Positions 1 to 64,000 of a DNA stretch of 64,000 nucleotides are shown here, one piece after another. A model generated the notes under the pieces. That model saw only the letters and a list, made by a program, of their open reading frames with translations. It was not told where the DNA came from and did no database searches. The stretch lies in NCBI RefSeq assembly GCF_036785885.1, contig NC_092322.1:12112466-12176465 (forward strand), written 5' to 3'. The stretch is from Coffea arabica. Its lineage: Eukaryota; Streptophyta; Magnoliopsida; Gentianales; Rubiaceae. The stretch's first letter is position 1. Every line of letters starts with the position of its first letter. A program made the translations under genes and the position numbers.

Positions 1-349
1 TGTAATTTACTTTGCGTAACATATAACTATAAAATAAAACTTTGTGAACCCTACGCATAATGTGAAAAATAATATATAAAATAAAATCTGAACCTTATAT
101 TTTTTTTTTTTTATCAAATCTTCACCATCAACCTTCTAAACGACTGCTTCTTGCAACCGTTCCTGTCTCAAATCCGCCCCATGACTCCCTCAATTTCTTT
201 ATCCGTGGAGGGAAAAATGCCTTGCTATTACTTTGCCTTTTTGCTCTTTAATACTGACCATATCCAACACATCCAACAAGGCCCACGCATCACTCGCTAA
301 AACCATCCACTATCAAAATTGAAATTCAGTTGCAAAGCAGATAGAAAAA

Positions 350-2962
350 ATGGCGGTCTCGACACTAACTCCAGCCATTGTGACACCAAATCCCAATTAC
401 CAAGCCTTCAGACCCAAGCCCACATCTGCTACCTTCAGAGTAACTGCATTAGCATCGTCAAATTCACTGAATTCAACCACTCTTATCAGCAAGAAGCAGA
501 TATGCCAAGTGGGGTTGGGACTTTTAGCTGCTTCAGTTGTGAGTTCAACACCATTGGATGCAAATGCAACCAGAATTGAGTACTATGCCACCACAGCTGA
601 TCCCCCTTGCGAGTTCAGTTATGCTCGCTCAGGTCTTGGTTACTGTGATATTGCCGTTGGTTCTGGCCCTGAGGCCCCTCGTGGTGAACTTATCAATGTG
701 AGTTCTTTACAGTTTAACTTCGGTCTTGTATTGATGTACATGTGAGCTGACTCCTTTTTTTTTTTTTTTTTTTGAGAATGGCTTTGAATTGGAGCTGCTT
801 CTTGATTTGGTTTCTGATGATTGGTTCAGCACTGATTATTTGGAGAGGGGAGAATTTGACCAAACACTAGAGGGTGATTTTTTTTTTTATTTGAAGGGTG
901 CTTAAATTCATGCTGGACAATCTATGGTCTGGGGAATTGAGTGAAATAGTAATTCAGAGAGTCCTGACAATGTCAAGTGTTTTTCTCTGCATTGTGTTGC
1001 TAAGAAGATGGGAAAGTCGGTGAAAATGCCTTGGAGAATTAGGGCGCAAGGTTGGGCTAATTCTAATGAGGGGTATTTTCTCTCAATCAATGTGTATGCA
1101 TTAATAGTTAATAGCAAAATTAAGCACCTCATTTTCTTTAATCCTTGAAAGCTAGCCCTTTTCACTTATTTTCTCTGAAAAGATTCATCATGTGTTGGTT
1201 TTCAGTAGCTTCCAGGATAATCAGTAAGGAGCAACGGCCTTTCAAAGTTAAACTCTTAAGAGCATGGTGTCAATAACCATGTTCTCCTTTCTCTACTGGT
1301 CCAAGTGCATTTTTTTTTTCCTTTTTCATTGTGATTGAAATTTTTATTTATCCTTTGGTCTATCATAATTTCTAGTGAAATTATCATAAAAGAGAGAAGG
1401 GACAAAAAGTAGAACTGATAAATATCTACCATTTTCTCACTGTAATGTTGCTTTTTCCGACAGGTTCACTACACTGCAAGGTTTGATGATGGGATAGTTT
1501 TTGATAGTAGCTACAAACGTGGTAGACCCCTAACTATGCGCATTGGTGTGGGCAAGGTTTGCAAATTCTTTCCTTCTCAAGTATAATTGATGCATCTTTC
1601 TGCTTTATTACATTGCTTCTGTTGATGCATAATAAGAAAGCCTGGTAGTGCTGTTGTTAAGCATTACCTGCATATATTTCAGAAGAACAAATTACATGCA
1701 GATGGTACGTATAAATTATTTTACTGCTGACTGATGCCCATATGCACTTCAGCATGCATAGAAGGAAATAAAGGTGCTCCATAGCACCTACTGCATTGAT
1801 CAAGTGTGTAACATTGTACGGTTTAGTTAGGGATTTTGTGTCAGTGGCATAGCTATGTTTGCAAGGTCTTTTACCAGTTAGTTTGCAAGGAAAATAAACC
1901 AGAGTTTAACTTCTTGGCTTAGGCATAAAGGCTATAGCTTAGCAACTCACTAAGATACATGATTCACATAGAAACAACAGGCATTAAGAAGAGTCACCAT
2001 GGCTTAGTGCCAAAGAAAGTCGGGGCCTCTATCACGAAATGGCTTCAAACAGGCCTTTTACACTGTTACAAAATGCATCTGCTATCACGATGGGCAAACA
2101 GTTGCAGCATTCTTTGAAGCTCTTGTGCATCTGAATGAGAGAGAGAGGGAGAGGTTATAATTTCATCATTGTCCCTCAGTAGAAATCTTCTCCTTCAGCA
2201 TCCATGCAAAATTTTCATTTTTTCCATTTTTACCTCTGACTGTAGATTATCTCCAGTAAGATGTAGATCTTGTTAAGAAAAGTTTAAGATTCTTGGAAAA
2301 TTACTCTATACAAAATTGAAGTTTGATTTCTACGTCTTCCTTGGTCAAAAAAATCTGTTTTTGTTAGGTAATAAAGGGACTGGATCAAGGAATCTTGGGA
2401 GGTGAAGGAGTCCCTCCAATGCAAGTTGGTAAGCCATTTGCTTGTTTAATGTGCTATTTCTATCTTTAGGGTTATTCATTTTGACATTTTCCATAGGTGG
2501 AAAACGCAAGCTTCAAATTCCTCCACGATTGGCATATGGACCAGAACCAGCTGGCTGCTTCTCAGGTGGGATTTAAATGACTAATATGATAGACACGAGA
2601 AGTCGTTAGAATAGCCAATCTCATGACTTAGAATTAGCTAAAGCATCCAGAAGATATTAATTTTCTAAGCTTGTGGGCTTTACTTTGAAAAATCCTCCAG
2701 CAATAACAAGGCAGATCTATATATTTATCTTCCTACTTCCCATATTAATGACAAACAGATTTAAGACATAATACAAAACCAGAACAGATCTATTTGTAGC
2801 CTCTGAATAAATTACCGTTGTCACTGGTTCATGCTAGAAGTACCTGTCTTAATCCTAAAGCCAGTTATCTTGATTTCTTCAGGGGATTGCAACATACCTG
2901 GAAATGCAACACTTATATATGACGTAAAGTTTGTTGATATCTACAAGGGAAATAGAAAATGA
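350..2962 (+). CDS. FKBP13: Thylakoid-lumen FKBP-type peptidyl-prolyl isomerase, FKBP13 type
   Basis: Five exons, 350-697, 1464-1556, 2368-2428, 2497-2565 and 2883-2962, join with GT-AG borders into a 216-residue protein. Residues 1 to about 73 look like a bipartite chloroplast-then-lumen presequence: a Ser/Thr-rich start, then KKQICQ, then a hydrophobic core ending at an ANA-like cleavage site. The mature part carries paired cysteines near both ends (CEF, GYC; GCFSGDC), as in redox-regulated Arabidopsis FKBP13. It also has the FKBP core motifs HYTARFDDG, FDSSYKRGRP, VIKGLDQGILGGEGVPPM and LAYGPEPAGC. Family knowledge: a prolyl isomerase of the thylakoid lumen reported to bind the Rieske protein. 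The pair before the hydrophobic core is Lys-Lys rather than twin Arg. The start is the ATG at 350, the only one giving the presequence. A polyadenylation-like AATAAA lies near 3561. The gene looks intact. Confidence 0.95.
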
Positions 2963-5166
2963 ACGTTATCTAAAAGCAGCAAGTTACTCCAGTGAGTTTT
3001 TGAACTATTTTCTCAGGAATTAAGGTCTTATTGTCTTATCATTTCTCATTTCTGAAATGCAAAGCTTAGTAGTAACATGCCTTTAGCACCAGCTGTCCTA
3101 ATTCCCTGAATACTTTTGGTTTTAACTTATGGAATGCTGAACTTAATGTAGAACAGAACTTGTTAACTGAATTAATGCACATTGCAGAATCTTCTGGAGG
3201 AGCCTTGAAGTAATGGTATGTTTACCCAGTTATGAGTTCAAAGGTGAAAAGTTCTACATGTAATATGGTCGCTCTTGAAAAGAACTTTTTCATCTTCCTT
3301 CTTGAGTCACTACACTTGCAGGCTCTCTGTGCAGGAGTTTTCCCTATCTGCACTCCCAAAAGGGTTACTGTCTTGATCGAATGATCGTGATACGATTGGA
3401 CAAGTTTGGGATATTCTTTAGTACTGTCAAATGGCAAGATTCTGGCTGTATGCTGTGGTATGGCAATCTTGGAGGTTCAGACAGCAAAGTCCAGAAATCA
3501 CGAATAGATAAAGCAATTAGCTAGTACTTTAACTTGTATAATGCCTGATATTTGTTAAAAAATAAAGCAGAATCATGAAAATTTCCTTGGTGGAACAGAC
3601 TCCTATAATAGTTTCTGTGGTAAATGAAGTTTCTATGATCATGAACCAGTATACTATTCTCAAACCCCTGGAAGGGCAAATCTAATCTCTGTCATTTATC
3701 ATAAAAGTTAGCCAGAAACTCAGTTTGTTGTGTTTTTTGAGCTTAAAATCATGAAACAGGTTAAGCAAGATGGACAGAAGTGCATACAAATAAGTCCATT
3801 CTTTACCGTCCTTCTTAGAACAACCTTCAATTCGGTCCTCACTCTGAGTTGGCTTGCCCATTAGTCCGTCATTTCTATTACTATCTGGAAAACGTATAGT
3901 TATGTAGACAGTGCTTAATTACAAGGGCTCCTGTTGCATTAATTTTGCCATTGATCAGCTACAGAGTCCAGATACTATGTAAAAGATCTGTCTTAGTGCA
4001 TTAAGAATTCGTTCTCATCGTAAACGACAATGGTTAGATGATTTGTTGATAGGTAATTTAGAATTTAAATTTTCCCCGATGATATCTTCAAGTTTTCTTC
4101 CAGAGAGAAGGTAAATCACAGAGAAGTTTCTGTATGATGTGTTTGCAGTCTGTCTGATCTTCTAAGTAGTTACTCTTTCCTTTTGGATGAGCGAGTCATA
4201 GTTATTAATCTGTTGGTAGCCTTTTGGTTTATACTGAACAAACTTGCGCAAAATTCTACCATGGTATATATTTGCTGAAATAGCCCTATTAGTTCTTCAA
4301 ATTTAAGCTTCCTTTTAGCACTTGGAATCTCTGGATTTGCTTCAAAAGGCAGCACAAGCTGAAAATTCATGGATCCTATCAAAGCCCAGAAACATAAAGA
4401 TCCTAGCTGGGAGATCCCTTTATCTCTCTCTCTCTCTCCTTTTGTATACCAAAGAAATTTTTCATCTTCTACCTAGCTTTTTTTCTCGAATAGGTTGCCG
4501 CTTTAATGATTTTCTAAATTGTTCATTGAACTTTGAAATATCTTTACTATTAATTGCTGGTTTGCTAGGGATTAAAAATAGTAAGCAGTTCTTATAGTAC
4601 CTCAGAAAATAAAAGGTAGAACAGTTCTTACAATGCGTCACAAAAACAATAATGTTTATGCAATCCTTTTATAATTTTGTTGATCCGGTCTTTTCAGTGA
4701 GAGAGCTATTTGTATAATTTTCAACTCCTGATGTAGATTGACACATTATAATAGGACCACAAGCTCTACACAAAGATGAACAAATGAAGTAAGCAGATCA
4801 TTTTTCCTGATATGCTTAGATTCAATATATATGATCAGATGCAAACATCAAAGTTGCAACACCAATATCTCTAACCTTACTAGAAGGTAGGAAAAGTTCT
4901 TGATTAAATTAGTGCTTTCTTTCTGCTGCTTCTTTTCTTGAAAGAACCCTTGTTAAAATGTAGGCAGACTTGCACTCTGTGCAAATGTCTACCATATCTC
5001 CTTGTCAACTAAGCTGATAGCAGAGTTTCAATTTGTCAGTTTCTTCAACAGCAACATATGTTAATAGATGAATTTGATGGTCGATTTTGATGGCTAAGGA
5101 GGGTATCTTACAGCTATATACTCTTATTGAACAGGTTGTGGTTATTTGTTATGTATTCTTATCCTT

Positions 5167-5208
<42 letters not shown>

Positions 5209-6745
5209 CAACAGCAAAAAAAAAAAAGTCCATCATTGTAACTGATGAAATGAGATCAACTAAACTTGAATTCAACTAGTATGACAAACCCCTTTTACTT
5301 AAACTATTCTCTCTTTCTTTCTTTAATAAGTGAACCCCTTTAGGAGACAAGCATTGAGACAATTAACTGCTCAAATAGCTGAACATTTAGACTTGTTCTC
5401 TTAGCAACTAGCAAAAGAGGGATTAGATTGTTATGGAGACCAGGTAAGGTTTAGCTTTTGCTTGACTTTGGTTTCTTGATGGTAGCATTTTAATTTTGTT
5501 CCTAAATGAAATTTCGAGATTTTTGAGAAAATGGCAAGAAACCATTAACGAAGCAAAGGAAAGGGAATGCACTTTGTGACAACTAGGAGTGATATGTATT
5601 AATTCACAATCAGTCAGCACGATTAAGCGTGATTAATGTAATCTTGGTGAGAATTTTCCTTCTTTTCATTGCTAAATTTGATCTTGACACATCATTAGAA
5701 AGTTAAACTCGTACAAGATTGTAGCATTGTCCTTAAGATTTGTCATGCCCTGGCTACTTAAATTGAGGGTTGACAAAGTAAGACATCACCAGTTTAGTAT
5801 TAATATAATCTTCTCTCTTTTTTTCTTCTTTCCTTTTTTTATTGTTTTTTCTGTAATAGTAGTGTAATCTAAGGAACAATCTTCTAATTCTGCAGCAGAT
5901 TTAATGCTTAAAAGCCAAGTTCCAATCTTGCTGACGATTGAAAGCCTTATAATACATTCAATAAATGCTCACGTCATTATTAACAAACTATAGAAAAGGG
6001 CATGTGAAGCTGCTTTCATGATGCAAAAAAAAAAGATCTTGCCAAGACCCATATTAAAAAAAAAAAAAAAATCTAAGCCATCAATTGCTTAAATGGGATT
6101 AAAATAAGCCCACTAAATACTTTGAAAGACCCTTAAAAGCTGGATTCATTTTGCTCAAAATCAAATTAAATGTTACTGTCAAAGATTTTAAGAAGAAGAC
6201 GTGTAAGAGACAAAGAGTCCTAGTCTTTGATACATCATCTCAAGATTAAAGTGATTTTCCCCTACTAACTTGTTTGTAACCAATTACGTTGGCAAAAACT
6301 TAGTAATCAATTTTTCTTTTTTTTTTTGTTTACGTTAATGGATTTTGTTTATGCAATTTCTTATTACTTGCCAAACCTACCACATCTTTTGATGCACCTT
6401 TATGATGTTATTTGCATGAGAATAGTAGGAACAACCAATTATTGTTAAAATTTGAATATAACCCAAGACTACGTTCCACAATTAATCTACTTGCAAGTGA
6501 ATACAGCTCATCCATCACATCATATTCTACAAAAATTTGGCAATTAACTTCATTGCGTAATCAAAGTCTAACCAAACCCTATATGGAACAGCCTTAAAAA
6601 AGGCAAAAAAAAAAAAAAAACAAGAGAAAAAATAAAATATATTTATGAAAAGGTTGACAAAAAGAGTGCCTATATTGCAATGTATTGCAAAAGGGCATCT
6701 AGTACTAGTTCTAATCTTCCTACATTAATATTGAATATATATGCA
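2963..6745. other. Intergenic stretch after FKBP13
   Basis: The first 600 bases are FKBP13 3' untranslated sequence. A GT near 2993 and an AG near 3186 could bound a 3' UTR intron, but this is weak. The rest is AT-rich with scattered homopolymers and no reading frame resembling a known protein. The one striking feature is a run of 38 C at 5169-5206 followed by an A run. No gene or clear transposon was recognised. Confidence 0.6.
5169..5206. repeat. Homopolymer of 38 C
   Basis: An uninterrupted C38 run is directly visible, followed by a short bridge and an A-rich run. G/C homopolymers this long are rare in AT-rich plant DNA. The opposite strand could form quadruplexes. The exact length may be an assembly or polymerase artefact. 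Confidence 0.9.
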
Positions 6746-7286
6746 TTACATAATGGAGCAAGCATTGGGATTCTCATCGCTGAACATGGAGATGTAAGGG
6801 TCTTGATCGTATCTTGTAACTGTCCCGGTTGTTGGGTACTCCACCTTTCTGACATAGCCGGGAGGTGCTTTCTTGTCGTAAGATTGGACGGCATACGGCT
6901 GAGCCACCAGGCCATATGGTACGTATGGCCATATCTCCGCCTTCTTTCCTGTTGATTTAGCCTTTTTCAACACTTTGTTTGGTTCCACATATCCTGTCAC
7001 CGTTGCCTTCTGCAGTTTCCTGTTTATCTCCACCGTTTTAACTCCTGCAAAGGGGAGAAGAATTTGTCAGAATCAAAATACGGTACAATTTTCTCCATCA
7101 AAGTGATCATTATGATGATATTTACGTACCACTTAATGAAGACAAAGCTTTTTTGACTTTAAGCTCGCATCCTTCACAGTCCATTCTGACTTTGAGCTCC
7201 ACAGTTTGCATTTGTTTCTTCTTCTTGTGTTTATGGCCGCTGCTCACCAAGTCAGAAAGGTACTCCAAAGTTCCACTAACACCCAT
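6746..7286 (-). CDS. Heavy-metal-associated isoprenylated plant protein (HIPP)
   Basis: Two exons, 7130-7286 and 6746-7044, splice at GT-AG borders into a 151-residue protein. The N-terminus has a basic stretch (HKHKKKK) followed by a heavy-metal-associated domain with the copper-chaperone signature MDCEGC, whose two cysteines bind metal. The middle contains GYVEPNKVLKKAKSTGKK and the family block EIWPYVPYGLVAQPYA. The C-terminus is the CaaX box CSIM, predicted to be prenylated on cysteine, with the usual preceding FSDENPNA. Length and motif order match the Arabidopsis HIPP20-22/HIPP26 group. Family knowledge: roles in metal (often cadmium or copper) handling and stress signalling at membranes or nucleus. 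The ATG at 7284-7286 is upstream of the first conserved block. No lesion seen. I cannot choose the exact HIPP number. Confidence 0.93.
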
Positions 7287-7432
7287 ATTTTTTTTTTTTT
7301 GCAGGTCTAAAACAAACTACTGGCTCTTATTAAGGTATGGTTTAGCTTTGGAAACAACGAAATGGTATGACAAAGGAAAATGGCTTGATTTGGAAGAGGT
7401 ATTATGCAAGAAAACTTGGGCGAAGAGACTCT

Positions 7433-7441
7433 GAATTTATA
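7433..7441 (-). promoter_or_regulatory. Candidate TATA box of the HIPP gene
   Basis: On the minus strand this reads TATAAATTC, about 150 bases upstream of the HIPP start codon, a plausible core-promoter distance. No other element was used to confirm it. Confidence 0.45.
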
Positions 7442-9000
7442 GTAAAAGATGGTTGAGATGGTACTTTAAGATTTGGAAGAAACTTCCCTCCAAGAAATGG
7501 ATTCTTTCCTTGCCTTGCAGCAAACAAAGGTAGTAAAAGGGGAAAAGGTTTCTAATTCTAAAGCTGCCCTTTCAAACTTTCTTTTACTTCCTTTGAGGCC
7601 TTTCTTTACACCGGCTTAGTTCAACTTATATAGGCCTTTTTTTCAAGAAATTCAAACTAAAGGAGAAAAACATGAAATCTTTTGAGTGGACCCCACGAAG
7701 ACAACACTAAAACACCTTGAGGTTTGAAAATGAAAAACCTATTCAATGCATATGCAATGTAGTAGTAAAATATCTTGATGCCTAAATTTCATGTGTGTTG
7801 GGATTGAAATGTTTTGAAATAAAATAATTTATTTCACAAATTTCAATTATCTTTTTATTTTTTCAATCATCTTTTTATCTCGCATACATTATATCATAAA
7901 AAGTGTTACAGTAATTATCTGAAATAAATCATTCAAATAAACTCCTATCCAAATAAATCACTTGAAATTGAATATTCAAAATAAATGATTAGGGTTGTTG
8001 TGCAATATATTGTTATTTTACTAGTGTACTATGAAATTCATGGTTGATTATGAATTAGTGCCTATATATAAATGTGGTATCGATATCTTTTCACGGTATA
8101 AAAATTTTTAAAAAATTAAGAAAATTATATTAACGACTGAAAAACATCATGTATCTTGGAAAATTGGATAGATAATTTAACACCCAAAAGAAAAACCTGT
8201 GCTATTCTTTTTATTTTATTTTAATTTCTTTTTGGGGATTGGTTGGTGTATGGTAACACTTGACTCATTTTACGTAAGGGGGAAGAAAATTGGAAAAGAT
8301 GGAGCAAAAAAAGTAGATATAAAAAAGCAAATTTCTAACTGTGGGTGCTGTTAAAATATGGGCCAAAAACAGGGGGGAAACTGGAAAGGGGTAATAAGCA
8401 AATTTCAAATGACAAAAAGGTGACTGGCCCAATTATTGCGAAGAACAACACCAATAATAGAGAGAGTGTAGTTGCCACGTTTCGAGGTTTCTAGCGTACC
8501 ACGTGTCCCACTGGTGATGATCACAGATCTTGAGGGGAATCGGACGGTGGAGATGAAAGAGGTGGGAGCTCAAAGCTGGCTCCCTCTCAAGGAGTTGTTC
8601 ATTGCAATTGCAGCCTACCGTGTCGCCTTGTGAGTTGTTTATGAGTTTGATTTGGTCCCAAGGCGCGCATATGATAATGAGATATATTTGGGTCAAAAGT
8701 TCATCTTTGAGACTGATTTTTTTTTTTTTTGAAAAAAAAAATACCCTCCTTTGAAGATTTTACTTTTTTTTGCCCTTTTTTGCATTTTTGTTGGGCATGA
8801 AAGCACACTATTAATACCACTGAGTACCCCTGAGCTTAGACATATAAGAAACTTGAGAAAATAATCATTTATACTTGTCAAATTGCAATCCCAAAAGTTA
8901 ATATGATAATCAAATACTTATGCGTTCAACCCTGTACGCCTCATATTTGAAATTTGAATGAGAAGAGTAGTGGTGCCTAATCTGCAAAGAGTTCATAGGC
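7442..9000. other. Intergenic stretch upstream of HIPP, with a G-box
   Basis: AT-rich sequence with no credible coding region. A CACGTG G-box lies at 8500-8505 with a second ACGT core near 8476. Sequence around 8440-8690 is less AT-rich than its surroundings, but I recognise no protein in either strand. Confidence 0.5.
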
Positions 9001-9005
9001 TATTT

Positions 9006-9402
9006 GCGTAAGTTAGCTCAATCGGTAAGGACGTGCTATTTTTTCATAGAAAGTTGTGTATTTAAATTTTGCTATTAACATGAGAATTGTCTTGATAAGC
9101 GATTTATAAGGACTCTCTGAGTAATTTATGGTTCTAAAGATATATTTAAACTTGTGATGGTGATCGGATTCGAAGCCACTCAAAAATTTTTCTTATTAAA
9201 AAAAAATTTAGAGGGCGTTATAACATATCCTCCGTAAAAAATCGTGTATTCAAATCTCGCTATTGATGTGAAAACTGTATTGATGAGCGATCTATAAGAA
9301 CTCTGTAAGTAATTTATGACTTTGAAAACATACCTTAACTTGTGACGGTGATCGGATCCAAAACCACTTAAATTTTTTCTTATGAAAAAAAAATTTAGAG
9401 GC
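9006..9402 (+). mobile_element. Two tandem copies of a tRNA-derived SINE-like element
   Basis: The first copy begins near 9011 with a box-A-like segment GTTAGCTCAATCGGTAAGG, as in tRNAs, followed about 40 bases later by a degenerate box B near 9056. The second copy repeats the same body from about 9225, including a better box B (GTATTCAAATCTCGC) near 9247, but lacks box A. Each ends in the same tail: TGTGAYGGTGATCGGAT, a CCACT-like block, then AAATTT-flanked A runs. The two bodies are clearly alike over roughly 170 bases but have diverged by substitutions, so the duplication is old. No cloverleaf of a functional tRNA is present. Confidence 0.65.
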
Positions 9403-9409
9403 TGCAATA

Positions 9410-10713
9410 GTAGACCCGTATGATATTTGAGGCAGTTGTTATAATAAAGTCATAAAAATACATCTCGTGACCTAGGCTAGAACGTTTGTTGAAAAAAAAG
9501 AAAAGACCTAGGCTACAAGGCTACAACCAATTATATATTGAATCACTTGTCTTAGCCTTTCATGTTCATTGTGTAATCAAGAAGAAACCCCGCCGCGTTC
9601 TGGCAGCAATGGTACACAGCTGGAATAAGGCTGGTCGGAATGCACGACAGCCCAACCACCTCCATGTTCGAGCCGGAAGAAGCTTCTCTGTTCCTAGCTC
9701 AGAATGCCATCTTTCAACTCTAAATTCCTTCTAAGAATACAAAATCTTTTTTCTGCTGCATTATTTTTTATACTAATGAAAAGTTGCAGTCCATGAATTG
9801 TCTCCTAACAACAACAGCATATCAGAATCTTGTTGAGGGAAATTCATGGACACAACACCAGAGGTCTAGCTATGATTGACCATCATGTTTTTAAATTGTA
9901 AAAGACTTTAAAAATATTGAATTGTAGAAAAGCTGCTTTTTGTTCCTTAGTTTTTGAATTTAAAATTGAAACTGGTCTCCAATTGCAAAAAAAATTTTTC
10001 TTCATGGGTTATGGAGTTGAACACATGGAGTTCGAATCACTTAAAATGTTAAAAGAGGTTCGGTTACTACAACTATTTTCAAGTTCGAATGAAACACATA
10101 AACTTCAAATATGGTACACATGATTCTAATTCAAGAAACTAGAGGAATCATGATTCTCTAGATTTTTAGTTCTTATTTGATCCCAATAAAAGGAATTACC
10201 TCGTATACATGGACAATAAAAAAAGGGTTTGATATATGTAGCATTGGCATACCTATTAGCACAATACTTCCAAACAAACTAAAAAAGGATCAATTATTTG
10301 GGTTGGTGGAAGTGACTGCGTCCTGTTAAATCTTGTGGTGCACCCTTTTTGCCCAACTGCTTTTCTTGGCATGGAAACTTACAGCTACTTCACATTTTCT
10401 TTTAGAGTTAGTCAAATAATGAATAACAAATAAAATGCTAAGTGTACAAAGAAAATGACTAGATCCTTCAAACAAATACTTTATGTGCATTTAAATGCCC
10501 AAAAAGGTTGATTAGGGTTGTCTTCAAGTACTGCTATTAAAATATTTTGCTTGACCCTACCACTGAATGGAAACAATTTAATGTAATTTGAAAAAAAGGG
10601 CTGTGGGCTAACCGATTGACATTCTACTCGATTCTGCAGAAACCTTGTCCTTGTTCGAGGAGTGGAAATTGTTTGTGTTGCATTAGGATACCTGTCCTAT
10701 TATTATTGTTATT
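9410..10713. other. Intergenic stretch
   Basis: Nothing recognised. A less AT-rich patch at about 9580-9720 keeps a frame open on the plus strand, but its translation resembles no family I know and it lacks splice context. Confidence 0.5.
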
Positions 10714-10815
10714 AGCTGCTTCAGCATTTGGACTTTCTAAAATTGGGAGCTGCTTCAGCATTTGGACTTTCTAAAATTGGGAGCTGCTTCAGCATTTGGA
10801 CTTTCTACAATTGGG
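10714..10815. repeat. Three perfect-length copies of a 34-bp tandem repeat
   Basis: The 34-base unit begins AGCTGCTTCAGCATTTGG. Copies start at 10714, 10748 and 10782, with only one or two changes in the third. The near identity implies a recent local duplication. Confidence 0.95.
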
Positions 10816-12158
10816 GCTTTTGCCGGTTTCTAGGTCACCTTGCCTGGGTAGAGTAAATGTGAATGAACAAATAATACATGAGAATTGGCTAGGCCTAGAG
10901 TTTTGTACATATGGTTCATCTTAAATCAATCAAGAAATTGAATTAGTAGTTCTAAAACACTAGCAATACTAGCTACAATACAATATGGCTTTTCTCATGT
11001 TTTCTATGAGGAAATAAGAGAGTGTTAATTGTTACAAGAGGGATGAATAGAGGATGCACTGGAAAAATCCATCACTTTAGTTTGTGGAGTAGACATCTTC
11101 TATGTCTGGACTCCCAATTATTTCGTTGCAGCCCGTTTTAGATAATTTTGTGTTCGGCATCAGCATCATCGCTATGAAATTCATTATACCTAATTACCAA
11201 TTACAGGGAGGACAGCTTCCAAATCCACTCAAAAAACAGACAAGTTTTGTGATGCACAAATAGTTGTATCATTCATAGTAGTTCATTTATTCTCGTCATG
11301 GATAAGAACTCTTATAATACACTGTAGTATATTGCAATTGCATCCGGAGGCTAATTAATCCTAAAAATTATGGAGACAAACTGCGTATTAAGTATTCAGT
11401 GTGGTCAAGTCCATCATTCATCGTTGCTCAAGTAGGTTTTGAGTTTGGTTTATATACAAACAAATCTTCAATCTTATTCATGAAGCATCACAACAATAAA
11501 AATGGCAAACAGTAAGTAGTATTCCAAGTTGGTTGTTAGCATGTCCGTTTCAACATCATCCCACAATCCAGGCTGTCTTTTTTGGACTAATAGGCAGTGT
11601 TTGTAGAATTATGATTTCTTCAGTAGAAACAGGTGCAGCCTTAATCAACCTTGTTCAATAATGGAATCTTCATCAAGAGTCCTGAACATCTGGAGCTTCA
11701 ATTATTTCCGGGTTCTAAACAGAGGAAGATACTACTGTCTATTAACTATTATGAACAAAATCATACGCAAAGAAATCCATCTTAAAGACTTTCTGAATCA
11801 AAAAATGGGCACTCAAACCAGCGTACCACAGAGAACAACATCCAAAAGGACAAAGAGTCATTAATTGCATTTTCATAAGCTCCACAGGCAAAACACAAGC
11901 GAAAAGATTACAAGGACAATGGCAGCTTCACATGCACTATACTTATAGAAGAAAATAATTACATATGTCAATAACTAAAGCTATGAGATGACCAAAAAGG
12001 AGGGAAATGAAACAAAACTTCATTTACCTGTAATCCCCATGCTATCTAAAAAAAAGGGGGGGAAAATGACGCAGCAGAGGTGTAAATATCTGCTTTAAAC
12101 TAGATTTATATATAAGGTTATGAGATTGGATAGATAGATATACAAGGGCATGCCGTAA
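10816..12158. other. Intergenic stretch and 3' UTR side of the aspartic protease gene
   Basis: AT-rich, with no protein-like frame recognised. The last few hundred bases before 12159 are probably the 3' untranslated region of the minus-strand protease gene. Confidence 0.5.
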
Positions 12159-15100
12159 TCAACAGTAGAAGGCTAGGAATATATATGCTGCTGGCCAAAA
12201 AATTAACATCATCTCTGATATGTAGAACTGTCCCGGAACCAGAAACACTGATGTAGCTGTTGACTTTGAGGGTGCCCTTCCAGCCTCGGCAGGAGCAACT
12301 GCTCGGCCGTTGGGCTTGCTTTGCTGTTGAGTCGTTGGCAAGGGTTTGGGAGAGGCACTGCCAGATGGTGTCATTGGCATGCCCTTCTCATCAGTCAAAT
12401 CTTCACCTGATGACATTCAGAAGCTTAAGATTCAGATGACGCAATTATCTTTTTCATTTCTAATCCAATTGCTTTTATAGTAGCATGCATTAGCATTAAC
12501 ATGAAAAGATAAATTATTTCCAATAACCTATAACTAGTGCAAATTCATTAAACTGCATGCACTAAATGAAGCAAAATGTGGAAAAACACAAAAGAAACAA
12601 TACAATGGCAAAAGCACAAAATATCAACCTGGGAGACCGAAACAGTTATTTAAAGAAAAAATACAAAAGAAAAAAGGCATGACGAACAACACGATTAGCC
12701 AGCCAGAAGTATATGCTGACGGTTGGCTATAGTGCTATTTTCTAGCCAAACAGCTATACGAAAAACCTCTGCATGAACAGAAAAATTTTTTTTAAGTGAC
12801 AGTCTTAGAAGTTCAATAACTGTTGAGTTAATTGCTTGGATAAAGGAAAAACAAACAAAATTAGAAGACTTGGCAGCATAGTGAAAATCAAATAGCTTGC
12901 CATGTAAACTCAGAGGCATAGCATACTTGGTAAGGTGCACTATAAACACAAAATGTAGCTAAAAATATGGAGTAGACGTATATGCACTCACAATTAGAAT
13001 GTGACCACCCAAGCTTCATGTTTTCCCTATCAAATACCATCCGATATCCGATGAAGAAGTTCTCTGCAAAAGTTCATTTAATGATATGATGAGAAATCAA
13101 TACAAAAGATTCCATGTTACTTTCAATTTTCTGGACAGCTTTCTTCCTAACTACTATTATTAGACTAGACTCTACAGAAGACTGCAAACTATTGGATGTG
13201 CTGTCTGCTTACGTCCAATTGTTCCAATATCTCCATTTGTCGGTTGTATTGCTAAACAAAACCCAACTGCACCCTGTACCAAAGAAGCCACAAAATTTGA
13301 ATTAATCGAAGAACAATGATAGAAAAGCTGAGTTCCATCTTAAGCTCCCATTGACAAGAAGAAATGACATTTGACCACATACATTCCACTGTGACATACA
13401 ATAAGAAAAATGACATAGCAATTCAACAAATTCTCTGCATAGCAGTATGGTCCAGTGTCCAGGCAAGAGAGAGTTGAAAGCCATCATTATCCAAGAAGAT
13501 AGATAAGAAAAGAGATTTTCTTGGTAAATATACAATTGGTTACCATATCTGCAAAGTGAAATACAAATGTTCTAACTAAAGAGAACATGAATTCTTGAGC
13601 AATACAATTGATGAATGATCCTGAGGCGTTATTTGGAAGAAAATCTAGCCCAGTTTAGAAATTTTTTTTCCCCAATGAAAAACCTAGCTCAGTGTATACA
13701 CTCAAAGAAATGCGTTTTTCTACTAACCATTGAAAGCCAATGTGGAAAGTGGGCTGGAAGGGGGATGGGTGAGAGGGGAAAGACGTACAGGACATAATAA
13801 TGGCCCACAAAATTAAACCAATAAGTAATTATGTAAGAAAAAAAATCTTAGCACTGACCTGGCTGCCATAGATCGCAAATACCGGATTTATGACCACAAA
13901 ACTGTTGTTTGCAGAAAACTTCAGAGATAGAGAAGGTGTCTTAGGCAACTCTTCAGAACTGTTTACCACAAAATGGTAAATGTAGGGCATGAATGGATGC
14001 AAGAAATTCAAGAACACTAAATTTTCTTTTGATATATGATGATGATAATACATATGTGTAGCAATTCATGAAGATGCTACTCATCTAATGCCAATACCTG
14101 AACTTATAGCAATACTGCCACTGATCTCCTTCGAAGCTAAATTTTGTAGCATTTATTTGTCTATCAAACTATAACCAAAAAGGAGCAATTAATGATATGC
14201 TGAATTAGAAAAACAGAGGACGGACTGTACAGCAGAGAGTCTACCTCCCCAGCAAGTTTTTGATAGACAGCATCTGGGAGAAAAGTAAATGATGTCCCAC
14301 TGTCAACCAGGGCTTTGAAGTTTGTCTTCTCAAGACAATAACTTTCAACACAAGAAGTCTCCACTCCGACTATGTAGGCACTATATCCAATAAAAGTCAA
14401 GGATTAAGTGTAATGGATGAGAATGATGGAATACGTCAGTAAAGACAAATAATAAACATCAAATATGTTGTTCATGAACAACCCCAAAAAGGAAGGGGTG
14501 TTAATAGCCATAAGACACAGATTGCATACTTTATGTCATCAAAAGGTAGGAAGGGGGTAGTGTGTTGGCTAGGTATTCCCTGATCGCCAAAAAATATTCT
14601 CCCCGTGTCCTCCTTCAAACAGAGAGAGAAAGAATTCCGACTGAACCCTGCTTTTGAAAGAAAACTTGGCACTGAAATATTTCCAAGTCCGAGACCCATA
14701 AGACCATCGGGCGCAACTCCACTTAGGTAGATACCACTTTGCTTGCTACCACATCTAAAATAGTAAAGAAGATAAAGCAACTTTATTGGATAATAGAAGA
14801 AAAATAACGAAAATTGTACAGAAATTCCTATTGAAATTCTAAGTACTAGGGATACAGGACACACCCTAACATTATTGGAGCTCGCACAAACTTTTTGGAT
14901 GCAGCAGTGCCTCCTGAAGCGAGATGCAAAATGTCTTCAATAAGTAGCCCAGAAGTAGATGTATCAGCTGTATCATAGTTAACTCTATATGGGCATGGAT
15001 CCTTTGGACTTTTGCAACTTGAACCGCCTTCACATAAATGATGGCTGCAAGGCACTACCTTGCTTGTATTTGAATCAGAGGGATTGTACTCACTTAAATC

Positions 15101-17528
15101 CTTACCCTGCATTATAGATGCCCCAAATACCAGGGAGCACCTGCCAATCAATCATTGGAAATAAGTGCTAAAACTGTAGCTAAAACTATTAAACTTCCGC
15201 AGCTACCTTGAGAGGCTATGGAATATGGACATCTATATTTGTATGATAACACAACATATCTTGTCTAGATGTGCATATGCAGATAGGTCAACCACTTGCA
15301 AGAGGCAAGAAATATACTTCCTTGTCATATTGGGAAGATGAGACTAGGAACTATAGGAAACAAAGAACATATTACAAGATATGTTGACGAAAGATCACAT
15401 ACGACAACCCCAGAATACAGGAAGGAAAAAAACGGAAGAGAAGTAAATAATGCATAAAAGACCTTAAAAAGGAACTATACTGACACAAAAGCATAAGGGA
15501 CCAAAAGTAAAATAAAAAAAAATCAATACAAAAGTTCCTTCACAAACCTTACAGCTCCTGTAAATACGAACACGAGATTAAAAGAGAAAGGAGAGATGCC
15601 ACTCACGTGAAGTTCAAATAGGAGTCGTAGATCCCAAATATTGAAAATCAGCTAAACAAATATCAAGGAAAATGATAAAACATGTGTGCCTACTTGAAAG
15701 CTAAAATTGATACGTCTAATGAGATGACCTTCACTAGAGATGCATTATGACTTAAAGACAGGAAGGAAAGTAAAAAAAGGGAGAGATTAAGATGTACCTG
15801 AAGTTCTATAACCCACTATAGGAAATAGAAATTTATAAGAGCACTAGTAAGACATGCTCTTTTCCTATCTCCACCAAAATTTGCAAATCTAGGTGATCCA
15901 AACCTTTGTATTAATTAGGAATAAAATGGACTATTTAGGAATCAAAGTGCGTGTACCAGATATATACCGTTCCTAATAAAGACCATCTCAGCATTACTAT
16001 GTCAGTACCACAAAAATGAGTAGTTTAAATTCAAAAATTAAAAAGGTCGATAATAGAGATGAAAACAGCGCTGAGAGTACAGCAAAGCTTAATACAAGAG
16101 AGAATACTCAAATTAACTCAGAAGGCAGTATGACAGAAGAGTAATGGCCTGCATACCAGATTGCTGTAGTAGCTTGCAGATAATGGAGCACATTGCATGC
16201 AATCACAAGGAACCCAGAGTAGGTCACTTCCAGTATCAAGTGCAACAAGAAAGGAAACATTTGGTGTGCCTATATCTATCCAGGTGTAATGCAACCTGTT
16301 TACACAAGATTTAAAAAAAAAAAAAATCAGACGTGGGTTTTCCATGAGAAATAACTAATCTAGGCAACAACTAATAGAATTAACATGTAAGCAGTTTGCA
16401 TGACGCATAATTTCACCCAACAATCAAATGACAGCACCATCAGCAAATATATAATTATGCATTTTATTAAAGTCTTCCATTCTCACGAAAGATTATATTC
16501 ATTCAAAAAGTAGTAAGAAAATCATTATCCTGACACTGTAAAAAGGTTCAAGCACTATAATTGACAATATTCTGGAAAACCTCCTCGGAAACCATCTTAG
16601 AAAACTCAATCCCACGAACCAACCTCATCAGACAGACCATCTAAATTTCACCAGTCAAAAATATGAGGCAAATGATACATTTCCATGATGTATGTCAGAT
16701 TTATCCCGCTCCAACAGCCTATGAATCTCTCCAATCAATTTCTCATTGCATGTTAAAACATAATCGCAATAGCCCTTCATTTCCCTCCACTTTCTAGGAC
16801 TAATAAACTAGAACCAAGTACATAATCTGCCATTCTCAACTTGTTCCTAAATTTCCTGAAACCCTTATCAAAATATTGACTTTCTCGTGGACCAGTTAAC
16901 TAGAATAATCTGTCATTCTCAACTTACTCTTAAATTTCCCAAAACCCTTATCAAATGATTGACTTTTGTAAAACAATTATCCCATTTATCACGATTACAA
17001 ATTTTCCACTTAACAAACACCCAAAACCACCAAGACTCAGTCCAAAGTCATTGACTCCTTTTCCCAACCACCTGGCCCCCTCTTCCCTTCAAATAATACG
17101 TTACAAGGCTGAACCCACATTGACTATGCTTTCCTTTTCTTTTATATATATATGGATGCGAAAAAAAATATTAAAAAAAAAGAGGCAAATTTATCTGACC
17201 ATCCGTAGTCATCGCCAGTGGAAAGAGTAGTGCTTCCTTGAGAAGGAAACAGATAATCAAACTGCGGCCCCAACTTCACCTTCTGCCGCTGCAAATCACT
17301 GCTGAGCAACCTCCTATAGTACTCGGAGCTCCATTTCCTCGGAAAACGGGCCACCTCTCCCCGACTTCTGGAAACACTATCAGCCTTCAGCTCGTCAGAA
17401 AACCTATGCATTAGCTTACTAGAAAACAACTCCACCGCCACCGCACCACCACCATTCTCTATCCCCACCACCGCCACCATCACCAACAGTGGCAGCGCCA
17501 GTACACCCGACATTGTTGTTACACCCAT
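12159..17528 (-). CDS. Pepsin-like aspartic protease with GPI-anchor-type C-terminus (aspartic proteinase-like protein 1 type)
   Basis: Ten exons join in frame: 17200-17528, 16157-16295, 14865-15106, 14530-14754, 14245-14380, 14098-14168, 13859-13958, 13213-13273, 12992-13063 and 12159-12406. They encode 540 residues. The start has a hydrophobic signal peptide (LALPLLVMVAVVG). Catalytic Asp130 lies in LDTGSDLLWVPCDC and catalytic Asp338 in VDSGTSFTFLP, the two lobes of a pepsin-fold enzyme. Conserved cysteines follow in CMQC, CSHHLC and SYCLEKT, and GFCLAIQP plus NFFIGYRMVFDR close the fold. A Ser/Pro/Thr-rich linker then leads to a hydrophobic end (IFWPAAYIFLAFYC), the pattern of a GPI attachment signal. 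Family knowledge: related to Arabidopsis At5g10080-type proteins, secreted or cell-surface. The first donor (GTCAGA) is non-consensus, but phase and family sequence support it. No lesion seen. Confidence 0.92.
15107..16156 (-). other. Second-largest region of the aspartic protease gene interior (intron 2)
   Basis: This 1,050-base intron separates exon 2 from exon 3. It holds AT-rich sequence and no embedded gene or recognisable transposon. Confidence 0.7.
16296..17199 (-). other. Intron 1 of the aspartic protease gene
   Basis: About 900 bases of AT-rich sequence between the signal-peptide exon and the first catalytic exon. No recognisable element. A loose tandem similarity (TCTGCCATTCTCAACTT / TCTGTCATTCTCAACTT) occurs near 16827 and 16910. 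Confidence 0.7.
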
Positions 17529-18127
17529 TTCTCAGCCCAAAATTTGCTCTATTTTCTGCAGAAAGTAAAGGGCTTCCAAGGACTATGGAGAAGGATCTAG
17601 GGCTTGGGCATGTAGGCAGGAAAATGCAGGTATATAAAGAGGTTGGTGAGAGTAAAAGGGCTGCTAGGAGCTAAAATGCACCGAAAGAAATAAAGGGCTA
17701 GAAGCTAAAATCTGCCGAGAAAGTGTAACTTTTCAAGTGAGTGCTGACGAAAGGGGAGAAAAAGGAAGACACAGACAAATGGTGCCGGCTGGGAGGAAGA
17801 CGGATCTGTGGAAATAGTAGTCATTTTGATAAGCCTGATGATTCTATGATTTCTATCCGATGAGAGCGTCTTTTCGAGCCGGGCCAGGCCGGGCCAAGTT
17901 CAGCGTATTTGATAAGGACGTGGAATTGGATTTGTACTACGAGATTTGGGCTTCACAGCGAGCACAAATTGGAACGGTCTGAGATTGCAGAGGCTCAACC
18001 ATGTAAAAGCCCTTCCTGTTGTAATTATTGGTAAACTATTTTACGTTACTAAACCCTATGATTGAAGTAAATTGTTTCCGATTGAAGAATACCTTTTGTA
18101 GTTGCTTTGTAACGATCAGGAGGTTCT
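17529..18127. other. Promoter side of the aspartic protease gene
   Basis: This follows the minus-strand start codon, so it should hold the promoter and 5' UTR. Purine-rich on the plus strand around 17580-17810. No individual element is called. Confidence 0.45.
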
Positions 18128-18562
18128 CTAGTGACAATGATCGAGCTACTCGAGTGCTTGCTCAGTGAGTCGAGATTGATCAAAATTCGAGTTCATTATC
18201 AAATCAAATTTGAGCCCTTAAATTTTCAGCTAGAAAAGCTATCAAGCTTTTCGACCTTTATATATACTACCTATAATCTTAAGATAAATTGTATGTCTTA
18301 CCATTTAAACCCGAGCAGTTCAACTTTAACTTCGATATCAATTTGATTCTATCTTGAATTTGATCTTGATCTTGAGTTTCTTATATTTTAAATAAGTTGA
18401 GTTTGAACTCCAAAGTTAAGAGTTCGTTGAATTTGAATTCAAGTAATTTACTTACAAGCTTGAGTTTTTGAGCTCATGTAATTTACTTTTGAACTCAAAC
18501 ACAAGTACATTAATATTTGTGTTCAACTCAACTCGTTGGTATTTGCCACCAGTACTCTACAG
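18128..18562. mobile_element. Degenerate hAT-type MITE, probable
   Basis: The interior is built from TCGAG/CTCGA-rich words (AGCTACTCGAGTGC, TTGAGTTTGAACTC), like the better-bounded element at 25740-26147. A CTAGTGACAATGATCGAG start and an ACTCGTTGGTATTTGCCACC end are roughly inverted. I could not find a matching target duplication, so the borders are uncertain. Confidence 0.35.
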
Positions 18563-19142
18563 AAATATTGTGATTCTACTTTTGATGGCAATATGTTTGA
18601 TCTCGCTTATGAAATCAAATCAACATGCTTCTAACATTGGTTCGAATTATTATACTAAGTAATTAAAAGTTTGATATGTTTAATTATAATATCTATGATG
18701 TTTTAATGAAATTGTTAATTTCAAAAAAAAAAAAAAAGAATGAATGAAACTTTACTTTGGGTCAACTTAAATTCAGCGCCACATCCTAATCCTAATGTAC
18801 GTCAAGGTCCTGTTTGGGCCTCAATATTTGGAGCCAGATGTGCCAGCCATTGGCTGAAAGACAAGTTTTTATGTGGGACGAACTTGGGCTTCCCCCCTCC
18901 GGACCCAAATCCCGTATGATAGCCTGTTTTCTTGTTTGGTTAATTATAGAATGCCCCTTCAAAAAACTTCATATTTCTCAATTTGCTCTCTTAAAACCCA
19001 AAAGGATCAATTTGTATTATGGGTGTTTTCAAAATCTCTGTGTAATTTAATCCACCCAATAATCCAACCCAAATTGCAGTTGTCATTTTTTTTTTTCAAT
19101 CGTCACTTTTATCTATATAATTCTATTCTATCCTAACTTAAG
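18563..19142. other. Intergenic stretch
   Basis: Nothing recognised. A GC-richer patch near 18780-18920 has no family-like translation in any frame. Confidence 0.45.
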
Positions 19143-19335
19143 AAAGAAGCTCAATTGAGCTTACTAGAGGTCGATGGGGACTGAACCACTACGCATCCAT
19201 CTAAATTTTTAGAAAAATCACATATTGTGACAATTGATGGGAGGTAACGGTTGAATCCTTGACATTTCATCCCACCAAACTTTGAGAACTTAGTGATGAC
19301 TACCAGTCCAAAGGATGGTGATTAAATCGCAGTTA
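19143..19335 (-). mobile_element. SINE-like dispersed repeat, copy 1
   Basis: It shares a run of blocks with 23382-23645, in the same order and spacing: GGGACTGAACCAC, an ATTTTT-GATCACA-like segment, AATTGATGGGAG, TTTGAAC/TTGAATCC and AAGGMTGGTGATTAA. A related, more diverged copy lies at 21560-21785. All three face the same way, with A-rich ends on the minus strand. The TTTGAACTC/TTGAATCC block resembles a worn box B, suggesting a tRNA-derived SINE. Confidence 0.45.
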
Positions 19336-19772
19336 TCACATGAGATGCTTGAAATTGAATGTTACCAATTTATGTTGTTGGCTCAATTGGTGTGACGGAC
19401 TACTACTAATGAAAATGTTTCAGTCGATATGAAAATGGCATTAATAAATAGTTTATAAATATCTATGCAAAGGGCATTAAAAAAATGGCTGTTAAACATA
19501 AAATATATTGTCATATCATACATATTTCACACTCATTACATCGGATACGGGAGAGAGGATGCAAATGCAATTGAAGAATTACGCGAAAGCACAGAACAGG
19601 AGTAAAGTTTTTCTCATTAGTAAGAAGTAGATGTGATCAACGACTAAGATAGAAGATGTATTAACAAGAAGCAAGCAGAATAAGTTTCAAAAAATGGTAG
19701 GCAACAGGTCAGGACTGCTTTATGAAAGACTAAAGAAGAAATCAAGAACGTGTTCAATCATTGTCCGCCATG

Positions 19773-21047
19773 TTAATTGCTTTCCACCAACTTATTCAAG
19801 ATTTCCTTGGCCACAATCCGGCATGCTGCTTCAGTTGGATGAATGCTATCCCAAAAAAAATACTGGGAAGCGTTCCCACAAATTGGAGTGATTGGAATAC
19901 ACGATGTCCCAAATTCCAATACCGCAACATCCTCATCTAGTTTCCACAAATCCTGTAATACAAAAGTATGAATCATAATACGATTGTTGATACAAGGAAT
20001 ATTTGTGAAATGCATTTGAGTTGTAAAACGAAGAGCATACCATATTTTTGAGGATAGTTGATCATGTCCGTTACCAAACCATAAGTGTCTTGATAGACAA
20101 GTTTGATTCCTGGGAGTTTAGCCTGTACTTGGGGTAGGAGGTTCCCTAGCTTGTCATTATAAGACCGAGTGTCCACGTTGATTTTTTCTATACATCCTCC
20201 CCAAATTGGGGAATTTACAGTCATTGTGATGGGCAAACAGCCAAGTGGTGGCAGGTTTGATGCAATAATCCTGCGGCAGCCAAGATCATACAGCTCCTAG
20301 AGATTTACAACAACTATTGAAAATGATAATGTCACTGTTTTTGACAGATGAATCCACAAAACCAAAAGCAAAAGGGATGATATCAGAAATGAGAAGATTT
20401 ATCAGGTTGGAATAACCTTTAAAAAATCTTGCAATTTGCCCAGAAGAAAATCCTGGTAGTTGTTTACAGTGAACTGAATTCTTCGATTAGTCCTTGAGAC
20501 ATCGAAGTGGTATAGGAAATCAACGGCCCCCGCATGCAAAAGAACCAGAGCCTGATTGACAATTCTTCGAGCCTCTTGTCTCCCTACAACATTTGTCAGC
20601 CTCTTGAGGTAATCCTGAAGATTTCCTGGTTGCTTTAGCAATGTAATTACATTTGCAATGGCAAAGGTTTGATCATCAAATCCCGAGCCGCCTGATGCAA
20701 ACAAAGGAGACACCTGTTAGCAGTTCGCGATCGGTTAGATTTGGCTGTAGATAAGGGGGCACAAGTTCCTTCAGGCCTAGCAAGGATGCTAGAAGGTCTG
20801 GCACAAGTTTCCCATCAGAAAACCTTTCGGTGGCGATTTTGCCTGGGAAATTTGTGCCATATGGCTGATAATTGGCTCTAGCTATTGAATTCAAGTAGTC
20901 GTTGTTACCAGTATCTAAGACCGAATCACCAAAGGCAAAAATGGCACTAAATCTTGGGATGTTTTGGCCATTGCATTCGTAGTTGAAAGCGAGAATCAAG
21001 AAGCAAATCTGCACCAAGAAATTCCAGAAATGGCTGGGAATTGCCAT
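19773..21047 (-). pseudogene. GDSL esterase/lipase pseudogene 1 (EXL-like)
   Basis: Three exon-like blocks, 20417-21047, 20041-20296 and 19773-19952, follow the plant GDSL lipase pattern. They show a signal peptide (FLVQICFLILAF), the catalytic-Ser block FAFGDSVLDTGNND, LLTGVSF, then GGSGFDDQT, PPLGCLP and the catalytic Asp/His block FWDSIHPTEAA. Three lesions are visible. An extra CAAA (forward strand, about 20700-20707) duplicates four bases and breaks the frame between LLTGVSF and the next conserved residues. A TGA at 19933-19935 replaces an arginine-type codon in the GFVETR-GCCG motif. Bases are also lost just after GCCG, because the last block is out of phase by one. Family knowledge: secreted lipid ester hydrolases. 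The start chosen is the ATG at 21045-21047 because the signal peptide follows directly. Confidence 0.85.
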
Positions 21048-21559
21048 TGACCAGATTGCTTCTTCGCTGTTGGGAAATGCCAACAAATTTGTGATTTACT
21101 ACTAAGTTTTGAAGCTTTAGCCCTTAGAGAAATGAGACCCTTGTAAAAGCATATGTTGCTAGCAATAAATTTTCAATTGACTATGAAATTGAGGTCCATC
21201 TCCAACTCTTAATGCTTTTAGTGAACCTTAACATCAGTTACAGATATATGCAGCATTATTAGCTCAATTTGTTTGTCTTAACCTTAACATTACAGTCAAC
21301 TGTTACAGCCATGAGTATTAAAATCTCAATTTTTAGCTCGTTATTTACTGAGAAATATATAATCTATAAAACATATGACCTGATCATTTGAAGCATCATT
21401 CAGAGAAGAGTAGTGGGTGTATTTTTCTTCCCTGGTCAACCAGTAACTGTTCAGATTCGCCAAGTGTTGCACGTTATCTCATAAAAAATTCTCATTATGG
21501 AAAAGACATAATCAGAGTGAGATATATTAAATGTCAATAACACAATTAATTCAATAATT
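21048..21559. other. Upstream side of GDSL pseudogene 1
   Basis: AT-rich and without recognisable coding sequence. It would be the former promoter side of the pseudogene. Confidence 0.45.
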
Positions 21560-21785
21560 TTGTTTTTGTTAAAAACATCAACATTTCATTAAATCTACAT
21601 TAATGACAGAAATTACATCAACCATCGGACCAAACAGATACGGATGCATTATGCACTAGTATGGATTTAGAAGAAACTATGGCACATTGATAAAAGGTAA
21701 GGTTAGGACCCTCGACCTCTCACTCCACAAAGACTTAAAGTCTTTGGTGGTGGCCAACAGCCCGAAGAGCCGTTGGTTAATCTAT
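21560..21785 (-). mobile_element. SINE-like dispersed repeat, copy 2
   Basis: It matches the other two copies most clearly in its right part (AAGACTTAAAGTCTTTGGTGG-like block, GTGGCCAACAGCCCGAAG) and in the CTCGACCTCTCACTCC segment. It reads as a minus-strand element ending in an A-rich tail near 21560. Borders are approximate. Confidence 0.4.
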
Positions 21786-22976
21786 CCATCTATACCTACA
21801 ATCTGTAATTTTTTCACCTTTTTCTGTAGTGCCAAATATATAACTTGCTAATTATATTTATGATCATGAGCCAACTACTAACTATAATCCAAATCCTAGT
21901 ACATGTTTTCAATTTGTGCAATTAATTACGATTATTCTCATCCTTCAACTGCTGGCCACGACTATTAATTAACCACAATCCCGCTAGTTCAATGACTGAA
22001 CATAGGATAAAGTAAATGAATTAGTTTTCCAATGCGTTTTCCCTGTCTCTACATTCAAAATTGGTGGAGCAAACATTATTGCTTCTAGTACTGTTTCTAT
22101 TTTTTTTTTTCCTATTGTAAGTTCGTATTTTCTTGAAATTAATAGAGCAAGAGAGATTTAGTATTTGAAGCAATGTCCCAAATCCAGCTCTAGACAAAAA
22201 TCGACTGGTCAAAATTCCAAATAAAACTCATCTCACTATATCTTCCTGAAGCAAACTTGTTGGCTTCTAGTACTGTTTCCATTTTCTCCTCTTTTATGTT
22301 TGTCCTTTTCATTTTTCCTAATAGGCACGGCCTATTGATTACTGCTCTTCATCTACCTGTATGTAAGCCTTTCCGGATGGTTTTGGTTATAGTCTAGTGT
22401 ACATGCAGCCACAGGCAGCTGCAGCAACGAGATGGATGTGCACAGTTGTCCCCTTATCAACTAGTACTCACACAAACAGCAAATTGTTCAAGTTCAATGA
22501 ACATTACATCTCAATTAATCCATCCGAAGAAAAGAAAATTTATCAATTACTATAATGTTTATCAATTTTGTTTGTTACTCCTAACTCCATATATGCAGAT
22601 ACATTTCTTGCTGAGAATCAATACCTGTGCATTAGAGTTTGGGTCATGATTTATCTAAAAAGGTCAAAAAATTCAAAAAAAAAAAAAAGAAAACTCCATA
22701 TAAGAGTTCACATTTTAAAAATGTTTTTACAAAAATTGACTAAAAGAAATAAAAAATATAAGAATTATTCTATTTTAAAGCTAAAAAAATCAAAAATTTT
22801 ACAAAGAATTTTACTACCTTAAAAGTGTCATATTTCGGATTAATACAATCACGTGCAAATTGCACGAGGCATTACCAGCTAAAATGAAATGTACGCAGAA
22901 GTACATTTATGATTTATCTTCTTATAAAGAAAAACGTCAAGTAGAATTTTTAAGCTCATGGTGATGACAGTCGTAC
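21786..22976. other. Intergenic stretch downstream of GDSL pseudogene 2
   Basis: AT-rich; nothing recognised. The phrase TTCTAGTACTGTTTC recurs near 22082 and 22265, pointing to a small old duplication. The final GDSL exon expected here for pseudogene 2 is absent. Confidence 0.5.
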
Positions 22977-23381
22977 CATATTTTTGAGATTGGTTGATCA
23001 TGTCCAGTACTGGATGGTAAGTATCTAGACAGATGAGTTTGATCCCAGGAAATTTTGCCTGGACTTGTGGTAGGAGCTCTTCTAGCTTCTCATTATAAGA
23101 TCGAGTCTCCAGGTTCATGTTCTCTGTACATGTTCTTCCTACTGCTGAATTCACGGTCATCGTGATTTGGCAAACAGCCAAGTGGTGGAATCCCGGACAC
23201 AATTATTCTGCGGCAATTAAGATCATATAGTTCCTGAGACTTATAAGAAGTAAAACATGTCATACTTTCATTGCTGCAATTATGGATCTGTTGGTCATAT
23301 GGCAAACCAATTTAGTAGAGCACTATGTAATATAATCCAAAAGTAGCGTCTCAGGGTATAAAAGAGCTAACAAAACTATAG

Positions 23382-23645
23382 TTTTTTTTTTTTTTTTTGT
23401 CGATACGATAGCGTCCTACACTATGGGAAGGGAGAGGACCTGAAGAGATTCTGGAGTAATTTGGAGGGGACTGAACCACCACCGGATCAGACGGGGGCAC
23501 TATACACCCGCCTCAATTTTTTTAAGCAAGATCACATTTAATAGTAACAAATTGATGGGAGACAAAGTTTGAACTCTTGCCTCCTATCCCATCAAGTCTT
23601 AATGCATTGGTGGTGGCCATCAACCCAAAGGCTGGTGATTTAATA
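23382..23645 (-). mobile_element. SINE-like dispersed repeat, copy 3, with poly-A end
   Basis: The best preserved of three related copies. On the minus strand it runs from near 23645 down to a run of about 17 A (T run at 23382-23398), as expected of a retroposed SINE. It sits inside the former intron of GDSL pseudogene 2. Confidence 0.5.
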
Positions 23646-23963
23646 AAAATGTAGTCCGGTGTCGCAAATCTACGACTATGATAAGCTAATGAAATGCAAA
23701 AAGACTATAATAATTCTTTTAAGTAAGATCTGTAACTGTGATATTTATGTTGGTGATCTACAGGCAGATCAGTCATAGTTTTACCTATAATCTAGGCACA
23801 GAAGGACTCAAATTCTCCTGCACAAGGTTCCTTTTCTTGGGCGATTATTGATATTCATGCGTTTATGGATTTTTCTTCTTCTTTTTCAAGATTTAAGATA
23901 TACAAGACATCCTACATTACAGTGTCAATAATCCAATTATGTATACAAACTGTGATTAAGTGT

Positions 23964-24812
23964 GTGGAGGCCAATTGTGTATTTGTCCGCTTCAACAACG
24001 GGTGCTTGGAGAGGGGCCTCTCCAGGATTCGAACCCTGGTCCTTTGGAGTAAGGGTCTTGGGGTTGAAGTCCTGGTACCACTTAAGCGGATTCAAACCCT
24101 GGTCCTTTGGGGTAAGGGTTTTGGGGTTGAAGTCCTGGTACCACTTGAGCTACTAGCCTAAATGGTACCAGGACTTCAACCCCAGGACCCTTACCCCAAA
24201 GGACCAGGGTTCGAATCCTGGGGAGGCCCCCCTCCAAGCACCCATTGCTGAGGCGGACAAATACACAATTGGCCTCCACCGGTCTTTTTTGTGGAGGCCA
24301 ATTGTGTATTTGTCCGCCTCAGCAACGGGTGCTTGGAGGGGGACCTCCCCAAGATTCAAACCCTGGTCCTTTGGGGTAAGGGTCCTGGGGTTGAAGTCCT
24401 GGTACCATTTGGGTTGTGGAGGCCAATTGTGTATTTGTCCGCCTCAGCAACGGGTGCTTGGAGGGGGGCCTCCCCAGGATTCGAACCCTGGTTCTTTGGG
24501 GTAAGGGTCTTGGGGTTGAAGTCCTGGTACCATTTGGGCTAATAGCCCAAGTGGTACCAAGACTTCAACCCCAAAACCCTTACCCCAAAAGACCAGGGTT
24601 CGAATCTTGGGGAGGCCCCCCTCCAAGTACCCGTTGCTGAGGCGGACAAATACACAATTGGCCTCCACAAAAAAGGACAAATACACAATTGGCCTCCACA
24701 AAAAAACCGGCCTTTTTTGTGGAGGCCTCCCAGAATTCGAACCCTGGTCCTTTGGGGTAAGGGTCTTGGGGTTGGGTTCGAATCCTGGGGCTATACACAA
24801 TTGGCCGCTACA
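23964..24812. repeat. Cluster of tRNA-derived SINE-like units in alternating orientation
   Basis: A unit of about 125-130 bases recurs in both orientations: A (minus, 23964 to about 24150, with an internal duplication), B (plus, about 24150-24280), C (minus, 24291-24414), D (minus, 24416-24545), E (plus, about 24540-24668), then fragments F (about 24677-24697) and G (24719-24812). Read in the plus sense, a unit has a box-A-like TAGCCCAAGTGGTACC, about 45 bases of C-rich sequence, an exact box B GGTTCGAATCC, and ends GACAAATACACAATTGGCC. A/B and D/E are head to head, B/C tail to tail and C/D tandem. The whole cluster lies in an intron of GDSL pseudogene 2. Confidence 0.75.
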
Positions 24813-25185
24813 AAGTGGCTATCCATGTGTATCTTGGACATGTACGTATGAGAATTATTCAAATTGAGAACTTGGAGAGAGGGAGAGAGCTAGAGCGTAA
24901 CCTTCAGGAAATTTTACAAGTTCCTCAGCAAGAAATCTTGGTATTCATTTACACTGAACTCAAGTCTTCTATCAGTCCGTAAAACGTAGAAATTATATAG
25001 GAAATCAACAGCTCCGGCATGTACAAGCACCAAAGCTTCATTAACGATTCTTTGAGCTTCTTGTCTCCCAGCAATCTTCTTGAGCCTCTCCACGTAATCC
25101 TTAAGATATTGTGGTTACTTGGACATTGGAATTATGTTTGCGATAGCAAAGGTTTCATCATCAAATCCTGCAGCAGCTGAATCAG

Positions 25186-25731
25186 GGGCCTCACTAGTCC
25201 ATATTTTCAATCCATTTCAGGGTAAAATAGTTATTTGAAATATTTTTACATCTTACTCCAATTTGTTTACATTCTACCTAAACTTATGTACACCTACTCC
25301 AATTTGTTTTACACCTTATGTGCAAAATGGTTTAAAGTGGAATTGCCAGAATTCAGTCAAACTAAATGTCTGGAGCTCTGTGTTCTATGTATGATAGATA
25401 ATAAGGGCTGTCTAACGGTTAAGATAATGTACAATACAATGGAGGGTAATAATGGTTAGTATATGTATAAACATAGTAAATTGTGTGAAATTTAAGTGTA
25501 TTAATAACTATCCATTTGGACACCTATTAATAACATTCACACTTCAAATAGATTTTTTTGATCATGTGGGCGAGCTCATTGTGAGATTGTGGCATTGTGC
25601 TCCATGATAAATACCCTCCTCCACGTAAAGTCCTGAATAAGTCCACATTCCTAGTGTATTAGTCACAATAACAACTATGCCCCTGATTTATTTCATGCCT
25701 TACAAACTGTCCTCCTTCCAATCCCTAACTT
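25186..25731. other. Intergenic stretch
   Basis: AT-rich, nothing recognised. Homology to GDSL exon 1 stops abruptly at about 25185 and the missing 5' exon is not found here. Confidence 0.5.
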
Positions 25732-25739
25732 CTCATCAC

Positions 25740-26147
25740 TAGAACTGCATACGAGTCGAACTGCTCGTCAATCGATCGCGAACAACGTGAGTCAAAGCTT
25801 AACTTGAATCAAGCTCGAACTGACCAAGTAGAGTTTAAACTCGAATTTAAGTTCAAAAATATTTAACTCGCTAGGTCACGAGACAACTCAATTATATCCA
25901 TAATATTTTATTATTTGTGAAAAAATTACTATTTTATTCATTTTTTAAAATAAAATAATTATTTTTTAAAATTATTTTTAAGCTTAAGCTCGAAGTTGAC
26001 TCTACTCGAATTTGAGGTCGAGTTCGAGGTCAAACTTTACATTGAAAGCTCATCAAGTTTAAGCTAAAGTTCAAGTTTGGCAAAATTAAGTCAAGAGACC
26101 AACTTGATTAAGTTAAAACTCACCTCAATTGATTCATTGCGGCCCTA
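25740..26147. mobile_element. hAT-type MITE with near-perfect 8-bp target duplication
   Basis: A 408-base element starts TAGAACTGCATACGAGTCG and ends GCGGCCCTA, giving related inverted ends of the TAGGGCTGCAA type. It is flanked by CTCATCAC (25732-25739) and CTCGTCAC (26148-26155), a 7-of-8 target duplication of the size hAT elements make. The interior is rich in CTCGAA/TTCGAG words and has no coding capacity. Confidence 0.75.
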
Positions 26148-26155
26148 CTCGTCAC

Positions 26156-26495
26156 TTCCTACTCCTGGGGTAGTCATTGGCCATCGCCTCATGAATCCTG
26201 CTAGTTCAAACCTATACCAAACCTCCTGGCAACCAAAAGTCCCACCCCTCCCCATATTTTGTTTCTTCCTTGGTTGTTACTCACACCACCGATGTCAGAA
26301 GGTTGCTTGTCAATTAAGGTGGCAGTTCTTTCTCCTCTTTTTTGTGACAGGATATATAAAGATTTACATATACAAAATGTGAAATTTTAACAGAAGTTAC
26401 ATTTTGAAACTCTAATATATTCCAAAACTGAGATAAGTCACGTTCAATCCATTGAATATCTTTGCATGTTTTCAACCATTTGAAACTAAAGAAGC
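26156..26495. other. Intergenic stretch ahead of the copia element
   Basis: No gene. The block from about 26404 (GAAACTCTAATATATTCC) is repeated, diverged, right after the copia element at 28185, so the element landed between two old tandem copies of a segment of about 80-90 bases. Confidence 0.55.
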
Positions 26496-26660
26496 TGAAA
26501 CAGAGAGGCATTGACTGGAGCAATTTTTGTATTATATCTCATTCATTGTAACCCAATATATATACACGTATGGCAGCACAAAGGTGGGAGAGTTACACCA
26601 TAAATAGGAACCTACACTAGATAGAGTTCTATATGTAATCAGCAGCTAGAGTTCTACCTT

Positions 26661-27170
26661 CTATCTAGTATTAGTTGGTGGAGGATGAGGATTCTTATCA
26701 TGCCCCCGCAAGATGGACGGCGGTGAGGCAAGTCCTATCTTGAGCTTCATGGAATCAAATTGAGAGCGAGCAAGGGGTTTGGTGAGAACATCGGCAAGTT
26801 GATCAGAGGCAGAGACGTGGGACACATGTAGCAGACCATTTTGAACTTGGTCTCGAATGAAATGATAGTCAATGGCCACATGTTTCATGCGTGAGTGAAA
26901 GACCGGATTGGAGCACAGAGTCGTGGCACCAATATTATCACAATAAATGACTGGTTGATACGGAAGAGTGACACCAAGTTCGCTAAGATGAGAGCAAATC
27001 CAACGAAGTTCGGCAGCAGCGGAGGATGAAGCAGTGTGACGAGAAGGTGGTTGCGCATGAGGAAACTGTTGGCGAAATAGAGGGCAGCGGGAGACAACAT
27101 GGCCTTGGCGCTGGTGTAGACAGTTGAGAAGACTGATTGTTAGCAGACCAGGGAGGTCATTTTGTACCAT
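26661..27170 (-). pseudogene. Gag zinc-knuckle fragment fused by deletion to copia RNase H end
   Basis: An open frame joins a zinc-knuckle-like piece (RQGHVVSRCPLF) directly to the C-terminal RNase H of a copia polyprotein (SAAAELRWICSHLSELG, then IYCDNIGATTL, MKHVAIDYHFIRD, LADVLTKPL). The several kilobases normally between them are absent, so one large internal deletion made this junction near 27020-27040. It retains no complete catalytic domain. Confidence 0.8.
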
Positions 27171-27886
27171 AACACGAAGTGGAACGAAACAATGGTAGCA
27201 TGAGCGGATACCGGTAGTTGTGATGAGCTTGACAGGTTACGTAAAGACAGCTCCTTGTTTAAGTGTTTTTCATGAAGTTCATCGAATGAAATGGTGGAGT
27301 CTCGACCATTGACAGCATCAACGATGGACTGATAGTTTTCGTCAAGGCCATCCAGCACTTTTTCAACCAAATCTTCATGATCAAGTGGCTTCCCAAGTGC
27401 AGCAAGTTCATCAGCTTGGGTTTTGATGGATTGCATATATTCTGTGACGGACTGGACGCCTTTGGTGATATGTTTCAATTTGTCTCTGAGTTGTTTGATG
27501 TGACCGCGGGATGGGCGAGCATATGTGTTGGCTAGAGTCTGCCAGGCTTCAAGAGAGGATTGGGATTGAGTGATAGGAGGGACAAGAGAGGGTGAAAGGG
27601 TGCATACGAGGGTACCAAACAATAGCTTGTCCTGACGTAACCAAGTTTGGTATGCGAGATTGGATGAAACTGTATCATTGATGTTGATGGTGGGAGAAGG
27701 GGGAGAATAGGAGCCATCAATGAATTTCTTTAGATCATATCCAATGAGAATTGCTTCCAGTTGTGTTTCCGTGACAGATAGTTGGTTGGGGGTAAGTTTG
27801 ATTGAGTTGTGGATGGTGATCATGGTTAAGGGATTAGTGGGTTCCTGAGTATTTGGAATGACAACTTGAGTATTTTCTGCAGCCAT
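27140..27886 (-). CDS. Copia-type Gag polyprotein remnant, open frame
   Basis: A 248-residue open frame from the ATG at 27884-27886. It has the plant copia Gag pattern: KLTPNQLSVTE near residue 31, AYQTWLRQDKLL, a Leu/Ala-rich helix with AWQTLANTYARPSRG, then IKQLRDKLKHITKG, VTEYMQSIK and DHEDLVEKVLDGL. This is the UBN2-like capsid region. The last 20 or so residues are out of the ancestral frame, because the zinc-knuckle remnant (RQGHVVSRCPLF) reads in an overlapping frame. Family knowledge: forms virus-like particles. In a deleted element it may at most help other copies. Confidence 0.8.
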   Translation of the reverse strand: MAAENTQVVIPNTQEPTNPLTMITIHNSIKLTPNQLSVTETQLEAILIGYDLKKFIDGSYSPPSPTININDTVSSNLAYQTWLRQDKLLFGTLVCTLSPSLVPPITQSQSSLEAWQTLANTYARPSRGHIKQLRDKLKHITKGVQSVTEYMQSIKTQADELAALGKPLDHEDLVEKVLDGLDENYQSIVDAVNGRDSTISFDELHEKHLNKELSLRNLSSSSQLPVSAHATIVSFHFVLWYKMTSLVC

Positions 27887-28184
27887 TGAAATATAGAGAA
27901 GAGGAAGAATTTGCTTGAGATGGAGGGGTGTGACCCAATGTTTAAAGAGCCCGGTATAGCTCTAATACCATAAAGAAGTTGAAACAGAGAGGCATTGACT
28001 GGAGCAATTTTTGTATTATATCTCATTCATTGTAACCCAATATATATACACGCATGGCAGCACAAAGGTGGGAGAGTTACACCAGAAATAGGAATCTACA
28101 CTAGACAGAGTTCTATATGTAATCAGCAGCTAGAGTTCTACCTTCTATCTAGTATTAGTTGGTGGAGGAAGAGGATTCTTATCA

Positions 28185-28927
28185 GAAACTCCAATATATT
28201 TCAAATTGAGATAAATCACCTTGAACCATCAGACATCTATACATATTTTCGATCATCAGATCTGCTATTTAACCTCAAACTCAAATATGAGGTTGAAAAC
28301 TGACAAAATTGACTTGAAGAATTCTATATCGAACAAATAAATCAGTGAAAAAAACTGATATCTAAAAAAATACACGAGTTAAAAAAACTCTCACTAAAAT
28401 ATTCCAATAAAGAAAAAACCTCTCACCAGAAAACTCTATGCAAGAATAAAAGTCTCACTAGAAAACCTCAAAAGAAGAGAAAACTCTCATTAAGAATAAT
28501 AGGAATTGATTTATAACAGTCCAAAACAAAAAATGAAGCCACCAGAGATTTTAGAGTCTTTATAAAATAGAGATTTTGCTATTTGGAATAGCGACCATAA
28601 ATTAAGCTGCTAATCCATATGGTGACTTTTAGTGCAAACTTAGCAGTAATTAAGGATATATACAACAAGTAGTTATATCTTGTAAATTAAGAATATCATA
28701 TTGGATTCTGTCAATAGTTTTGTGGGGGAGAAGTCAATTCTCCGAGTATATACGACACATAATTTACTTTCACGTCTTAGAGTGTTTCTTTAGAAAAAGG
28801 AAAAATCCCTTTTTGTGCATAAATTCTCGCCATAATTATCCGGACAAAGCAAGTAATGAGACTTCAATTATTGGTCAATAGAAATTTGAGTATCTTTGCA
28901 AAGACTTTTGTAAAAATAGTGGAGGAA
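28185..28927. other. Intergenic stretch between two LTR elements
   Basis: AT-rich sequence with repeated CTCTCAC-type phrases around 28385-28500. No coding region or bounded element recognised. Confidence 0.5.
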
Positions 28928-29667
28928 ATTTGTGTAGACACCAAATTTTGAACAATTTTATGTAGCATCTATTTCATGATTTTCATTTTAGATTGCTTGC
29001 ATTTTAGTTCGTTATTGTGTGTTTTGTACTATTAGTTGTTATGATATTTTAGTTTTATTCATTTTCGCCCTTTTAGTTGACCTATTTCATTTGCTATTTA
29101 TTCTTATTTACTTTTAGTTTTAGTTTTTAGTTTTAGCTTTTAAGTTTAAAATTAGCATAGAGTTTTTAGAAAAAAGAAAAGGAAAACATCAAAAATATGT
29201 TTTAGTCATTTTGTTTTTATTCAATGCTTTCTTGAAAGAAAAATGAAAATGAAAAATCATAAAAAAGGAAAAAAAAGAAAATTAAAGAAAAAGAGGAAAA
29301 GGAAGAAAAAATTCAAAAAAAATAGGCTTTAGTTGGATTGGAAAAATGAAAAAAAGAGAAAAAGAAAAAAAAAAGAAGAAAGGAAAAATTGTTCACAAAA
29401 ATATGTTTATTTCTTTAAATTCAATCTTTGGGCACTTTAGTTATTTTTATTAAGTTATTTTGAGAAAAAGAAAATGATGAAAAGAGAAAAATTGAAAGTT
29501 AAAAAATGGCCATTTTTGTTTAGTTTTTTGTTTAAAATTATTTTTGTTTTGTTATTATTATTGTTACCTGGTTTGTGTAATTTTGTTATTATTATTATTT
29601 ATATTTTATTTTATCATTTCTGTAATTATTATTGTAAAAAAAAAAAAGATATATTTTGTCGCGGCAT

Positions 29668-29693
29668 GCACGCTGCAATTTTTTGCAGCGTGC
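29668..29693. promoter_or_regulatory. Perfect 11-bp hairpin in the LTR upstream of the TATA box
   Basis: GCACGCTGCAA and its exact reverse complement TTGCAGCGTGC are separated by four T. The same structure is in the 3' LTR at about 43471-43496. It lies about 100 bases upstream of the TATA box and is conserved in both copies. Confidence 0.8.
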
Positions 29694-29795
29694 AAAGGAC
29701 ATTCATAAGAGACAATTGGAGGGTTGGATTTCACAGGGGTAACAAGCCCTCATCCTCATCGTTGAGATGAGGGTTTTAGGAGATTTGGAAATGGA

Positions 29796-29802
29796 TATAA
29801 AA
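29796..29802 (+). promoter_or_regulatory. Candidate LTR TATA box
   Basis: TATAAAA within GGATATAAAAGGT, in the first fifth of the LTR; the 3' LTR has the same motif near 43598. It would place the transcript start, and the U3/R border, near 29830. Confidence 0.6.
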
Positions 29803-32635
29803 GGTAAAAGAGCTACAGCCGCAAGGGGGGTTTTTCGGGGGGGGGGGGGAGAGTCAAGAACGGTTAAAAGAAAAACTGAGAGCTGAGAGATTAGAGAGGG
29901 AAGGAAAACATCGAGGGTTTTGTGAAGGAGCAAGGACCAGAAAATTAGTTGATGGCTGAGAGTAGAATCGAAGGGACGGCTGCATAAGAAAACTAGAGAG
30001 AAACCGAAAGAGAGTTTGGAAGAGAGGATAGAGAGGATAGAAAACAGACGGCAAAAGGTTTGAGAAAGCAGGAGAGGTTGACGGCTGAGAAAAGCAAGAG
30101 AGTTGGCAGCCACAAAGTCTGGAAAAGAGGAAGGAAAAGAGGAATAGAGAGTTTGTGAGGGCGTGAAGATAGGGAAAGCAAGGGAGATCCTCGGTTGGAA
30201 ATTGCAGAAGGAAGCAACTGGACCTCCATTCTGTATCAGTTGACATTCTTTGGAGCAAGGACGCCCTATTCATCTTCCCAGATCCTGATTTTCCCTTTGA
30301 GGGAGATAAAGGTAACGCCTTTCATTTGTTTCTCTGTCCATAGATTATAAAAAATCATGTTAGAAAGGTTGAAACTTTGCTGCAATGCTTGCTTCTGTTT
30401 GCCCTCTACCATGAATGTTGTGCTTGTGAATCTGTCGGCGGTGGGAAAAGAACTAAAACTATGGTTTTTATATTGTGAATTTTCCAAGTAAAAATCTGCA
30501 AGTGAGTTTAATTTGAAGTTGTTTTCAATCATGTGAATGTTTTTGTTCATTCTTCATGTCCCGGGTTTGGCATCAGGAAAGTCGCAGGTTTTTATTCTAA
30601 TATTATGTATGTTTGGATGCTTGAGTTTGCTTTGTTTGAATCACTGAAAATGAAGTTGACATTTGGAGTAAGCAAAAGGACCTATCTGTTTTTCCTTTGT
30701 TTACAAACGTCGAAAAGACAGAAATCCAAGGAGTTAAAGTATGTTGCATATGTTATTATGTTTTGCTGTTTTCTTGCCGCAACCAAGACAACCAAGCAAT
30801 TTTCGTCACCTGGTTTGCTTGGAAGAAGATTAGGTGTTAATTTAATGATGGGTTTTAGCAATAAAAAGCTTAGATAACATGATTTTTGTTGATTTGGAAA
30901 TGAGTTGGGATTTTCCGGGTTCGATTCTTGCATATTTGAGTAGTTAGTGTTACGTTACCTCGCTGCACTTTGTGTTTAAGAGTGACTGATTGTGTCTCTC
31001 CTCTCCTTTGTTTTACATTCATTCATTCCAGTTTTTGGACAAATAGGGGACTGCATTAAATCATTTCCTTGGTATGTTAAAAGTGTATAAGAAACTAAAA
31101 GCTGCTGCATTTTTCTTCACCATTTTCTTTCTCGAAACAGCTGCTGGGTTGAGTTTCTCTTTGTATGTTTAGATGCTAAGATCCAGCCGGTTTTTGGTTT
31201 TAGATCAAAGTTTTGATGTTGGCTAAGCTTGTTTCCATTTGAAGTTGTGTTTTGAGGCTAAGACCCGTGCTTGAAAAATGAAAATCGGTGACTAGTCTAG
31301 TGCAGAATTTTCTTAGCAAGCTGCCGAGAGTTTTGCAGGAGCTGCCATAGTAATCTTGCATGTTTTAGTTACAGAATTTTTGCAGCAAGAGGTTTTGATC
31401 CTATGGTCACTCTCTGCTTTGTTTCATTATCATTTTTGCGATTAGTTTTTGTGCATGATGATTGGTGTTAAGGAAGCTAATAAATACGGAATTTGAAGTT
31501 TCGTGTAGGATGTTTGGGTGATCAATAAGAAACATTGGCAGAAGTATAGTAACCAGAAATTTGGAAATCTACTACGTTGCATGCATGGAACAATTCAGAA
31601 AAATTACACCTTAACCCCTCAGGTTTCACCTTATGTTACTATGACCCAACAAATAGAATAATTTCTTCAATTGGATCCCTGTGATTTTTGCAGTAATGCT
31701 ACAAAAGCCCACCAATACTCTAAATTCTTGTAATTGGGTCATGAAATAGTTGCATTTTAACTCTTGCTTGACCTTCCTCGGCTCTTGGACTTTCAAAATT
31801 CCTAAAACGTCTCAATTGACTTTATTTGATTAGATTAGTGGTTGCATTTGGGACCTTGGTTCACGATGGAGTCCTAAGTTTATTACAGTTTGAACCGTTG
31901 TTTGACATTCTATCGTTTGGAAATCTTTGAGACTTTTGAGCGTTTTCACTTGGACTTGAATGACTTCGTGTGTTTGCAATTAGATCCTAAAACATTTGCA
32001 CTTTTAACCCCCTAAGTTTCCCCCTTGTCTTGTTATGGTCCAATTAGTTGAATAATTTAATCACTTTTGTCACTCTAGAATCTTAATTGCTTTTGGTTTG
32101 CTTTGACGTGATTTTGGGTAAGACGTTTAGTGAATTTTAGGATGCATTTTGAGGATCAATAAGTTTTAATAGAATTTTTTAGCTTGGATTTGTGTTCTAA
32201 TCACATTTTTGCATTTGATTTTTATGGGGCTCATCTTAAGTCATCAATCTTGGTATTTTATTTTACTCTCTTTTCAGAAATTTTCAGTCCTTCTAATTAA
32301 GTCCCTCTTGCATTAATTGCTTTGTACATGGTTGGTTTGTCTATGTAAATACTTTAGTTGACTCAATTTAGTGTTTAACCTTCATTTTTTATACTTAATT
32401 TTTGTTTCATGTGATTATTTGATAATTTAAGTGGTACCTTGACCTTTTTATTATTTTGGAGGGTAAGTTAGTAATTTCACTACGTTAGGGCGTCGCTTCA
32501 AGGGAGGTACACTCTATCCTTCATTTGCACTTCATTTGACCCTACGTGCTTCTACGTGTTATGTGAATATGCATGCCTACTCCGCTTTCCTTACCTCCTT
32601 GCATGCATTTACTTGCTTTTTACTTTTATTTAAGT

Positions 32636-32805
32636 TTTATGGGGTATGTGTACACCTCTTGGCTTGTAATAGATAGGGCTCGGAGAGCATCTGGTCCATT
32701 TCCCCTTTCCCTTTATGTTTTCACGGGGTATGTGTACACCTCTTGGCTTGTAATAGCTAGGGCTCGTAGAGCATCTGGTCCATTTCCCCTTCCCCTTGGT
32801 TGCTT
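32636..32805. repeat. Tandem duplication inside the LTR
   Basis: GGGGTATGTGTACACCTCTT and the following 70 or so bases (AGAGCATCTGGTCCATTTCC) occur twice in a row. The same pair is in the 3' LTR at about 46439-46608, so the duplication predates the last transposition. Confidence 0.9.
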
Positions 32806-34182
32806 GCTTTTGTTGTTACATGTTAAATTGCTTTAGTAGGCTCTTGCATCTAGTCGAGCATGCTACGTGCTACGTGTTTACAAGCGTTTTGGCATGTCAA
32901 CTTGCTTTCATAACCATGAATGAATGGAATTGATGAATGTACGTCACCACACTAGTCCAACGCTAGTTGTGGCTCAGTATTTCATTAGGAATTCATAGAA
33001 AGGGCTAGTCCAACGCTAGACCCTTAGGGATTTCCCCTCATTAGCATATCATTTGCTTGTTCACCACATATCACGCATTTTCCTTAGTTTTATCATTTGG
33101 CATGATCCTCGAACCCGTTTTCCCTCCATTTTAGGATTTTTGAATTTCATGCTAGTTATAGGGTTCATTTTGCTTGAGTGTCCCCTTCTGATAAGGGAAA
33201 CGAGCGAGTGTGGCTACTCGATAGCCTTAGCACGCTAGTTTCGCCTTCTAATCAAAGGGAAAATCAAGTCGAAAAGTTAGGAGTCCACCCCCGTACCCGA
33301 CTTGTTGCATTCCTCTAGGGTCATACTTTCATTTTTATCACCTACATACTATTTTAACCACATTTTTTCACATTTCTTAAACCATACTTTCTCACTACAT
33401 TTTTCTCATCACGTGCTCAATTTCACCTCACAAATGGAATTCCACCTTACCTTATATATCTATTATTCTATTTTTACACACTTGCACACAAAAAACATTT
33501 GAATTTTATACAATTTCACACATGCACCTTTTTATACATTCGCACACTTGCACTTACATTTCTTGCATCTTTCATACACTTTCACACTTGCACACTTAAA
33601 TTTGAACTCTCATTTGCATTAATCTACCTCTATGAGGTTTTCCTTTGTTGGCCGCCACAATTCATGTGGTTTGGGACCAAAAGCCTCACAAGAGACATCG
33701 TAGAATTTAGGATTGCATTTTCCTTTCCGTTTTGCATTCATATAGTCATATCCAACGTGCAATACATACATTGGGTAGAAAATTAGGAAAGGTAAGGTTA
33801 AGTCGCGCAACTAGCCTTGGCTAGGTCAAAGGGGTGCCTTGGATTCTATCCTTGTCTTCCCCTTTGTCAAACGTGACTCCCGAACCTTTTTCTTTGTCTT
33901 ACGTGGACTAGGAGTCGTTTTTAAAAGAGTTTTACTACTTTGTCTTTAAAAATTTATTTTTTAGGTGACTTGGTACACCTTAATCATTACCAAGTGGCGA
34001 CTCCAATTTCTCATTCAAAAACCCTTTTAAAAAACTATTTTTTGGGTCAAATCGTCGCTTTTTCCCAAGTCCCATTGAGACCCATGTCTTTTCAACTCAC
34101 AAAAATCATTCTCCAATCACAATTGAATCAAAAACATCTTTCTCAAACCATTTATTTATTTATCAAAAAATGGGGCGCGACA

Positions 34183-36806
34183 GTTGGCGACTCCACTGGG
34201 GGCTTCCTAAGTGGGTGCAAGCATTTTTGACTTAACCATTCGTTTCCTTTTTCTACCCTTTCTATGCATGGCATGTGGATATTAGGATTGCATTTTTCAT
34301 TTTTTTTAGGACCTTTTGTCTTATATACGTAATCAAACCAATCCCTCGACTCACGAATGTATGTTTGAATGAATGTTTATTTGTTATCTCGCGCTTGCAT
34401 TGCATTTTGGGAGGTATGGGTCACCCTAGAGCCTCGCGTTGGTTCTTGACCCTTCCCCTCCAAACGAGCACTAGCATACGAGCATACGCTTTACTTCTCT
34501 TATCCCTTTTATTTTTTTTAGTGGCTTGTCACGCCACTCCACCCTATTAGGATTAGGTGACTCACTTGGACATGTGATCACGACACGATGTGTGTGTAGC
34601 ATGTTCCAATGGGTCACTCAATCTTCCGCTTAAAGCTATTGGTTGATAGCCTTTAGCTTTTGGTCGAAGATTGAGGTTTTGATAGATTCACTCAAACACG
34701 TAGCCGTGACACGATGTGTGCGTAGCGGTGTTTGGGGAATTGCTCGAGCCACCGACAAAGAACCTTGAGATTGATGACCCTTGGTTTCTAAGTCTGAAGG
34801 CTCGGGGGCCTATGACCTATCGAGTCTAGATGCATTAGTAAGCCAAGCCTCATGCATCCATATTAGAATTGCCTAGGGTAGAGTCAGCCTTATCCTGAAC
34901 TAGGGACACTATTCACGAGGGGAGGGGTCCCAACCCTCTTTCCTTATTTATCTTTATTGCCTTTTATATTATCTAATTGTCCAAATGTGTTATGTGTTAT
35001 GTGTTGAACTCACGTTTCCTTGTCTCTTGTCTTTTGCATTCACAAACATTAGAAAATAAGAGGTCCGTCATGACTTTCTTTTAGAACCTACCCTTGTAGA
35101 TAGGCTATTGCACGTCTAAAGATTTTTGTATATTGCATTCATAGATTAATGATTGAATATCATTCTAGGCCTACCCTGGCAGATAAAGGATTCCTTAGGT
35201 CACGTTTCATTTCGAATTGCATTTTTTCCTGCTTTAATAACTGGCATCATGCATAAACCCTAGAAAGGGAATGCCACTTAGGGGATCCCGTGTTAGGAAT
35301 AAGCCACCTTGTGTCTCGGATACTTAATCCAACGAGACTTGCACGTTTACATTTTTGTACCATCCAAAGGGGTAGTGCACAAGGTAAGGTAGGATCCAAT
35401 CATTTTCGTAGAGTGATCTTTGGAATATGAGCATCTAATAATCACTTTTTGGCCATTTTATCAAAAATTGGTAAAAATCCCTTGCGTGAAGGACATTAAT
35501 TTGAAGAAATTCACAAATGATTCCTCCTATTGAGACGATAAATAAATTGAGGCCAAATAGTGATTTTAGAAAGTTCATAGACTAATTTTCTGAAACCACC
35601 AATGGCCGGCCGATTCAATCGATCCATTTTGTCAATTCATAATCAATTTTGAATAAACCATTCATTTGACCAATTTACCCTTTTTAGGGTCATCCGGTCA
35701 ATTTGGAATAAGTCGTCAATTCATTTGACCAATTTACCCTTTTTAGGGTCATCCGGTCAATTTGGAATAAATCGTCAATTCATTTGACCAATTTACCCTT
35801 TTTAGGGTCATTTGACCAATTTACCCTTTTTAGGGTCACCTGGTCGATTTTGAATAAATCGTCAATTCATTTGACCAATGTACCCTTTTTAGGGTCATTC
35901 GGCCAATTTTTCAATAAATCACTAATTCAATTTCATTCATTTGATCAATTTACCCTTTTAGGGCGATCTGGTCAATTTTGAATAAATTCTCAATTTCATT
36001 CAATTCATTTGACCAAGTTCTTTTTTTTTAGGGCGATCCGGTCAATTTTGAATAAATTTCTCAATTTCATTTAGTTCATCCGATCAAGTTCCTTTTTTAG
36101 GATGATTCGGTCAATTTTGAGTAAGTTTTAAATTTCACTCAATTCATTTGACCCGTTTCCCTTTTTAGGGTAATCCGGTCGATTTTTAATAAATTTTCAA
36201 TTTCATTTGACCAATTAGAGTTTCAATGTCGGATTTCGAATTGAGAAACCTAATCAATTTTGAGAAAATCATCCATTGCATCCAGCTATTTGATCAGTTG
36301 GAATTTTGATCCGCGCTTCATTGAGAAAATTTGTCAGCGAATTCCAATCTCTTCGATAGGAAGTTCGTCAAGGTCAAACACGTGCGTTTTTGCAAAATCT
36401 TGTATCGATCAAAAGTGATCAATCCGTTCGAACGTTGACCTCATTTTTAACAAATGACTCTTGCCATTCCAATTGATCGAATTTTTCAAAATTGTTTTTC
36501 ACTCAAGGAGTTGATCAGATCCATCAGGTATTGTATAGTGCCTACTCTAGTGGATTGCATTTTCATGCTAGGCCTACCCTTGGCACAAAAAGGGTTCCCC
36601 CATAGGACATGCATCCGAATTTCTTGGATATCTACTAACTCTTGCCTTTTTCTCTTTCTTTTCTTTATTTTTATTGTAATAACTAAGCGAGGGTTAAATC
36701 TAAAGGTAATCTTTCAAAAATTCTCAGGTAATATTTAAACATAACTTCTCGTCGAAGCCCCATCATAACACGATCCCGTAGTCAAGCTCAGAGGAGTCGT
36801 GTAAAC
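34183..36806 (+). other. Leader region of the giant LTR element, with primer binding site and tandem repeats
   Basis: Begins with the primer-site match at 34185-34201. The middle carries paired phrases such as CACGACACGATGTGTG/CGTGACACGATGTGTG (34578, 34706). From about 35640 to 36200 a motif TTTACCCTTTTTAGGGT with CCGGTCAATTT recurs at intervals of about 25-60 bases in at least six decaying copies. No conserved protein frame before gag. Confidence 0.75.
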
Positions 36807-38614
36807 ATGAGTTCACAACCGGAACAAGCAGATAGGTCTACTACTACCGCTCAACCCGAGACTGCGAGTTTGGGGGTTCAGTTGACTGAGATGCTTACTA
36901 AGTTTGGTGAAATGGCATCTGAAATGGCATCGCAAAAGAAGTTAATCGACGAGCTCGTTAGTAGCGGAGTGCAGCCCGAACTTGCGCCCATCAAACAACC
37001 GGATCCGAACCATTCATCATCCCTCCTACTCAAACCACCGTTACTCCACCTTTCCTTATACCACCCGAAGGAACTTTCACATATCCCACCATACATTTGC
37101 CATACACTTACCCTCCTGGTCCTTCATTTTTCCCTGCTCATATGCAAGACCCACAACCCCAACTTACTTCAAACATACCACCAGAGCTACATACTTTTTG
37201 TCACACTGCTGCTGAGCCATTCCTACCAGACCACGCTGCTCAAACCAAGCCAGAAATGGGGGAATATTCCGCTCCCATTGATATAAAGCTGCTCAAACGC
37301 CTGGACCGTTTTGATGAGTTTATGAGGAGGAGTCAGGGTTTGAACAAACAAGGAGTGCTGGACTATGATGAGCTTTGTCTCTTTCCAAATGTGCAATTGC
37401 CTGAGGGGTTCAAAACTCCGAAGTTTAATAAATACGATGGTACGGGCAATCCCAAGACACACATCCGATTGTTCGCCAACAAGTTGGGTAGGCCAACAGA
37501 TGATGAAAATCTGCCTTTGAGGCTATTCCCAGAAAGTCTGGAGGGGGATGCACTCGATTGGTATTCCAAGCTGAAACCCGAAGAAACGAAGACCTGGCTT
37601 GACTTGTCCAACGCTTTTGTAAAGCAGTACGAGTATAATTGCGAGTTGGCTCCAACACGAACCACGTTGGAAGGGACAAAGAGGAAGCCATCTGAAGATC
37701 ACAAGACTTATGCCAAGAGGTGGAGGAAAATAGCTGCAAAAGTCGAGCCACCAATGACGGAGGACGAAATCATACGCACTTTCATTAAGGCACATGATCC
37801 GCCGTACTTTGAAGAAATTTTTCGCATGACTGGATGCTCATTTGCCGCAATTGTTAATAAGCTTGAGGAATTTGATGATTTTGTGAAGGCTGGGAAGATT
37901 GTTAATGTCTCTGCCCTCAAATCCCAGTTGGATGCCTTGCAAAGCCAAGGTAGTAATGGGAAGAAACAACAATCCAAAAAGCAAGAGGAGGAAACTGCTT
38001 TTGTCTGGAATCGAAACCCTGTTCCAGGACCCAGACCTCGACCACACTTTACCTACTCAAACCCTTACCCTTACTATTTAAGCCCTCAATCTGTTTACCA
38101 CACCAATACCACTCATCCTCGACCTTGCCCTAATTACAATAACTCGCCTATGGCCCCTTTTCAAATATCTCAATCTCACTTCCAACAAGTTCGACCCCGA
38201 CCCCCTTACAATCAACAATTTCCTCCACCAAATAGATCCACCTATAATTACCCTCAATCCATTGAACCCCAAAGTCGAAATCGTTCTCGCACCTTCACTA
38301 ACCTAGGCAGGCCTCTGGACCAATTGTATGAACAATTAAAAGCCGCTGGTAGAATCAGTGTACTTCCTCCTCCAGCTCACCCTCATGGTGTTCCTGCCGA
38401 CTACAATTCGCAGTCCACTTGTGCCTATCATTCGGGAGCACCTGGACACTCAACCGCCGATTGCAGAGCCCTTAAGCATAGAGTTCAAGACATGATTGAG
38501 GCAGGGGAAATAGTGTTAAGGGGAAAAGGTGAACAAGGACCAAGTGTAAATACAAACCCCTTTCCCAAACACAAGGACACCTTTGAAGCATCCACTACAA
38601 ATGACGAAATTTGA
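36807..38614 (+). pseudogene. Tat/Ogre-type Gag, one frameshift near its start
   Basis: The ATG at 36807 opens a frame (MSSQPEQADRS) with a short helical segment, readable to about residue 68. Near 37009-37010 a single lost base shifts the frame. The main part then runs open to the stop at 38612-38614, about 530 codons. It contains the gypsy Gag core: LDRFDEFMRRSQGLNKQGV, PKFNKYDGTGNPKTHI, LPLRLFPESLEGDALDWY, TWLDLSNAFVKQYEY and IIRTFIKAHDPPYFEEI. A Pro/Tyr-rich linker follows, then a variant zinc knuckle C-x2-H-x5-H-x4-C (CAYHSGAPGHSTADC). Apart from the shift it is well preserved, suggesting recent activity; a base-call error could also explain it. Gag would package element RNA, with pol supplied from elsewhere. 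Confidence 0.85.
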
Positions 38615-38929
38615 AAATCCCGAAGGAGCTCTGCGCAATTTGGATGGCTGACTATCTTCCCTTACGAAGGGAATTTCGATAAATCTAAGGGTTGTCATTT
38701 ACTAAAGTTCACGAAAACTTTTTCTTGCATATGTAAATAGTTTCATGAAAGCGTTTTTTTTGCAATCGAATTTTGTTTCGTTTCTGCTTTGATTTGGAGT
38801 TTCATGAAATGCTCATTTTGATTATTTGTTTGTCTGATTATGATTCTGATTTTTGAGCTGGCCAAAGGTGAGGTTATTGACTCTTTGAATATCACTGTTC
38901 TAGAATTTGATGAAACCCTTTTGAAAATT

Positions 38930-39200
38930 CCTCCATTAAAAAACCCTCATTGAGAAATTCCTTCATTGAGAGAGCTTTCATTGAGAAAAATCATTGAAAA
39001 ATCCCTTCATTGAAAATCACTTCGCTGGAAAAACCCTCATTGAGAAATTCCTTCATTGAGAAATCCTTCATTGAGAAAGCTTTCATTGAGAAAAATCATT
39101 GAAAAATCCCTTCATTGAAAATCACTTCGCTGGAAAAATCCTTTCATTTGGAAATTCCTTTATTGATAAATCCCTTCATTTGAGAAAATCCCTTTCCAGC
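38930..39200. repeat. Decayed tandem repeat in the giant element
   Basis: Short words ATTGAGAAATTCCTTC and AAATCACTTCGCTGG recur. A block of about 90 bases is present twice, at roughly 38935-39030 and 39025-39140, with further part copies. Confidence 0.8.
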
Positions 39201-39644
39201 CAGGTTGAAAGTTGATTGGTTAAAGCAGTATCATTAACGATTGATTCTGATTGATGGAAAGTAGTTGAATGCTATGTGCCATGACCAACGTTGTCAAAAC
39301 GCATGGCCTATATTCATAACAAAAGGATCCGCCACCGATCTTCTGAAGAAGGAAACAAAGTGCTAAAGTGATGAAAGACGAAGTCGAAGGCAAATTTGCT
39401 TCAAATTGACAAAGCTTATTGGGTATTCAAAGGAGAGATGGAAGGACAGACATTCCCTCAACCTATCAACTCGGATATGTGTAAGATGTTCTTTATTTGA
39501 TTATGCAAAGTTTCTTTTAGGAAATCATGCAAGAGACGAGGCTAAAGTCAGGCCATCTTCCTTTCCAATCAAAACATTTCATCCCTAGTCATCCCCTTTG
39601 AACTATCAGAACAATAATTTTCGTTTGGCAACTCCTGAGAATTG

Positions 39645-39900
39645 CAAACCCCACACTGGGGCAAACTCATTTTGAAAAGTGATCAGAAAGAAAAGGAAAA
39701 CCCCACACTGGGGCAAATTTATCTTTGAAAGAGATATGGGAAAAGAAAGAACCCTACACTGGGGCAAACTTATTTTGAAAGAAAAGTGAAAAGGAAGAAA
39801 GAACCCTATACTGGGGCAAATTTAGTTTTTTTTTTTTTTTGAAGAAAAATGCAATGAAGAAAATGCAATGAAGAAAAATTCAAGCAAGCTGGGGCAAATT
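39645..39900. repeat. Spaced copies of an ACTGGGGCAAA motif
   Basis: CACACTGGGGCAAA or close variants appear about five times at intervals of roughly 45-75 bases (near 39652, 39705, 39758, 39810 and 39887), each followed by A/G-rich sequence. One more stands near 41138. The motif resembles the element's polypurine tract. Confidence 0.8.
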
Positions 39901-41289
39901 TTCCTCGGTTTCGTTCAAAATTAGAGATAATTTCAAAATGATGCAATCTCAGGTTATTTCACACCTTTCATCAAACCTGCTTTCAAGCCTCAACTTTTCT
40001 TGAAAAACACCCCACCTGACCTCATTACAAAAGCCCAAAGTCCTGGCTTTCGTCACTTGCTGCATTTCTATTAGGGATTTTGCTAATCAACTGGCAGGTG
40101 ATGTCCATAATGCCTTCGTTTAAGTTTATAAGGGAAGCGCATTTTACTGATGCCAGCAATCTTCAACTTACATTCCTGAGTCGACTATGGTTGAGCTCTT
40201 CCATTATTTCATTAGGTGAAAACCCACAAGGGCACCTCAAGAGAGAAAAAAAAAAGAAGAAGAAGAAAAAAAGAAAAAGAAAAAAAAGAAAAACCAACAA
40301 AAAGGGTGGGGGGCAACCTTGGTGAAAACCCGAATGGGCGCCAAGGTAGGTTTCTGCAATGAGAAAGCACAAAGAGGAACAACTGGTGGTTTGGTCCATT
40401 TAGATTTTCTTCTCATTTTTGTTATACCTCTGACAACATTGAAATCCGGAGCTAAGATATCCAAAGATTTGAATATGACATCTGTTGGCCAAAAGCCGTG
40501 TCATTTTGTAAAAAATATTCTTTTGTAAATACATTCTTAGGAAACTCGTTTTTTCCAAATTACTTGCATTCATGGCATTTTTTGTAGAATTTAAGCACAA
40601 ATGGTTAGGTGTGCATTCTTGTGCATATTCATTTTTACATGACATGTGAATTTTCTTGCATACCTCATTCTTTATCATTGAATTGTGGTAAATGACAATC
40701 CCTGTGGTTTATTTCAAAAAGTATACTTGGATTCAGTCATCCTTTGGGAACAGTTGAAATCCAGCCAAGCCAGCTACACAAACTTCATAATATCGCAAAG
40801 CATATACCTGGTCAGTTTGAAAATCGGAAAAGCCTTAGGGCGAGGAATCCAACTCAATCGGCTGTCGTAGCAAAAGTTGAAAATGGCATCGGAAGACTCA
40901 TGTTTACACGATTCTCAAAGGAAAACGGATCAAATGATGGTGGCAATTTCTTTTTCATTTGCAGAAAATTGCAGGCACAGATGAAAGTAATCACACTTCA
41001 CACCGAAATCGATGTCGGAAAAAGTCCTCCGGTGAACAAAGGCAAATCGAAAATGTTGCAAGCAAATTTGATCAAAAGGTGCAACAACATGGCGATACAA
41101 AGTCAACTTTGGATTCAAATTGCAAAAATTCAACATACTGGGGCAAATTAATTTTTTGGAAAGATTCTCAAAAGTCAAAAAGAAAAGCAAAAAGAAAAGA
41201 AAATCATCAATCAAAAAATCAAATCAAATTTCATCACGACAGGCTCAAGTTTAATCCCACTGTCTGATTGTCAAAGCATTTCATTTACA

Positions 41290-42345
41290 TTGCTATTGGA
41301 GCTGGGTTTGTCCCGCCAGTAAGCATTTCATTTTGCATTTGCCACCAGCCGTTGGGTTTGTCCCACTGGTGAGCCTTTCATCTTCATCGCCGCTAGCCGT
41401 TGGGTTTGTCCCACTAGTGTGCCTTTTGATTGCATTTGCCACCAGCTGTTGGATTTGTCCCACTGGTGAGCCTTTCATTTTCATTGCCACCAGCCGTTGG
41501 GTTTGTCCCACTGGTGAGCCTTTCATCTTCATCGCCGCTAGCCGTTGGGTTTGTCCCACTAGTGTGCCTTTTAATTGCATTTGCCACCAGCCGTTGGGTT
41601 TGTCCCACTAGTGTGCCTTTTAATTGCATTTGCCACCAGCCGTTGGGTTTGTCCCACTGGTGAGCCTTTCATCTTCATCGCCGCTAGCCGTTGGGTTTGT
41701 CCCACTAGTGTGCCTTTTAATTGCATTTGCCACCAGCCGTTGGGTTTGTCTCACTGGTGAGCCTTTCATCTTCATCGCCGCTAGCCGTTGGGTTTGTCCC
41801 ACTAGTGTGCCTTTTGATTACATTTGCCACCAGCCGTTGGGTTTGTCCCACTGGTGAGCCTTTCATCTTCATCGCCGCTAGCCGTTGGGTTTGTCCCACT
41901 AGTGTGCCTTTTGATTACATTTGCCACCAGCCGTTGGGTTTGTCCCACTGGTGAGCCTTTCATCTTCATCGCCGCTAGCCGTTGGGTTTGTCCCACTAGT
42001 GTGCCTTTTAATTGCATTTGCCACCAGCCGTTGGGTTTGTCCCACTGGTGAGCCTTTCATCTTCATCGCCGCTAACCGTTGGGTTTGTCCCACTAGTGTG
42101 CCTTTTAATTGCATTTGCCACCAGCCGTTGGGTTTGTCCCACTGGTGAGCCTTTCATCTTCATCGCCGCTAGCCGTTGGGTTTGTCCCACTAGTGTGCCT
42201 TTCATCTGCATTCGCCGCTAGCCGTGGGTCAGTCCCACTAGTGCACATTTCATTTTGTTCAGCCATTGGCCGTGGGTCAGTCCCACTAGTGCGCACTTCC
42301 TTTTGTTCAGCCACAGAGATCAAATCTCCCTTTTGGTACAAAATT
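41290..42345. repeat. Minisatellite of alternating 48/49-bp half units (97-bp higher-order unit)
   Basis: About 21 half units in a row. Two kinds alternate: one with GCCACCAGCCGTTGGGTTTG and CACTGGTGAGCC, the other with GCCGCTAGCCGTTGGGTTTG and CACTAGTGTGCC. Together they give a 97-base period (units start near 41723, 41820, 41917, 42014 and 42111). Around 41577-41626 two half units of the second kind sit side by side, so the array has slipped there. Outer copies are more diverged than the middle. Because 97 is not divisible by three, the repeated peptide-like frames here are not genes. Confidence 0.95.
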
Positions 42346-42404
42346 TGAACTACCCCGAGGTAAAAACTCAATTTATTGTTTAAACCTTCCCAGTGAAGTC
42401 CCTT

Positions 42405-42640
42405 TTTAAATTTCCGTTCGGGCCAGTCCCGTTTAAATTTCCGTTCGGGCCAGTCCCGTTTAAACTCCTGTTCGGGTCAGTCCCGTTTAAATTCTTGTTC
42501 GGGTCAGTCCCGTTTAATTCCTGTTCGGGTCAGTCCCGTTTAAATTTCTGTTCGGGTCAGTCCCGTTTTAAATTCCTGTTCGGATTAGTCCCGTTTCATT
42601 TTTCATATTCGGGTCAGTCCCGTGTTAGAATTCTTGTTCG
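42405..42640. repeat. Second minisatellite, about 27-bp unit
   Basis: A unit GTTCGGGYCAGTCCCGTTTA plus a short variable part is repeated about nine times with small length changes, ending just before the 3' LTR. The shared GGTCAGTCCC word also occurs at the end of the neighbouring 97-base array, suggesting a common origin. Confidence 0.9.
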
Positions 42641-42734
42641 ATAGAATCTTTTGCAGCCCAATAACACAGGTAAGTATTTGGTGTCTACTTTTTTGTCTCA
42701 AGTTTTTTCAAAACTCAAACAAAGAGGGGCAAAC

Positions 42735-45700
42735 TGTAGACACCAAATTTTGAACAATTTTATGTAGCATCTATTTCATGATTTTCATTTTAGATTGCTT
42801 GCATTTTAGTTCGTTATTGTGTGTTTTGTACTATTAGTTGTTATGATATTTTAGTTTTATTCATTTTCGCCCTTTTAGTTGACCTATTTCATTTGCTATT
42901 TATTCTTATTTACTTTTAGTTTTAGTTTTTAGTTTTAGCTTTTAAGTTTAAAATTAGCATAGAGTTTTTAGAAAAAAGAAAAGGAAAACATCAAAAATAT
43001 GTTTTAGTCATTTTGTTTTTATTCAATGCTTTCTTGAAAGAAAAATGAAAATGAAAAATCATAAAAAAGGAAAAAAAAGAAAATTAAAGAAAAAGAGGAA
43101 AAGGAAGAAAAAATTCAAAAAAAATAGGCTTTAGTTGGATTGGAAAAATGAAAAAAAGAGAAAAAGAAAAAAAAAGAAGAAAGGAAAAATTGTTCACAAA
43201 AATATGTTTATTTCTTTAAATTCAATCTTTGGGCACTTTAGTTATTTTTATTAAGTTATTTTGAGAAAAAGAAAATGATGAAAAGAGAAAAATTGAAAGT
43301 TAAAAAATGGCCATTTTTGTTTAATTTTTTGTTTAAAATTATTTTTGTTTTGTTATTATTATTGTTACCTGGTTTGTGTAATTTTGTTATTATTATTATT
43401 TATATTTTATTTTATCATTTCTGTAATTATTATGGTAAAAAAAAAAAAAAAGATATATTTTGTCGCGGCATGCACGCTGCAATTTTTTGCAGCGTGCAAA
43501 GGACATTCGTAAGAAACAATTGGAGGGTTGGATTTCACAGGGGTAACAAGCCCTCATCCTCATCGTTGAGATGAGGGTTTTAGGAGATTTGGAAGTGGAT
43601 ATAAAAGGTAAAAGAGCTACAGCCGCAAGGGGGGTTTTTCGGGGGGGGGGGGGGGGGGAGAGTCAAGAACGGTTAAAAGAAAAACTGAGAGATTAGAGAG
43701 GGAAGGAAAACATCGAGGGTTTTGTGAAGGAGCAAGGACCAGAAAATTAGTTGATGGCTGAGAGTAGAATCGAAGGGACGGCTGCATAAGAAAACTAGAG
43801 AGAAACCGAAAGAAAGTTTGGAAGAGAGGATAGAGAGGATAGAAAACAGACGGCAAAAGGTTTGAGAAAGCAGGAGAGGTTGACCGCTGAGAAAAGCAAG
43901 AGAGTTGGCAGCCACAAAGTCTGGAAAAGAGGAAGGAAAAGAGGAATAGAGAGTTTGTGAGGGCGTGAAGATAGGGAAAGCAAGGGAGATCCTCGGTTGG
44001 AAATTGCAGAAGGAAGCAACTGGACCTCCATTCTGTATCAGTTGACATTCTTTGGAGCAAGGACGCCCTATTCATCTTCCCAGATCCTGATTTTCCCTTT
44101 GAGGGAGATAAAGGTAACGCCTTTCATTTGTTTCTCTGTCCATAGATTATAAAAAATCATGTTAGAAAGGTTGAAACTTTGCTGCAATGCTTGCTTCTGT
44201 TTGCCCTCTACCATGAATGTTGTGCTTGTGAATCTGTCGGCGGTGGGAAAAGAACTAAAACTATGGTTTTTATATTGTGAATTTTCCAAGTAAAAATCTG
44301 CAAGTGAGTTTAATTTGAAGTTGTTTTCAATCATGTGAATGTTTTTGTTCATTCTTCATGTCCCGGGTTTGGCATCAGGAAAGTCGCAGGTTTTTATTCT
44401 AATATTATGTATGTTTGGATGCTTGAGTTTGCTTTGTTTGAATCACTGAAAATGAAGTTGACATTTGGAGTAAGCAAAAGGACCTATCTGTTTTTCCTTT
44501 GTTTACAAACGTCGAAAAGACAGAAATCCAAGGAGTTAAAGTATGTTGCATATGTTATTATGTTTTGCTGTTTTCTTGCCGCAACCAAGACAACCAAGCA
44601 ATTTTCGTCACCTGGTTTGCTTGGAAGAAGATTAGGTGTTAATTTAATGATGGGTTTTAGCAATAAAAAGCTTAGATAACATGATTTTTGTTGATTTGGA
44701 AATGAGTTGGGATTTTCCGGGTTCGATTCTTGCATATTTGAGTAGTTAGTGTTACGTTACCTCGCTGCACTTTGTGTTTAAGAGTGACTGATTGTGTCTC
44801 TCCTCTCCTTTGTTTTACATTCATTCATTCCAGTTTTTTGGACAAATAGGGGACTGCATTAAATCATTTCCTTGGTATGTTAAAAGTGTATAAGAAACTA
44901 AAAGCTGCTGCATTTTTCTTCACCATTTTCTTTCTCGAAACAGCTGCTGGGTTGAGTTTCTCTTTGTATGTTCAGATGCTAAGATCCAGCCGGTTTTTGG
45001 TTTTAGATCAAAGTTTTGATGTTGGCTAAGCTTGTTTCCATTTGAAGTTGTGTTTTGAGGCTAAGACCCGTGCTTGAAAAATGAAAGTCGGTGACTAGTC
45101 TAGTGCAGAATTTTCTTAGCAAGCTGCCGAGAGTTTTGCAGGAGCTGCCATAGTAATCTTGCATGTTTTAGTTACAGAATTTTTGCAGCAAGAGGTTTTG
45201 ATCCTATGGTCACTCTCTGCTTTGTTTCATTATCATTTTTGCGATTAGTTTTTGTGCATGATGATTGGTGTTAAGGAAGCTAATAAATACGGAATTTGAA
45301 GTTTCGTGTAGGATGTTTGGGTGATCAATAAGAAACATTGGCAGAAGTATAGTAACCAGAAATTTGGAAATCTACTACGTTGCATGCATGGAACAATTCA
45401 GAAAAATTACACCTTAACCCCTCAGGTTTCACCTTATGTTACTATGACCCAACAAATAGAATAATTTCTTCAATTGGATCCCTGTGATTTTTGCAGTAAT
45501 GCTACAAAAGCCCACCAATACTCTAAATTCTTGTAATTGGGTCATGAAATAGTTGCATTTTAACTCTTGCTTGACCTTCCTCGGCTCTTGGACTTTCAAA
45601 ATTCCTAAAACGTCTCAATTGACTTTATTTGATTAGATTAGTGGTTGCATTTGGGACCTTGGTTCACGATGGAGTCCTAAGTTTATTACAGTTTGAACCG

Positions 45701-47985
45701 TTGTTTGACATTCTATCGTTTGGAAATCTTTGAGACTTTTGAGCGTTTTCACTTGGACTTGAATGACTTCGTGTGTTTGCAATTAGATCCTAAAACATTT
45801 GCACTTTTAACCCCCTAAGTTTCCCCCTTGTCTTGTTATGGTCCAATTAGTTGAATAATTTAATCACTTTTGTCACTCTAGAATCTTAATTGCTTTTGGT
45901 TTGCTTTGACGTGATTTTGGGTAAGACGTTTAGTGAATTTTAGGATGCATTTTGAGGATCAATAAGTTTTAATAGAATTTTTTAGCTTGGATTTGTGTTC
46001 TAATCACATTTTTGCATTTGATTTTTATGGGGCTCATCTTAAGTCATCAATCTTGGTATTTTATTTTACTCTCTTTTCAGAAATTTTCAGTCCTTCTAAT
46101 TAAGTCCCTCTTGCATTAATTGCTTTGTACATGGTTGGTTTGTCTATGTAAATACTTTAGTTGACTCAATTTAGTGTTTAACCTTCATTTTTTATACTTA
46201 ATTTTTGTTTCATGTGATTATTTGATAATTTAAGTGGTACCTTGACCTTTTTATTATTTTGGAGGGTAAGTTAGTAATTTCACTACGTTAGGGCGTCGCT
46301 TCAAGGGAGGTACACTCTATCCTTCATTTGCACTTCATTTGACCCTACGTGCTTCTACGTGTTATGTGAATATGCATGCCTACTCCGCTTTCCTTACCTC
46401 CTTGCATGCATTTACTTGCTTTTTACTTTTATTTAAGTTTTATGGGGTATGTGTACACCTCTTGGCTTGTAATAGATAGGGCTCGGAGAGCATCTGGTCC
46501 ATTTCCCCTTTCCCTTTATGTTTTCACGGGGTATGTGTACACCTCTTGGCTTGTAATAGCTAGGGCTCGTAGAGCATCTGGTCCATTTCCCCTTCCCCTT
46601 GGTTGCTTGCTTTTGTTGTTACATGTTAAATTGCTTTAGTAGGCTCTTGCATCTAGTCGAGCATGCTACGTGCTACGTGTTTACAAGCGTTTTGGCATGT
46701 CTACTTGCTTTCATAACCATGAATGAATGGAATGGATGAATGTACGTCACCACACTAGTCCAACGCTAGTTGTGGCTCAGTATTTCATTAGGAATTCATA
46801 GAAAGGGCTAGTCCAACGCTAGACCCTTAGGGATTTCCCTTCATTAGCATATCATTTGCTTGTTCACCACATATCACGCATTTTCCTTAGTTTTATCATT
46901 TGGCATGATCCTCGAACCCGTTTTCCCTCCATTTTAGGATTTTTGAATTTCATGCTAGTTATAGGGTTCATTTTGCTTGAGTGTCCCCTTCTGATAAGGG
47001 AAACGAGCGAGTGTGGCTACTCGATAGCCTTAGCACGCTAGTTTCGCCTTCTAATCAAAGGGAAAATCAAGTCGAAAAGTTAGGAGTCCACCCCCGTACC
47101 CGACTTGTTGCATTCCTCTAGGGTCATACTTTCATTTTTATCACCTACATACTATTTTAACCACATTTTTTCACATTTCTTAAACCATACTTTCTCACTA
47201 CATTTTTCTCGTCACGTGCTCAATTTCACCTCACAAATGGAATTCCACCTTACCTTATATATCTATTATTCTATTTTTACACACTTGCACACAAAAAACA
47301 TTTGAATTTTATACAATTTCACACATGCACCTTTTTATACATTCGCACACTTGCACTTACATTTCTTGCATCTTTCATACACTTTCACACTTGCACACTT
47401 AAATTTGAACTCTCATTTGCATTAATCGACCTCTATGAGGTTTTCCTTTGTTGGCCGCCACAATTCATGTGGTTTGGGACCAAAAGCCTCACAAGAGACA
47501 TCGTAGAATTTAGGATTGCATTTTCCTTTCCGTTTTGCATTCATATAGTCATATCCAACGTGCAATACATACATTGGGTAGAAAATTAGGAAAGGTAAGG
47601 TTAAGTCGCGCAACTAGCCTTGGCTAGGTCAAAGGGGTGCCTTGGATTCTATCCTTGCCTTCTCCTTTGTCAAACGTGACTCCCGAACCTTTTTCTTTGT
47701 CTTACGTGGACTAGGAGTCGTTTTTAAAAGGGTTTTACTACTTTGTCTTTAAAAATTTATTTTTTAGGTGACTTGGTACACCTTAATCATTACCAAGTGG
47801 CGACTCCAATTTCTCATTCAAAAACCCTTTTAAAAAACTATTTTTTGGGTCAAATCGTCGCTTTTTCCCAAGTCCCATTGAGACCCATGTCTTTTCAACT
47901 CACAAAAATCATTCTCCAATCACAATTGAATCAAAAACATCTTTCTCAAACCATTTATTTATTTATCAAAAAATGGGGCGCGACA
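42735..47985 (+). repeat. 3' long terminal repeat (5,251 bp)
   Basis: Near-identical to the 5' LTR. Differences I saw include a 7-base deletion near 43688 (GAGAGCT missing), a longer G run (18, 43641-43658) and scattered single-base changes. It ends at 47985, directly before the ATTTG target duplication. Confidence 0.95.
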
Positions 47986-48205
47986 ATTTGAATATCTTAT
48001 CGGGCATTTTACCTAAAAATCTAATATTTATTAGAAATTTCAAAATTAGTTCAAATTTTTTAATTCTTCCTGAAGTATAGATTTCGCTTTTTGAATTAGT
48101 GACTTCAAAGTCACATTTTGAGATGATGATGCGACTTTAAGTGACTTTATAACAAGCAAATTAAAGACAAATGATGACTAAAAATAAACTAACTAAAGTC
48201 TCCTT

Positions 48206-48695
48206 TTTTTTTGATAGAAAACTAGAGAAATTCATTAAGGTGAGGATAAGTCTGCCAAAATTGCGGAAGAAAGAAAAGGTGGTGGAGAAGAACTCCAACT
48301 ACAAATATTTGAAATAGACCTGGCATTCCTAACTAATAAGTGGACAGGCACATTTGCCTGCCTGGGGACCCAATTAGCCTCCCATGCGGCGAAACTCTGT
48401 AAACTAAGAAGGATATAGTCTAACAGCACCCTGTAGGTTGAGTCATCAGATTCCATAAGCTTAATCATGTTAATGATCTTCAGAGAGTCGCCCTCCAAAA
48501 TAATCTTGGGCTCCTTCCACTGAAGCAGTAAGGAAATTGCAGTCTTTGCAGCATAAGCTTCGATGACCTCAGGGGAGAAGATACCGAAGATTTTGTGAGA
48601 GGAACTTGCAACAAAATTGCCCCACTCATCCCGCACAACAACTCCAACACCGGAGCAACCATATTTGGAGAAAACTGCACCATCGAAGTTGGCCT
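48206..48695 (-). mobile_element. 5'-truncated LINE with RNase H domain and poly-A tail
   Basis: An insertion of 490 bases is flanked by a perfect 12-base target duplication TAAAGTCTCCTT (48194-48205 and 48696-48707). On the minus strand it ends in an A run, as LINEs do. Its frame encodes a plant-LINE RNase H: FDGAVF (first Asp), GVVVRDEWGNF, EVIEAYAAKTAI (Glu), ILEGDSL (Asp), W.PRQANVPVHLL, with the stop at 48235-48237. The 5' end is cut inside the RNase H domain, the usual result of incomplete target-primed reverse transcription. Confidence 0.88.
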
Positions 48696-48938
48696 TAAAG
48701 TCTCCTTAAATGGCGACTTAAAGCCACAATTCGAAATTGTGACTATGAAATCACACTTTCAAATGACAAAATCTTTACTTTTGGAAGAATTAAAACTCCT
48801 ATATGCGAAGGACAAGGCGAGTGCCTGTTGCCCCGCCTCCCGCCCTGTTTTAACCCATTTCTATCCCTGCAGGGCGGGGGCACCCTTAGAAACATCAAAT
48901 AACAACCAGCAGAAAAAATTTTATTGGTGTCGTCCCAA

Positions 48939-50715
48939 TTAATTAGTTGATTTCTTTAACACCTTAGCCGTCAGACCATGCTTCATACGAAGAATAATAG
49001 AGGTTGCAGGGGTTGCCACTGGTTGATCCTTTGCTATCTTGGTACCTACATGAAATTGGTAGTTGAACAAACTTGTAGCAGCAATAGCTTTCAGTCTAGC
49101 AAAAGCCAACTCTTTCCCCGGGCAAATCCTGGGACCTGAGCTGAATGCTACGAACCTGTTGGATGTCAAAGGCTTTAAACACCATGTCTTCGAAATCCAT
49201 CTCTCTGGCTAGAATTCAAGACAATCTTCTCCCCATATCCACCTCATTCTTGCCATAGCATTAGTACAAATAACAACTCTTTTGTTCGCTTTCACATGGT
49301 GACCGCTTGGAAGCAAGTCAGCTTTGATGCAAGTTCTCGACTGAAAAGGACTTGATGGAAAGAGCCTTAATGTTTCACACATGGCTGCATGGAGATAAAC
49401 AAGTTTTTTTAACTCTTTTAGGTCGAAAAATATACGCGTACGTGATTCAGTTGCCCTTAAGTTTACCGCAAGTTCTTCTCTAATCTTGGATTCAACAATG
49501 GGGTTCTTCGAAAGAAGCCAAAAAACCCAAGATAAAACTGGTGAAGCTGTATCCGTTCCTGCAAATATAATTCCTTTTACAATTTCTCTCATAGTGTAGT
49601 CTTGCTCCCCAACTGATTCCAGGAACTCCTCCTCATTGTAAAAAAATGTGATTGCATCTAAACTTTCCTCACCATGCTCGGATTTGGAAATATTGCTGGT
49701 TTGCTCTTTCCAAATTTTGATGCATTTTGCTGCTGCATCATCCAGGACTTCGCAAGCTTTACTGAGTCTCTTCTCTGCACCAACTCCCAGCCACCTTTGG
49801 AACATCCAAAATCTTTCTGGGAGAATATGGCGAAGCAGTATCACATCACTAGCATCATGCAAGGCTTCCAAAACAACATCTTTTGGCAGTCCAACGCAGA
49901 GGGAGCCGCGATTTTTGCCACTGATCATCATGAATGTTGCATCAAGCATAGCCCTTTGGAACACATCTTGCAAATCTACCGTAACCCTGTGTTCAGAAGC
50001 ATGATCCAAAACTGGAACAAGCCCTTTTTCAAGAACTTCCTGGTTTATCCTAACCGTGAAATGTTGCAACTGTTGGTTGTGGAAAAAAGCGAGAGCGAAT
50101 TTCCTATGAAACCTCCAATCCTTTATGTCCGCGGCAAATAGGATCTGCCCGTAGGCCGAGAAAATCCTTCTGGTGTCGGGACCCTTGGGATAATTGGATA
50201 AGTTTGTGCTCAGTAAATGCTGCACGTTCGCAAGATCAGCGGTGAGAATCATATCCCTGTTGCCAAACCAAGCACTTGGGATCCTCGGTGACATGTTTTC
50301 TATGTCAATCCAATGCCACCAATAATATTGTGCCAAGTGTCATGTTATTATTTACATTTTAATTTTTTAATAATTTAATTTGGCTTGATTTAACACAAGG
50401 GTAAATAATAACATGACACTTGGCACAATACTATTGGTGACATTGAATTGGCATAGAAAACATGTCACCGACGATCTCAAGTGCAAACCAAGGTCCTTTA
50501 AACTCAAAGGTGCCGCCACAGAATTCTATAACTTCAGTGACGTTGTCGAATATAAAACTGGTTGGCAGCAGCATGGACAACGTCCCAATGAGGGGCCAAT
50601 TACGGGGTTGCCCATTCCTCGCGCAGAAACAAAGAAAGAGTAGAAAGGCAACCGCTGCTATGATTACTAGAGCTATAGAATTTGAAAATGCAAATATGTA
50701 GGCATTTGTTGCCAT
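48939..50715 (-). pseudogene. CYP96A-type cytochrome P450 pseudogene
   Basis: A single-exon P450 of about 500 codons, with start ATG at 50713-50715 and natural stop at 48939-48941. It begins with a membrane anchor (ALVIIAAVAFLLFLCFC), the hinge NWPLIGTLSMLLP, GTFEFKGPWF, then SNYPKGPD. The I-helix oxygen motif is AGTDTASP, the ExxR motif ETLR and the haem loop FSSGPRICPGKE. Intronless structure and sequence fit CYP96A, whose known member MAH1 hydroxylates wax alkanes. Two lesions destroy it. A foldback element of 211 bases (50273-50483) splits GPWF from GNRD, with a 9-base duplication of target. A TAG at 49209-49211 replaces the codon before PERWIS. Everything else is open, so loss was recent. 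Confidence 0.9.
50273..50483. mobile_element. MULE-like foldback MITE inside the P450
   Basis: A 211-base element made of two 83-base inverted arms (50273-50355 and 50401-50483) and a 45-base AT-rich spacer. The ends read CACTTGRGATC. Exact 9-base duplications CAAACCAAG flank it (50264-50272 and 50484-50492), the size made by Mutator-type transposases. Removing it and one duplicate restores a continuous P450 frame, which proves the insertion border. Confidence 0.93.
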
Positions 50716-51555
50716 TTAGTTTCAGGCTAGGATTGATTTTGGGCTAGCAGTATTTGCCGTACGCTAAGAAGGTTTAATAGTGGTCCAGTGTCTGCGTTGC
50801 AAACTCATTTTTCGAACTTATGAAATATCATCCTATGAGTTATAGCAAGCAGCCAAGCACAACAGCACAAGATTTGTCGATCTCAAGCAATCTGCACGTA
50901 TATTTGTATAAACAGGTTCGTGAACGTTCCCGATCTAAGCTGATATATCTTCAGTCCATGGTTCGAAGACTCGGCCGAGACCGAGACGTCTCGGCCGAGT
51001 CGTAACCGTCTCGGCCTAGGTCGAGACGATACCGCGATGAATCGAGACCGAGATACTCGTCTCGCCGAGAAATCGGCCGAAACGTCACCGCGACGGGTTG
51101 TTACGGTCGAGTCACCCCGAGTCATCCCGAGTCAAGGTGAATTTAACAAAAAAATATATAGAAAAAAAGCAAAAAAAAGAATTAAAAAATGTTACAATTC
51201 GAGGACCTCTCTAGTGCCTATATCGAACCATGGCTAGTACTGATGATCCTTCATACGGGGAAAGAAATGCGAGTGATGGACAAGTTGTAAAAGATTTCGT
51301 GGGGCCTTCTTTAGATTAATTATAGTGGTTCCCTATTCTATTTCCAGACATAATTGGAACAAGCTCACCGGACATAATTGGGAGAAGCACTGGGACCGCA
51401 GCTCAATTACATTGACCCTTGGAGTAAAAACTACAGCTAGATCCTAACACATGAGAAGGAGAAGTCGAAGGTTGAAATCATTCATTGAAAAATAGAAACA
51501 AATTTGTCACAGTACTATCACGTGAAAAGATGCGTTTTCTTTTCCACCTTGGAGG

Positions 51556-51644
51556 TGTACTACCTTCACTTTACTTTGAAGGTACTACCTTCACTTTACT
51601 TTAAAGGTACTACCTTCATTTTACTTTGAAGATACTACCTTGAA
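51556..51644. repeat. 25-bp tandem repeat inside the hAT element
   Basis: Three full copies and a part copy of a 25-base unit (GGTACTACCTTCACTTTACT start), at 51556, 51581, 51606 and 51631, with one or two differences each. Confidence 0.9.
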
Positions 51645-52795
51645 TGGTCCACGTTAAACATACTACCTTCACTTTACTAAATTATTGGACTAGTAGTGTT
51701 GCAGAACGTAGTAATCCTTTCCGTTTCCTTCAATTCTTCTTCATGGTAACTTAACTCTGTCTTCTTGCCGAGCTTTGGAATTCCAGAGTTTTCATGAGAG
51801 TGGGGGCATAAGTACTGATGGTTTTGCAATGTGTAGACTAAATAGCAGTAAAGAGATGAATAAAGCGAGGGAGGAGAAATGGGAGGTGAGTCCCAAGGTT
51901 TTGGGTGAAAGGGAAGCAGAAAGAAATGGAATGGATTTGTTTACAGCTAGAATGAGGTGGTGGATTCTCATCTGAGGGCAATCACGACATTATTGCTTTG
52001 CTCATGTGTTGTTCAGTTGATGCCAGTAGGGAATTCTTGGGGGCCTAGGTTGTTGAATAGCTGGCCGTCCTGCTCTTCCCTCCTGCTGATAGGTATCCTC
52101 AGGTGGAAATTAGCAATCTGCATTCACAAGTGACTCCAAAGCGTGAGTAAATCGCGTCTTTTTACCGGCTTTTTAATAGTTAGCAATCTTGGAGGTTGGA
52201 TTTGTACTTTGCTTACTAATCCATTGCGATGCTTACTAAATTATTCTTTTTTCCAAGAATAATTTTTCCTCTATAAATTTAGTAATCCTTATGTATAAAT
52301 CAAAAACTTTTGTAATTCTTGGACGACTAGGTTGCAAAGTGAGTGAAAAATCATATCTAGTTATATATATATATATATATATATGACGATGGTTAACAAA
52401 GAAATTGGAGAGATATGAGAATTGCTTCCATTGTACGTGTATATTTTTGTGCTAATAGAGAGGGACATTTAGTATTATCTTCCAACTTATTATAATACAT
52501 AATCATCCTGGTGATCATGATCATGAACTAAAAACTATAGGAAGATGGAGAGCTAAATTATATGTTTAAGTTAATCACCCATCAACAAACAAAATGCCGA
52601 AGTTCTTATAATAAATGAAAAAATGATCATTGTTGCAGGTTTACATTATAGATTAGATGTTTAACTTACTAATATAATAGAAATAAATTATTATAATTAT
52701 AAAATGTTAGAAACTGCTTGTTGTATTTTTTTTCATATATCTTTAATTATTTTGTGATGTATTAACCATTTATAGTGATATGTGTAATAGTTACA

Positions 52796-54388
52796 ATGAC
52801 GAGCAAGGATATTGGTTGGAAACATGGTAAACCCGTGGGAGGGAATAGAAAAATTGTGAGATGCAATTATTGTGGAAAAATAATGCACGGTGGCATTACA
52901 AGGTTAAAAGAACATGTCGGTCATGTCATAGGACAAGTTAAGCCTTGTCCAAGGGCCTCAAGTGAAGTTAGAGATTTAATGAAAATGCATCTAAAGATTG
53001 GTAAGATTCAAAGAGCTACAATAAAACAGAAAAAAGAAGAAATATTGAATTCTTTCCAACAAGAAAGTATGCATGGTAATTTCAACATGGTTGGCGACGA
53101 GGAGGACGAAGTCTTTTTTGAAATTGATGAAGAAAGTCGGATGGCGTTGGAAAAAAAACAAATGAAGCAAGCAATTAGAGAGAGCCAATACTTGCAATTT
53201 TTAGACGAACAACGAAGGCATTCGGTATCTGGGAGTCGACCTTCTATGTTTATGTCAGGTATGATTTGTAAACTAAAATATTATAACAAATTTGATACTA
53301 TTTTATTAAATATAATTACATAAAGTTGCGATGTCCAGTCATTCATTTTTTTTTGTTAAATATTGTGAATTTTAGGGAATATGGGTGTTGGCACTTCAAA
53401 CCCAACGACTTCTGAAAATAAAAGAGGATTGTCACGTAATTTCAGTGTCAGACAAGCAGATGAAATGACAAGCAGAGGAATTGACTCACATATGTTTCCT
53501 TCGAAACAAAAATCACTCAAATCAATGTTTGCGAAGGAAAATATAAAAAGAGTTAGTAAGGCAGTTTCAAAGTTTTTTCATTTCAATGCTATACCATTTC
53601 ATGCAGCTGACAATCCTTATTATCAATCGATGATTGATGAAATTGCCAAAGCTGGTTCTGGTATTAAAGGCCCTTCAGCTTATCAAATTGGAAATGAATA
53701 TTTAGATGAAGAATTTGAAGAGCTTGAGAAATATCTTGGAGATATTTATGATAAATTTTCAACTTTTGGTTGTACACTTATGTGTGATGGGTGGAGCACT
53801 CGTACAAAACATCCAATAATAAATTTTATGATATACTGTGATAGGCACATGATATACCATAGTTCAGTTGATTGTACCAATATTAAGAAAACTGCTGAAT
53901 ATATTTTCAAGTTAATGGATGAGGTAGTAGAGGTTGTGGGGGAAAAAAATGTTGTGCAAGTTGTGACAGATAGTGAATCTAGTATGAAAGCAGCTGGACA
54001 ATTGTTGATGAAAAAAAGAAAAAATCTTTTCTGGTCACCTTGCGCTGCGCATTGTATAGATTTGATGTTGGAGGATATTGGCAAAATGGATAATGTAAAA
54101 GAAACTATTGCTCAGGGGAAGAAGATAACAAGTTTCATATATAACAGTGACAAAGTAGTGAATCTGATGAAGACATATACAAAAAAAAGGGAACTGCTAC
54201 GTCTAGGTATCACTAGATTTGCAACTGAATTCATTTCTATGGAAAGTCTTCTTCGGCATTGTACAGAACTGAAAAGAATGTGCACCTCAGATGAATGGGC
54301 AGAGTTTAATAACACTACCAAGAGATTGATCAAAATATTCCAACTTTATGCTATAAATAAATCTTTAGTTTGTATTGTTAATGGTTGA
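52796..54388 (+). CDS. hAT-family transposase, C-terminally truncated
   Basis: Two exons, 52796-53258 and 53376-54388, give 491 residues. Residues 15-45 form a BED zinc finger (C23, C26, H40, H43; RLKEHVGH). A coiled-coil-like charged stretch follows (EESRMALEKKQMKQAIRESQYLQFLDEQRRH). The DUF659/hAT core shows the aspartates of the RNase-H-like fold in LMCDGWSTRT and VVTDSESSMKAAG, and the block CAAHCIDLMLEDIG. The protein stops soon after DEWAEFNNTTKR, where full-length relatives have about 200 more residues including the hATC dimerisation domain. Sequence after 54388 is only AT-rich and leads to the right end, so the tail is really missing here. The start is the ATG at 52796, next to the zinc finger. 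Confidence 0.8.
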
Positions 54389-54687
54389 TATTACTTTTGC
54401 AATTATTAGTTTTAAAATTGTGGTCTATGTTATTTTGATTTTATTTGTGATGCCATTGTTTTAAATAATTAAAAGTACTTATCGTGTGTAATATGTATAA
54501 AAATAGTACATTTTACAAATTTTCTTTTGTTATTTTTTATTATTTTTGTTTAGCATACTTTTTTTTTATATTATTAACAGTTTTTAGAATATTAAATGTT
54601 TTAAAATTTGTGTCTCACTGAGACCGTGACCGATATGTCGAGACCGATGTGGAACGTTCTAGGCCGCGACCGCGACTTTGAACCATG

Positions 54688-55010
54688 ATCTTCACAGCCT
54701 GTAGTAAGATTACAGGGGAACGGAAAAGAATTGATAAATGCCTGGGATTGTGATTTCTCAGCCAGGTTTTGTGACCAGTTGTCCGAAAATATCAAGATTA
54801 TAGACTCGGTAGCTTTAAGTTGTGAACGTCTATAAAATGAATCATTGGTAGTGTTCTAATAAAAAGAAAAAGGAAAAAAAAAATCTTTCAATTGAATCCT
54901 AACTTTATTTCTAAACTTTAAATGTACCACCTCCCAAAATGAACAAGATTTCTTAAAACCTCAAGCATTCATATTATAGCTGCGATTCAAAATCAAGCGT
55001 CCGAGATGCA
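54688..55010. other. Short spacer between the hAT element and its MITE
   Basis: About 320 bases of ordinary AT-rich sequence; nothing recognised. Confidence 0.6.
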
Positions 55011-55367
55011 ATGGTTCAAAGACTCGGTCGAGACTGAGACGACTCGGCCGAGTTGTTACCGGAATGGGGCTTCCCGATCCGATATAGGGACGAAATGACT
55101 CCGATGTAATGATCGTTGAGAACTCGGCCGAGACATATCCGAAATGGATAGAAACGATCGAGTCGTCCTGAGTCATCCCGAATCAATTCGAATTTTTATT
55201 ATTTTTGCTAATTTTTTAATTATTTTTATTTATCATATTTTTTATAATTTTTAAAATATTAAATATTTCAAAAATTTATGTCTTGTCGAAATCACGATCG
55301 ATATGTCTAGACCGATGTGAAACAGTCCGGGCCGCGACTGCAGCCGCTACCAGGACTTTGAACCATG
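55011..55367. mobile_element. MITE derived from the neighbouring hAT element
   Basis: About 357 bases starting ATGGTTCAAAGACTCGG and ending GACTTTGAACCATG. Its first half resembles 50957-51140 (TCGGCCGAG words, GAGTCATCCCGA) and its second half resembles 54520-54687 (TTTTTAGAATATTAAAT-like, ACCGATGTGRAAC, CCGCGACYG). It has no coding capacity. The flanks share GATGCA, close to a hAT-size target duplication. It is an internal deletion product of the same family, only 0.3 kb away. Confidence 0.82.
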
Positions 55368-57045
55368 GATGCAACTATTGTTCTTTTTCTAATTTCATAC
55401 TCAAAAAGTAGCAGTGCACACGATGGAAGTTTCAACTGGTAAAAAACCATTGATTAATTTTTCTTCTTCGCCAAATACTTTCATATCATGTGGTAATCAT
55501 TTCTACCTGTGGACATTCATTTCCAGCAAACAACTGAACGACAGGTCGAATATTGAACACGACTAACCCAGCTGAAGCTAAGCGTATCAATATATTAAAT
55601 CCAAGAAATCAGCATAGCTGTGCTGGTAATCCTCTTGACTCGATTGGTAGATTGCCACTTGATTGCACGTTTTGTATCTAGATCCTGTGTATCATACAAG
55701 ATAACTAAACCTTTGGTCTACTGCCAGAACAATTTGATGGGCGAAGATAGAATCCTGGAGACAACTTGCAATGGACTTTTTTGTTTCTTTTTTCACCAAG
55801 AGAAAATGTTAAAATTGAAGATTCTGAATAAATTTTGTACTAAAGGATAACTTTTTTAAAGAATGCACCTTTCAGGGTGATGCAAGAGGTTTTGCAGAGA
55901 TTGGTGGGTGGTCAAAGAGTAAATCCCTGTGTTCTGCATTAAATTATATAGAATAGCATTTCATAAAAAGTCATGTTCCAACCACTCCGCAACTCGGCCA
56001 TCAAAACTTCAATTTTTTTTTTTTTTTTATAATTGTCTCCCATAGTTCCTTTTTTTTTTTTTTTTTCTTCTTTTGTTTAAATTCAAGAAGCTATGGTAGC
56101 AATTAAACTCAATATACCTAGCTAGCTTGGTAATGCAAGTACTAGCTCTTCATGTCTACCCATCCAATTGGAGACAACTAATTAAATCTGAGGTTATTCT
56201 AATTTCATGTTAATGGTTATCCCACCATTTGAGGGTGGGTTGTAGTATTGATAAATTTCTATTATGGGTTTATTGTAATCTTATTATTAGAAAAAAAAAT
56301 GCATAGTTAGAAGGCACTGGACATGGATATGTGAATGAGTTAGGTATTATCAAAATCCCATCAAAATGTATCATTTTTTGATTTATATGTGTAAGTCTAA
56401 ATTTACAATTCCACCCCTATCCAAACCTAGAACCAACGAGATTTAATCCTTCGCTTCAAATTTATAAATCTAAATAGCAAGGGATATCAAGTATTGATCC
56501 CACGAGAAAGAGTGAAGAGTGATCTATTACCGATAGCAGTTAAACTTCTTTATTATTTAGACAAATACAAGTACAAGAAATTAAATATATACTACAAACA
56601 TACAATAAAAGAAAGTAAAAATTACAGTTAAAGGTTTCCAAGGTTATGGAATTCTTAACTTCTTTTACAATTGAATGAGTGTTATTATCTTGGTTAAGTT
56701 ATGATATAATTTCCTAATATACGCGATATCTATTTTTACTAGTGTACTGATCACACTTGTAACAAATCCATATGTGCTTTCATGGTCACGAAACTAGCTA
56801 CAGGTTTATTAGATTCTACAAAATTATATGGTACAAAATCACAAAGGTGCACCTTTATTTTTGTTAGTATACTACCTAAATTTAACGCTTCCTTGAACTA
56901 GCATTAAATCCCAACTTTTATTGGTGATTCAATACTTTTATATTATCATAACTAATGGCCTATTAATCATGATTAGATAAGCAAAAATACTAAATAATTT
57001 GTTCCAAAAAAAATAGCATCAAATAACCAAACAAACAACACAAAC
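55368..57045. other. Intergenic stretch ahead of the third GDSL fragment
   Basis: No gene recognised. Sequence at about 56390-56560 (CAAGTATTGATCCCACGAG) has the flavour of an LTR-retrotransposon leader or LTR, but no partner repeat was found. T-rich runs lie near 56010 and 56050. Confidence 0.45.
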
Positions 57046-57534
57046 AATCATAGAACATGCATAGAACGCATGAACTCAGAGGCTCAATCCTATAATGAGA
57101 AGCTGATGAAGCTGCTATCCCACCTCCTGTCAAAATTTCCAGGGAGCAAATTTGTATATACAGACACCTATAATCCACTAATGGACACGATTAGGCATCC
57201 TCAAAGATACCGTTAGTGCCACTTGTAATTACAAACTTCTCAATAAATCTCACCTGTCAAGAAAATATGTTTCTTCAATTATCTACCTTGCATTGAAGCA
57301 ATCAACTGCTTTCTCAATAGAGCTAAAACGTTAAAATTGGTATTGCCAGGAATTGTGGAAACTACAAGAGGATGTTGTGGAACTGGATATATGGAAAGCG
57401 GATGGCCATCGTGTAATCCTCTCACTCCTGTATGTAGGAACTTTTCACAGCACTTATTTTGGGATGTTGATTATTGCACCGAAGCTGCCTATAAGTATCT
57501 GTCAGATTCTATGCTAAAGGAATACATTCCTTAG
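57046..57534 (+). pseudogene. GDSL esterase/lipase fragment 3 (last two exons)
   Basis: Exon-like blocks 57046-57211 and 57350-57534 encode the C-terminal third of a GDSL lipase: CIERMNSEAQSYNEKL, KFPGSKFVYTDTYNPLMD, then IVETTRGCCGTGYMESG, SCNPLTPVC and the end at a TAG. A GT follows 57211 and an AG precedes 57350, and the phase works (giving Arg where Gly is usual). The catalytic block FWDSIHPTEAA has become FWDVDYCTEAA, so the active-site His is lost. The first two thirds of the gene, with the GDS serine block, are absent upstream. It lies on the strand opposite to the other two GDSL remnants. Confidence 0.85.
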
Positions 57535-58761
57535 TTCATTAAAATTCAACCCTAAATTTATAGAGACTTTGGTCTACACCAAAAAAATAGAAATAGTAAT
57601 GACTGTAAAAAATCTCAGTGATAACGGGTATTGGCAATGCCTTACTGGTTGTTTGGTTTTGAAAAGGTAAGGAATGTGGCATCATGCAATAACATAAGGA
57701 GGTTACAAGTAATTTACCCTCGGCGAAAAGAAGTATTGGCATTTTTTTTAGGTGAAGACACTGTGACCAGTTATAGAGTAGCTCTTGTTGGGATCTAGAC
57801 ATGAAATAAACTGCTACGAAGATATCAAGTACACAAATTTAATGACAAATAAGTCATAAGTATGAAAGATAAACGATACATAAGATTTAACATATTTCGA
57901 CTCTATCATTGAGTTTACATCTATGGAGAGAACACCTGTTCTTTATCATGAGAGAAAAATTCACTACAACTTGAACCGAGACCCAATTCTTGTATAATTT
58001 CTCTCGCCTTCCAAAATTTCTCTCTTACCTTATGTGGAAAACTAAGTGTTGCCCCTTGTGTGTCACTTTGCAGTATGACAATCCTCACATATTTATAAGC
58101 TACATTATTTAACCAACATTCAAATAATAATAGGGAATAACTACTAATTCCTAATTTTATACAAGATAGGAAATAATTCCTAATTCTTAGACTACTATTT
58201 CAAGTAATTAAAATAATGAAGAAAAATTACTTCCACACAAAATAAGAAACCTGTTTAAAAGAAATTAAATCAATTTATTGATAAATCTCCATCTTGGCGA
58301 ATAATTCTTTTAGCAACCATTTGTATTGAACTACCAATTAATATGATACCAAAGTATACATCTGAATTACCCGAGTCCTATTTCTAGTTAACTCACGAGA
58401 AATATCTCAATTCACTATCTCCCTTTATAGGATTTTTTCTCACCACCACTTACAATAAGGGATCCATTTTAGTTAGCTCTATTTCTCCTTGAGACAATCA
58501 AGTGATAAAATCACCATACTTCTTCCCATCTTCAAGATTGTCTTGCCAGTTGAGAATAATTTGAATTCAACATGACAAGTTGTACAGGATTACTCCAAAA
58601 TTCTATTTAATTTACACTATTTAATGGTACGACCCCAAATCCCACAGGTATCCTTTATTCATGCTATAGCCTTTTGTGATGGAATTGGTTTCGTGTGGAG
58701 ATTACTACTGTTGCAGGTACAAGAAGATGCTAAGAAAGTGTACTTGCCTCCAGAAGCTGAG
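57535..58761. other. Intergenic stretch, possible retroelement remnant
   Basis: From about 57788 (GTTGGGATCTAGACATG) to 58640 the sequence reads like a worn copia LTR and leader (CTCCATCTTGGCG near 58287), but I found no second copy or terminal duplication. No coding sequence recognised. Confidence 0.35.
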
Positions 58762-58769
58762 CATTCGAC

Positions 58770-59459
58770 TAGGCCTGCCAGCGGGTCAAGTTTTGGTAAG
58801 ATTTCGGATCCGAATCCATTATAACGTACCTGTTTTGGATTCGATCCGTATGTACCCGACAGGTCTTGTACTTAGGATCTCGGAATCAGATCCGAGGTTG
58901 GGTCCAAATTTACTCAAGAAAATAAGACCCAACAAAAATAAGGTTTAGGACAACCTACAAATTAAGAAGTTTGTAAAAATGAACTAGGTCATTTCAAAAT
59001 TAAATCCAAAATTAACCACAAATCAATTTCCAAACTTAAACAAATCAAATTACAAAACTAAATCACAAATCACTCACAATAGTCATTCCAAAACCAATCA
59101 CAAATCAATCTACAAAGTCATTACTAAATCTAAGAGAACATTAAATATCAAATACATCATCCAAGCATTTTTAAAAGCCCTCAATGCAATTCTTAAAGTT
59201 CTTGAAGTTCTATTGTCTTGTAACAGAATTATTATATTGTATTTAGAAATATTTATATTTTTATAATTATTAATGTATCGCCTGGATCCGAATCAGATAC
59301 AGATCAAAATCCCATTTCCGATCTGCTTTTTTTTTAGAGTAAACAGTTACGATTATGAGTCCGGATATGAGTAACAGAATTATTTCTCAACCAGCATCAG
59401 ATAAAAACTACCAAGCCCAAGCCGGATCCAGGTCCAAATCTGGACCGTTGACAGCCCTA
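58770..59459. mobile_element. hAT-type MITE with perfect 8-bp target duplication
   Basis: A 690-base element begins TAGGCCTGCCAGCGGGTC and ends GACCGTTGACAGCCCTA, inverted ends of the TAGGGCTGTCAACGG class. CATTCGAC flanks it exactly on both sides (58762-58769 and 59460-59467). The interior is AT-rich with GGATCCGA words near both ends and has no protein-coding frame. Confidence 0.88.
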
Positions 59460-59467
59460 CATTCGAC

Positions 59468-60044
59468 CATATTCGACCATGGTAATATTGACGGTATGAC
59501 AGACTGAAAGTCTGAAGTGTCTACCATCAGCTTAAACAGTCAACAATAGACAAAAATCGAAAACAAGATGAACAGATGAGAATTTCACATGAGCGAAGGG
59601 TGAAAACACAAAAAGACGAAAAGTTTCTTGTTCCAGTCTAGGAAGCCAATTACAATCAACTAATTCTAGACACCAGCAGAAAGAATTGAATTGAGAAGCC
59701 AAGTAGTAAATGATGCTAAAGACAACTTTGATACATTCTCAAACAAACAAGTCTTAAGAAATCACGCATGTCTAGCAAAACATCTTATTAATCCTATCCT
59801 CTACATTTGACATTTCACACAAGTATGAATACAAAATGTTACAAGAAAGGTATACATTGATCCACCAAATCCTTGCTGGTAATTTGAGTTGGATCATACT
59901 GCAATGAATATATCAGGAAATCGACGTCCGAATTTTGAGAATGAACACTACAAAAAAATAAGATCTCTCCCAGAACTATATACACTGTTAAAATAAATAA
60001 AGCTGGAAAAATGGTTTACGAAAATTTGTATCATGTACTTTTCT
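59468..60044. other. 3' flank of CSI1
   Basis: It probably holds the 3' untranslated region of the minus-strand CSI1 gene. No other feature recognised. Confidence 0.5.
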
Positions 60045-63000
60045 CTAGTTTTGCTGTTCAGTTAAAAGTACTGTAGCATGATTATTGTTAGACCACTGGA
60101 ATTCTATTTCCAGATTTCTTGAAGGTCCACTTTTGCTTTCAGGTAGCAGAGTATACTCCCCGGCAACAGCACCTAGCATCACGACACGGTCAATCTGGAT
60201 TGTTACCTTTCCAAATGAGCTCTGTGAGAAGATTTCCAGAAAATTTGGTCAACAGGGTGATGATAATGCATGACGAGAAAAGGAAAAAAGTGCATTAAGT
60301 CCTGTCTTCCATAAAACCTCAATTACCTTTCCCATTTTGCTCTTATTCTTGCATGATATGTGAAGTTTCTGGCCTTTGGGAGGACTTTCAAAGGACCACG
60401 CAAAGCTCTCTTCCCACTCTGGATTAGGACCAGTTGATACAACCTGAATCAAACAAAATAATAAGACATGCGAAAACGATGCACAGAGTAGGAAGAAACA
60501 GCATATGCTTCTTTTCCTTTTAAGTTTTGACAATGCAAAGTATTATCCAAACAAATGGCTAATATCGAGTCACCAAATTTAAAAGGGATATGCTTCTTTT
60601 CCTTCCAATATCATGGCCTACAAATAAAGGGCCATGTTGGAATACTTTAAGATAGCCTCAATAGTGAATTGCCAAATATACTTCTCTTCAATATGACCTA
60701 GTAAAGAAAGCAATGAGAATGTCAGACGGATTCTGCTTTTCTCAACAGGATGCTACGCAACCACATCTCCACAGAGCTGTGGGACTTCCAGTAACTTGTT
60801 AGCACATCTCTAGCCTTTCGATATGCACAATCAGCCCAAAGTCCAAAGAAAGCCATGAAATTGGTATTTGGCTGCACCCTCATGTTTAGGGATATTATCA
60901 ATGACTTAACTACTGATAACAAGAATGAACAAAAGACACTAGAGATCCAATCAGTGCCACTGTGATGTACCACAGGAAAGGGGTTTTCTTGGTAAAACAC
61001 AAACAATTTGAATATTAGCTTTAGGACCACAATATAATACTAAAACAGATCCTTATGGTACATATGATGTTCTAGTGCAGTAGTAGAGGGTCATAGGTGT
61101 ATGATTAGGTGTCCATTCAGCTGATAATGAAGCAGAAGAAGCAGCAGCAGCTGAAAAGTTAGCACCATCTTGAGAAATTATTTTCAAGATGATACTAAAC
61201 ATAAGGTACGGGTAATAGGTTATACAAAGATGGTCTCTCGAACATCATTTTAGCAAATATGGCAAGCACAATCAACATTATGCCAACGTGCAACTTATGG
61301 ATATACGTCACGTGTGGGTGCATATTACCAACTTGATAAATCCAAAAAGGTCTTTCCATAAAATCTCCTGTATTTCAATGGTAGTTATATTTCTACCCTG
61401 CAATACCGCAAAATCGATTCCACTACAGCAGAAGTCTCATGCATAATAGTCAAAAGCGAGCAAATGCTAGCATAAGTGCAAGGGAAGGTGAATCGCAAGC
61501 CAATTGCTTCTCCCTCCCTGAAGTGAGCGAGCTAGCAAAATAAAGTACATAGAAGTGCACAAATGCAAAGCGCAAACAAAGCAGTCCTTTTAGTTTTTTG
61601 CAAATTTTATTTTATTTTAAACACCGTTGGATCTTCTTTTTACCTCATATTTTGACCATTCAATGAAAGAACGTCGGTGAGATGCACTAGATAACAATCA
61701 TCAATAAGGTCAAATTGATGTCTTTATCCTTATCTTCATTTCTGTTGAACTCCAACACAAACTCAAGAACTCATACGTCTCTCTCTTCTCATCCAAAATG
61801 CTGCATCCTCTTTTCTTCTTTTTTTTTTTATTTTTCCTTTATCCTCTAGGATTCTGTATATAACGTCCAACAGCCATTTGTACAGACACTAGAAATCTAT
61901 GTACAGAATTTAAAGAAATGAAATCCCACATAATATATGCATGCTTTAAAAACATTTACTTGTTACTGCAATCATGTACTCCCCCTTCATCCCAATAAGG
62001 CGACAACCTTAGTGGCAGCAGCACGGAGTTTTACAAATTTAGAAAATCTTTCCCACTTTCATTTTGCCTTCATATCATTATAATTTTGTCTACATAAATG
62101 GAGGTAAAATATGAATTGTTGAGTTCTTTATTATAGAAGACCGAAAAGTAAGTGGAATAAAATTTGACACTCAAGAACAATGTTAGTGAGACATCCCAAA
62201 CTAGCAAGTGTGACAAGGTTAATGGGACACGGGGAGTGCTTCATAAAGATGTACTTTACTGCATATAGAATTTTGTTGTAACATGAGGATTTACAAGAAT
62301 AAAAAATGACAAATATTCTGATGCAACAAAGGGAAGCCAAAGTCAAATGAAACTTGAGTTTGTACCTTAGTTTGTCGAGGTGGTGTGTTTCCAAGTGTCA
62401 GCTTGCAATAAACACTTGGGTTGCCAACTGACTGCCTCATATTGTTGCCTCGCTTAATTATTACCACTAGTGTTCCCGGCAGGCATTGCAACAAGAATTC
62501 TGCCTTCTCCTGAAACCGAGGTGGTCCTGATTGTATCAGATATTGCAACAAGGGAATAGCATCAGCAGCAGCAATTGATTGTGCTCGGGAGACTTCAGCT
62601 GGGCATGCTGACCAAGCTTGCCTGAGAAGAAACAATGCATCCAATGCGGCTTCTTGAGTTGCCTCGGATCCAGTCTTAAGTGATGTAACCAGATGTGGAA
62701 TACTTAGTGTTGCAGGTTCTGTAGCCCTCAGACGAGGGAAGTTGCCAAAGAGAGCATTCAGAGCCTTCAGATACTCTTCGCTTACTGTTCCAGTTGCCCA
62801 TAAATCTTTCTCAATTGCAGCTACAAAATCCAGAAGGATTAAGTAAGCATCAAATAGATTATTTATAGGCAAAAAAGAAAATATTTCACCTAGGACAGTG
62901 GAGACAAAAGTATTCAACCTTTTCCATGCAGTTTCTAATTTATGCTATGTCATTGGTTCAACCCAATGGTTCTATCTTGATCTGTCTACTGATATTACAT

Positions 63001-64000
63001 ATGCTTTGTGAGGAAGGGAAGCTGAATGTGTCAAATCGTTTTTGATACCAGAAAAAAAATTGCTGCGCATCCATAAGTGCTTTTTGTATAAGATATCTAA
63101 ATCATCAAGAGATGAGAAGACTGGGCATGGAAAATAATTTTCAAAAACCAATGAAACATGTACCATCACAATATCAGGTGATGCCAATGTGGATAAAACA
63201 ATGCATGCTCGAAAACCATAAAATTTTGATTTGACCAAGAGAAATAACAAAACTATCTAGCTTCAAGTGACCAAGAGAAAGTCTAAACTGGATCAAAAAA
63301 TGGCCATATCTTCCCTCCAAAATCAAATTTGCTCCACTTTTTGGACTAAATTGGCAATAAAATTTGCAGGTAATACAAGAGAAAACTTTACCAGTTATAG
63401 CTCTGACAGTTTCACTTGAAGCATACTCTTGAATGGTATTATTCGAGAAAAGAAGTTTAATAAACATTGCAGCCTGAACTGATGTATCAGGGTCACTAGC
63501 ACCAATGAGATCCAGCACCACCTGAACACCACCAGCCTCTGCAACTGCTCTTTTATTTGACCGGCTATACATAACAAGGTTCTGCAAGGCACAGATGGCC
63601 ACAACCTTCATTTCTTCTGTTGGTTGATCCTCAAGCAAATTGACCAATGCCCGGCAGGCAGCCACAGCATCTGCAGTACGAGCAAGAGCTTCATTCTGAA
63701 AGAGGTCACCCAGAGCAAGAGTCGCCAGTAATCTTGCTTGTTGACCTTGGGTTTGTGGATCCAAGAGATACTGTGATAGCGGTAAAATTGCAGATTTGGT
63801 AGCTTTTGTTTCTCTGATTTTGACATTGTTCAACAACACTTCAAGAAGCCTTGCAGCAGTTTCTTCACATTGATGACATCTGAGAAGCTCCAGAAGAGCC
63901 TCTATAGCACCACTTTCAGCCATTGCTTGAGCGCTTGTAGAGTCATCACTCTCCAAAACCAGAAGGGCATTTAATGCACCAAGTACTGTGCTGTCTGAAC
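60045..64000 (-). CDS. CSI1: Cellulose synthase interactive 1 (CSI1/POM2), 3' part
   Basis: Four exons are visible: 63392-64000 (continuing beyond the window), 62366-62820, 60327-60443 and 60045-60221. Splice phases agree throughout. The first two exons encode armadillo repeats ([38 protein letters not shown]-type blocks, [36 protein letters not shown]). The last part is a C2 domain ([56 protein letters not shown]). Family knowledge: CSI1 links cellulose synthase complexes at the plasma membrane to cortical microtubules, through the armadillo and C2 regions. The C-terminus runs about ten residues beyond the usual FQWSN end, to a TAG at 60045-60047. Only the last third or less of a protein of about 2,100 residues is present. 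The paralogue CSI2 cannot be fully excluded. Confidence 0.93.
60444..62365 (-). other. Large CSI1 intron
   Basis: This 1.9-kb intron splits the C2 domain. It is AT-rich with no recognised embedded element or gene. Confidence 0.7.
62821..63391 (-). other. CSI1 intron between armadillo exons
   Basis: A 571-base intron with ordinary GT-AG ends; nothing recognised inside. Confidence 0.75.

Follow-up and report, generated by a model that had tools for sequence, protein, structure and literature searches.

Structure of the element

The window, a 64,000-nucleotide stretch of the Coffea arabica genome, contains a 19,053-base LTR retrotransposon on the forward (+) strand, set between unstranded ATTTG target-site duplications (28928–28932 and 47986–47990). 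Its 5′ LTR (28933–34182, 5,250 bases, TGTAGACACC...GGGGCGCGACA) and 3′ LTR (42735–47985, 5,251 bases) make up 10,501 of those bases (55%), and show 17 substitutions over 5,242 aligned columns, along with five gap events (divergence 0.0033). The primer-binding site at 34185–34201 (TGGCGACTCCACTGGGG) is complementary to the 3′ end of tRNA-Arg(ACG); tRNA-like sequences whose 3′ end pairs with it occur at 13 places in the genome, and ARAGORN called tRNA-Arg(ACG) at both of the two places submitted. A purine-rich tract, AAAGAGGGGCAAAC (42721–42734), directly adjoins the 3′ LTR. Tandem repeats occupy part of the leader (35660–36207), where pol-bearing partners of the element carry ORF1, and further arrays lie towards the 3′ end, with about 10 copies of a 97-bp unit and an adjoining 48-bp repeat (41303–42313) followed by about nine copies of a 27-bp unit (42397–42640). 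An earlier sequence-only reading of this locus had described paired LTRs of these lengths exceeding half of the element, intact duplications, a primer site and a polypurine tract, all of which are confirmed here.

The same reading reported one gag. A capsid gene is present, with a Retrotrans_gag domain (PF03732, Pfam E 4e-12) in the main open frame (36965–38614) and a zinc-knuckle-like motif, C..H....H....C, visible by eye near the C-terminus, but in the window copy this gene is frame-broken. Its N-terminus (Met at 36807; 36807–37010, right edge approximate) is encoded in another frame than the remainder of the gene, and the main frame has no ATG before 37142. Seven of nine fetched siblings have gag as a single open frame, leaving it broken in three of ten copies, window included, while the gag stop position is identical in all ten. 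Given its broken frame, the window copy may no longer contribute Gag. A search of solved structures with gag matched designed repeat proteins alone (best E 0.0085).

Other coding candidates were rejected. Three LTR frames, considered as a possible hidden gene, had no Pfam match at E 0.1. A frame at 40696–41148 (151 aa), also without a Pfam match, is present in copies L019–L024 and absent from L014, C9 and C14, hence it was taken as chance. Weak sub-cut-off Pfam matches in the frame at 40020–40322 (best Peptidase_S49_N, E 0.004) were ascribed to a lysine-rich run. Comparison with Rfam gave no matches at the gathering threshold.

Loss of pol across a gag-only family

None of nine interior frames matched an enzyme domain in Pfam above cut-off, and a query of partner gag-pro plus pol matched the window interior only in gag and in the far C-terminal tail of pol. 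The claim that pol is missing is hence right functionally, but not to the letter, as the interval 38615–41285 holds small decayed remnants (38825–38911, 39208–39288 and 39297–39497). The first resembles the start of the partner pol frame (blastn, 72.6%, E 5e-8); by tblastn this scrap was found in six siblings but not in the window, where the match comes from blastn only. The other two, spanning 39208–39497, correspond to partner pol residues 1114–1140 and 1144–1223, the C-terminal end of integrase, and all eight gag-only copies searched retain this tail in decayed form. An ORF1 match was absent from the eight gag-only interiors searched, some of these stretches beginning inside the leader. The family appears from these comparisons to have lost ORF1, protease, RT, RNase H and the integrase core.

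The genome holds many copies that share this gag-only layout, an outcome that the earlier sequence-only reading had named as support for its claim. The junction between gag and post-gag sequence (38400–38800) recurs at 40/40 scored places, window's own included, with matches of 89–100% identity on 11 contigs; these are the best 40 of 1,766 candidates. Target-site duplications, checked in three copies, are present in both gag-only elements (the window copy and its sibling GO17, whose LTR divergence is 0.0016), while the pol-bearing partner AU14 lacks a matching pair. Some gag-only copies form LTR-interior-LTR-interior-LTR arrays. Two copies of the same group, L017 and L018, are gag-less.

Pol-bearing partners

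Besides ORF1 and gag-pro, the partners have an open frame for RT, RNaseH and integrase, with RVT_1, RT_RNaseH, RVT_3 and rve domains detected in a pol-bearing copy. ORF1 encodes 509 aa in three copies, with DUF7745/PMD in the two scanned, and the partner protease is a sub-threshold Pfam match (E 0.048). Between gag-pro and pol there is a stop and frame gap, a candidate intron. Pol-bearing copies are numerous, RT matches free of stops in the 400-aa query stretch being observed at 103 of 104 scored places, themselves the best of 20,205 candidates. The earlier reading had proposed a search for an Ogre-like partner with shared ends, and pol-bearing copies indeed have the LTR ends, primer site, leader and polypurine stretch in common with the window element.

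By architecture the partner is probably of the Ogre type (Ty3/gypsy, Tat branch), with ORF1 ahead of gag and a possible intron in the gap between gag-pro and pol. One study describes Medicago Ogre families with tRNA-Arg, a 1,527-bp ORF upstream of GAG and a POL intron (PMC2533021), and the 509 codons of partner ORF1 likewise come to 1,527 bases. The window element resembles Ogres in its long LTRs and tRNA-Arg primer; Ogre LTRs are given as 1.9–6.5 kb in another source (PMC6431247), hence LTRs of more than 5 kb are ordinary for this group. It differs in having neither the upstream ORF nor pol.

The window LTRs are a mosaic

LTR pairs were compared in full for the window, one gag-only copy (GO17) and one partner (AU14). 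The window interior and the first ~450 LTR bases match GO17, with 78 sites at 28933–29382 where window and GO17 agree against AU14, versus two where window and AU14 agree against GO17. The LTR core (29483–33199) is instead partner-type, showing 8–12 differences in about 3,710 sites from the AU14 LTRs, a divergence no greater than that between the window's own two LTRs, while GO17 is diverged or unalignable. Informative sites favour AU14 by 82 to 1 at 29483–29880 and by 102 to 2 at 32700–33199, and GO17 by 89 to 1 at 34800–35300. The second crossover lies within 33200–34799, comprising the LTR 3′ end, primer site and leader, which are alike in both lineages. Votes at 33200–34182 are mixed (14 for AU14, 29 for GO17) and the window differs there from both templates at 41 sites, mainly at 33400–33500 and 34000–34100, hence either a third template was involved or the true templates were unsampled. 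The 3′ LTR carries a mosaic of identical pattern. The window LTRs are thus mostly partner-type, unlike those of its gag-only sibling.

Full-length LTR-core matches of ~100% numbered only eight among 40 scored, namely the window's two LTRs and six belonging to three pol-bearing copies. A second, mirror-image mosaic was found at C1:36.8M, and a pol-bearing copy at C1:20.5M has gag-only-type sequence in its first 300 LTR bases (97.7%). Parsimony alone suggests the direction of the swap, and the C1:20.5M copy counts against it.

We consider it highly probable that the window element is a young copy of an old, Ogre-derived gag-only family, copied by its partner and carrying the partner's LTR core. 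The earlier proposal of an element that keeps only its capsid gene and borrows pol is supported, with the qualifications that the gag of this copy is broken and its LTRs are mostly partner-type. On the best reading, gag-only and partner RNAs would have shared one particle when the window copy was made. Within it tRNA-Arg would prime the co-packaged gag-only RNA, partner RT would copy it and partner integrase would insert the product. The minus strand would shift onto partner RNA near the LTR 3′ end or in the leader, copy ~3.7 kb of partner LTR, presumably mostly U3, and switch back to the gag-only template at a distance of about 0.5 kb from the polypurine tract, yielding a gag-only body with the partner's promoter region. 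This template switch would have occurred in the cycle making the window copy, or very few cycles earlier.

Alternatively, the mosaic could stem from gene conversion or crossover among copies already integrated in the genome, and the arrays noted above can come from unequal crossover, although PMC1950507 indicates that template switching can also produce them. We regard exchange at the DNA level as unlikely. With the same mosaic in both near-identical LTRs (17 differing sites) and ATTTG intact, conversion would need to have reached both, and in the C1:36.8M copy, too, the breakpoint is present in each of the LTRs (99.55% over the first 1,555 bases).

Purifying selection on gag between distant copies

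Gag in the gag-only family evolves under purifying selection between distant copies, with omega of 0.158–0.282 between distant gag-only pairs. Bootstrapping of five gag pairs (1000 replicates each) gave omega ≥ 1 in 0/1000 replicates for the three distant gag-only pairs, whereas the interval for the young pair C3/C17 was 0.18–1.50 (88/1000 replicates ≥ 1). The in-frame part of the window gag gave 0.49–0.75 against its closest siblings, from 11–26 changes only. The young pair C3/C17, whose interval includes 1, and the three broken gags among ten would fit a gag that is unused and seems conserved merely through the youth of its copies. Such a reading is improbable, as the protein is kept across distant gag-only lineages (fourfold-site K80 0.44 and 0.65) and the C17/C9 omega interval is 0.12–0.21.

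Fourfold sites were preferred over NG86, which mishandles twofold sites; in comparisons of gag-only with partner gags it gave dS values that were either undefined or near 3. By fourfold sites these gags are separated by K80 of 1.56–1.75, with two of three core-only values undefined. Persisting remnants of the pol edges might suggest a private deletion, in which a single Ogre copy lost pol after insertion, but this is exceedingly improbable: the same junction at 39 further places, counted as already refuting it, and the retained integrase tail are common to the family, and the window gag lies this far from the partner's yet is 99.3% identical to that of gag-only copies L020, L021 and L022.

Comparison with known elements

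TR-GAGs are usually short, and LARDs are large, non-autonomous elements with long LTRs and no coding genes. The window family is LARD-like in size, non-autonomy and LTR length, but keeps gag, open in most siblings. With TR-GAGs it shares two LTRs, a single gag frame (at family level, the window's own being broken) and an autonomous relative presumed to mobilise it, and it is likewise multi-copy and mobile without pol, as seen from the recurring junctions, target-site duplications and low LTR divergence. PMC8704663 reports a new TR-GAG insertion with a 562-aa GAG in Arabidopsis ddm1. That example is ATCOPIA63, whereas the family described here is Ogre-derived and 19 kb long, has LTRs of 5 kb, and has a partner that the sequence itself identifies. 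Autonomous and nonautonomous soybean retrotransposons reportedly swap LTRs (Du et al., Plant Cell, 2010); the window element similarly has a partner LTR on a non-autonomous interior, but its swap seems no older than its insertion. Both TR-GAG elements and LTR swapping are already known, and the mosaic of the window copy is what the present analysis adds; our literature search found no Ogre gag-only family combining TR-GAG layout with LTR swapping.

For non-autonomous plant retrotransposons, the helper is usually guessed by looking for shared ends. Here the LTR core is as near to one pol-bearing subfamily as the 5′ LTR of the element is to its 3′ LTR, and this closeness points directly to the helper. 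Our results also bear on why gag-only elements retain gag, which is selected here despite the loss of pol. Plant substitution rates are 7e-9 to 1.3e-8 per site per year, at which the fourfold distances of 0.44–0.65 between gag-only lineages correspond to roughly 17–46 Myr. It is conceivable, although we lean slightly against it, that an Ogre lineage with gag alone has persisted over millions of years with that gene under selection, repeatedly taking fresh U3 promoters from any Ogre subfamily active at the time. If so, the lineage would stay co-expressed and co-packaged with its helper, and the window copy would capture such a swap in the very transposition cycle that produced it.

Structure and surroundings of the element

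As described in the sequence-only reading, the LTR retrotransposon at 28933-47985 (19,053 bases) is flanked on either side by a 5-bp duplication, ATTTG, and has a 5,250-base 5′ LTR and a 5,251-base 3′ LTR, together with a primer site and polypurine tract. Its two LTRs align over 5,242 sites and show 17 differences (K80 0.00325), corresponding to approximately 0.13–0.23 Myr at typical plant substitution rates. The primer site is complementary to a tRNA 3′ end occurring at 13 genome places, with tRNA-Arg(ACG) found in both of the two places checked.

Other features were observed nearby. A 1.7-kb Copia deletion derivative lies 750 bp from the large element (26487-28184, minus strand) and is TR-GAG-like, with 214-bp LTRs (97% identical); its gag frame (PF14223) precedes a second frame that bears an RNase-H-like tail. 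The tail and an apparent 5-bp duplication, GTTTC, were identified by eye. Just beyond the 3′ LTR, also on the minus strand, are an RVT_3 RNase-H-like frame (48235-48705) and a cytochrome P450 fragment open for 376 codons (49209-50339). The BED zinc finger and DUF659 frames, in that order, at 52766-54388 are hAT-transposase-like. Nested direct and inverted repeats (77–95% identity) occupy 23964-24774, and a run of 38 C occupies 5169-5206.

A gag-only family and its loss of pol

A search of the genome (1.198 Gb, 131 contigs) with a probe from the LTR start produced 3,490 candidates, of which 40 were scored. We examined 15 interiors between paired matches, leaving out the pairs at C11:45.4M and C20:33.0M and single matches. 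Besides the window copy, nine were gag-only (L014, L019, L020, L021, L022, L023, L024, L027, L028), the multi-copy pattern that the sequence-only reading had named as support for its claim, and four were pol-bearing (L009/L010, L011/L012, L015/L016, L025/L026). The remaining two, L017 and L018 on C19, lack a gag match but share the ends and leader of the other copies, forming a third, LARD-like tier within this group. Gag-only tandem arrays (LTR-interior-LTR-interior-LTR) were seen at C1:27.46-27.50M (L020/L021) and C3:33.06-33.09M (L023/L024), with near-constant spacings of about 11.6 and 12.8 kb.

A tblastn search with the partner pol detected neither RT nor RNase H nor an integrase core in eight gag-only interiors, the window included and the tandem twins L021 and L024 left out. 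The reported absence of pol thus holds for the enzymatic core but not for a decayed C-terminal tail: the extreme pol C-terminus was left in all eight (main stretches 37–54% identity), and a 23–24 residue scrap near the pol start in six, being absent from the window and C7 copies. A probe spanning the last 215 gag bases and the next 186 matched across the junction at 40 of 40 scored places, its own included, of 1,766 candidates (89–100% identity, 11 contigs), hence the loss is not a deletion private to this copy. The partner alignment to this stretch ends at 38571. Loss of pol is old and common to the gag-only copies.

Selection on gag

The main gag frame of the window copy (36965-38614) contains PF03732, confirming a gag, but not an unbroken one: its N-terminal part, from Met 36807, lies in another frame, so this gag is broken near its 5′ end. 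Gag is open in seven of the nine siblings (L014, L020, L021, L022, L023, L024, L027) and not in L019 and L028. Open sibling gags span 627 codons stop to stop, or 602 from Met (five measured), and as L020/L021 and L023/L024 are tandem near-duplicates, the seven represent five distinct sequences.

NG86 omega was 0.158–0.282 for mutually distant whole-gag pairs among the C17, C1:27.47M, C3:33.06M, C9 and C1:36.8M copies. Bootstrap intervals were 0.12–0.21 (C17/C9), 0.11–0.22 (C1:36.8M/C9) and 0.20–0.38 (C1:36.8M/C17), with 0 of 1000 replicates at or above 1 in each. Omega of close pairs is uninformative on selection; the C3/C17 interval was 0.18–1.50, and the in-frame part of the window gag gave 0.49–0.75 against its three nearest relatives on only 11–26 changes. 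Fourfold-site distances were 0.44 (C17/C9) and 0.65 (C17/C14), and 1.56–1.75 between gag-only and partner gags. In an unrooted gag tree, the four pol-bearing copies split from the gag-only ones with support of 1.0.

The pol-bearing partner

Pol-bearing, Ogre-type copies of the kind sought as a partner for the family were found, with LTR ends, primer site, leader and 3′ repeat-polypurine stretch common to both groups. Three large copies, at C3:41.6M, C7:22.95M and C1:14.3M (the last about 23 kb, hereafter AU14), each have an ORF1 of 509 aa, a gag-pro frame and a 1,223-aa frame that is open; RT, RNase H and integrase domains were detected in this last frame in the one copy scanned (L010). The protease gave a sub-threshold match only. 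All three are 100% identical over a 400-aa RT query. Of the 20,205 candidates for this query 104 were scored, and 103 of these are stop-free within the query stretch. The fourth large copy, C1:20.5M, contains stops. ORF1 of C1:14.3M and C1:20.5M (L015:1828-3351, L025:4845-6125) gives hits to DUF7745 and to PF10536, the plant mobile domain, which is also found in host genes.

A mosaic LTR and its probable origin

Informative sites of the window copy were compared with AU14 and GO17, a gag-only sibling on C17, and showed clean changes of type. The window is of GO17 type at 28933-29382 (78 sites vs 2), of AU14 type at 29483-29880 (82 vs 1) and 32700-33199 (102 vs 2), and again of GO17 type from 34800 (89 vs 1); between 29880 and 32700 GO17 is mostly unalignable to it. 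The stretch 33200-34182 is mixed (14 sites shared with AU14, 29 with GO17, 41 unlike both), and at 34183-34799 all three are nearly alike (4, 6 and 5 sites, respectively). Across 29483-33199, the window differs from the AU14 LTRs at 8–12 of about 3,710 sites, and its own two LTRs differ from each other at 12. For a 2-kb LTR-core probe, 40 of 3,882 candidates were scored; eight matches were full-length at ~100%, namely the window's two LTRs and six LTRs of the three partner copies, and the other 32 were partial (89–97%).

The GO17 core matched fully in both C17 LTRs, at one C11 place and in both LTRs of a C21 copy that carries the junction of the gag-only type; at C1:36.8M one LTR match was full and the other nearly full. 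The C1:36.8M LTR is AU14-like over its first 1,106 bases (99.1%) and GO17-like over the next 1.5 kb (99.7%), with a gag of gag-only type and an AU14-like 3′ interior (94–98%). This copy is a mirror image of the window mosaic.

The same mosaic occurs in both window LTRs with an intact duplication around them, hence it was most likely already present when the copy inserted. This makes gene conversion between integrated copies the less likely origin. Template switching before insertion would instead involve first-strand transfer between two RNA molecules near R, onto the partner RNA, and then a return to the gag-only RNA close to the polypurine end; both switches in one cycle would account for the mosaic. 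LTR swapping between retrotransposons has reportedly been described in a soybean study. In Onsen, most LTR recombination is consistent with the first template switch having occurred in R, and a single case lies in U3 (PMC5668417).

TR-GAG elements are already known, one having been observed transposing (PMC8704663), sunflower has TR elements with other single proteins (PMC9784723), and a domain is missing from 10 of 63 Retand clusters, most of these being in Poales (PMC11963269). An Ogre-derived gag-only family with partner LTRs was not found in the literature searched, which covered titles and abstract openings, with many journals outside its coverage. As intermolecular switching needs two RNAs in one particle, the mosaic provides indirect evidence that the partner Ogre subfamily supplies enzymes to the gag-only copies.
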